A stretch of 64,000 nt of DNA from Gossypium raimondii (Eukaryota > Streptophyta > Magnoliopsida > Malvales > Malvaceae), in assembly GCF_025698545.1 (NCBI RefSeq), contig NC_068566.1, positions 4,633,362 through 4,697,361 on the forward strand, written 5' to 3'. Under the pieces are notes generated by a model that had not been told where the DNA came from, did not search any database, and saw only the letters and a program-made list of their open reading frames with translations. Position 1 is the first letter of the stretch. Each line of letters begins with the position of its first letter. Positions 1 through 64,000 of the stretch are shown here, one piece after another. Both the position numbers and the translations under genes were made by a program.

Positions 1-227
1 GATAAGAGTTCAAACATACAAATGGCCAGATAAAATTGCATTCGACAACTTTGATAGCGTGAACCAAATTGTTTGTTAAACTGTTATGTTCCATTATACC
101 TAAGGTGGCAATAAATAAACCTTAAAATTTCTCAATAATAATCAAAGCTTCGATCTAGCAGTCAGTAAGTAAGACCTTCAAATTACTAAAGTATCTATAG
201 AACCTTGAAACTCTTTCATCTTTAGTC

Positions 228-3200
228 CTATTCACTAGCATTGGTATCCTGTATTTTCATTGCTTCGACATTGTGATCCTCCAGTGGGGTTCTATTTTCA
301 CCACTCAAATCTTGTTTCTTATCTAGCACGCCAAGGCTTTCGGGTTCCAAAGTTCCATTCTTTTCAGTCTCCATACGTGCTGAAAGCCTTTCCAGCAGTT
401 CCTGGCAGTCCATTGCTGTAACCATCACACTCAAACTCGACCGGCCTTTCCAGCAGCCAATGGCTATTGCCGATGCATCTGCTTGGATATGGTCTGATAA
501 TTTGTCACCTGCCAAGAAAAGGTTAGGAAGGGAATCATGGAAACCAATTGTTCTGGCAGGAATGGCAGATCAAATGAAGTTACTTACCTTCTCTCAAAAC
601 AATCACACAGCAGCCTAAAATCAGGTCTGCTGCCTTCTGACCGAAATCAGCATCAACAAAGTCAGCAAATTTGATTGATTTATATTGCAAAAGATGCTTG
701 AAATCTGCTGGGGAAGCATACAGTATTTGTTTGGTAATGTATGGGAGAATCACAGGCAACCCTTCTGATGATATCCTGAATGAGCATGGTGCCAAGGAAC
801 CTTCTCTAGATGATTGGCGCTCCTATTTTTAGAACAAAATCAAATAAAATGAGAAAATCCTCAGTGACTCAGAAGCAAACCAGGCTAAGCAAATTCTGAT
901 AAAATGAAAATTTCCTTGCGGAAAAATAAATAGGGCAATTAAAAGAAAAAAGAATATACTCACAAACATCTTCAGGCCAACGGAAGTTATCTTCAGTTGC
1001 TGTCCAACTCGAAAATTCAGGTCCAAAACATCCTTAACTGATTTTGAAACATAATAAATTCTCTTCACATGGTTAGCATCCTTGTTTCTTGTAACAAGGT
1101 GGCCAGTGAATGGGAAGGATTCATCAATACCATAAAATGCCTTAATGCTGTTTATTATAGTTTCATCTTGGAAGAAAAGAACAGGGTCGACGCCTTTCCA
1201 CTTGCCCTGAATCTGCAATTTCCTCTTCTCTCCTGTTTTTGCAGAATCGGTTTTCTTATCAGCTGCTTCAGAAGAATTGCTCTCTGGAGCACCTCCAGCT
1301 GGTTCATCATCAACTAAATCCGCTTCTAAAGCCACCTCAGAGATCTTTTCATCAACCTCTGAAGTCTCTTCTGAGATCTTTTCATCAGCAGCCTCCAAAG
1401 CCATCTCAGAGATATTTTCTTCAGCCTTTGAAGCTACTTCCAAGATCTTTTCATCTGCCCCATCCACAGAACTAACTTCTAATCCATTAATTTCCTCAGC
1501 AGCTTGGTCTGACAAATTTTCATGCAGTTCACTTCTAGTTGATAATTTTCCTTGTGAAGTAGCAGACTTGTCAGGAATTGCTGCAGCAATCATTATGAAA
1601 CCAATTTGTAAAAGCCCAATAAGGCAAGCTAAATGAAAGAGAAAAGCTAGGGAATCAAAATTGATAGTTTTAATTTACCTGGCAAATGAGAAACTTTCTG
1701 GAGGACAGCAATGAAAAAGGCTCCTGTGTTCTGATCATGAGGCACTATCCTCATGCAGAGTTGTAGTGAGAGATCAGAAACTTCTTCCTCCAAATCATCA
1801 ATCGAAGAAATGGTATCATCAGGCTGAACTACATCTTCAGCATTTACACTTTCACCATTCTCACTCTTCTGGTTGTTGTTAGTTAGATCCGCATAATTTT
1901 TGCCAGAAGGGAACATGCTAGGAACAATCCCATTTCTTTGCAACTTGCGAGCATCCTTGTATGATGGTAACCAGACTCCCTTATCACGTACCTGATGAAC
2001 ACATAAAACCTTATCACATGAAAAGAAGAAAATGGAATGTTGAAAAGTAAAATCTTCATGAAAAGTATCATATTATTGTTATTAGTTGGTAGTTACACTA
2101 TCTTATCGGGAGAGCATTTCAAACATAAATATCCAGACCCTCACTTAGGGAATAAATATGGCACATTTAGTCAACAGATGAGGCACCATATACTAACCTT
2201 CCATTTAGTTAGACCTGGTCGGCGAATTAATTGAGGCAGTTCATTTGAGACATCAACTAGTTCAACAGACCCTCCACATCTTCGTAAAATCTGAAGCAAA
2301 AAGGGGAGACAAAGAACTTGTTTAAACACAATTTAAAAAAACCAGCAAAATTGAATGATGAGGAAAGAGTAAGATCAAGAAACTGAGGAAAAAAATTCAT
2401 ATATATATGGATAGTAAAACATAACTTAAAAGTGTAGGAGTAACTACTAAGACCAGGGTTAAAAATTTAAAGTTCATCTAAAAAATACTTTAATTTAAAT
2501 ATAAAACCACAAAATACATGTTTAATAACGAACATCTTATCAGCTACCTGAACTCAAACTGAACAACCAATTCATGCTTTAGTGTACTGACCAGTTCGTA
2601 TCTGTTAATGTTTTACCATCACTGGCAAGACTCTATCAATAAGCTTCCATCAAAGATTCATCTTGGAGGATTGAATTACACTAATTACTTTAATCAGCTT
2701 TTCAAATTCACATGACAATTAGAAGTTGCGTTGTTTCATCTTTCCTAAAATTCATCTGGCTTTGACATGATTGGTTACCTTCACAAATTAGGATCCTTCT
2801 AGGGCCTTAAACTTTCATCTTAATGCAGCTCAACACATCATATTTTAATGGGTGTTATTCTTTTCCAAAGAGGAGATGATATTCTAAATCTCTGATGCAA
2901 TTAGCGTCCCTATATATTACATTATTGACCACGAAAATAAAGAGATAAACATACCATCTCTTTCTCTCTCCCCTCTCCCTCTCTTTTTTAAAAAGGTAAC
3001 TCCATTTTCTAAAAGACACAAAAGTAAAAACAACCAAAGAAGTTACTTCGGTTTAGTGATTTTGTCTCTTGGGCAGCATAAATTACCTCAGCAACCACAG
3101 CTTCATTTTCAACTGGATTCATGGAGCAGGTTGAGTAAACCATTCTTCCACCAACTTTCAACAAAGATAGACCTGCCATAGAGCAACAAATTAGAGACTG

Positions 3201-5838
3201 GAACGTCCACTAATTAAAAATTAAGGTCTTCTATAATTGATAACATCCACTAATAAAAGTCTAAGTTCTATAATTGATACCTCGCATGGCAATGTGAATC
3301 TGTAGGCAGTGAAGTCCATTGCCCATTCCTCCATTCCTGTATGAATGCACATAAATAAGATCTTATGAAATGTGATATTAGCAAGTGAAGGGGTGCGAAA
3401 GAAGAGAAGGCAGAGCAAGAAATGGCGAACCATTTACGCCAGATATCAGGAGCCTTGCGGAGAGTACCATCACCACTGCAGGGCACATCACATAATACAC
3501 GGTCAAAGAGAAGTTGAGGAATGCTCTGCTCCAAGTTATTTGTTGTGTCTGAACCATTTGAGATATTTTTGTGGGAACGGCAGCCAGGAAAGTGTTGACC
3601 TTCATGATTTGTAACTATCAGGTTAGCAGTGCACATTCTTTTTGTTTGGTGGATGAGAAGGTTACATCTTTGTACATCAAGATCATTTGCTAGAACCTAA
3701 AGCAAAATACAATGAAAAATTGTTATATATGTCTGTGCATATAACAATTAATTCAGCATATTAAATAAGGGGTAAGAGTTGTTATCCGAGCAGGCCAAGA
3801 GGCTACCCAAGCAATGCATGATTATATGGTGATGATGGGCAGACCAACTAAAACCCAAAGTTCAGAGAAAAAAAAAAGTAAACAAACCATGCCATCTGGT
3901 AAAAATCGTCCTTTAGCTGAGTGGTGTATAATTTCAAGCAACTGAAAAGTTTTTGAACCAGGTGCTGCGCACACTGCACAAGGGAACAGCAGAAAATAGT
4001 AAACTATATTTCCAACATAGATCAGATACAGTTTCTTAACTAAAATTGCACAAAATAAGGGGGTGACGTTTAGAAAGAAGATAAAAAACAATGAAAGTTG
4101 CTTACCATCAAGTACAAAATGATCGGGACGTACATCAAGGAATAGAGGAGGCACCTACATCATGAACAAGTGGAATATCAGTCAAAGAAAACAGTCAGAA
4201 ACTTGCCAAATGTATAACAGCAAAGTACTTGCAAGTGACATCCACCTACCATGCTGACAGCCTCCTGTCTACTGATGTTCCCTATTTCAGTTTCAAGTTT
4301 CAAAAACTCATGAAACCTGAAAGTTATTTAACCAAATCATGAATTGTCTAACGACCATACAATAATAATAATAACACATAACTTGAGAATGGAAACCATT
4401 TAAAATCATACTAGGCAGCTTGGACATAACATATATGCTTAGTATATGAAAAGCAACAAGACATTAACATGACAAAACCAGCACTTGTAAATCACATAAT
4501 TGATATAAAGTAAAATCTAGAAGACATTGAAATGTTGCAAATGCATCATATCAGTCTTCCTCTTTTGCTGAAATAGAAAAGATATAACCCAGATAAGATA
4601 AGCATTAACTTATCTATACAAGTAAAATTCAAGAACATGCAAATAACTCAACCCGACGAGTAAGGCAATATTGACACTGTGTAATCACATAGGATTGCCG
4701 AATACATGATCATGTAAAACGACTTACCTCTCAAGAGTTTGGTTTTTCCTTAGCTGCATGCGTGAAAAATTCGATTTAAAATCATACTAGGCAGCTTGGA
4801 CATAACATATATGCTTAGTATATGAAAAGCAACAAGACATTAACATGACAAAACCAGCACTTGTAAATCACATAATTGATATACAAGTAAAATCTAGAAG
4901 ACATTGAAATGTTGAAAATGCATCATATCAGTCTTCCTCTTTGCTGAAATAGAAAAGATATAACCCAGATAAGATAAGCATTAACTTATCTATACAAGTA
5001 AAATTCAAGAACATGCAAATAACTCAACCCGACGAGTAAGACAATATTGACACTGTGTAATCACTTAGGATTGCCGAATACATGATCATGTAAAACGACT
5101 TACCTCTCAAGAGTTTGGTTTTTCCTTAGCTGCATGCGTGAAAAATTCGATTGCCAAGCAAGGTTATCAGGGTACCAAGGCAAAGGTTTTATAGGCTCCA
5201 AGTCACCCCCTTCAATAGCCTGCAAAAAAAAAAAAAGAGCAAGCAACAAGGCCAAAAGACAGTTACTTACAATACCATTTAATTAAGATATCCGTAGCAC
5301 AAGGAAAATTCAGCAACGCACTTCAGCTTGAAGAGATTTCATAAAATCATTCTCTAACTGTGAACGAATATCCTCACAAAATTGGCTACTGCAAAAGATT
5401 AGTAAAGATATTACTAAGCAGAGAAATGATTGTTTCACAATCAATCCTCAAACCCCAAATCTTGAACAAGTAAAAAAAAGAAAAGAAAAACATACGTGGC
5501 ATTAATTCTGAAAGCAGCAGGTAATGGTTTTCTAAGCATTTCCATGAAAGCATCCCATTCCTCAGGAGAAACAATCCCTTGTTCCTGCCAGAAAAAGGAA
5601 TTACATAAAACACTTCCATCTTTCACATATAAATGAAATAAGAAAAAGAACATATAAAAATTACTCTGTAATATTCATCAAAGGAAGGGTTTTGAGTAGC
5701 AAAAGGCTGCCAAGCAGGGTTATTAGAGTTGGGGTTATTGGGGTCAGATGAAGACTCGGTTTTTGGTCGTTTCCAAACATTTTCTCTGCTTTGTTTAAAA
5801 TGTTTCCTTTGAGTACGAGACCCTCTTCGACCTCCCAT
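228..5838 (-). CDS. TRM4B: tRNA (cytosine-5) methyltransferase, TRM4/NSUN2 family
   Basis: SAM-dependent RNA m5C methyltransferase, known in plants to modify tRNAs and some mRNAs in the nucleus. I read 15 exons: 5838-5665, 5584-5496, 5388-5322, 5219-5104, 4316-4250, 4154-4106, 3973-3888, 3696-3431, 3336-3281, 3172-3087, 2290-2198, 1991-1679, 1580-964, 822-588, 508-228. All have GT/AG borders and together give 2595 nt, an 864-aa protein, slightly longer than the roughly 800 aa I recall for Arabidopsis TRM4B. The start [16 protein letters not shown] is the family N-terminus. The SAM-binding CAAPGSKT is in exon 7, the motif [11 protein letters not shown] in exon 8, and the catalytic-loop TCSMNP in exon 10. 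Exon 13 holds an acidic stretch of imperfect DEKISE-type repeats, probably disordered. An intron contains a tandem duplication that includes part of exon 4. Family assignment is firm; the A/B paralogue choice is inference. Confidence 0.93.
4398..5149. repeat. 376-bp tandem duplication in TRM4 intron 4
   Basis: Two nearly identical copies lie head to tail (4398-4773 and 4774-5149), differing by a few substitutions and 1-bp indels. Each copy contains intron sequence plus the 3' part of exon 4 with its GT donor. The gene therefore carries a second, partial exon 4 end (about 4723-4773) with an intact donor but no full exon in front of it. The normal exon 4 is 5104-5219. Confidence 0.93.
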
Positions 5839-7338
5839 TGTTTCTGCTTCTTCAGTTGTTCTGTACGATGGTGGCCGCCGCTGAGGTTTAGAGAGGGGGA
5901 GTTTGAGATTGAGAGTGGGATCTGTTTTAGTTTTTGTTCTCAGATATTTAGTTACAAAAGAACATGGGCTTGCTACTGTTTATTTTTACAACATGGCCCA
6001 TCTGGTATTCTTCAACTGCCAGAAACGGCTGAAAGGCAGTTTTTGAAGGATGTAGATATTGGTCCTGCCATGTCTGAAACCTAATCCAGTAATTGGCTGT
6101 TGTTGGATGGTTGACGACATTGAAGGTTAGCTAACAGGCTACCTTTGAAGTTCGCCCAGGCCCAATAGTTAGAGATTGGTCAAACAGGGAATTGAAGCTC
6201 CCCTGGTTTATTACTTTTTAGGATAATGCAATTTTGCCATAGAAGTATTTGTGCTTCTCTTTAGCTTAGCAAATATCACTTTGAGATGGATACAAGTTTA
6301 GTATTGATTTTGGAAAATGCTTTTAGTATTGTTGTTAAAAAATGTTTTTGAAAAATGAGATGTCTGCATTTAAATACAATTTAAATCATTAATATTACGA
6401 TATCTCAATAAAATATAAAAAATTATTGTAACTTATTATTATTTGATATGTGAAATATTACTTATTTGTAAAACTCAATAGGAATATATATAATTTATAT
6501 TTTTGAAATAAATTTTAATAGAAAAACATTTTTACAAATATTACATAAAATACATTAAATTATAAATAATAATTTAAAAAGTTTTTCCCAAATGTAGAAG
6601 CCCTTAAGTTTTATAGCTTCAAAACTACTTTTGGAAAATCAAAGTTCGAGTCAATCTTAAAATATCACATCATCAAGTTTTTATATTTTTACAAATTTTA
6701 AAGTCAAAATGAACCTAAAATATTGCCATATTCAAGGGACTAAAATTATATCTAACCCTACTTTTTTTCACCATTCTTAAAATACCCTGTGCTGCATTGG
6801 ATGAATCTGTGCAGGTATTTTTGCTTTCGAGAATTCCTTGTTTAAAAAGACAGTTACGAACTTGGTTTATCTTTCACTTCTTTAATCAAGCAAGGGTGTA
6901 CCGAATCAATCAAAGATCTGCATAGTTAACAATTTTATATCTAACCAAATTGATGGTTTAGAGGAAAGCTAGACAAGCTTTGTCTACTTGGTGGAGATGA
7001 AAATGTAACCCAAGGACTTGTAAACTGGAACCAAAAGCCTTTTCCACGTTCCCTCAGACTCTATATAAAGCTTTCCTTTGCTGTCTATATAAATGTGTCA
7101 TGATGTAATCTAATCAGTAAATTTAACCATTCATAAAGTAATTGAGTAGGTAAACATCCAAAACATAGTCATAACACATTCAAAACATATTGTTCATGTG
7201 ATACTGATACACTAAAAAAACAATACCCCAAAAAACCATCGGCGGACTCTAGAAAATTGAATAATCAAAATGACCTCGACAAATAAAAACAGTTTCAGAA
7301 TCAAACATTCAACTACTGACCAAAATGCCAAACCACAG
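5839..7338. other. Intergenic: TRM4 upstream region and eS6 3' flank
   Basis: No gene seen. On the TRM4 side there are Site II-like TGGGCY words (5965-5970, and in reverse 5995-6000 and 6159-6164), which are common upstream of plant translation-related genes. From about 6300 the sequence is AT-rich and low in complexity. The stretch next to 7338 is presumably eS6 3' UTR. Confidence 0.5.
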
Positions 7339-9182
<1,844 letters not shown>

Positions 9183-9250
9183 TTCTGTTTGATGGGTCTT
9201 CTGAGGAAGAAATGCCGCAGCTCTGCTCTTGCTAGCTTTAAGCCTTAAGG

Positions 9251-9433
9251 TTAGGGTTTCGCTTCTGTTAAAGGGTTTTTATTTGTGGATATTTATATAT
9301 ATAAAAGGGGAATGATTGGGTGCTGCTAGTGACCACCATAACTTTCATCTGAAACAATTTAGACTCATACATGTGGACATTTGATGGGTACTGAATTCCA
9401 ATTTGGGCTTTGGGTTAATTGGTTAAATGGGCT
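9251..9433 (-). promoter_or_regulatory. eS6 promoter: telo-box, TATA and Site II elements
   Basis: Read on the minus strand, a telo-box AAACCCTAA lies at 9259-9251, a TATA stretch (TTTTATATATATAAATA) at 9306-9290, and TGGGCT Site II words are seen in plus orientation at 9404-9409 and 9428-9433. Telo-box plus Site II is the known signature of plant ribosomal protein promoters. The transcription start is not determined. Confidence 0.7.
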
Positions 9434-9837
9434 TACTTGGACCCACTATAATCGCTTTACTCTAATTTTGTGGGGAAAACGTTGAAATTATGTGCAGGGA
9501 AAAAAACAAAACCAAAAATAAATAAGATTTGAAAATACTTAAATCAATAATTAAAATTAAAAAATTTGATGAAAATCATAAGCACAAATTTATTAAAAAA
9601 CTAAAATCAACCATTAACAATTTAGAAAAAAATAATAGTAAAAATCGAAATTTGAAAATCTATAACCTCCATGGGTGGTTTTATCAAATTCTATTTTTCA
9701 AATTTTTTCAATTAAAAATAAAATACTTTATAAAACAAAGGGCAGATTATATTCTATAAATATGTTGAAATAAAAGAAAATTCTAAATGGTTAATTGTGT
9801 AGTAGTTTTATTTGATTAGACCAAGTGTAACAACTTT

Positions 9838-10345
9838 ATAAATAAAATTAAAAATCTTATCACATGGGTATGTATGTGAAAATTATAGATTTAGAACATA
9901 AATGTGTATTTAAAATGACATACAGTAAATAATGAAACGCGTGGTTTGAAATTAATTAATTATAACAACACAAGAAATATGTACTATATTAAAATTAAAA
10001 ATTAGATTAAATTGTAAGTAAAACAAAATTTAAACTCATAAATACATCATATTAACAATCATAGTGTTGTCATTAATCATGAGTTAGTGCTGAGTTAACT
10101 TATAATAACAACTCGCTTAACAAAATTATTAATGCAAGAAATTTTATCACATGCATGTGCATATGAAAACCATGTATTTAAAACACAAATAAGTGTTTGA
10201 AAATAATATATAATAAATGATGAAACATATAATTTAAAATTAATTAATAATAACTCATAAAAAATATACATGATATTAAAATGAACAAAATTAGATTAAA
10301 TTGTGATTAAAATAAAATTTAAATACATAAATGCATTAAATTAAA
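9838..10345. repeat. Diverged direct repeat, about 220 bp x 2
   Basis: About 9838-10060 and 10125-10345 share the same order of words: a TTATCACATG start, then AATGATGAAAC-like, TTAAAATTAATTAAT-like and AAAATTAGATTAAATTGT, and finally AAATACAT-like ends. There are many substitutions, so the duplication is old. Edges are approximate. Confidence 0.65.
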
Positions 10346-10512
10346 AATATTAAATAAATAAATTATTTACTAGGAGATAAATCTCACGAAGAAGGAAGAC
10401 TTAAAAAGGAAAGTTCTTGACTGAGTTATTTTCAAAATTTGATTTCGATTATTCTTTAATTAATAAAATTATTTATTTAAATTCATTTATGAAATATGTC
10501 AATATTAATATT

Positions 10513-10540
10513 TAATATATATATATATATATATATATAC
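10513..10540. repeat. (AT)n microsatellite
   Basis: A run of about 13 AT dinucleotides. Confidence 0.9.
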
Positions 10541-10557
10541 TCTGTGTATATTAAAAT

Positions 10558-11035
10558 AAAATCGTATAAAAAATTAAATGAAGTTTTAGTTGAGTAGTAA
10601 ATATTCATTCAATTAGTATGAGTTTAAATTCTACCATACACATATTTTTATTGATTTTTATTAAAATAAAACACAAAAGTACCTCAAATAATATAACTTG
10701 TTTTAATTACATTTCTATAATTTTTCTAACCGAGTTGATGTCTGTTGACTCGTAACACCAACTAAATCATGGAGTTAAATCGAAATATAAATTAGTAAAT
10801 TGACACGTATCCTTAAAATATATATATTAGTAATAGAATTCTTAAGTAAGTAGGTGTCACGAGTCAACTAGACATCAACTCAATTAAAAATTATAAAATG
10901 ACTTTCCAAATTTAAAATAAGTTATATAATTCAAGGTAATTTAGTAGGATTTGAATCCATATCAATCACATTAAAAGAACTTTAAATTTATCACCAACCA
11001 AAACTTAATTTTAATTTATTTATACATTTTCTAAT
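10558..11035. repeat. Foldback / MITE-like inverted repeat
   Basis: The left arm (about 10558-10767) and right arm (about 10853-11035) are imperfect reverse complements. GAGTTGATGTCTGTTGACTCG on the left (middle of the arm) pairs with CGAGTCAACTAGACATCAACTC on the right. The outer ends AAGTTTTAGTTG and CAACCAAAACTT also pair. No ORF and no clear target duplication. Probably an old non-autonomous DNA element. Confidence 0.6.
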
Positions 11036-11197
11036 TTTAATTTTATTATATATGTTTTAATTGTATATATTACTAATAAGTGTATGTGTAATAGTAAGAC
11101 ACATTACACTTTTACAAAAAACACATAATTAAAGAAAAATAATTAAAAAAAGAAAAAAAATGAACAAACAAGTTGAAAATCGTATACACACTTCATT

Positions 11198-12847
11198 TTA
11201 TTTTTCCCCTTGATCTAAAGGTTGTTCCTTTTTGGGAATATTTTTTCTCCTTATAAGATCACCAAACCTTCTTAACAAAGCTTTCTTCTTTCTAGTGCTC
11301 CTATCACCTTCTTCATCAAAATGGCTTGTATCAATTCCCTCAAACTCCTCGCCATTCATTCCTTCATCATCCGTCAACACAGAAGATGACTTTTTCCTCT
11401 GATGGGTTCCACCATTTGGTGTTGAACCAGCGGCAGGAGCAGACTTTGGGGTTTCAGCCACATCAAAAATGGATCCTTTAAGTGGATCATCAGAGTAATC
11501 CGAACTCGAATCTTCATCACTTGCTCTCACTGGGAATGTCAAGCTCAAAGGGCCACGACTGCGTTTATGATAACGCTTTACTTTCTTACTATGATCCTTA
11601 TCTGCAGAACTAGTATTGACTGGTTTTTGTTTCGTGGCTTGTTCATGATGATCCTCAGTTTCCCAATTTGCTTCACAAAACAATAGTTTCAAATCCCTAA
11701 TGTTTTCAACTGCTGCTGCTTCATTGATCTTAAGACTTTCATTCTCTTGTGAAAGGATATTCAAAGCTTCTTCTTTTTTAGCAATGGTGTCTTTGAGTTG
11801 GGAATTCTCTTCCCTGGCAATACTAGCTGCTTCTTTAGCTACACTAGCTTCATTTATGGCTTGTTTCATTATATCCCGTAGTTTCTGATTCTCTTCCTTG
11901 GCTATTTTATACATGTTTTCAGATTCCTCGAGTGCTTCAAGCAATGCTTTGTTCTCTTCTTGAGCTGCATTCCTTTCATCTTCGGCTTTTCGAATACATT
12001 CAACGAATCCCTTCTCTTTTCCATTCCATCCTAAAAGGGTTTCTTCAGCTTCAAGTCTCAATCTCTCTGAAGTATTGTTGAATCTATCAGCTTCTTTCTT
12101 TGCTTCCATGTATTGTGCTTCAACGTTCTTCAGTTGCAGCTTCAAGTTTTCGACTTCCTCTTTCGATTTCTCGAGCTCTTGGATCGTTAAACAATGCTTC
12201 TCTTTTGTTTCGTTTCCTTCGGATTTCACTTCCTTCAATGCTAAGGCTAAATCATCCATGGCCTTTTGGTTGTTTTCTTCAGCTTCAATGGTGGATCTTA
12301 GTTGACTCTTTAACGACTTCACTTCTTCAGCTAATTTCTTTGCTTTCAATGACGAAGCTCGTTCATCTTCAAGAGCGCGAGCTGAGTTAGTTTTAGTCAA
12401 TTGAAGCTCAAATTCATGTCTCTCTAAATGATCATCCCCCACTGAACCCTGTGATGCAACCTCTGACGAACCTTCAGATTTATCCAGATTTTCCAACAAA
12501 AGCTTGATTTCTTGCTTGGATCTTTCTAAAGAAATCTGGGTTTGTTTATGTTCTTTTGATTGAGCAACGAACGAATCGTGCATCTTCTTCTCCGATTCTT
12601 TCCTTCTCTCAATCTCTTCCTCTAATTCCTGGATTCTCTTCTTCGCTTGATACAACAAATTCATGGCTTCGGACTCGAATAATCTTGATTTTACCAACTC
12701 TTGTTTTAGTTTACGAAACGACGCTTCTTTTTCAGCCTATTTCACTTCCAATTCTTTAGCTTTCCCAAGTTCAGTTTTCAAGGATTGGATGTACCTTTCC
12801 TTGTTCTTAAGTTCTGTATGAATGTCTGCAACTTTCCCAGACGCCAT
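11198..12847 (-). CDS. Coiled-coil protein, WEB-family-like (DUF827 type)
   Basis: No intron is seen. From the ATG at 12847 the frame reads MASGKVADIHTELKNK and on through a charged heptad region. It meets an in-frame TAG at about 12739-12737, then stays open to the stop at 11198. The first ATG after the TAG is at 12664 (MNLLYQAKKR), giving 488 aa. Residues of that product up to about 325 are almost continuous Glu/Lys-rich coiled coil (for example KAMDDLALALKEV). A Ser/Asp-rich linker follows, then a basic C-terminal box KKKALLRRFGDLIRRKN. In the WEB family, proteins of this type act in chloroplast movement with actin. The family call rests on the KAMDDLALALKEV motif and the C-terminal box, so it is moderate. 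An overlapping 49-codon ORF in another frame (12927-12778) precedes it. The gene may be N-terminally shortened or weakened, or the TAG may be an allele or a sequence error. Confidence 0.75.
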
Positions 12848-12927
12848 TGATGTATATACCTTTGATTGACATCTTCACTTAACTTCATCCCAATTTCATC
12901 TTCATACCCATTCATTGATTCCTCCAT

Positions 12928-14749
12928 TTCTGATCATTAAAGAAAACAAACATGAAAAGTTTCAGACATTGATGATCATTGAAAAAAAAACATACTAACA
13001 TGATAACATCGATATACCTTTGATTGGCATGAAAATGTTGATGTTGAAGTGTTTTTTTTTTTTTTATTTGTTGGGAGGAAGGGGTTGTTCTTTTTGAAAA
13101 AGCACCATTGGGGGGCAACGATTCTAAAAATAAACAAGATTTGGTGATTGAGATTAGACTGACTCCATTGTTTTCTAATAACAGATACAAGTGAAAACAA
13201 ACCAGTTTAAACAACGTTAAAATGTTTTAAAATTGGTTAAATTTAATCTATGATGAACAAGAAAAATCCTATTGGAGAAAAAAAGGGGACCAAAATCTAA
13301 AAGGATAAAATTGGTTAAATAAAATGTTCCAAATCTAGAGGGAAAGAAAATGGGTGGTTTCGTAAGAAAATCCGAAGTTGGTGGGGGGTAATCAGTTAAA
13401 ACCAATGCTAAGAATGTTGGAGTACTACCACACGTAAAATACCCTTCTCATAAGAGTGATCGAATCTTTGTCGCAACGATAAAGTTGTAACAACCAAACA
13501 AGGCGGTTCAAATGGTAGATGAAAAATGTTTAAATTAATGGTTTAGAAAATTGGTGGGTTTGGCCTTATTAGCCAGCCGGCTGAGATGGGTCTCCAAAGA
13601 TTGCTTTAGTGGTTTGGGAAAAGTACAGAATGAATGTTATATGGTGAGTTTGATAGAGTTTTCAAAGTGTTTTTGGTGATTAGTGGAGAGGGTATGTATA
13701 ACTTTTGAAGCGGGTCCTTTTAGATTGTTTTGTTTGGCTGACTCTTAAATTCTACTCTACTTTGAGAAAGTTGTGGATTTAGTTCTTATACTTTAATTTA
13801 ATTAAAGTTAATTCTTTTACTTTTTGAATTTTAAAAAACTTTTAAAACTTTAGTCTTGACAGCATCATTTATATCCGTTTGGTTAAATTCAATTACTAGT
13901 CTTGTACTATACATACTGAAAATTTGATCCACATTCTTCAATTGGATCATTTTAAGTCCTTATACTTTTCGAATTTTGAAAGTTTAGGCCTGATATAAAA
14001 TGACAACAGTTAATCCATTAACCGGGTTTTTAATAAGTATTATGTTAAAATAACAAGTTGACATGACACTATACATACGATAATATGTTTGGTGCATCAG
14101 GTTTTGGAAATAGTGTAACTTAACTTAGTGAAACTAAAAATATTGTATGGTAAGGACCAAAATTTTAATAATTGAAAAGTACAAGAAATAAGAATGACCA
14201 AATTAAAGTAGAAAGATTACATTTACAACTTTTGTAAAATATAAGGACTAATAATAAAATTGAACCTTGGCTAAAGAGAACAGATAATTGAGTCATGGTG
14301 TATGTATGAAACCCCGAAGTGTGTTTGATGTGATTTGAAGTGTTAACCACAAGCTGAACATGTTGCAAACAAATATTGCAAAAACACGTAGTTTGAGTAT
14401 GATGATCACGGGGCGTCTAGTGAGCCCCTTGACTACAAGTAGAGCGAGCTTCTCCTTCTTCGCTTCTCTTGGTCAAAGTAGTTGATTTGAACTAAGTGGT
14501 CACATGTAACACAATCTATTCCAATTGCTCCATTCTTTCGTCATTCATCTTTAACATGATTTACAATTAAAACTATAATCCCATTTTCTTTTCAACTTTC
14601 TACCATAGACAACAGATTGAAGGAATAGGAATTAAACAAAGCTATGACAAAGGATGTGAACAGATCCTTAATTTTTACTGATGTCCTTCAAGCAAATGCA
14701 GTGGATACCGGCTTTCATGTTCTCAGTTGCATGGAGGTATATCATTCAG
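12928..14749. other. Intergenic, no gene seen
   Basis: Upstream flank of the coiled-coil gene. A near-copy of the CAATCAAAGGTATAT word lying just upstream of its ATG recurs at 13009-13024, suggesting a small local duplication. From about 13775 to 14270 the sequence has the AGTCCTTATACTTT / AAGTACAAGAAATAAG-type wording of a decayed inverted-repeat element, too weak to bound. Confidence 0.4.
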
Positions 14750-14889
14750 TTAGTCCCATCTCTTCCAATGATTCCGCCAGGTATGCAAGAGATACCTAGT
14801 AATCCCTACCAATTCCATCCCTGCGAAGATAAGGTAAAATGCAACAAATGAAGCCAGAATCCAATGGAAGAACCAGCCACCAGCACCAC
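14750..14889 (-). CDS. Orphan terminal exon of an unrecognised membrane protein
   Basis: A good splice acceptor (GATCTGGCAG) precedes a 140-nt frame that reads GGAGGWFFHWILASFVAFYL, then about 25 further residues ending HTWRNHWKRWD and a TAA. The composition is protein-like: one hydrophobic helix and a basic, Trp-rich tail. I find no matching upstream exon in 14890-15497. It could be the last exon of a gene that shares or spans the PPR transcript, or a relic. I do not recognise the family. Confidence 0.4.
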
Positions 14890-15497
14890 CTGCCAGATCA
14901 TAATCCACCCTACCTAATCTAGATGATAATAACTATTTGTCCAGAGTTATGAGCCAATGCAATTGAAGGCCAAACATAGCTACTTTAAAACATGTGTTCC
15001 TTCATTGATCAGACAATTTTTAAGACATTGGTCACAGTCACTCACAGGTAAGAAACAACTAAGGTAGAACACACTCGCACTATCTTTTAGCATGAATTCC
15101 ACCATAAATTCCGTTCCCTATCTGATAATATGCAAAGTGGAACTATGCCAACATAGTATCTAAGTATATGAGTAGAAGGCTGAAGATCAATTTCTTCCCT
15201 GTCACCAAATTTGTTGCATACGCCGAAATAATCAGTAACTGTCACCACTGCTGTCAGTCACAAACAGAGCAGCCAAGGAGTTGATAGCAGATAAGTAGAA
15301 CAACAATAGGCTATGTTCACAACTTGTTTTCACAAGTTCCTACCAACAGTTGTGGCTTCCCTGTTTCTCCTAAAATTCTATAACTAGAGAGACAGTGAAA
15401 TGTGTTTTCCCCCCTTGGCATAAGATATCATTGTTGGTTTGTAACCAAATGAATGCACATTTTCTATCTGGAATCACAACTCACATTGAGATATATG
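14890..15497. other. PPR gene 3' flank / UTR
   Basis: No coding signal on either strand. Presumably 3' UTR of the PPR gene and, if the orphan exon is real, intron of that gene. Confidence 0.4.
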
Positions 15498-17630
15498 TCA
15501 ATCAAAACTACTCCACAACAAATCAATTTCTGCAATATTAACCAGTGCTTTCATTTGTAAGCTAATACTCTTAATCTCTAAATGAATCTTATTGGTGTCC
15601 GGATGAGAGATATCCCCTCCAAGGAAGTGGTGCACCTTATTACCAATCTCCATCCAACTATATGCACATTGCTTTTTCACTCCTTGCTCTTTCATCTGTA
15701 GCCTCACTCTTGTGACTTCATCCCACATGCCAGCCGCAGCATATATATTAGACAAAACAACATAAGCGCCAGAATGATGTGGATTCCATTCCACAATTTT
15801 CTTAGCTGCTAATTCCCCTAATTCTACATTCAAGTAAACACTGCAGGCAGCTAAAAGAGCACCCCAGACTCCAGCATCAGCTTCAAAAGGCATCGATCGT
15901 ATTATTTCTGATGCCTTTTCCAGCTGACCTGCTCGACTCAGTGTATCAACCAAGCAAGAATAGTGTTCAGGTCCAGGACAAATCCCATATTCTTTTACCA
16001 TTAGGTCAAAGAAGTCCATACTTTCATTTACTTTCCCTGCATGACCACAAGCTGATAATAAACTAAGAAAAGTTACCCCATCTGGTTTAACACCAACCAC
16101 TTCCATCTGGTTGAAGAATTCAACAGCCTTTTCACAGAGACCGTGCTGCGCAAATGCAGAAATGATTGTATTCCATGAAACAAGGCACGCTCCATTCATT
16201 TGTCTAAAAGCTTGCTCAGCATCAAGAATGCTACCACATTTACTATACATATTAATCAAGGAATGACACAAAGAAGCATCTGATTCAAAGCCATATTTTA
16301 TAACAAGCACGTGCATTTGCCTGCCTTCCTTAACTGATGCAAGACCAGAACAAGCAGTGAAAACAGAAACAAGGGTGAAAATATCCGGTTGGATAGCCAG
16401 CTTAACCATTTCTGAACACAACTTAAGTGCTTCCTCTCCGATCCCATTTAGTGCATAACCTGCACCATATATTACAATCACCTTAGCCTTCAAACTTTTG
16501 AAAAAAAAAAAAGTAATCTTCCTTCTAAAACAAGAAAGGATCTTTAGCTTTTCAATATCTAAAGCAATATTTCCAAAGTCAACAACCACGACACTTTTTT
16601 GTATCAGATGTTTGCAAAGCCATTGTAAACTATATTCTGCATCAACTAGTACATACCAAGCATTTTTTCCCTCAAGAAATGAAAGGAACACAGTGCAGCT
16701 ACTCTACATCTTCTGATTCAGATCAAAGTACGATTACTACAAGTTTATTCCAATTTTGTCATTATATTATCATCAAACATAGCAAAACAGACACTCTATT
16801 GTAGATAAAGAAGCAAACAGACCTGTTATCATTGCATTCCAACAGGGTAGATCTTTGCACCAAATTCCATCAAACAAGGTCCTAGCATCCTCCACCTTCC
16901 CTTCCTTAAAATACCCAGTTATCATAGCAGTCATAGCAACAACATTCCTATTGGGCATCCGCTCATACAACTCCTTGGCTTCATTAAACCTGCCATTATC
17001 AACATACCCACTAATCATCACCGTCCAAGAAACAACATTTCTATACGGCATCTCATCAAACAAAGCCCTCGCCTTCTCAAATTCCCCTACCTTCATATAC
17101 CCATCCATCATTGCTGTATAAGAAATCACATTCTTTCTAGGCATTTCTTGGAAAAGCATTTCAGCTTCTTTCACTCTATCCCATCTTATAAACCCTGACA
17201 TCATCGCATTGTACGACTCGGTATTCCTCTCAGGCATTGCTTTAAAATACTGGAAAGCTTCATCTAAGTATCCATTTTCGACACAACCGGCGATCATGGA
17301 GTTCCAGGAGAGTATATTTCTATCAGGCATTGAAATAAAAAGTTTCTTCGATTCCCGAAGAAAGCCATTCTGCCAGTAGCCGGTAATGATAGAGTTCCAG
17401 GAGACGACGTCGGGAGCTGGCATATTATCAAACAGTTGGCGGGCAGCTTTAATGTAACCTGCCCGAGAAAGTTCCCGGATCCTAACGTTGCAATCATAGA
17501 CACGGGGAGCAGAGAAGGAGTGGTGCTTAGCTGGGTAAAGAAGAGCTTTGAAAGCGAAAGGAATATGAAATATGGGGAGAAGAGAGGGAGAGATTATGGG
17601 TGTGGATTGGAGGGAAAAGCGAAGGAGCAT
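15498..17630 (-). CDS. Pentatricopeptide repeat protein, PLS class with E/E+ tail
   Basis: Probable organelle RNA-binding protein; PLS-E proteins usually specify C-to-U editing sites. Two exons, 17630-16823 and 16459-15498, with a 363-bp GT/AG intron (phase 1) that falls inside one repeat. Joined they give 1770 nt, 589 aa. Residues 1 to about 45 are hydrophobic and Ser/Pro-rich, a likely transit peptide. Repeats follow with classic text such as VVSWNSIITGYWQNG, ARALFDEMP and SWTVMISGYVDNGRFNEA. The C-terminus has the E motif (GALLAACSVYLNVELGELAA, YVVLSNIYAAAGMWDEV) and an E+ part (VHHFLGGDISHPDTNKI), and ends without a DYW deaminase domain. Any editing role would need a DYW partner. The target transcript cannot be read from the sequence. 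Confidence 0.93.
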
Positions 17631-17799
17631 GATAGCAAAATACTCAATTATTATTACATGAGAAGAAATAGAAATTGGAATTTTGAGTCGGGCGAGTTTT
17701 TGTGCAAGAAAGATGGGTTTAATTTAACAATTTAATAAAAGAAAAATGTTTATATAAAAAATTATTAAACATGAAATACAAATGTATACTTTAAAACAA

Positions 17800-19425
17800 A
17801 TATGAAGATGACATGAGTTGGGTGGGACTCTATCTATCAACCTCGGTCTCATGGTCGTCTTGGACTTCGATATATGAGAGATCAAAACACCTTTTTCTTT
17901 TATGAAGATTGGGTGAATTTGGTATCTAAGGACAGTGCCTTATGGGTACAAGTCCTTTCATCGAAGTATGATTTGAAAGAATAATTATCGGATAGCATTG
18001 CTCAAAGTAAATGCTCACATCTTTGAAGGGCTTTTTCTAAGGTATGACCCTTATTTCGAGAGAATTTACCTTGGTCAATAGGAAATGGTAATAACATTTG
18101 TTGTTGGAAGTATTTATGGGTTCCGACAGTAGGTCCTTTGATAATGCAAATACATGCTCTTGATAATCTTAATTTAGATTGCCCTCTTAGTGAAATGGTT
18201 ACACCGGATGGAACTTGGAATCTTGACCTTTTTAGTGTATGGTTGTCAAAGGATGTGGTCAGGCAAATAGTAAGTATTCCTCCTCCTCACCCTTCTTCGG
18301 GATCGGATAAGGTTATTTGGACACGTACAGCATCAGGGTCCTTTTCTGTTCGAAGTGCCCTTTGGTTTTTAAAGGAAAATTCTTTGAAATCTAGAGATGA
18401 CTTATGGAAGAACACATGGAAATATTAAGGGTCGCAGAGAGTCAAAAGTTTCCTTTGGTTAGTATCTAAGCAAAGGCTACTTACTAATGTGGAGCGTACT
18501 CGATAGGGAATTGGGTATAACAGCTCTTGCTCGTTACGCGAACATGAAACAGAGGATACTCATCATGTGCTTTGGGATTGTTCGGCAACGAAGAAAGTGT
18601 AGATGCATATTGCCCTACTTAATCAACAACACAATTTTTTCTTTGGGACTCTACAGGATTGCTTAAATTCTAACATTTGTTGTTCCGCAAGGTTGCCTAG
18701 ATGAGGAATAATTTGGTCTTGTCTTTTTGGACTAATTGCTTGTCGCATCTGGAAGAATAGGAATTTGTTTATCTTCCAAGGTATTACTTGGAACAGTCTT
18801 AAAATTGTTAAACTTTCCTATAGTTGGGCACAGCAGTATGAGTTAAGCCATAATGGATACAAGCAAATGAACATACTTTTGATACTCGAGCACCCTTAAT
18901 AGGTAAATGGGTACATTTATTCACTGATGGTGCAGTGGATAAAGGTTCTGTAAGTGCTTTTGATGGTGGAGTGTTATGTGACTAGAATGAGAATTGGATC
19001 TTGGGGTATAATCACTATATGAGAAAATGCACAGATTTTGAGACTAAACTATGAGGTATTTTAGATGGTATACTTATTTTGCTTAGCAAAGGTTTTAAAA
19101 GAGTTACGATTTAGACTGAAAATCTAGAGGTGGTCAGAGCCTTACAAGGTAGTGTGGCGATGGATTCAGGAATACGGTGCTCAAGAGGGTCCAAAGGATT
19201 ACGAGAATTGAAGGACAGTGGTGGATTAGATATGTTCCGAGGGAGGTTAATCTAGTTGCTCACTGATTGGCTAAGCTGAGCTTAGGATGAAAGACAAGCT
19301 TACAGATTTATGATGACGCCCCTAATGAAGTCTTAAAAATTCTCGAACAAGATAAAGCTTGTAGTGCTTTCGAACAATTTAATTTGATGTAACTCGATTC
19401 TTGTTTATCACCAAAAAAAATATAA
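17800..19425 (+). mobile_element. 5'-truncated, decayed L1-type LINE (3' part)
   Basis: Recognisable text: LRYMRDQNTFF and SKDSALWVQVLSSKYDL, then a clean frame at 18138-18428 (DGTWNLDLFSVWLSKDVVRQ; ASGSFSVRSALWFL). After that come a zf-RVT-like stretch (KSFLWLVSKQRLLTN; HVLWDC) and an RNase H relic (WVHLFTDGAVDKGS). Stops and frameshifts are frequent past 18428, for example a TAA right after NTWKY. It ends in an A-rich tract at about 19414-19425. RT and endonuclease are missing, so it was truncated on insertion or later. Confidence 0.8.
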
Positions 19426-21221
19426 TCCTCCAAAAATAATAATACAAGCAAGTTTAAACTAGTTCGAGTTAACCATTTACAAATATAGAAAATTTTAAAT
19501 AAAATATGAGATTGGTATTATGGGTTAGGCCTAGTTTGAACGATTAAACGATTATGTATACTATCAATGGCATGCATAAGTTCAATTTGAACTTGACCTT
19601 TCATGTACGCTTATTAAGAGTACTTTAAAATGTTTCTTATATGATAAGATTCCTTACAATTCCCATATAAGTTGAAGACTACTTAGATTTCAATAAAAAC
19701 AATGAATTTGAAAATTGTAGATTTTATTTTATTATAATTTTGAGGTGAAATTTATATGATTATTTTTTTTAACAAATGGAACTAAAGGTTTTCAGTAAAA
19801 AAAATAAACAAATTAATCTCTCAGCCGGAAAAATGTGCATCCAGGCAAAATAAAAATCTATTAAGCCCTTCCATTAACAAAACTATTATTCACCGGTTTG
19901 ACCATTAATGATCGCTAACATGATTAATAAAAGCAATGAAAAGTTAACACATACCATGAGATATAAATACATAGTTAAGAAGAAAAAGATAATTAAAAGA
20001 ATATAACAATCCACGTCTAAAATGAATTTGGACAAACCAATGTTCAAGTTCATTTAAATATGGGCATATATATGTTTAAATTTGTTTTGAACATGATTTG
20101 TCATATTATGAAAAAATAGTAAAAATAATAATTATTGTAAAAATCATAAAATCCTTAAAAGAATCAAAAGTAAAATGTGTTTCGATGGTGGGATGAAATA
20201 TCAACACTAATTTGGAACTATGTATATTTGTGCCAAATATTATTTTAGTCCTCAATAACGTGTGATTATTTTGACCTTTTAATAATATTTATAATTTCAC
20301 AATTTCTTTAGAATTTTAAAATATTATAACCTTTTCATGATTCTAATGAAGTTCCATACTTCTTTTATAATTTAATTGAATTACTTATAACAACAGGTAT
20401 GAATGTCATACGTTTATCTAGTTTCGTTAGTAACCCACTTTTATTTCCACTATGGACTCGATCAGTTTCATTTTATTTCTTCCAGCTCATTTAATTCTTT
20501 ATTTAAAGAAAACCCTAACTTGTTTTTAATACCAACCATCCATTAGGCCTCCCATACGATAATCAAACTTTTAAATATTTTAACATTATTTTGCATTTTA
20601 TAATCTAAAATTTTTCATTTGGATTTTCATACCACTATTTGTTGTTCACATCTAAAGCACAAAACATCGTGTGAGTTAAAATACTAAAATGCACCAACAT
20701 TATGTATTTATTTTTAACCTATCCAAAATGACCATAAGCAATAGAGCTTTGTGACTGCTGCCACTCCATAAAAATACAAAAAAAAGGCGGCCCACATTCC
20801 AAATGTACACATTTTTTGTTGTCACTTAGTTGGGTTAATGGCTACTTGAGTAATCACCACCGGAAATTCGGAGCCAATTCACTAAAAGGCCGATTAATTA
20901 CCATTACAAATAAAACATTTTCTTAAGCCAAATCAAGAACTGACACGATTAAGCAAGTTTTTACTCGCAACAAATAAACAACCAAAGCCACTACTGTGGC
21001 AAAGCAACTTTCGATTAAGCAAAAACACATTTAAACAAGACTATACCAGACATGAGTTATTGTCCATTAACATATCAGACGCCCCACTTCATCATCACAT
21101 CACATTGAACCTACCACTACCATCATGGCCTAAAAGATGATCAGAAAAAACAAAAAACCAATACATTTGCCTAAAAATAAACAATAGTTTCTTCTAAGCG
21201 ACTGATCCACACTTTCGGAAA
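19426..21221. other. Intergenic, 3' side of H3.3 copy A
   Basis: AT-rich, no gene. From about 20236 it matches the sequence left of H3.3 copy B (see the segmental duplication). Confidence 0.5.
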
Positions 21222-21917
<696 letters not shown>

Positions 21918-21919
21918 CT

Positions 21920-22393
21920 CTGCAAAGATATGAATAATTTCAGAAGACAAACAAAAAAAAAAAAACATTTTCTCATGAACCAAAAATAACACACAAAATC
22001 CAGATCTTAGATAATTACTGAATAATTCCCAAAAGCCCTAATTTTCAAACTAGAAAACTTCTAAGCCAAAATAGAAAATCAGAAAGGGAATTAAAACAGA
22101 AGTCGAAGGTCCTAAATGAACTCAGAAACTATAAAAGGTACCCTAATTATAAACAAATTCAACCTAATTCTACCTTACCTCCCCTATTTCCCTAATTCAA
22201 CTTACACTACATGAAATACAAAAACAAATTAAAAGAATCAGAATTTACAAACCCTAATTTATCATAAAAGTAAACAAATAAATAAAAGCTAAGAGAGCGA
22301 GAGAAGGTGACTAACCCTGAGATCTTAGACAAACGCTTTATTATCTTCCTGTTCAAACGTTTGAAAAGGTAAGCAATTAAGAGGTATTTATAG
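21920..22393 (-). promoter_or_regulatory. H3.3-A 5' UTR intron and TATA box
   Basis: On the minus strand CTATAAATA lies at 22393-22385. A leader exon ends near 22315 (CTCAGG|GTTAGTC), and the intron ends at TTTGCAG immediately before the start codon. Leader introns of plant H3.3 genes are known to boost and broaden expression. Confidence 0.65.
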
Positions 22394-22668
22394 AAGGTTG
22401 GGGGTTTTGATAATGAAGTTGATCCGACGGTTAAGATTTACAATCCGTGTGTTTCTTTTGTACGAAATCTGACGGTAAAAACTGTCACAAGTTGTGTTTT
22501 CTGAGAGGAAAAGGACGGTTGGGATTAGATTATAGTGGGAAGACACGGATCGTGATGGTTTGAGTGCTTGATTCTTATTGGTCGACTAAAATTGCTTTTT
22601 AGCACAAATGTTTTTAAGGTTGGATTAATGAATTAACACAAAATTAAAAGTAGTAAATTTTGTCCTTC

Positions 22669-23679
22669 TATTTATAAGTTGGGAGGGGTTTTGGATAGTT
22701 CTAAATATTGTGTAAAAAAACAGAAATGATTATAGTCTCTAATGAGATTATTAAAAATATATATAGCAAATTTGATTTGGCATTAACATTTACTTATAAA
22801 TAGGGTTAAATTATGAAAGTTGTAATTTGGTATTAGTCCTTAATAGATTTAAGAAAGAATTTTGAATATTTTGAACTTAGATTTTATTATAAATTTGATA
22901 TTAAAATTATAAGATTATTTAAATTTATAAACACCATAAATTTTTTGGCAAAAGGGATTAAATAAAATCTTAATAAAAATTAATAAATCAATTTACATCT
23001 TAAAAAAAATGCACACAATTAAAGTCCCAAAAGCAAAAATAAAAATAAAACTCTTTCATTACCAAAAACTTCTGTTTAAAGAGGGAGAAATAGACATCTA
23101 AGCTCCTTTTGATGTAACATATAAATTTGTTTCGCTTCATTCCAAACACAATTCAAATATATATTCTAAAAAATGGTAAAAAATTATAATAAATAAAATT
23201 TAAAAAGAGTAAGAAGTGTTTTCTTTTCTTTTATTTTAGTCCTTAATAACATGTGATATTTTGGTTTATAATTGACTATTTTGACAAATCTTTTCATAGT
23301 TAACAATATTTATAATCTTTAATGATTTTTAACATTCTTTATAATTTCATACAAGATTTTAAATATATTATAATATTTTCAACTAGGTTGAGCCTTTATT
23401 TATCTAAGATTGATTTTTGGGCAAATTTTTTTTCTGAAAATATTAACTAATTAATTATATAGAAGTACTCAGAAAAGAAAAAAAACATCCTCTCACTTGT
23501 CTAGTCCTAGAAAGGTTAGAAACGACATAGGAAGGGTACCAAAAATCTACAAATCCTTTTTTTTTCTTTTATATTAAAGTTAGTTTGCTTAAACAGTTCG
23601 TAGCTTGATTTTGCTCTCTAGAAATATAAAACAAGAGCCACCGTTTTTTTTTGTGCCAAAATATTTTGTATACATCTAA
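22669..23679. other. Intergenic between H3.3 copy A and LINE relic
   Basis: AT-rich, no gene. From about 23225 it is the left part of duplication copy B. Confidence 0.5.
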
Positions 23680-23890
23680 TCAAAGTTGAATTCGACATGT
23701 TAGACTGCAAGGAACGCTTCCTTGATTAGCTTTAACAATTTTCAAACTATAAGATTTGATTACTCCATCATCAAAGGCCTCATAGCCTCTACATTGGGTT
23801 AGCTTGAGACCGTCCAAAATATCCTGAAGTTCGGTGTCAATGAACGAACACTTCCCTAAGTAACGGTTATAGCCAGACACCCATTCCCAT
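23680..23890 (-). mobile_element. LINE RNase H relic
   Basis: Minus frame with GYNRYLGKCSFIDTELQDIL, DGLKLTQCRGYE and SLKIVKANQGS, the usual RNase H text of plant L1-type LINEs (compare ILDGILILLSKGF in the element at 17.8-19.4 kb). Short, isolated fragment. Confidence 0.7.
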
Positions 23891-24553
23891 TCTCATCACA
23901 AATTACTCCCCGAAAACTACATTACCTAATTAATTTCTTTCCAAGGCTCATTTGGCTAAATTTGTTTTTAGAAATAATGATTTTTTTACGTACCAATTTA
24001 ATAAAAAAAGTTAGTTTAATTAACCATTTAATTATTCCATTCTTCAATTCTAGAAGTTAAGTTTCTTTTATCAAAACATCTTGAAATTTTAACACTTCAC
24101 TGTGAATCTCCACATTTGTAATTAATTAATTTTTAATATATTTATTTAACAAAATTTTTAAATAATTCTAAGAATTTTCTATATTTTAAAAATAATTAAT
24201 TGTTGATGTTATAGTTTTAACTTTAATTTTTCCATCCAATATCGAGTAGTTTGAAAAATTACAAATATAAATATTAAAAATAAAAAAATTTAAAAGCTAA
24301 AATGATTTTTTTTTACGAAGTTAGAGCCTAAATAAGTAATTATAGATTTTTTCTAATATCTCAAATTATCAAACAAGAATTATCTTAATTAAATATAGAT
24401 TCAACTTCAAAATCTTGAACCGAAAAATTCACCTTAAATGCTTTTTTTCATCCTATATTTGAAAAAACATTCCATTAGGATTTTCACACCATTACTCGAT
24501 GCCACTTGTAAGCACAAAACATCTTGATCCAGTTAACAAAAGCACCAATATCA

Positions 24554-25616
24554 GGGTAATTTACCAATAAAAGTTTTTTTTTCAAAATTTATCGAAATGG
24601 ACCAACTATTTAATTATTTACCGAAATGGTCTATTTTTCGCGAAATCGCATCCACGTCAGTATGATGTCGAGTGCAGCGCCAGAAATCGCGTCCACGTCG
24701 GTAGCGACTTCTTGACGTGATGTAAATCGCATATAGAGGACACGATTCTTTGACGTGGCATGAACAGTTTATTTTTTTAGCTTAAAAAACTTTGAAAGGC
24801 CATAACTTTTGGCTCGGTTGTCCAATTGAGACGATTTTTTTATTTCGAATAACTTTTCGAGATCTACGCACTGACAAACTTCTTAGAGATGAATAGGGAC
24901 TAATTTGTAAAGTATAATTTGTTAGTTACGAGTATAGGGACTAAAATATAATTATTTCAAAATTAACATGAAATTTTTGTATTTAAGAATATTTTAATGT
25001 TATGGAAGGATGAATTTGAATTTGAATTGAAAAACAAAGCTTAGATTTGAAAATATGACTATTTAGGTTTTAGAGACTAAATTGAATAAAATAAAAATTT
25101 TAGGAAACTTCTCAAAAGTCAAATGAGCTGACTTATAAAAAATATCCAGTGTTTACTTCAAATAAATAAGTAAAATAATAATTTAAATGTTTAAAAATTT
25201 AATTTTAAACCGAAAAAATCAAAATTTAGGGACAAAAAAGATCTTTTTTGACAAAATCTGCAACAAATCACCTTCAACAATTTATCAGCGCGTAAATCTC
25301 AAAAAATTATTTAAAATAAAAAAAATATTTAAAATAAAAAAAATCGAACAACCGAGCGAAAATTTATGGCCTTTCAAAATTTTACAAACTTAAAAATATA
25401 AACTATTCATCCACGTCAGCAAATCGCGTCCTCATAGGCGCAATTTCTGTCCACGTAAGCAAATCACGTTGACGTAAACGCAATGTCCTGACACGTACCC
25501 TGACATTATACAGACGTGAATGCGATTTCGCAAAAAATATCCTCTTCCGGTAAATAATCAAAAAATCAGCCCACTTCAATAAATTAAAAAAAAAAACTTT
25601 TATTGATAAATTACCC
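24554..25616. mobile_element. Mutator-like (MULE) non-autonomous element, long TIRs
   Basis: 1063 bp flanked by CAATATCA on both sides (24546-24553 and 25617-25624; possibly 9 bp with alternative edges). The ends GGGTAATTTA and TAAATTACCC are inverted. The inverted arms continue for about 280 bp: AACTTTGAAAGGCCATAA on the left pairs with TTATGGCCTTTCAAAATTTT on the right, and CACGTCAG-type words occur on both sides. No transposase reading frame. TIR length, GGG..CCC ends and 8-9 bp TSD fit Mutator-like elements; hAT is the alternative. Confidence 0.8.
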
Positions 25617-25624
25617 CAATATCA

Positions 25625-26156
25625 CTCGTCTATTTTACGCTAACCATAGTAATAAGATATACGCTGAAAGACACGCGTCCCACTTTTCACATGGGACACA
25701 TTTTCATTACCGACATGAGAGGGTAATCGCTCTTTCCGGCCAGTCAACAAATTTAAGCCCATAAATTTTCGCTTCCCCAACCTACCACTACGGCACTACC
25801 TAAACATGTCCCCTCCACAATATCCTCTTTTAACGGACCGATTCCACAACACTACTAAACAACATTTGCATTTACAATACACGAAAAAATATTCGAAGTC
25901 ACTAGTTTTGATTAGGAAGCACATTAAAACAAACTATACCAGACATGAGATCTTATCCATTAAAATATCAGACATCACACTCTCCACCATAACCCCATTT
26001 CATCATAACATTGAACCTACGCACTAAGATAAACCTATCATTCAATCTAGTAATAAAAGAGGATTAAAAATAAACATAAAAAAATAGTACAACACATCTG
26101 CCTAACAACAAACAATAGTTTCTCCATTCTAAGTGAGTGATTAACACACTTGGAAA
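25625..26156. other. 3' flank of H3.3 copy B
   Basis: No gene. Matches the flank of copy A from about 25928 onward. Confidence 0.5.
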
Positions 26157-26854
<698 letters not shown>

Positions 26855-26856
26855 CT

Positions 26857-27331
26857 CTGCAAAAATATGAATAATTTCAGAAGACAAATAAAATAAACTA
26901 GTTACATTTTCTCATGAACCAAACATAACACAGAAAAGCCAGATCTTAGATAATTACTGTATAATTCCCAAAAGCCCTAATTTTCAAACTAGAAAAATTC
27001 TAAGCCAAAAAAGAAAATCAGAATAAGAATCAAAACAGAAGTCGAATGTCCTAAATGAACTCAGAACCGATAAGAAGTACCCTAATTATAAACAAATACA
27101 ACCTAATTCTACCTTACCTCCCCTATTTCCCTAATTCAACTTACACTACATGAGATACAAAAACAAATTAGACAGAATCAGAATTTACAAACCCTAATTT
27201 ATTACAAAAGTAAACAAATAAATAAAAGCTAAGAGCGAGAGAAGGTGACTAACTCTGAGATCTGAGACAAACGGTTTATTATCTTCTGGTTCAAACGTTT
27301 GAAAAGCGATGCAATTAAGAGGTATTTGTAG
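26857..27331 (-). promoter_or_regulatory. H3.3-B leader intron and altered TATA position
   Basis: The layout is the same as in copy A. The TATA counterpart carries one substitution (CTACAAATA instead of CTATAAATA). Confidence 0.55.
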
Positions 27332-27612
27332 AAGTTTGGGGGGTTGTTAATGAAGTTGATCTACGGTTAGGATTTACTATCCGTGTGTTTCTTTTGTATG
27401 AAATCTGACGGTAAAAACTGCCACAAGTTGTGTTTTCTGAGAGGAGAAGGACGGTTGGGATTAGATTATAGAGGGAAGACACGGATCGTGATGGTTAAGT
27501 GATTGATTCTTATTGGTCGACGAAAAATTCTTTTTAGCTCTAATGTTTTATGTTTGGGAAAGGTTACGAAGATGTTATGAGGATTTAACACAAAATTAAA
27601 AGTAGAAAATTT

Positions 27613-28428
27613 TGATCTAACACCCGACTCAATCGTCAAATCTAGATGTGTGATATTATATTATGTTATCAAAGTAACTCATTTTAAACTAATCAGTCAA
27701 ATGTAAGAAACTATTTTTGAAATTATGTTATTAAAAATGGAGTTTCAAAAGAATAAATTGTTTTAGAAACATGGAAGACAAAAAGCAACAACTGCAAAAA
27801 AAAATATAGCATCAAAATGGTCCATACCTTACTTTCAGGAAAACTATAGATAAAGAAGGAAATATCAATTATATAAGTCTAACAATTTGATTGAAAGAAA
27901 ATGTGTTCCTAGACTACAATTTTTTTCTTTCTTACTTGAACCAAAGAATCAGATTTAAAGAAACTATATTACATCAACCTCATTGAAAACTTTATGGCTC
28001 CATTTGGCATACTTGCCCCACTTTTTTGGTGTTTAAGTCAATGTTTAATAAAACTGATGTCATTAATCTAACGATACTCACTCTATTAAGACCTATATAG
28101 TAGTGTTTCTCAACCACGAAAAGTTTCGGAGACCCTTTTACAACCACGAAAAGGGTTTCCCAAACTCTACAAAAAATGGGGGAAGTCAATATGGGAAATA
28201 TAACCTTATGTGAAAACAAGCAAACTAGGAGATAGGAGAGGAAAGGTTCTGAACTTTTTCACATTCGTGTTTTTTATTTAATGTGTTAAACCCACGATAA
28301 ACAAGACCATAAAATCTGTCACTATTCTTCTAGCACTTACTCTATTCAGAATACAAGCTAGAACTTCTCCTTTTAAAGACAACGTATGTTAATCAAGAAC
28401 TATAATTGATATTGAATCATTCATATGA
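27613..28428. other. Intergenic, no gene seen
   Basis: AT-rich. The phrase CAACCACGAAAAG is repeated at 28111 and 28142. Nothing else is recognisable. Confidence 0.4.
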
Positions 28429-29219
28429 TAAGGCTCCGTTTGATTGGTGGAAAATATTTTCCGGATTTTCCAGCGTTTGGTTGGTGTAAAATGAAATCCT
28501 AAGGGAAAATGTTTTACAAACACGGGTAAAAAAGGCCCCAATTTATGGAAAACGTCTTACCGATTTGGAATCAGTAAGACATTTTTCGAAATTTCCAGCG
28601 TTCTCCCTTCTCTACACTCTCGTTCTCCCTTTCGTTCTCCCTTCTCCTCTCTACACCGATCTGGTTTCGTTCTCCCCTCTCCCTTTCGTTCTCCCTTGAT
28701 CTGGTTTCGGGCTCCTTTTCCCCCTTGATTTCTTATTCTTTTTATAAATTGATTTGGGGATTTTCTGCTTGTTTTTGTCTGAGATCTCTTGCTTGGGTTT
28801 TCTGCTAGTTTGGCTGTGGTGTTTGGCTTGTCTTGGGCAGACTTGCTTTAGAAAGGTATATTTTCTTGTCCATATTTTTGTGAATCGGTTTCTGGGTTAG
28901 TTCCATTATGTTATTAGTTTCTTGTCCATAGTTTTGTGAATCGATTTCTTGTCCATAATTAGAAAGATTTTGGCCTCTGTTTATGCTGAATGTCACCTCT
29001 GCTCTCACTGATTTGTGCCTACAGTCTTCTCTGGTTACCACTGTATCGTTGGTCGCAGCTTAGATTTTAAACCATGCTTTTGATGTTCTAACAGTATCAA
29101 ATGTAGTTTAATCCATGGTTTTGTCGTTGGTCGCAGTTTATTACTTATCTAGTTAGAAGTTAATAAATTTGTTAGTATTTGATGCTAGAGAAAATGGCTT
29201 CCTTTGATATTGGCAGTCC

Positions 29220-29570
29220 TATAGACCATGTGCTGCAATAAGAGCCTGCAAATGAAAATGAGTCATAGCCCCATAAATATCAGTAGGAGTAGAATCTGAC
29301 AAACAAACTACCTTGGTGAGGTTAACCTTGGGTTTAAAGATACCAGCTTTACTTTAAGTGATCATGGAATATGTACTTGGGTAAGAGAGGTGAATGAGGT
29401 TGAGACGAACTAGGAGTAGAATTGTTAGGTGATGACACAATTGGAACAAACATAGAAACTGTAGGTAAGGAACTAGAAAGTTCAGGTAAAGAAGTTGACA
29501 CAGGAGATGCACCGGAACTATTAGAAAATGAAGAAATAGTTGTCACAAAAGAAGACGAGTGGAAAAACAT
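29220..29570 (-). pseudogene. Protein-like fragments inside the Harbinger element
   Basis: A Ser/Pro-rich frame (29570-29349: SGASPVSTSLPELSSSLPTV) is followed downstream by a frame reading PKVNLTKVVCLSDSTPTDIY, then GAMTHFHLQALIAAHGL and a stop near 29222. I do not recognise the source; a host gene or an old retroelement linker are both possible. Confidence 0.4.
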
Positions 29571-29949
29571 ATTAATAGTAATTAATTACATTTATAATTA
29601 CTTAATTTTTTCATAAATTTTTTATTTGCTGAAGTCCTATATGAAGTCTTTAATTAAAGTCCTATATGATTTATTTGCTGAAGAGTGAGCTTCTGAAATT
29701 TGTATATGCTGAAATCTGAAATCTGAAATCTGTATTTGGTAAAGGTTCCCATGGAATTATTAGACTTTGAATTTTTAATAAGGATTTTACTACATCATAG
29801 CTACATCATAGTTCTATTACCTGCATTCCCCCATTTATGTTTCAATGCGCGAGAGAAATTCTGTCACTTTGTGTTCTATTACCTTGTCCTTGTGTCATCA
29901 ACTTTTGGATATTTATGGACTCGATTTAGAACTGGATTTTTCACGTGAA

Positions 29950-30242
29950 TAAAAACAATTTTCTCTGCTGAAAGAAATTTTAAAGCTTGGTATAGATGTA
30001 GTGGTGTCTGATGCATTTTTCTCCATATTTTTTGAAATTCCTAGAACTGCATTTTGAGAATTGGAAGTCGTTTTTTCGGGTTTTAATACTGAAGCGCTTG
30101 TGGATGAAATACAAGAAACTGCTGCAGAGTGCTCTGAATCTTCCTAACTAGGCACTAACTTGAGGGACTCAAGCTTCTTCCTCAACAATTTGAGCCTCTT
30201 CTCAGCTTTGTTCATTACTTTGGTCTCTTCTTTGAGTTTTTT
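29950..30242 (-). pseudogene. Captured host-gene exon fragment
   Basis: The minus frame reads KKLKEETKVMNKAEKRLKLL and RKKLESLKLVPS, then an in-frame TAG at about 30146-30148, then EDSEHSAAVSCISSTSASVL and further Ser/Thr-rich text. The Lys/Glu-rich helix followed by a Ser-rich segment looks like a plant gene, not a transposase. The single TAG inside otherwise open text suggests a relic. Parent gene unknown. Confidence 0.5.
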
Positions 30243-31527
30243 CATATATATATATAATTAGCTTGTGTTGTTTCTTATGGGATAAATTTTCGTTTAGGGT
30301 TAATTTTAGAAGTTTCAAAATCCAGATTCCGATTTCAATGTTAATGGCATTGATTATTATGTCAAATCTTGAGAAATGAAAATTTTATCAGCAACTCATG
30401 TGATACAAAATGCATCAAATGTGTATGGAACATTATACTTTTATGGCAAATCATAACAGAATTCAACTCTTATGATTTAATAATCAATCTTCTTTGATAA
30501 TAATTGCTATCTCATAAATGTTAATTATTTCTACTCGAAGTGGATAATAATTTAATTAAGATACTTAACATAATGAAATATGGATTATTCGTTTTTCTTT
30601 ATCTTTTTTTGTGAATTTATTCGTTTTCTTTATTTACAAGTAATCAATATCAAAATCTTTTACAAAAAATCTGATTAGTACATCCTCAAACTATAATCTA
30701 GATATTAAATTGGTCTCTATAATCAAGATTTTAAATTGGTCTCTATAAATTTTGATATTGAAAATTATAACTTATAATGTGATTCCTTTAGTTTTTTAGA
30801 ACATTAATATCCAATTATTCTTTTTCTTCCAATTATAACTTATAATGTGATTCTTTTTCTTCCAATTATAAATACATTAATATTTGTTGAAGTATTGGTA
30901 CAAAGAAAGTAGTTTAATTTCTCAAAAATTATTCAATACTTGTTTTTTAACACAATTACAAATAATTTATTTGATATTAGTTTTTTCAATTTATAACGAT
31001 TAATATTGTAGCTTAATAATTGAGTATTATTATAAATAAATCATTGCAATATATGTAAAAACAATTTAAAATATAAAAATTATTACTATATATTTAATAT
31101 ATGTAAAACAACTTTTCCGGAAAATATTTTCAAGAAATCGCCAAACAATGAAAAATATTTTACATGATTCAATCAAACACCGAAAATATTTTTCAATAAA
31201 TCATTTTACGAAAAAGTAAAATATTTTCAAAATCATTTTACTGAAAAACATTTTCTTGGCAATCAAACGGATCCTAATTCTAAAAATAGTCAACAATGTC
31301 AAAAGCGAATTATGATTTTTTTTGATAATTTAAAATTAAGTGAAAAGAAAGTAAGTGTTGGATTTTCATTATAAAACTATTTGTTATATTAATACAAATT
31401 AAGTATCGAATATAATTATGTTATTTGATATTAATACATTTTAAAATTTCAAAATTGCTTATTTCATGATTTTAATATTATTAATAGGACATTTTACATT
31501 ATTTGAGATAATTTTGAAAAATATAAT

Positions 31528-32761
31528 TGATGGTCACTAAACTAACTATAATTACATCAAAGACAAGCGCACCTATCGAACAATAGTATAACTTTGGTGA
31601 GTAGGGAATATCGTATCCACGAGAACTAAAAGTACTAGTAATTACCGTTTTTTCTATTATTTAGCCGATAAATTGGAGTGATTGTTTTTAATCTAAATTT
31701 ACTAATCTAATTTAACTAAGAACGCAACAAAGAATGAAATAGAAAAATAATCGAAAATAACCAATGAAGAAGACAATACCCAGGAAAGAATCCACCTAAA
31801 CTTCACCTATTATTCTGAATCTGAATTAAACGATTTATTCACTTGTGTCTTGATCTGTAGAAATCCCTAAATTATGTTAATATTTCTTTCGAGAGTAAGA
31901 ACAACTGACTCTAGGTTGATTAATTGAAATTTCTTTCTAATTAAAACCCCTATCGTCGCATTAACTCGATTTATGGATTTCCCTATTAGATTTGACTCTA
32001 ATCCTATAGATTTATGTCGTCCTATTTCTAGGATTGCATGCAACTCCACTCAATTAGATTTACTCTTAATTAGAGACTTTTGATCCACTGAAATAAGCAC
32101 ATTAAACATGAAGTAATATCCTAAATATATTAAAACACGAAATAAGCATACATAATTGAGAACAAGAATGAAGTATTTATCGCATAAAAACAGAGATTAA
32201 ATAATAAGATTCATCATAAGTTTCATCCTCTCTAGGTATCCAAGGAATTTAGTTCATAATCTGGGATGAAAACATCTCAAAGTTAGGATAACAATAGGAT
32301 ATAAAGAAACTCAATAAAACTTTGAAGGAAATTAAGTGGAGATCTTCAATCTTGAAGAAAATCCGCTTTTGAGTTGATTCTGATGGCGTTCTTTGAGTGA
32401 TTTCTCCAGGCTTCTCTGAGTGTTCCCTTAGATCCTCTTCTAATTGATATTTATAGACTTTAGAATGCTTAGAAAGCCTAAAAATTGGGTTTTTTCGCGT
32501 GTTTGGGAAACAGGGTGCGATATCGACACGAGATGGCACATGGGCGTGTGGCCAGCCCATGTGAAAATGCCCAGGCCGTGTGGATCCTAGAAACAGCTCT
32601 ATTCATTTGATTTTAGCTTGTTTTTCGCTCCCAAATGCTCTCCTAAGTATAGAACCATGAATTTAAAGGATTAGGAGTATTAAATTTACTAATTTACATA
32701 ATTAATCATCTAGAAATGCATTAAGAATAAAATTAAAATATGTTACTTTTACAGCTTATCA
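31528..32761 (-). repeat. LTR of the Gypsy fossil (left; 3' LTR)
   Basis: 1234 bp, TG..CA ends, includes the gggcgtgtggcc-type motif common in cotton repeats. Paired with 36527-37266. Confidence 0.88.
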
Positions 32762-33530
32762 AATATCCCCACACTTAAGTGTTTGCTTGTCCTCAAGCAA
32801 AATCCTCAACTCACAATTAAAATTAAATTTTCTCAACTCATAATTCTTATCAATGATGTTTCTTCATAATTCATAAATAATCATACATTGATAATTCAAC
32901 TAAAAGAGCACTAAAAATTTAAACAACCCAAGTCAAACATTTTAACGCATGAAAACATAGGTATTTCCCTTTATCTAACTAATTACCTTTAATTCAAAAT
33001 CGACAAGAATCGACATCCTCATTAAAGATTTACTCAAATCACTCAAAGTGTTTAAGTTTCAGGAATAAGCACTCAATAGTTAAACATGAAAAGTCATTAC
33101 CATAGGCTTGCATGAAAATCAAATCTCCACCACTATAAAATTAGATGATACACAAATCGAAAAGTCTTTAAGAGGTTGTAATGGGACTTAGGTTAAAGGT
33201 GTGAAGAAATGTTGAAAAAGATGGTTAAAATCGAGATCGAATTGATAAATTACCAAACTAGAAAAATAAACAAATGCTGAATTAAAAACAATTATATCAA
33301 TCAAAAACTGTTCAAGAATAACACAAACTTCTTCTCAAAATATAAATTTAACTGTTCAAGCTCAATTATCATAGAACTAAATAATAATCAATATATATGT
33401 ATTTTTTAAATTAATTAATTTTTAAAAATATCATGAAATAAGATTAAGAAAATTAGCAGTATTAGCACTCAGGTTACCTCCTGAAAAGCACTTATTTAAA
33501 GTCTAAGCTCGACTTACCTCACATTCGCAC
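32762..33530. other. Internal non-coding part of the Gypsy fossil
   Basis: AT-rich sequence between the 3' LTR and the integrase tail. No gene. Confidence 0.5.
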
Positions 33531-36526
33531 GGTTACGATGGTTCGCGGAGTCGAAACTCCTCTTTCTCGCTATCAATTCTATTATCAAAATAAGGTTTAA
33601 GTCGATGACTATTTACCTTAAATGTGCCGAATTCAGAATGAGTTACCTCAACTGTACCATATGGGAAGACATTCAGTACCGTAAAAGGAGTTGCTCCGTT
33701 TGCATTAAGCTTTGAAGTGGCAATAAGTGGATGTGTTTTATCTAGCAGTACCTTGTCCCCAACCTCAAATTGGTTTGTCCCATCCACATGCTCATTATGG
33801 CGTCGCTTTGGTTTTGTATCGTGTATTCTTGGTTTCTCCTTGACATGTGTCTGCCATTCGTCTAGTTCCTCGATATGTAACATTCGTTCTTCATGAGTCA
33901 TTCTGTTTCTGTCGTATGGATTGGAATGTGGCTTTATTACGTTTTTCTGAGGAGTTTCTTACAAAGAAGTTTAAGCCACAATGTTACTAATATTAACAAA
34001 ACTCGTATAATTATCTCGATCACTAGATGTCTTAACAGAATCACGAGCTTGTAGAGTAATCTTGTCATCACCTACACGAAGTATTAATTCACCTGTACCA
34101 ATATCAATAATAGTTCTAGCAGTTGCTAAAAAGGGCCGACCTAGAATCAAAGGTACGTCACTATCATCATCCATGTCTAAAACAACAAAATCAATTGGGA
34201 ATATGAATTTATCAATTTTGGCAAGAACATCTTCAATAATACCCCTAGGAAATCTAATGGTTCTATCTACTAATTGGATACTCATCCTAGTTTGTTTGGG
34301 TTTCCCAAGACCTAATTGTTTGAACATTTTATAGGGCATGACATTAATACTAGCCCCTAAATCAGCCAAAACATTATTAATATTCAAACTGCCAATTAAA
34401 TAAGGAATAGTAAAACTCCCTAGATCTTTCAATTTGTTAGGTAGCTTATTTTGCAAATTGGCTGAACATACTGCATTTAGCTCCACATGCGACGAATCAT
34501 CTAACTTCCGTTTGTTCGCCAAAAGCTTCTTTAAAAATTTAATGAAATTGGGCATCTGCGAAAGAGCTTCAATAAACGGTAAGTTAATATGCAACTTTTT
34601 CAGAAGTTTAAGAAATTTACCAAATTGTTCGTTCGTGTGGTCTTTTTTCGTCACCTTAAGATATGACACTCGAGGTTTTTTATCTCATATTTGCTTTTGG
34701 TGGAAAAATACCAATTGAAGTGAAGGGTTTTTTCAAACAACAAGGAGCTGGGTCAACTATTCAATCAAATGATATTGATCATGTTTCCCATCTCTTCTCG
34801 AGAGGCAAGTGGGCTATTTCTTTGCAAAATTGTGCTCAATTTCATATGTGGCAATTCCGCCAAGATCTCTTCGTTAGTTGGGGGAAGAATCCACATTTAT
34901 AATCTTTACTAACTAATTTTTGTTCATTCTGGCTTACCTCAACCTTACCGTTACTTACCACAACTTCTTCCTTTGGTTTTTATTCAGATTCAACTAACCC
35001 TTCTTCATCACGAACAGTAATTGTATGAAGCTGCTCTCTTGGGTTAGTTTCGATGTTGCTAGGTAAGCTACCTTGTGGTCGTTCTAATATTAGTTTAGCT
35101 AGTTAATCGATTTGATTCTCGAGCCCTTGAATTGATGATTGTTAATTTTTAAGCACTGATTCAGTGTATTGAAAGCAGGTTTTTGACAATGAGATAAACT
35201 TCGTCAACATCTCTTCAAGGTTCGGCTTCTTCTCTTGTTGGTAAGGTTGTTGTTGGAAGCCTGGAGGGGGTTATGCTATTTGATTTCCTTGACCACTCCA
35301 AAAGAAAATGAGATGGTTCCTCCAACCTTCATTATTACTATAAAGATTATTTTGAAGCCTGGAATTGTTACCCATATAGTTGATTTGTTTGTTCTCTGTA
35401 CTAGAGGCGTAGGGTAAATATTCTGGATTATTTATTCCACCTCCATTTACGTCGCATTGCACCAGCGGATGTACCTGCGTAGAAACACATAAACCATTAA
35501 TTTTTTATTTAAAAGTTCTACTTGATTCGATAACATGGTGACCACATCTAGGTTAAAAACATCGACTACTTTTGTCAGCTTTGTCCACATGACTTGCCAC
35601 TGATAATTATTCAGTGACATCTCCTCTATAAACTCACAAGCCACTTCAGGTGTTTTATTGTTCAGAGTACCACCGGTTGCTTCATCGATTAACTGCCTAG
35701 TTGAGGGATTCAAACCATTGTAGAAGGTTTGAACCTGTAGCCATAGAGGTAACCCATAGTGAGGGCACATTCTCAATAAATCCTTATACCTCTCTCATAC
35801 ATCATATAGGGTCTCTAATTCAATCTGCACGAAGGAAGAGGTATTATACCTCACCTTAGTTGTTTTAGCTGGTGGAAAGTACTTCAGTAAGAATTTCTCA
35901 GTCATTTAATCCCATGTAGTGATAGAACCTCGTGGTAAAGAATTCAACCACTGTTTAGCTTTATTCCTTAATGAAAAGGGAAGTAGGCGAATGGCGTCGT
36001 CAGAAATGCCATTTATCTTGAAAATATCGCAGGCTTCCAGAAAATTAGCCAAATGAGTGTTTGGATCTTCGTCTTGCAAACCATTGAACTGAACAAATTG
36101 TTGTACCATCTGAATAGTGCTCAACTTCAGTTCAAAATTATTCGCAACAATAGTAGGTCTTACAATACTTTATTCAGCCCCAGTTAGAGTGGGCTTGGCA
36201 TAATCGTCAGCTGATTATTCTGGTTATCACTCATCTCGTCAGTAATAAACGTCATCTTGCTCATCTACTATACTTTGTCGACTCTGCCTTGCTTTTCTAC
36301 GATTTCTACGAGCTGTACTTTCAATTTCGCTGTCAAATAATAGTGGTTCTGACGGGTTTCATCTAGCCATAAACTAAAGGAACCTGCCAGAAGCAAATAA
36401 AAGAAAAATTTGAAAACAAAACTTAAACTAAAAACAAAAATAAAATGTAATAAAAATAAATGGCTAAATTAATAAAAAAATCAAGTGTTTTTAATATTTT
36501 GGTCATCGGCAATGGCGTCAAAAACT

Positions 36527-37266
36527 TGATGGTTACTAAACCAACTATACTTACGATAAAGATAAGTGCACCTATCAAACAATAGTATAGCTATGGTAAG
36601 TAGGGAATATTGTATCCACGAGGACTAAAAGTATTAGTAATTACCATTTTTCTATTATTTAGACGACAAATTGGAGTGATTGTTTTTAATCTAGATTTAC
36701 TAATCGAATTTAACTAAAAACGCAACAGAGAATGAAATAGGAAAACAATCGAAGATAACCAATGAAAAAGACAATACCCAGGAAAGAATCCACCTGGACT
36801 TCACCTATTATTCTGAATTTGAATTAAATGATTTATTCACTTGTGCCTTGATCCGTAGAAATTCCTAAATTATGTTAATATCTCTTTCGAGAGTAAGAAC
36901 AACTGACTCTAGGTTGATTAATTGAAATATCTTTCTAATTAAAACCCCTATTGTCACATTAACTCGATCTATGGATTCCCCTATTAGATTTGACTCTAAT
37001 CCGGCAGATTTATGTCATCCTATTTCTAGGATTGCATGAAACTCCACTCAATTATGTTAGATTTACTCTTAATTAGGGAACTTTTGATCCACTGAAATTA
37101 GCACATTAAACATGAAGTAATATCCTAAAAATATTAAAACACGAAATAAGCATACATAATTGAGAGCAAGAATCAAGTATTTATCGCGTAAAAACAAAGA
37201 TTAAACAATAAGATTCATCATAGATTAAACAATGAGATTAAAATATATTACTTTTACAACTTATCA
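36527..37266 (-). repeat. LTR of the Gypsy fossil (right; 5' LTR)
   Basis: 740 bp, same ends as the left LTR, and shorter than it. The visible divergence between the pair points to an insertion that is not recent. Confidence 0.88.
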
Positions 37267-37619
37267 ATAATAATTTGATTATTTCATTTTTGTAACAAAA
37301 GCAAGAGAATTTATTTTGAATATTTTTAAAATAAAATTAACTTAATATTTTTAATATTATGTGGTAAATAACTATCTACTTATTTATTTTATTCAATATT
37401 TTTAAATATTGAATTAAGTGAATTGTTATAGTTATCGACGCATATAAAAAATTAAATGTTAAATTTTTTAATGAATAAAAATGTGTTTACCAACACACCC
37501 TAAGATAAGTCTCATATTCATCGTAAGCATTGTCTCTATTCTCCTATTCACCCATAGCCAAACTACCAATACAAAGTTCTGTTAAGAAATTGAAATAGAC
37601 ATTGACAACATACATTTAA

Positions 37620-38330
37620 GTTGTTGCTTATTATCACTCTAGGTTAGAGGTAGCTTTGCAAAAAGAAGTCTAGCAACAAACTCTTCTTACAGAGATATAT
37701 TCTAAGATTTGAGGTCTTTTAACAATTTGTGGTACTCATGGATTTGCACCTTAATGTTTTTGTCATCAATCACCTCCACCCTATAGTACTTCCCTATTGC
37801 ACCTTAATGTTTTTGTCATCAATCACCTCCACCCTATAGTACTTCCCTATTGCAATTTTCTACTCACCAACAAATTCAATAATATGTTTAGTAATCTCAT
37901 AGTCCTAAATTCCTTTTGTTTCCATGTACAAATAGTAGACGTCAACAATTTCATTTGAAAGTGTGGAAACAATAGTGTGCCTGCATATATACTATATATT
38001 AGCATGAACCCATAGGTTAAATTGCTTAACTGAGAAATTAGTTTGTTTGCATTTTGTGAGCGCAAAGGCAACTCTATGCATATCTAGGATTGAAAAGGTG
38101 TATTCATTCCATCTCTTGAAATTATCCCTATCGAACACTTCAAATTTGAATATGCTAGGGAAGGGCTTGGCATAGGAAATATCAGGTAACATTGGCATTG
38201 CCACAATATTGGCAACAACATTGATAGCAAAGTTGGCAGTAGCACTAGCAATGAGGTTGATAGCAACATTAGATGTAGCAAGAGCAACAACAACATCAAC
38301 AATGACAATGGGATCCATAAGTATCCTCAA
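37620..38330 (-). mobile_element. Copia gag fossil
   Basis: Minus-strand text KPFPSIFKFEVFDRDNFKRW and, further on, QIHEYHKLLKDLKS is typical of Copia gag (UBN2-like). Only a gag portion remains. Broken, old, no LTRs identified. Confidence 0.65.
37746..37851. repeat. 53-bp perfect tandem duplication
   Basis: 37746-37798 is repeated at 37799-37851 without visible difference, inside the Copia relic. Confidence 0.95.
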
Positions 38331-40168
38331 TATTGTGGAAAATACAACCGAAGAACATAAAAATTAGAATAATAGTGCATGAGGTGTGTAGATCATTATC
38401 CTTAAAATTATTTCGCCTAATAGTGTATCCCTTAAGATTCCACAAGCTCTTTAGTTTCAACAACAAGTAGGAAAAAAGAAAAAGAGGAAAAACTCAACTA
38501 AGGCTAAAGCTTGTAATATTTATGGGCATCAAATTGATAGCTAGTTGAGAAAATTAGGGGAAGAACGAGTACTGAAAATACTGTTGTATGTGAAGAGAAA
38601 TTTAAGGAGTAACGGGCAGTTGACCTAATCATGGGTTGGCCACTCGCCCAAGTCCGAAGGTTCACTCGAAAAGTGGTAGGGTATTTATTAGCAAAAATAT
38701 AGGCCCAAAAATGAGCTTGGACAAAAAAATAAGCACCGTTTTCTAAACAAATTAAGCATTGGGTAGGATTTTTTGGCCCCGACCTCAATCAGCTATTTTA
38801 CTTTCAGGTAGCTATTATATTGCTACTATTTTATTGTTATTGTTTGGATATTGTGTAACTCTTGTTTTATTGTTAATTTTGCTACTATTTTAGAGACATT
38901 TGCTTACTAAGTTGAAACTATCTTAGTGTTATTTAAGTATTTCAACTTTTTTTGAATGTATTTTCAATTTGTTGAGAAACATTTATTTTAACACTTTTAG
39001 TGAATTTGATATATTATATTTTTAAAATTATTTTTATATAAAAATAATCTAAATAAAATCAATACGGGCAGACTAAATCATGCACAGATTTAACATTTTT
39101 AATCTAAATCAGGATTAGATACAAATTTACATAGACTCGCTCCGGCCCATAATTAATTCTATGGGCAATCAATGTTGTTAAGCAACGTATAATCAAAGTT
39201 GACATGGAGAGAAAATTGAGGTAGGTAAATTGTTTTTAAATCTAAATGGGGTTTTTGAGGATTAATCTCTTGAATTATAAAAAAGATTAAGCTTCATAAA
39301 AGAAAAAAGTCCATTTATTAAGTTTTACATCCAATTCCGATGTGCCATTGTACCGGGCGACCTGTGATGGCTAAGATTATTTATGGTAGTAGCTTTAACT
39401 AAGAATTAACTTCCACAAAGTACAAAATACTTATACATTTAATTTTACGTCCGTACACAATATTAACGGAAATGAGATTTTATAATTGTATTACACTTCA
39501 TTAACCGACAAAGGTTGCGATCATGTTTCGGTTTTCTACTCATCTTCTTTGTTTTGTTATATGATTGATTTTACTTTGATTCCTTTTGTATCAAACTAGA
39601 TTTATTTGTTGAAAAATGAAATCACACGTGTGCAAACGATTGGACGTCGGAATCCGCACGTTTAACACAATTGTGAAAAGTAGGATTGTCTTGTGTAGAT
39701 GATTTCAAACTTTTCAACGAAATTGGCTGTAATCTTTTTGGGAATTTTGAACCCACTTTATAATACAAACATTTGTCTCATGAGTCCACACGTACATACA
39801 GGATTTACATATAATATAAATCAAACACGATTATTACGATTCGAATGTAAGCCAATCTCTTTAACCATCATACCCTCGTATGCGATTCTCTTAATATAAA
39901 TCAACTCATTTCAGCACAATAAAATATAGATATATGGTGTGAGTTATAATAATTGAATGTAAATGGTGGGCGAAAAGTCAACATTCATGATATGCATGAA
40001 AAATGGAGAAAGACGTGAGCAACACCTACCAAAAACCTAATTTTGTGTTTCTTGGAAGAAATTGAAACACCCATAATCGAAAGGATATATATATTGATTC
40101 AAGCTTTGTTAATTACAAAAACATTCAATTCAATCCCCTTGATTCTGTAACGATAATAAAGGAAACAA
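38331..40168. other. Intergenic, no gene seen
   Basis: AT-rich. No frame on either strand resembles a protein. The right end is the 3' flank of the OCTOPUS-like gene. Confidence 0.45.
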
Positions 40169-40567
40169 TTAATTCACTCTTCCAATAACAAATCTCATAC
40201 TTGATGAATGGGTAAGAAAATCCTTATCATTCTTCCCTTTGAAACGAAGCAACTTTGACCAAAACCCTTTCTTCTTCTTCCCCCCATTGTTAACAACTTC
40301 TTCATCGTTTCTTGCAATAAAAGCAACCGATCTACTCTTCTTGAAACCATTCGTATCAACGTTTACCGTGAAAGAAGAAGAACCCCATCGGTTTTCAACC
40401 GGAGAAAAAGATGACGACGGAGCGATTCTTAAGCTAGAATCTTTATATGAAGAAGATGAAGAACAAAGACGAGATAATCTTTCCCTTAAACATGATGGAC
40501 AAACCCCCTGATTTTCTTGGTGATCTGGGTGCTTGTTGCACTTATAGCTTGATTTAGAGAACCCCAT
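40169..40567 (-). CDS. Small OCTOPUS-like Cys/His protein
   Basis: Single exon, 132 aa. The start at 40567 is chosen because MGFSKSSYKCNKHPDHQ is the conserved N-terminus; the frame is open further upstream but that lies around the TATA box. The N-terminal CNKHPDHQENQGVCPSCLRE and the adjacent RLSRL match the Cys/His opening of plant OCTOPUS/DUF740-type proteins (C-x2-H..C-x2-C, probably metal-binding). A Ser-rich middle follows, then a basic segment GKKKKGFWSKLLRFKGKND and the end MRFVIGRVN. OCTOPUS itself is a membrane-associated phloem regulator of about 660 aa; this short relative lacks most of it, so its function is open. Codon use and composition look like a live gene. Confidence 0.75.
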   Translation of the reverse strand: MGFSKSSYKCNKHPDHQENQGVCPSCLRERLSRLCSSSSSYKDSSLRIAPSSSFSPVENRWGSSSFTVNVDTNGFKKSRSVAFIARNDEEVVNNGGKKKKGFWSKLLRFKGKNDKDFLTHSSSMRFVIGRVN

Positions 40568-40632
40568 AATAATCTCTCTCTTTTTTTTGGAGTTTTTCGA
40601 CTGTTGATGTCTTTTGGTTTGGTTTGGGTGGA

Positions 40633-40648
40633 GATATATATATATATA
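40633..40648 (-). promoter_or_regulatory. TATA box of the OCTOPUS-like gene
   Basis: An alternating TATATATA run 66-81 bp upstream of the ATG, at the right distance for a short leader. Confidence 0.5.
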
Positions 40649-41744
40649 GGCAACTTGGGGGTGGGAAACAAATTTCCAGTCGGTTTCCAAGAAAGTTCAT
40701 TCTATGAAGAAAACAGGGTTGGATTACAGGTGGGTGAGTTGGGATAACTAATGTTTGTTTTATCACCGTTGGATCAGTGAGGAGATCGTGTACATTGAAA
40801 TGTTTGGAGTAGGCCGTGACGTTAGCTTTTACAATCCCCACACGTGCATTGAGAAATAAAAAATAGAAAATACTAGAAAACAGCCATATGAAAAATACAG
40901 GTGTTGATGGTTACCGCTGGTCTCAACCAAACTAAAATTTTAGATGTGGTTGTTACGTTTTGGCTTGATTCGGACTTAAAATTTTATCTAAACTCGGTCC
41001 AAATAAAAATATTAAAATTTGAGTTCGACTTATTTTATTAAATTTTTATTTTGACATACATTATTCACAAATCAGATATCCCCATGTAGGAGTTTAATTT
41101 AAAATTAAATTTGTAGGTTAAAATGTGTTTCAAGTAGAAGTATTTTTCATATATTTGAAATTTAGTCTTCTTATATTTACAAGAATTTAATCATTTTACT
41201 TTTCAATTTTAAAATTCATTTTCGATTGACAAAATTATTTTGCTAAATTCATAGGCGTGACACTTTGGAATAACAAAAATACTCCCTTGTAGTGTCATAT
41301 AATAAAAAAACTTACGCCGTAATGATCCTAAATTTAGTAACAAAAAATTTAATGATGTTGATAATTGAACTTATACTTTTAAATTCTACAAATATAAAGA
41401 TTAAATTCCTCAAAATAAAAAAATATTAAACATGTCTTAAATGTATATTAAAAAACAGTTGAGAAAGTGAGAACATGTGACTAGTAGAATATTTTTCTTT
41501 TAACTTTTCAACACCATAATTATTTTTATTATTGTATATTTGATGGAAATTCTTTTCTTCCCCACAAGAAGAAAAAATTAAGGTTTTGTTTATGTGTATC
41601 CGTAGAAGAGCGTAAGACGTAACGTAATATGTAAACATAACTAAAAAGGTTAACTTTTCTCATAATCCATGTAGTCTTTGTGTATTTAAACTTTAGCCAC
41701 TCTACTATTTTTCTTTGGTATAATCATAGGTGAAAAGTTTAAAT
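40649..41744. other. Intergenic, no gene seen
   Basis: Upstream flank of the small gene, then AT-rich sequence without coding signal. Confidence 0.4.
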
Positions 41745-42900
41745 TAATTATCAAGTCATTTCCATACTTATCAAGAAAACACATTCATTTCCGAATGTGA
41801 CACAGTTCTCTAACTTTATCATTTGATTCTATGTGCAATTCATTTCTGATTTCAATGAGCTAGCAGAGGCACTAATTGGACATATATAATTAGAGCTCAA
41901 ATGTTTTATAATTAAGTTCTAACTTTTCGCCTATTAATTATAAACTCATTTAGTTACAAAGTCATTCCACTATAGTATCGTGATTGATCTCTCCCTAATT
42001 ACATACCATTATGAAAGCTATTTGACCAGTACTCATCCAATGATCTTGTCATAAGTGTGTTACCCTCATAGGATATTCTTAATTTTCTTGGGATAAATTC
42101 ATTCTCTTAATATGATCATATTTTATCTCATGGCAATCATTGCATCGAAGTCAATTACTATCAAATAATAATTAAGTCGTTTATCATAAAGACAAGCGAC
42201 CTGTGACCACGTTTATTTTTCATCTATCACATAATGCCAGTGAGAGGATATCATTTACTTATTTTATGGGCTATGAATTCCATTGTTGTGAATAATGTTA
42301 CATACTGTAGAAGTCGTATACCCAACGCTCTAACTTTCAGTTCCTTATTTATTTGAATTCAGACTTTTACTTATATAAAAATATACGAGTCACACATACA
42401 TAGTCCATCATCCACTCAAAATTAAGATATGTCACACTATGAACGTTACAAGTGGGTAAATCCATGAATGAATTTAGAATCTATTCTACTTGGGTCATGT
42501 TCGATGTACTGTCAGGCACAATTATGTCTCTATCTTATGAGAGTCATCCACTTCAATGCTCAAGACAAAACATCTCCCCAATTGGACTTGATGGACGACA
42601 TATTAGCCTTTCAATCGGCTTGCTCATTTTCGATTAAACTAAGGACATGTTTAGGTTCATCTATTAATACAAGTTATTTTTCCGTATTATGATCCAGCCA
42701 CATAATACTGTTTAGTATTAGTTAAACGTTAGATAACCATTGAGCCAATATTTATTTTCATTTTGCTTTGCGTGCAAAAACCACTGAAGACAATATACAA
42801 GGGTATTGATATAATTTATGAATATTTTATTAAACCAAATTATTTGAAAAATACAAATGTATATAGACTAAAAAACCACATTTAGGACACGGATCCTACA
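41745..42900. repeat. Probable dispersed-repeat fragment, non-coding
   Basis: Less AT-rich, without ORFs. Its wording (about 42050-42650, for example GACAAGCGACCTGTGACCAC and AATCGGCTTGCTCATTTTCG) resembles non-coding LTR or leader parts of plant Copia elements that I have seen. No paired copy or target duplication is present, so the call is tentative. Confidence 0.35.
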
Positions 42901-43150
42901 ACTTTAACATTGCTTTTGGAAAGCATGATTTAAGATTTGAAGTGTTTAACAATCTTGTAAAAAAAGTGTTGTAAAGTGTTAAAATATCCATTATAGATAT
43001 GGTTTTCTAAAATAAAATAAAAGTTAATTTAAATGATACTCAAATTCGTTTATACTATGATGCATGAAATATCAATTTTAAATATTTTAAAGAAATTAAT
43101 ATAAATTATTTATAAAATTTAATTAGAATATATAAAACATATATTAGATG

Positions 43151-44286
43151 TTTTTTTTCGAATAATTCTGGCTGGATTTATATCATATGTAAAAAAGAAA
43201 ATTGGGCTAATAGCCACTACAATAAGGACTAGAGAAAGAAAACAAATCGGGCTTAAACTAGCTCATCTTGACCAAAATAAACAAAATTTGAAAATAAAGC
43301 TAATCCTATACCAGTCAAATCTAGATAGCTGGACACCATTAATTATCGTCTTTTCAAATCCACCGTCCAGTCATAATGATAGCAGGTTACCAATTTAATG
43401 CTTTGTCTCTGCTATCATTTAATGAAAACCTTTCCCTTTCTTCAATCCGGAGGATTTGGCCAGAGATTTCCTACCGTTCTCCGAACCACTTCTGGGACTT
43501 CCTTCTCCAGGTAAAAACTTTCTCTTCTTCTAAGAGCCTCCTTTGCTATAGTATGGGCATAAATATTCTGTGCTTTAGGGACGAAAGTAAACTCAATTTC
43601 TTGTAACCTGTTTTTTATACTTTGGATATCTGTGATAATTGCTCCAATGACTGATTTATCAGTGAAGAAGCTTTGGCATTTCTTGATAACAGTTTTGGAA
43701 TCTCCTAAAACTGTTAATTTATTGACTCCCAGTCTAATCCCTAATTTTATTGCCTGTAACCTTGCATATGCCTCTGCTGTGAATGGATCTACAATGATGG
43801 AGTGAATGACTGCCTGTGATGCAAGAATCTCTCTATTCTCGTTCCGTACTATTATACCTGAAGCCGATCTAAACTCCAGACGATCGTAAGCTGCATCAAA
43901 ATGAATGAAGGTCCATCTCCTTTTGTGTATCTGTTGGAGATTGTCAAATGAATGGAGAGTAATATTTCTTACTTTTGTTACTGCAAGTTCTGTAATATAG
44001 ACTCTGATTTTCTTCGCTATTTCTGATCCTAACATGAGTCTTTTTTCATATACGAGATGATTTCTGCTAAACCAGATGAACCAAAGGCTACAACAGAAAA
44101 GTTGAAGCTGCTCTTCATTACCTCAATCAAAAACCCAGGTAAGCCATCCCTACATGTTATTTATACTCTGATTCAGCACCCACGATAAATTTAACTGATT
44201 CCAAACTTCCATTGATCTAGGCTACTGAATAAAAATATGCTAGCTATTTTCTTCGGCACAACCGCACCTGGGACAAAGAGTGTTCA
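43151..44286 (-). mobile_element. L1-type LINE, 3' part (zf-RVT end, RNase H, 3' UTR, poly-A)
   Basis: The minus frame 44035-43442 is an RNase H domain: FIHFDAAYDR, AEAYARLQAIKLG and VLGDSKTVI hold the acidic residues, with AHTIAKEA near the end. Upstream (44290-44036) is the Cys/His end of the zf-RVT domain (TLCPRCGCAEEN), which contains stops such as TAG after EEN. Downstream is a 3' UTR ending in an A8 tract (43158-43151). It is the continuation of the LINE at 60971-64000, separated by inserted LTR elements. Confidence 0.9.
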
Positions 44287-44300
44287 TGTAACACCCCCTA
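44287..44300 (-). mobile_element. Outer solo LTR, short end piece
   Basis: TGTAACACCCCCTA, the 14-bp terminus of the solo LTR whose remainder is 58211-60965. It is preceded by the target duplication GTTCA (44282-44286). The last 5 bp (CCCTA) are the target duplicated by the inserted Gypsy element. Confidence 0.88.
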
Positions 44301-45435
44301 TGTAACAACCCGCTTTTGACCCTAATCGGAATAGTGGTTTCGGGACCACAAATTCGAGTCAAAAAAATATTTTAATATTATTTTTTTAGTCTACAGTATG
44401 TTAATTTATATGTGTGAAAATTTCGTGTGAAAATTTTATCGTTGGTGTGCTCGATTTAATTAAAAGGATTTAATCGTGTAAAATGCAAAATTAGCATGCT
44501 ATATGCAAAGGTACCTATTTGCTATGATTTTTATTATATGGAGTCCTTATGTTGTAATTTAATCATTAGAATTATGCATGGACAAAAATAGACAACCATT
44601 AAATAGTTTTCTAATTAAATCATTAAGGTTAAAATTGTAAAATGTATATTAAAATGTATTAAATAAATAAATAATGGTCATGCATGTGTTCATCTTTCTT
44701 GGCCGATTCTAAGAAGAAAAAAATAAATCTTTGGAAGCTTTAAACATTCGGCACCTTTAGGAGCTTAATTCGGGTATGTGTTTTGTTCGGTTTTCGATAA
44801 TTTTTACGTTTTTGAGATCGTTGCTTTGTGTTCTTCAAAACCCATGTCTTAATTTTGTGGATTGTTGATGATTTTGAAATGTGCCATTGATGAATGCTTG
44901 GACTTTGTGATAGTTGATGATGAAAAATGAAAGATATGTGATAGATTAATATGTTTTGTATTGGAATTTTTGGTGAAATTGAGTAAATAGGGCTAAATTG
45001 TGAAATTAAATTTTTGGGGGACTAAAATGTGAAATAAATGCAATGTGTGGACCTGTATGAGAACCATGAATATTCGGCCCTTGTGTGGTATGGGCAAATT
45101 TTGTATAAATTGTGTTTTATGCAATAGGGAGTAAATTGCAAAAATGTGTAAATATTAGGGGCAAAATAGTAATTTGCCAAATTATGTGTTTTTGGATTAA
45201 ATTGAACGCGTTAATAAATAAATTATCTTATTTTGAATATATTTAGATCGAGAACCAAAGAAATCGGAGTTAGATCGGGGAAAAGCCAAATTAGTCGAAT
45301 AATCGTCCGATTTTGATTTTCCATCGTCCGAGGTAAGTCTATTAGCTATTTAATTTTATTAAATCAGCATATGAGTATGTATATCAATGGTATGTGTGTT
45401 GAGTTGATTTTAAAAGTATAAAATTGGAATTGAAA

Positions 45436-45479
<44 letters not shown>

Positions 45480-47222
45480 TAGATTCGAATGACTATGAAT
45501 ATGCAAATATGCATATGAATGTCCTTGAAATAAATTTAGGTATGAACATATATGTACAAATTATATTCTAATATACATGTATATACATGTAAAATTTGTT
45601 GTATTGAAATTAGGTATGAAATTACAAAGGTATGAGATATATTCAACATATGTATGTGTGTGTGAATAAGGTGTGAATTTAGTATAAAATAGTTGTATAA
45701 GTTGGAGTGAATAAGTATGTATACTTATGAATAAATATTTATATTGAGTATAAGTATGAAATTATATATATATATGTTAAATTGAATATGTATGAGTATA
45801 TAGGTATATGTTCTTGTTTTGAATATAAGTATAGAGTAATATATGCTTGTTAGATTGAATATGCATATTTGTACATGTATAAGGTCCTGTATTGAGATGG
45901 TATATGAAGTTGTATGGGTATATATGGAATTCAAATGTTAAAGGTACCTAGTATATTATAAGTTAAATTTTATGATATTAGAAGTGGAATCTAAAGTATG
46001 AGGTTATATATACATAAATGTGTTTTGGTTGAATTATTGAGTTATTTAAGTTAGATTTGATGATTGGAATTTATATTTATCCATGTGTTTTTAAAGATAT
46101 AAGTTATGAATATTGAGCTGAATTTTGTGTGGATTTTATATACAAATAAGATATACAACTTCTGTGAATTGAGATTCTTTTGTTAAAGCTCAGTATCAAT
46201 CGGATTTATTGCCAGTGAAATTATTCAGACTATATGTCTAGCAGGCTAAGTGCCGGTGAATTGAATCAGGCTATAAGCCTAGAAGGCTAAGTGCCGGTGA
46301 ACTGAATCAGGCTATAAGCCTAGCAGGCTAAGTGCCGGTGAACTGAATTAGGCTATAAGCCTAGTAGGCTAAGTGCCGGTGAACTGAATTAGACTTTAAA
46401 CCTAGTAGATGAATTGCTAGTGAATCTGTTTAAATTAAGTGATTATATGCATTGGGTATAAAAATATATATATGCTTTTGATTATATGTAATGGACAAAT
46501 ATATGAACATTTGTTTCAATGTGTTTGATGAGTGTATAAATGTTTGAATCTTTGTGATTATTGAGTATGTGCATATATTGGTTTTCATGAAATTGTTGGA
46601 TATATATATATATGAACGCATTCGGCATATGTGGATTATAATTGTATAAGTGTATTCGGCACTTGTAATTGATAAGTATAAAAATATGTTATTGGTATAT
46701 GTATTTGGAAATTTATATATAAATGGATCCGATGAAGTGCGAACGAAAAATACACTAGAAATCAGTATATGCAGTTAATGATTATGTTGGTAACTTGATT
46801 ATATGTATATAATGTCTATACATATGTCTGTTTATGTGTATTAGTTAAATATACATTGTTTTATATGTATTTTAGATATGCTATAGACTTACTAAGCTAT
46901 GAAAGCTTACTTTGATTGTTTTTGTCCATTTGATTTATAGATTTTAGAGACGCGTTACGAGCTCGGGGATCATCAGCATAGTCTATCACACTATCGACTT
47001 CTTTTGGTATTTTGTTAAAATTTTGAACTCGACCTTATGGCATGTATAGGTTTGAATATGATTTTGGTTAGATTTGGATTGTAAAATATAAAGAGCCATG
47101 AGAAAATGGTTTAATTTACATGTTTGTAATCAGTTTGGTTTTAAAAAAAAGAAATGGTTGTGTTTGTTTGGTTATGTATCGTAACCCTAATTCGGCGACG
47201 GATACGGGTTAGGGGTGTTACA
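44301..47222 (+). repeat. 5' LTR of the chromovirus
   Basis: 2922 bp, begins TGTAACAACCCG and ends GGGGTGTTACA. Contains a (TA)n run at about 45437-45477 and a minisatellite at 46225-46402. Confidence 0.95.
46225..46402 (+). repeat. Minisatellite in the 5' LTR
   Basis: About four units of roughly 41 bp built on GCTATAAGCCTAG and GGCTAAGTGCCGGTGAA. The counterpart in the 3' LTR is 57200-57382. Confidence 0.85.
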
Positions 47223-49798
47223 TTTTATTGGTATCAGAGCTACGGTTTAGTCGATTCTAGGACTAACGTAGCGTGTATGAGTCTAACTATACATGTCGTA
47301 TTTTATACTGAGATAGTGTGAAGACTTCTGATATCTAAAAATGTGTTTTCGTATAGTAATGGATCCCGATCGAGCCGTAGCCGATGATGTTGAGAGTATA
47401 GCGCCTGCTCCCGCACAAGGGACAGAGCCAGTAAATTCTCGACCGACCTCGAGTAACCAGGAGGGAGAGGCTAAACAAGCCTTCTACCAAATGATGAATG
47501 ACTGGTTTACTCAATATGTCCGAACTAATCCGGTTGCACAACAACCTCCACCCCCGACTAATCCATCTTCGGTTCCTGTTATACCTCAAGTAAGTGATCC
47601 GATGAGATTACTTAAACCTCCTGTTGATAAAATTTGAAAACACGGGGCCGAAAAGTTCAGAGCTACTGATGGTGATGATGCTGAGCGAGCTGAATTCTGG
47701 CTTGATAATACTATTCGAGTATTTGATGAGTTATCTTGCACCCCTGACGAGTGCTTGAAATGTGCCATATCCTTGCTACGGGACACTGCATATCACTGGT
47801 AGAATACACTAGTATCGGTGGTTTCAAAAGAGCGAGTGACCTGGGAATTCTTTCAGACTGAGTTCCGTAAGAAATATATTAGCCAGAGATTCATTGATCA
47901 GAAACGTAAGGAATTTCTTGAATTGAAACAGGGTCGGATGACAGTGACAGAATATGAGCGGAAATTTGTGAGACTCAGTAGATATGCTCGAGAGTGTGTT
48001 TCAACTGAAGCTATTATGTGTAAAAGATTTGAAGATGGGCTGGATGAAGATATTAAACTGTTAGTGGGCATACTTGAGATAAAGGAGTTCGTAGTACTTG
48101 TTGAATGAGCTTGTAAAGCCGAGGAGCTCAGGAAAGAGAAGAGAAAAGCTGACTATGAAGCTCGAGATTCCTGTAAAAGATCATTTAGTAAATCGTTCCA
48201 GTCGGCCTCAAGGAAATCCAGAGAGGATCATAGCCGATCTAAAGCTACTGCAGGGTTTCCTAAGCATGATCGAGATCGACCCCTGTGAGTTCACGAGCTA
48301 CTTCAGTTGCTAGCGTTGGTAGTGTTCGACAAGATAGATCAGAATGCAAGCATTGTGGGAAATGGCATCCTGGAGATTGCAGATTACATGATCGGTCTTG
48401 CTTTAAGTGTGGTTCAAAGGATCATTTCATTCGAGAGTGTCCGATGGTAGCTGATCAAAACACTATGCAGAATACCAGACCGAGTAATATGTCAGTACGG
48501 GGTAGATCGCGAAGGCATTTGAGTAATGTAAGTGGTAGTCAGAGAGGGACAAAGGACACAGCAGTTCGATCTGAGGCTCGTGCACCTGCCAGAGCATATG
48601 CCATCCGAGCTCGAAAGGAGGCTTCTTCTCCAGATGTTATTACTGGTACTTTCACTCTTTATGATACTAATGTTATTGCGTTGATTGATCCTAGTTCGAC
48701 TCATTCTTATGTGTGTGAGACCTTAGTCTTCAGTAAGACTCTACCTGTTGAGTCTACTGAGTTTGTAATTAAAGTATCAAACCCCCTGGGTCGGTGTGTA
48801 TTGGTTGACAAAGTGTGTAAGAATTGTCCGTTGATGATTCGAGATTTGTGTTTTACGGCTGATTTGATGTTGTTGCCATTTGACGAGTTCGATATAATTT
48901 TGGGTATGGACTGGTTGACTTTACACGATGCTGTGGTTAACTGCAAAAGGAAGACTATTGATTTAAGATACCTGAATGACGAGATTATTCGGATTGAATC
49001 TAATGATCTGAATGGGTTATCGGCAGTGATATCCTCTATGTTGGCTCAGAAGTATGTGAGAAAAGGTTGTGAAGCTTATCTTGCATATATTCTTGATAGT
49101 AAAGTGATAGAAAAGAAGATTGAATCAGTACCTGTTGTATGTGAGTATCCAAATGTGTTCCCTGAAGAATTACCGGGTTTACCACCTATTCGAGAAGTAG
49201 AGTTTGGTATTGAGTTAGTACCGGGGACGACTCCAATTTCGATAGCTCCGTACCGCATGGCACCGACCGAATTAAAAGAATTGAAAGCACAGTTGCAAGA
49301 GTTGACTGATAAATGTTTTGCACGACCGAGTTTCTGTAACAGCCCAATTTTCAGTAGTGTCAGAACAATGATTTGAGATCACTAAATTCGATGAAAAAGT
49401 TAGAAATATTTTTGAATCAGTGAATTTTGTGATTTAAAAGAAATTATTAGGTAAATTGGGTAAAAACGAGGTATCGAGACCTCGATATCATAAAGCGAAA
49501 TGTAAATATTTTTATAAATATTTACAGAGTGTCAATAGGATAATATTAAAGTTTCGTTAAGAAATTTTAACGTTTCGATAGTTAATTATGAAAAGGATTA
49601 AATTGCAATTGGGATAAAAGTTTAATTATAGATTAAAGAAAAGTTAAAAGGACCAAATAGGCAATTATGCCTTTTTCCAAAGTTGAGGCGGCATAAGTAT
49701 AAAAATCTGAGATTTTATGTGTTAAAAATATTATTATATTATAGTAATGATTATGTTTTTATATTATATTATATTATTATATTATTATATATATATGA

Positions 49799-49920
49799 CA
49801 AAGAAAGAAAGAAAAGAAACAGAGAGCAAAACAAAACAGAGAAGGGAGAAAGAAAGAAACAGAGAGCAAAACGAAACAGAGAAGGGAGAAAGAAAGAAAG
49901 AAAGAAAAAGAAAAAGAGAA
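49799..49920 (+). repeat. Purine-only repeat tract in the solo LTR
   Basis: AAAGAAAGAAA-type tract with a near-perfect repeat of AACAGAGAGCAAAAC and CAGAGAAGGGAGAAAG. The outer solo LTR has the matching pyrimidine tract near 60200-60300. Confidence 0.85.
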
Positions 49921-51009
49921 ATTTGGGGTTTTAAGGTTCAGAGTTAATTTGGTAAGTCAATTTAATCCCTTTTCTCTTAGTTTTGAAGTTTTTGGAATCC
50001 TAGAGATAAATACTACTTGATTTATGTTGATATTTTGAAAGTTAGTAGATTATTAGATGATGTTCATGTTGAATAAATTGAAGTGTTAGGGGTTAAATTG
50101 ATTGAATTTTAAGTTAGAAGTTAGTAAAGGATTTAATTGTAAAATAAAGTGTAAGTTTTGAATAGTAGGGACTAAATTGAAAGAATCCCGAAATTAGGGA
50201 TTTATGGGGAAATTGAAGAGTTAAAATGAGTTTATAGTAAGAATTAAGAGAGAATATAGAGTTAGATTGGGAAAAATAAAATTAGTATTGATAAGGGATT
50301 AAATTAGAATTTGGGTAAAGTTTAGGTATACGGGAAATATTTTAATGAAATTGTGTATTAATGATTTTTAATTGTTTAATTACGTAGCTAATGTCGTGCA
50401 CGAGTCATTGTCCGAGAAAGGAAAGGAGAAAGTGGACAAGGAGTGACTCGAGAGAAATTCCGGTTAGTATTACCATAATTCGAATTTAATTATTAATCGT
50501 TAAAATTTAAATTAATATACATGATAAGAAAATTGAGGTGAGTATCATGATTGAATCGAATGAAATATATATATATATATATACGTATTGATATTGAATT
50601 TATTGATAGTAATTGTTGAATTTTGAATAATATGTTTAGTAAATAAAAATAAGGAGAATATCGATATTTAATTGAATGAATTAAAATATGAATTGAATAA
50701 AAGTGAATTAAATTATGAATAAGTGTGAATACGTGAATTGAGTATTGACTGAAAAGTGGTTTGATTCAATCAAGTATGATTTGTGAAATATGTATTGGTA
50801 CTTGAATCGTACATTGATTTGAATGTGGGAAGTGAATTTGAAATAGAAAATGTATTGAATCAAATGGTGATTAAATTGGAATGATTTGAATTGAAAGTAT
50901 GAGAAAGTGATTGAATTGAAATGTGATTCGAAACCCTATTAACTAGTCGGCTGAGTCGGATATAGTTGGCATGCCATAGAATTGGAAGTGTTCAGGATAC
51001 TTGACCTTG

Positions 51010-51150
51010 AGTCGATGAGACACTGGGTGTCATCTTGTTACTTGAATAGATTCGATGAGGTATTGGTACCAACTTACTTGACTTTGCCGATGAGACACCG
51101 GTGTCAACTATTGCTTCGAACTATCCGATGAGGCACCGGGTGCCATTCGT
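51010..51150 (+). repeat. GATGAGRCACYGG tandem repeat in the solo LTR
   Basis: Four units starting at 51014, 51054, 51089 and 51127 (35-40 bp spacing). The same array appears in reverse in the outer solo LTR at about 59080-59235. Confidence 0.85.
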
Positions 51151-54100
51151 GTGTTTGGTTGGATCTGTATCCGCCAAGGTCCGAGTCTTGTTAATAGGGT
51201 AAATAATTGAAATGAGAAAATTTGAATAAGTGTGACTGATTGGGATATGGAAAGAAATGAGAAAGTGAAATTGTGAATTGATATGTGAATTGGAAATCGA
51301 GATATGAGATTTAAATATATGAACCCAAAGTTCATAATATGATAAAGAGTAAATTTTGTTATATGATATTAGTGAGTAAAATTGCAATAAAATTGATATT
51401 GAATATAAATTAAATGAAATGAATTGTATATGAATTGAAATGAACTATTGGAATGAGATGTAAAGAAAAAAAATCCCACGGAATTGAGATAGTGAAATAA
51501 GGTATGAATACAATTAAATATAAGATTTGAATTATTGCTTATTGTTATTAATTATCAAGTTGATTTAATGTATGAGATAATTAATGAATAATTGTAGACA
51601 TAAATAAAATATATATAATTTATCGATTAATGTTATTAATTTGAATTATGGTAATACCACTGAGTATACCCATACTCAGCGTACGGTTGTTTTCGTGCGC
51701 AGGTTAGTAAAAAAAACCAGTGTTCGATCCAGCATCCAAAGTAATCCCGACCTCAGAGACATTTTAGTGATGTACCTTTCTGTTGATAATGTGGCATGTA
51801 CCTAGGTAATGTATATACCTAAGTGATGTATAGGGATTAGTCATTTTGAATGTTGTATCTATGAGATTGCTAAAGAAAGATGTGTGAGTATGTGATAATG
51901 TTTGGCTTTTAAAATGGTTAAGTATGAAAATCAAGAAAGGGTAAACTTTGCAAAGAAACAGAATTCAGGCAGCAACAGTGACGTAACTTGAAAAATCACC
52001 TAGGATAGTATAAAATGAATTAGAGGGTGAATGATATATTAAATTAAAGCTTGTTAAGTCTATTTTCATATAAAAATAACGGTTTAGCAAAAAGAATTTT
52101 ATATTTTAAGATATGTGAATTTTAGTGAGACAGGGTCAGAACTGTTTTGGAGTCCCCTGTTCTAAGTTTAGAAAATCACTAAAATGGTACAAAAATAATT
52201 ATGAGTTGTAGTTTATATGTATAGAATACTTATTGAGTCTATTTTCTGTAGAAACAAGTAATAACTTCATATGACAATCCTACAATGAGAAATTTTATTT
52301 TTAGTGACAAGAGGTCAGGGCAGTCAATTGGTGAAACAGGGCTTACTTTAACTAATAAACTGTACTAATTGGCTGGACCAAAAATTATGAAATTTTTATG
52401 GTAGGAAGATATATGAGTCTAGTTTCAGGGAAAATTTATGGAATTAAATTTCGAGTTCCGTAGCTAAAATTATAAGTAATTTAGTAACTGCTGCGCGATT
52501 GGGCATATTTGTTGTAAACTGTTTGATACTTCCGGTAATGCCTCGTAACCCTATTCTGACGATGGTTCGGGGTTAAGGGGTGTTACAGTTTCTCTCCTTG
52601 GGGGGCACCAGTTCTATTTGTGAGAAATTAATATGGAACGATGAGAATGTGTATTGATTATCGACAACTCAATAAGGTGACTATAAAGAATAAGTATCCG
52701 CTACCACGTATTGATGATTTGTTTGATCAGCTAAAAGGGGCTTCAGTGTTTTCGAAGAGAGATTTGAGATCGGGCTATTATCAGTTGCGAGTTAAAGACT
52801 CAGATGTGCCAAAAACAGCTTTCCGAACGAGGTACGGACATTACGAATTTCTGGTTATGCCTTTCGGACTTACTAATGCACCTACTGTTTTCATGGATTT
52901 GATGAATCGGATCTTTAGACAGTATCTGGATCGGTTTGTGGTAGTATTTATAGATGACATTGTGATCTACTCTCGTGACGAAACTGAGCATGCCGAACAT
53001 CTGAGATTTGTGTTACAAACTTTGTGAGATAAACAGTTGTATGCAAAATTCAGTAAATGTGAATATTGGTTGCGTGAAGTCAGTTTCTTAGGCCATGTTA
53101 TATCGGCATCAGGCATTCGGGTTGATTCGAGCAAGATTTCGGCTATACTTGATTGGAAACCTCCGAGAAATGTTTCGAAAGTTCGAAGTTTTCTGGGACT
53201 TGCTGGTTATTATAGACAGTTCGTAAAAGGATTCTCTATGATTGCAACCCCGATGACAAAGCTACTACAGAAAGACATTAAGTTTGAGTGGTCAGAAAAG
53301 TGCCAGAAAAGTTTTGATCAGTTGAAAGCTCTTTTGACCGAGGCTCCAGTATTAGTTCAGCCAGAATCGGGTAAAGAGTTTGTTATCTATAGTGATGCAT
53401 CTTTAAATGGTTTGGGCTGTGTTTTGATGCGGGAAGGCAAAATTGTAGCCTATGCCTCGAGACAGTTAAAGTCGCACGAAAAGAACTATCCGATGCACGA
53501 TTTGGAATTGACAGCTATTGTATTTGCGTTGAAAATATGGCGCCACTATTTGTTTGGCGAAAAATGTCATGTTTATTCCGATCACAAAAGCCTGAAGTAC
53601 TTGATGACTCAGAAAGATCTGAATTTGAGACAGCGCCGATGGTTAGAATTGCTAAAAGATTACGAGCTTGTGATTGACTATCATCCGGGAAAGGCTAATG
53701 TTGTTACTGATGCCTTAAGTCAAAAATCACTGTTTGCTTTGTGTGCAATGAACGCCCATATGGCTATATCTGATGATGGTGCGATAGTAGCTGAATTGAA
53801 AGCAAAACCGTTACTTGTTCAACAGATTTGTGAAGCTCAGAAAGCTGATGATGATTTAATTGCAAAACGAGCTCAGTGTGACTTAAATGTTGATTCAGAA
53901 TTTCTAGTTGATGCTGAGGATTGTTTGAGATTCAGAAACCGATTATGTGTTCCGAGAAATTCAAAGTTAATACAGGAGATTTTGAATGAAGCTCATAATA
54001 GCTGATTTTCTGTTCATCCGGGAAGTACGAAAATGTATAACGATCTGAAGCAGCACTATTGGTGGCATGGTATGAAACGAGACATTTCTGACTTTGTTTC

Positions 54101-55279
54101 GAAATGTTTAATTTGTCAGCAAGTTAAAGTCGAGCATCAGGTACCATCTGGATTGCTTCAGCCGATCATGATACCTGAATGGAAATGGGATCGAGTTACG
54201 ATGGATTTTGTATCCGGTTTACCGTTGACACCAAGCAAGAAAGATGCAATCTGGGTTATTGTTGATAGGCTGACAAAATCGGTGCACTTTATTCCGATTC
54301 GCACGGATTTCCCACTCGATAAACTTGCTGAATTGTATGTTTCTCAAATTGTGAGATTGCATGGTGGTGTGCCTATTTCTATTGTTTCAGACAGAGGAGA
54401 TTCACATCGCGATTTTGGAAGAAACTACAAGATGCTTTAGGTACGAAACTTCATTTTAGCACAGCTTTCCATCCGCAGACAGATGGTCAATCTGAACGAA
54501 TCATTCAGATACTTGAGGATATGTTGAGATGTTGCATTCTCGAGTTTGAAGGTACGTGGGAACGATACTTACCTTTGATTGAATTTGCTTATAATAATAG
54601 CTTTCAATCTAGTATCAAAATAGCACATTACGAGGCTTTGTACGGTCGTAAATGTCGTACACCAATGTATTGGACCGAGCTCAGTGAAAATAAGATACAT
54701 GGGGTTGATTTGATTAAAGAGACTGAACAGAAAGTGAAAGTGATTCGGGATAGTCTGAAATCAGCATCGGATCGTCAGAAATCTTATGCGGATTTGAAAA
54801 GAAAGGATATAGAATTTCAGATCGGGGATAAAGTGTTTTTGAAAGTCTCACCGTGGAAGAAAATACTCAGATTCGGTCGTAAAGGCAAATTGAGTCCGAG
54901 ATTCATTGGACCGTATGAGATTATAGAGCGTGTTGGACCGGTTGCTTATAGATTGATGTTACCGCCTGAGTTAGAAAAGATTCATAACGTATTCCATGTT
55001 TCGATGCTCCATAGATACCGATCTGATCCGTCACATGTGATTAGTCTGACGGAGATTGAAATTAACTTTGATATGTCATATGAAGAAGAACCGATTAGCA
55101 TTCTGGCTCGTGAGATCAAAGAATTACGAAATAAGAAAATTCCGTTAGTTAAAGTATTGTGGCATAAACACGGAGTTGAAGAAGCAACTTGGGAGTCAGA
55201 AGATACAATGAAAGAGCGTTATCCAAACCTATTCACCGGTAAGATTTTCGGGGACGAAAATCCTTAAAGGGGGGAGAGT

Positions 55280-58205
55280 TGTAACAACCCGGTTTTGACC
55301 CTAATCGGAATAGTGGTTTCGGGACCACAAATTCGAGTCAAAACAATATTTTAATATTATTTTTTAGTTTACAGTATGTTAATTTATATGTGTGAAAATT
55401 TCGTGTGAAAATTTTATCGTTGGTGTGCTCGATTTAATTAAAAGGATTTAATCGTGTAAAATGCAAAATTAGCATGCTATATGCAAAGGTACCTATTTGC
55501 TATGATTTTTATTATATGGAGTCCTTATGTTGTAATTTAATCATTAGAATTATGCATGGACAAAAATAGACAACCATTAAATAGTTTTCTAATTAAATCA
55601 TTAAGGTTACAATTGTAAAATGTATATTAATATGTATTAAATAAATAAATAATGGCCATGCATGTGTTCATCTTTCTTGGCCGATTCTAAGAAGAAAAAA
55701 ATAAATCTTTGGAAACTTTAAACATTCGGCACCTTTGGGAGCTTAATTCGGGTATGTGTTTTGTTCGGTTTTCGATAATTTTTACGTTTTTGAGATCGTT
55801 GCTTTGTGTTCTTCAAAACCCATGTTTTAATTTTGTGAATTGTTGATGATTTTGAAATGTGCCATTGATGAATGCTTGGACTTTGTGATATTTGATGATG
55901 AAAAATGAAAGATATGTGATAGATTAATATGTTTTGTATTGGAATTTTTAGTGAAAATGAGTAAATAGGGCTAAATTGTGAAATTAAATTTTTGGGGGAC
56001 TAAAATGTGAAATAAATGCAATGTGTGGACTTGTATGAGAACCATGAATATTCGGCCCTTGTGTGGTATGGGCAAATTTTGTATAAATTGTGTTTTATGC
56101 AATAGGGAGTAAATTGCAAAAAAGGTGTAAATATTAAGGGCAAAATAGTAATTTTCCAAATTATGTGTTTTTGGATTAAATTGAACGTGTTAATAAATAA
56201 ATTATCTTATTTTGAATATATTTAGATCGAGAACCAAAGAAATCGGAGTTAGATCGGGGAAAAGCCAAATTAGTCGAATAATCGTCCGATTTTGATTTTC
56301 CATCGTCCGAGGTAAGTCTATTAGCTATTTAATTTTATTAAATCAGCATATGAGTATGTATATCAATGGTATGTGTGTTGAGTTGATTTTAAAAGTATAA
56401 AAATTGGAATTGAAAGTATATATATATATATATATATATGCTAGATTCGAATGACTATGAATATGCAAATATGCATATGAATGTCCTTGAAATAAATTTA
56501 GGTATGAACATATATGTACAAATTATATTCGAATATACATGTATATACATGTAAAATTTGTTGTATTGAAATTAGGTATGAAATTACAAAGGTATGAGAT
56601 ATATTCGAACATATGTATGTGTGTGTGAATAAGGTGTGAATTTAGTATAAAATAGTTGTATAAGTTGGAGTGAATAAGTATGTATACTTATGAATAAATA
56701 TTTATATTGAGTATAAGTATGAAATTATATTTATATATATATATATATATATGTTAAATTCGAATATGTATGAGTATATAGGTATATGTTCTTGTTTGAA
56801 TATAAGTATAGAGTAATATATGCTTGTTAGATTCGAATATGCATATATGTACATGTATAAGGTCCTGTATTGAGATGGTATATGAAGTTGTATGGGTATA
56901 TATGGAATTCAAATGTTAAAGGTACCTAGTATATTATAAGTTAAATTTTATGATATTAGAAGTGGAATCTAAAGTATGAGGTTTTATATACATAAATGTG
57001 TTTTGGTTGAATTATTGAGTTATTTAAGTTAGATTTGATGATTGGAATTTATATTTATCCATGTGTTTTAAAGATATAAGTTATGAATATTGAGCTGAAT
57101 TTTGTGTGGATTTTATATACAAATAAGAGATACAACTTCGTGAATTGAGATTCTTTTGTTAAAGCTCAAGATCAATCGGATTTATTGCCGTGAAATTATT
57201 CAGACTATATGTCTAGCGTGCTAAGTGCTTGAATTGAATCAGAGCTATAAGCCTAGCGGTGCTAAGTGCTTGGTGAACTGAATCAGGCTATAAGCCTAGC
57301 AGGGCTAAGTGCTTGGTGAACTGAATCAAGCTATAAGCCTAGCAGTGCTAAGTGCTTGAACCTAATTAGACTTTAAACCTAGTAGATGAATTGCTAGTGA
57401 ATCTGTTTAAATTAAGTGATTATATGCATTGGGTATAAAAATATATATATGCTTTTGATTATATGTAATGGACAAATATATGAACATTTGTTTCAATGTG
57501 TTTGATGAGTGTATAAACGTTTAAATCTTTGTGATTATAGAGTATGTGCATATATTGGTTGTCATGAAATTGTTGGATATATATATATATATATATGAAC
57601 GCATTCGGCATATGTGGATTATAATTGTATAAGTGTATTCGACACTTGTAATTGATAAGTATAAAAATATGTTATTGGTATATGTATTTGGAAATTTATA
57701 TATAAATGGATCCGATGAAGTGCGAACGAAAAATACACTAGAAATCAAGATATGCGTTAATGATTATGTTGGTAACTTGATTATATGCATATAATGTCTA
57801 TACATATGTCTGCTTATGTGTATTAGTTAAATATACATTCTTTTATATGTATTTTAGATATGCTATAGACTTACTAAGCTATGAAAGCTTACTTTGATTG
57901 TTTTTGTCCATTTGATTTATAGATTTTGGAGACGCGTTACGAGCTCGGGGATCATCAGCATAGTCTATCACACTATCGACTTCTTTTGGTATTTTGTTAA
58001 AATTTTGAACTCGACCTTATGGCATGTATAGGTTTGAATATGATTTTGGTTAGATTTGGATTGTAAAATATAAAGAGCCATGAGAAAATGGTTTAATTTC
58101 CATGTTTGTAATCAGTTTGGTTAAAAAAAAAAAGAAATGGTTGTGTTTGTTTGGTTATGCCTCGTAACCTTAATTCGGCGACGGATACGGGTTAGGGGTG
58201 TTACA
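55280..58205 (+). repeat. 3' LTR of the chromovirus
   Basis: 2926 bp, same ends as the 5' LTR and nearly colinear with it. Confidence 0.95.
57200..57382 (+). repeat. Minisatellite in the 3' LTR
   Basis: Counterpart of 46225-46402, but its units read GCTAAGTGCTTG instead of GCTAAGTGCCGG throughout. Confidence 0.8.
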
Positions 58206-58210
58206 CCCTA

Positions 58211-60965
58211 ACCCCAACCGTCGCCGGAACAGGATTACGAGGCATTACCGGACATATCAGATAATCTACAAATAATTCATAAACAATTAACAAACATATA
58301 CAAAAGAGTCATAAATTCATTTAAATTTTACTAATTGAATTCATTCAAATTTTTTTTCTTCTTTTAAATATATATATTTTTACATACAACCTCCTGCAAT
58401 TAAAATTCATAACATTTCCAAATATAACCAAATCAACCAATTCATTTCACGTTCTCATTTTCTATTCTAAATACTTCTAATCAAACTCAATCTACATGAT
58501 ATTAATTTAAATTTAACAAAACAATAAATAAATCAAATTAGGTAAACTTCATTCATTATAAATCTTAAACTTATAATACTAACATTTTTAACCATTTATA
58601 TTAAACATAATAATCTTTATACACATCCTATGTACATGCCACATTTACCAAAGAAAATATACATCCCTAAAGTTACGCTGAAGTCGGGATTGATCTGGAT
58701 GCTGAACCGGGACTTTTGACTTCTATCGACTGCCATACGAAAAAACAATCAGACATGAGTATTTCATACTCAGTGGTATTACCATAATTCAAATTATAAC
58801 AATAATAAACATGTAATGCATAATTCGTATATACAATTTAAATTCAATATCTCAACAATAGCAATTCATCAACCAATATCATATATCCACAATTTGAGTT
58901 TAAACAAATCATGAACCTTAGGTTCATTTCTCAATCTCATTTCACATTTCAATTCGCAATTCAACTTTTTCATTTCATTTCAATAGCTCGTTTGACCAAA
59001 TCGTTCGGTTTATCATTTCATCATTTACCCTATTAACAAAACTCGGACTTTGGCGGATACATGGATCCAACCAAACACACCAGAATGGCACCCAGTGCCT
59101 CATCGGATAGTTCGAAGCAATAGTTGACACCCAGTGTCTCATCGGCCAAGCCGAAGTAAGTTGGTACCCAGTACCTTGTCGAAACTATCCGAAGAAATAT
59201 AGTGACACCCAGTGTCTCATCGACTCGAGGTCGAAGTATCCCTGAACTCTTCCAATCCTATGGCATGCCAACTATATCCGACTCAGCCCGACTAGTTAAT
59301 AGGGTATTTAAATCACATATAACCTCAATTCAATCACAATTTCTCACATTTTCAATTCAATCATTTTTCCACCTTTCAATCAATAATTAATCCACAATTT
59401 CATACATTTTCACAACTCAATACATTTCCATACAATTTAATACCATTCACAATTCGATTCAAATTCATTTCCCAATTTCAATCAACAAACAATTCAAATA
59501 TTTATTCATATCGACTATTCAATTTAATTCCCACTAATAATACTAATACTAATACTAATATTAATACTTACCTCACATTTCATTTACAAACACATAATTT
59601 AAAATTTAACATTTAATGATAAATAACTTGAATTATAGTAATACAAACTGTGATTTTCTCGAGTTTACTCCTCGATAATCTTCTCCTTTCCCTTTGATGC
59701 TGATGCCTCGGGTTCTTTGTTAGCTACGAAAATAATAATAATTTATACTATTAATTTCAGCACTAATTATGATAAATAATTGAATTTCTATTCAATTTCT
59801 TCCTTATTCTCAATTTAATCCTAACTAAATTCACTTACTTTCCTAACTCAATTCACACTCTATTTCTATTCAAATTCCATCCAAACTCAAATTTAACTAT
59901 CAAAATTTCAGCATATTTTCTTAATTTCGAATTTCCCTCAATTTAGTCCCTAAAACATAAAATTTATAGTTTCTTTTACAATTTAATCCCTTATCAATTC
60001 CAATCAAAATTTCTATCAAATAAACCCTCAATTCCATCATTTATTCAACATAAACCCTATTCAAAATCTATTAACTTTCTAAATATCAATTTAATTCCAT
60101 CAAAACTTTGTTTTAAAACTTCTAAAACATTAGAATTAAGAAAAAGGGCTAAATTGACTTACCAAATTAAATTTCAAGCCTCAAAACCCTATTTTCCCTA
60201 TTTTCTTCTTTCTTTCTTTCTCCCTGTTTCTTCTCTGTTTCGTCACTTCTATTCTGTTTCTTTCTTTTCTTTTCTTTTGCTTTGTTTTTATTTCCTTTTA
60301 TTTCATTTACTTTATATTATATTAATATCTATTTAATATCAATATTCATTTTACATTTGGTCACACTTTTATTTTTACATTTGTGCCAATAGTTTTATTA
60401 CAATTGTCATTATTTAATTTGTTTACCAAATAAAAATCTCATGATATAATTAATTAATTAATTAATTAATTAATATCTTTACTTAAATTTTAAGTAAATA
60501 ATAATTATAATACAAGTGTATATATATATATGTTATTACACTTGTACTATCCTATCACCACACATTTGTCTTAATTTTAACTTATTCCACAATAAAATAA
60601 TATAATTAATATAAATCACCATTTAAATAAATAATTATAATAATTATATACATATAATATTTATATATATCTTAATTAAAATCTTAGATTTTAAGCGTTT
60701 ATGCCGCCTCATTTCATATAAATGGCTTAATTGCTATTTTAGCCCTTTTCACTTTCTTTTAATCTATAATTAGACTTTCACTCTTTATTCAATTTAATCC
60801 TTTTTACTAATTACTCATAATTAAACTAAATTTACCTATCCAAAACCTACTTAAACACACAACTAGCCTCGTAAATATTTCTAATAATTATTTCTGAACT
60901 CAAATTACTAAGACGGAGGCCCGATATTATACTTTTCCGATGCCCGCGAATTTTGGGTCATTACA
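58211..60965 (-). mobile_element. Outer solo LTR, main piece
   Basis: With 44287-44300 it forms an LTR of about 2.77 kb, read on the minus strand as TGTAATGACCC..GGGTGTTACA. The target duplication GTTCA is at 44282-44286 and 60966-60970, bracketing the whole stack. It has no coding region. It shares the GATGAGRCACYGG array (59080-59235) and the purine/pyrimidine tract with the solo LTR at 49335-52587. Confidence 0.9.
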
Positions 60966-60970
60966 GTTCA

Positions 60971-63900
60971 TCACTAACCTCTTTATTTTGAGGTTGACAA
61001 AGGAAGGGATAAAATCCCAAGAAATCCTCCATATTGTCATCTGAATCTTTGAAGGGATATGTAACTTCTATAATTTGTTGTAGAAATTTTTTGTCTCGTT
61101 ATGTAATAATAAATCATTAGGGTCCAGATTAGAACCATGTAATAGTTTATAGGCACTCCTCACCGAGAACTCCCCTGTCGGTTCTCCTCTCCATACTTGA
61201 AGATCTTCTTGTTCTGTCTCCGCAAGAGGGATTTGTAATATTTGCTCTGCAACATCTGGTTGAAAGGTATTTCTTATCAGCTCTGTTTTCCAGCTCCTGC
61301 TATTTGGCTCAATTAAATCCAAGACTAATTTAACATTTTCATTATCTTCTTGAATCGTGATTCTGTTACCTTCGATCCCCGATATCCATGAATCTCCCCG
61401 TATGGAAATTTGATCACCTCTCTCCACCCTCCAACAGCGTCCATTATCAAGAAGTCCTCTCGCAGCCTATATACTTTTCCAGGTAAATGAAGGTAAATTC
61501 CCCAACTGAGCTTTGTAGAAATCTAAATTGGGAAAATATTTTGCTTTCAAAACACGGGCCAATAATGAATTCGAATAATTAATAAGACGCCATCCCTGCT
61601 TCGCTAATAATGCAACGTTAAATTTAGCAAAATCATGAAAACCGAGACCACCATCTTCTTTTAATAGACATATATCCTTCCAAGCGCACCAGTGGATACC
61701 TTTTTTATTAAATCTCTTTTGCCACCAAAAGTTGGCTATTATTCTATCCAAATCTGTACAAAGCGTCTTAGGGAGTAGAAAACAAGCCATCGAGTATGTT
61801 GGAATAGCTTGGAGAACTGCCTTAATAAACACTTCATTTCCTTATTGTGAGAGATACCTAATACTCCAACTGTCGATTTTTTGCTTGAGTTTGTCCTTCA
61901 AATTTTGAAAAGATAATCTCTTTCTTTTCCCCACCATACTAGGAAGTCCTAGATATCGCTCAAAATCATTAGCTCTTCTGACTCCAAGGATCTGTGAAAC
62001 AACACTCCTTTCACTCTCTTTTGTATTAGTACTGAAGAAAACAGTCGAGTTTTCAAAATTCACACATTGCCTAGAACTTGTCTCGTATTCTTGCAGTATC
62101 TGTTTTAATGAATGTGCTCCCCTATCCGTAGCTTCTGCAAATAAAATACAATCATCTGCAAATAGTAAATGGGAGATAACTGGCCCTTCTCGACTTGTTT
62201 TAACACCTTTAAAAACATTATCCTCTTTTGCTAACCTCATTAGACTTGAGAGTCCTTCTCCACAAATAAGAAATAAAAATGGACTTAAAGGATCCCCTTG
62301 CCTAAGACCTCTCGATGGGAGAAACATTTGACCAATATTTCCATTGAAACTCACAGAGTATGAGACTGAAGAGACACAATTCAGTACTAAATCAACCTAT
62401 CCTGGGTCAAAACCCATTTTTTTCCATTACTCCTTTAACAAACCCCCATTCAACCCTATCATATGCCTTACTCATGTCCAGTTTAATAGCCATGAATCTT
62501 TTTTTCCCCAATCTCTTCAGTTTCAAAGTGTGTAGAATTTCATAAGCAAGTAACACATTATCAGAAATCAGCCTTCCTGGAACAAAAGCACTCTGTGCTA
62601 AATCAATACATTTATAAATTATCCCCCGTAGCCTATCCGCAATGACTTTAGCAATCAATTTGTAAATCACATTACATAAACTAATAGGTCTAAAATGGGT
62701 AATGCTTAAGGGATTCTGGATTTTTGGGATGAACACAATATTTGTTTTATTAATTGAATGTAACTCCATACATTGGTTTAATCTTTGGAGACAAAAATTG
62801 GAGACGTCATCCCCAACAATTGACCAACACTTTTGATAGAATAAGGCTGGGAAACCATCCTCTCCCAGTGCTTTTGTAGGACCCATTCCTGAAAGAGCTT
62901 CCCGAATTTCCTCCTTTGTGAACCTTGCCTTCAGTTTAATGTTATCTTCCTTAGAAATACACCTTCTAATACCTGTTAAGATATTCTCAAAGTTATTTTG
63001 CCCTTCTGTTGAAAACAAACGTAAAAAGTACGATCTGGAAATTTCCTCCATATCCTTCCATTCATCCGTCTCCCTACCGTCTTCACCCTGCAACTTGTGG
63101 ATTCTATTTTGCTTCCTTCGTTGCGATGCTTGTTTATGAAAAAAATTTGTATTTCTGTCTCCCATTTTCAACCAATTAATTCTGGCCCTCTGCTCCCAAT
63201 AGCTTTCATCCTTCTCAATTTCTAAATTTAGATGGATTTTTGTGTCAATAATCTCTGCCAAGTTCTCCTTACTTCTATTCGCTTCAAGCAACATTTCTAA
63301 TGTTGACAATAAGACCTCATTTTTCATCCTTTTATTCTGTTGGAACCAGACACTCCACCTTTGTAACCCTCGTTTTAAATTTTCCAGCTTCTTCACAAGG
63401 TCTCCTGTAAGTTTTCCCAAATACTTTTAGTCTCATCCAAGAATGTCTCTTTCAAAATCCACCATGCTTCAAACCTGAACCTCTGATCTGCTATCCTTTT
63501 AACTCTGTGATCCGTATCAATAAGAAGTGGACAATGGTCTGAAAATGAATGTGGGAGGTGTTGAATTATAAAATTTGGAAATAAGTCACTCCATCGTTCT
63601 GTTGCCACTCCTCTATCTAATCTTTTATGGATATTAGTTTCTGGCAGATTTCCTCTCTCCCACGTAAACCTCTTTCCTGAATAACCCAAATCCACTAAAC
63701 AACAATCTTCCAAAGCCTTCCGAAATGCTTCCATCCTTTTCTCTTCTCTAGGCAAACCACATTTCTTCTCAAAACCATATAAGATTTCATTAAAATCCCC
63801 ACAAACCAGCCATGAGTCATCTCCCTGGTTTCTTAATTGTCGCAACAAGTTCCATGATTCCTCCCTATCATATGAATAAGGGGAACCACAAAAACCTATA

Positions 63901-64000
63901 AAGCTCCACTTTTCTCCATCTCCTTCTTCCTCAATGATCACATCAATATGTCTACTTGAAAAACTCTGTAGTGTAATACTAGCATTCCTTCTCCATGCTA
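60971..64000 (-). mobile_element. L1-type LINE, 5' part in window (endonuclease, RT, zf-RVT)
   Basis: Runs off the right edge. In minus order: AP-endonuclease end (63941-63393: VCGDFNEIL, HSFSDHCPLLIDTD); RT (63420-61842: IVFIPKIQNPLSITHFRPIS, MAIKLDMSKAYDRVEW, LRQGDPLSPFLF, and the catalytic FADDCILF); the connector GIHWCAWKDICLLKEDGGLG; then GEFSVRSAYKLL of the zf-RVT region (about 61150). Defects: a frameshift near 63400, a frameshift plus TAG near 62400-62390, an in-frame TAA near 61853, a TAG near 61464, and a stop at 61068. It resumes at 44286 after the inserted LTR elements. Dead copy, moderately old. Confidence 0.93.

Follow-up and report, generated by a model that had tools for sequence, protein, structure and literature searches.

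The region at positions 43151–64000 of the window analysed here records four successive retrotransposition events, and we consider it almost certain that they took place in the order LINE, outer LTR, chromovirus, inner LTR. The window is a stretch of 64,000 nt from the 750.8-Mb, 281-contig genome of Gossypium raimondii (C2:4633362-4697361), and coordinates without a C number are positions in it. The order is well supported because the nesting, the target site duplications (TSDs) and the paralogous empty sites at each junction all point to it. Three perfect 5-bp TSDs were found, each at TG...CA termini: GTTCA for the outer LTR, CCCTA for the chromovirus and GTTTC for the inner LTR. An earlier note on this DNA had described the same nesting with the same three TSDs, all of which were present when the element ends were read. 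The element types and the order that it gave were likewise borne out by domain matches, the perfect TSDs and the empty sites. Paralogous empty sites elsewhere in the genome served to test the junctions; for the LINE and for the inner LTR, the two flanks of the junction were searched separately. In the repeat searches the best 40 candidates were scored, and the resulting counts are lower bounds.

The oldest layer is a LINE on the minus strand. Its 3′ part (43151–44286) comprises a short poly(A) tail, seen as poly-T on the plus strand, an RNase H-like domain (Pfam RVT_3, E = 1.1e-16) and the downstream end of ORF2. Its 5′ part (60971–64000) carries RT (RVT_1, E = 7.5e-13 and 2.9e-8) and endonuclease, and runs on with ORF1 outside the window to ~65421. 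Pfam matches in this continuation were Exo_endo_phos (E = 1.5e-13), DUF4283 (E = 5.9e-28) and zf-CCHC_4 (E = 5.5e-12). Endonuclease and RT are found on one strand with ORF1 (DUF4283/zinc knuckle) upstream, which is the arrangement of an L1-type element. A search of solved structures with the RNase H-like piece returned a single match below 0.001 (3hst_B, E = 4.4e-4) and added nothing to this. The 3′ end was set at 43151, at an 8-nt plus-strand poly-T that marks the common 3′ end and where similarity stops in four other copies. The 5′ end was set at ~65421, where the copy on C5 stops matching; a copy on C7 matches only up to ~65169. According to the earlier note every target duplication was readable, which holds for the three LTR-type elements and fails for the LINE: no TSD was found among exact words in 10 kb beyond the window, nor did local alignment around the 5′ end as mapped reveal one (best local score 7.5, shuffle mean 8.4). 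A 77-bp direct repeat (87%) flanking the LINE was rejected as its TSD, the distances being unequal. Because the TSD, which may have decayed, went undetected, the name L1-type rests on the domains.

The LINE is interrupted by the outer LTR, whose TSD GTTCA was read from the element ends at 44282–44286 and 60966–60970. The earlier note placed the split at 44286/60971. The LINE is indeed split there, with 60971 being the first base past the right TSD. LINE homology continues across these positions, and 23 loci hold both flanks. These are the testable loci among 29 non-self ones, in which both flanks reach to within 15 bp of the junction, short alignments having been projected to it. The two flanks overlapped by exactly 5 bp in 22 of the 23 and by 6 bp in one, and the LINE copies thus have the target word, or a variant of it, once. 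Among the matches listed, the two closest copies (96–97% identical) have GTTCA once at the junction; the more distant copies mostly have a variant word there, for example ATTCA.

The outer LTR is 2,769 bp long, lies on the minus strand and is itself in two parts. The final 14 bp in its own orientation are at 44287–44300, as defined by the uninterrupted ends of relatives, and the other 2,755 bp are at 58211–60965, as defined by full-length relatives with identities of up to 95%. Like the inner LTR described below, it is a solo LTR: a single LTR with no internal region and a TSD on both sides. The orientations of the two (outer minus, inner plus) were taken from the position of the primer binding site (PBS) following the LTR in relatives. 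As only 14 bp lie to the left of the chromovirus, the empty-site test for the outer LTR used the 3′ ends of relatives. All 20 of the relatives read, drawn from the best 40 scored, run straight to the LTR terminus, and 12 of them have the exact sequence expected of an uninterrupted end. Both ends could be read in 19 relatives: 14 have identical 5-bp TSDs, two match at four of five positions and three are LTRs adjoining internal sequence, two of these belonging to one element. The nearest relatives of both the outer and the inner LTR are usually solo LTRs as well. A complete element with the outer LTR type is present at C8:36049285-36059254, with PBS, polypurine tract (PPT) and the TSD ATTTT; its pieces gave protease, RT and integrase C-terminal (SH3_Tf2-1) matches.

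Within the outer LTR, 14 bp from its end, lies a Ty3/gypsy chromovirus on the plus strand (44301–58205). Its TSD CCCTA was read at 44296–44300, where it is part of the outer LTR, and at 58206–58210, and the word is single in outer-LTR relatives. The 13.9 kb assigned to this element in the earlier note correspond to its extent of 13,905 bp with the inner LTR counted in; its own length is 10,647 bp. Self-comparison of the window gave one long LTR pair in the region, namely a 5′ LTR of 2,922 bp (44301–47222) and a 3′ LTR of 2,926 bp with a PPT just before it (55280–58205), both confirmed by reading of the ends. The two LTRs are 98.1% identical outside gaps; with 23 gaps over 60 columns, the BLAST identity including gaps is 96.1%. 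Six nucleotides after the 5′ LTR is the PBS TGGTATCAGAGC (47229–47240), which we take to be of the initiator Met tRNA type. The coding region is open only in pieces. The left part (47803–49334) encodes gag, a zinc knuckle, protease and the stretch that leads up to RT (Retrotrans_gag, E = 8.5e-16; zf-CCHC, E = 6.3e-5; RVP_2, E = 7e-31), and the right part (52588–55264) encodes RT, RNase H, integrase and a chromodomain-like C terminus (RVT_1, E = 3.2e-28; RT_RNaseH, E = 3.1e-33; Integrase_H2C2, E = 6.9e-15; SH3_Tf2-1, E = 1.3e-28). The Pfam matches follow the order gag-PR-RT-RH-INT. A Chromo match at the expected C-terminal place (E = 0.0021, 18.4 bits) is below the Pfam cut-off of 25.1. The element has the two long LTRs, TG...CA ends and 5-bp TSD of a chromovirus, and by its architecture and LTR length would be classed as Tekay-like.

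The position of the chromovirus 14 bp from the LTR end could also reflect an integration hotspot at LTR ends in this genome, an explanation that would add to the insertion order rather than replace it and to which we give little credence. In its specific form, it holds that integration recurs at the termini of such chromovirus LTRs (TGTAACACCCCTAA-like ends), where the word at positions 10–14 from the end is duplicated; if so, the stack would reflect targeting and not chance. We counted places where an LTR-end anchor is followed within 30 bp by TGTAACA. The pattern occurred at 121 such places and its reversed control at 25. Of the 100 places listed, 11 had a gap of exactly 5; the other gaps averaged 3.0 places each, and the next highest, gap 30, had nine (p ~0.008, corrected for 31 gaps). 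When the exact start of the chromovirus was used, gap 5 was found in three of four places including the present window, all three being also among the 11. Against this, the anchors are open to confounding, with 997 matches at gaps 31–61, and most of the 100 of these that were listed belong to an LTR family with TGTAACA at a fixed internal place. The opposite junction, examined with a strict anchor, had the expected gap in 0 of 26 cases, and LTRs are among the least used nesting targets as described in a survey of 12 plant genomes (PMC6911290). The hotspot amounts to a weak excess in pattern counts, unrepeated at the opposite junction and open to confounding; it was kept only as a quite improbable reading. 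Two further observations were made along the way: gap-7 matches at the opposite junction resemble one-base variants of the LTR start, and a separate 10-base word search gave 558 matches against 896 for its reversed control, which has no bearing on the question.

The youngest layer is the inner solo LTR, of 3,253 bp on the plus strand (49335–52587), with its TSD GTTTC read at 49330–49334 and 52588–52592. It sits just ahead of the RT domain of the chromovirus: the ORF on its left stops within the linker between protease and RT, and the RVT_1 match begins on its right. Among the 40 matches listed for each flank, eight non-self chromovirus copies were present for both, and in all eight the flanks overlap, by position, by exactly 5 bp. 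In the window itself the same flanks are separated by a gap of 3,253 bp. All eight inner-LTR relatives whose ends were read, which are covered nearly end to end, are bounded by identical 5-bp TSDs of their own.

These observations bear on the possibility that the inner LTR was already in the chromovirus before that copy transposed. The composite would then have moved as a unit and the two innermost events would be reversed; copying of a composite in trans would leave the same junctions. However, the insert is absent from all eight non-self copies found by both flanks, none of the eight inner-LTR relatives with ends read has the TSD GTTTC, and the composite did not turn up a second time among the best 40 candidates scored. 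We regard this reversal as highly improbable. That the junctions are assembly joins is close to negligible: repeats of such size can be misassembled, but perfect TSDs at three levels with single target words at paralogous empty sites are unexpected of random joins, and there is no N in the window. Given the empty-site results, chance TSDs are, like assembly joins, very unlikely.

The inner LTR type, like the outer, also occurs in a complete element, located on C8. Among the matches listed, less similar relatives occur as pairs ~6–7 kb apart on C1, C7 and C8. The C8 pair (~C8:51201590-51211608) is 92% identical over the first 1,881 positions and has both PBS and PPT, with ~3.2 kb of internal sequence between the LTRs. 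The inner element may have been non-autonomous, because this C8 element is short inside, has no ORF longer than 118 aa and gave no tblastn match to the chromovirus domain pieces of the window. When separate domain pieces were searched by tblastn, L106 gave no match and L107 and L108 gave good ones. The termini GTGTTACA are common to all three LTR types. Inner and outer LTR are 63% identical globally, with local blocks of 74–84%; assignment of the two to the same family was rejected in favor of their being related only.

The insertion order LINE, outer LTR, chromovirus, inner LTR can be put together as follows. The L1-type LINE was in place first, and its 3′ region then received an LTR element, with duplication of GTTCA. 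The two LTRs of this outer element would have recombined to leave a solo LTR, an event that could have preceded or followed the landing of the chromovirus. The Tekay-like chromovirus entered the outer LTR 14 bp from the end, where CCCTA was duplicated. Finally, another LTR element landed where the RT region of the chromovirus begins, with duplication of GTTTC, and was likewise reduced to a solo LTR. We infer the mechanisms, that is, staggered cuts made by integrase and LTR-LTR recombination.

The earlier note anticipated relative dating of the three LTR events and the LINE. The order can be given; a direct date is available only for the chromovirus, which is the sole element with two LTRs, as solo LTRs are not datable alone, and the other three events are bracketed. 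Apart from 23 gaps, the two LTRs of the chromovirus can be compared at 2,894 sites, with 54 substitutions between them, which corresponds to a K2P distance of 0.0189 or 0.0095 per lineage; gene conversion between the LTRs would make the element appear younger. For the LINE, comparison with three near copies over 2,540 sites gave 44 private changes, the copies themselves having 30, 35 and 127; the resulting 0.0173 sets an upper limit to the age of the LINE. This rough clock does not contradict the nesting order (0.0095 < 0.0173). Because it is nested between LINE and chromovirus, the outer LTR insertion falls in the interval from about 0.0095 to 0.0173 substitutions per site, and the inner element both inserted and became a solo LTR later than the chromovirus. 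At the rice substitution rate of 1.3e-8 per site and year, the chromovirus would be ~0.73 million years old and the LINE at most 1.33; at an alternative rate of 7e-9, the values are ~1.35 and 2.5 million years. The rice rate is also the one used in a report on cotton Tekay elements (PMC12557855).

Nests of this kind are well known. The survey of 12 plant genomes mentioned above describes 1,491 nested pairs, with 5-bp TSDs the commonest (Jedlicka et al. 2019, PMC6911290). The present locus is like those nests in having LTR retrotransposons inside others, and differs from them, as described there, in its four stacked levels, of which the oldest is a LINE and two are solo LTRs, and in having its chromovirus within an LTR, one of the targets least used in that survey. 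As described for Tekay chromoviruses of beet such as Bongo (PMC3605345), untruncated LTRs are ~2.6–3.0 kb with a 5-bp TSD and a Met-tRNA PBS, as they are here, and a chromodomain is present at the integrase C terminus. The total lengths given for beet are 8.4–11.6 kb, compared with 10.6 kb here without the insert. In contrast, the PBS here is 6 nt from the LTR, compared with up to 3 in the beet elements, and the inner LTR splits the coding region in two. Solo LTRs of Tekay elements have been reported in cotton and attributed to LTR-LTR recombination (PMC12557855); the numbers given are genome-wide, higher in A than in D subgenomes, and do not refer to the present locus. REANNOTATE (PMC2672092) is described as automating the nesting order and taking ages from LTR pairs, a logic that shows no difference in principle from that followed here, and our locus resembles its routine input. 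No new biology is opened by the locus, as nothing in it departs from known plant nesting, cotton Tekay solo LTRs or automated order inference. It is a routine example of plant genome growth, with textbook nested-retrotransposon stratigraphy very cleanly preserved, and can serve as a clean calibration example in which the nesting order agrees with a middle layer that can be dated directly and with empty sites elsewhere in the genome.

The boundary between the 3′ end of the chromovirus and the end of the outer solo LTR carries an imperfect palindrome of 97 bp (79%; 58153-58249), which arises because the ends of related LTRs meet there in opposite orientation.

The minus-strand LINE is itself flanked by a 77-bp direct repeat with 87% identity between its copies. 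One copy (43068-43142) lies 8 bp past the 3′ end of the LINE, and the other lies ∼246 bp past its 5′ end, at 65668-65744 when the window numbering is extended (2028-2104 of L039, the continuation of the LINE locus beyond the window end). This repeat is possibly an older one that was already present in the target. Outside the nest, several other repeats are seen in the window: a tandem duplication at 4398-5152 (unit of ∼376 bp, 98.7% identity), 2.1 copies of a 53-bp unit at 37744-37854 (100% identity), and two more direct-repeat pairs at 21159-27549 and 31527-37222, with 90% and 92% identity, respectively, and the size of LTR elements. The ends of these two pairs were read out, and no TSD was assigned.

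To the left and to the right of the inner junction, the chromovirus has different nearest relatives. Among the matches listed, the left side (48735-49334) shows 97–99% identity to 11 copies, and the right side (52588-53187) shows 93–96% to three copies and 90–92% to the remaining ones. The chromovirus is possibly a mosaic.

The inside of a relative of the inner solo LTR was found at C8:51204960-51208230 (L106). This internal region of ∼3.2 kb has both a PBS and a PPT. None of its ORFs exceeds 118 aa, and the domains of the chromovirus in the window have no match in it, so the inner-LTR family may be non-autonomous.
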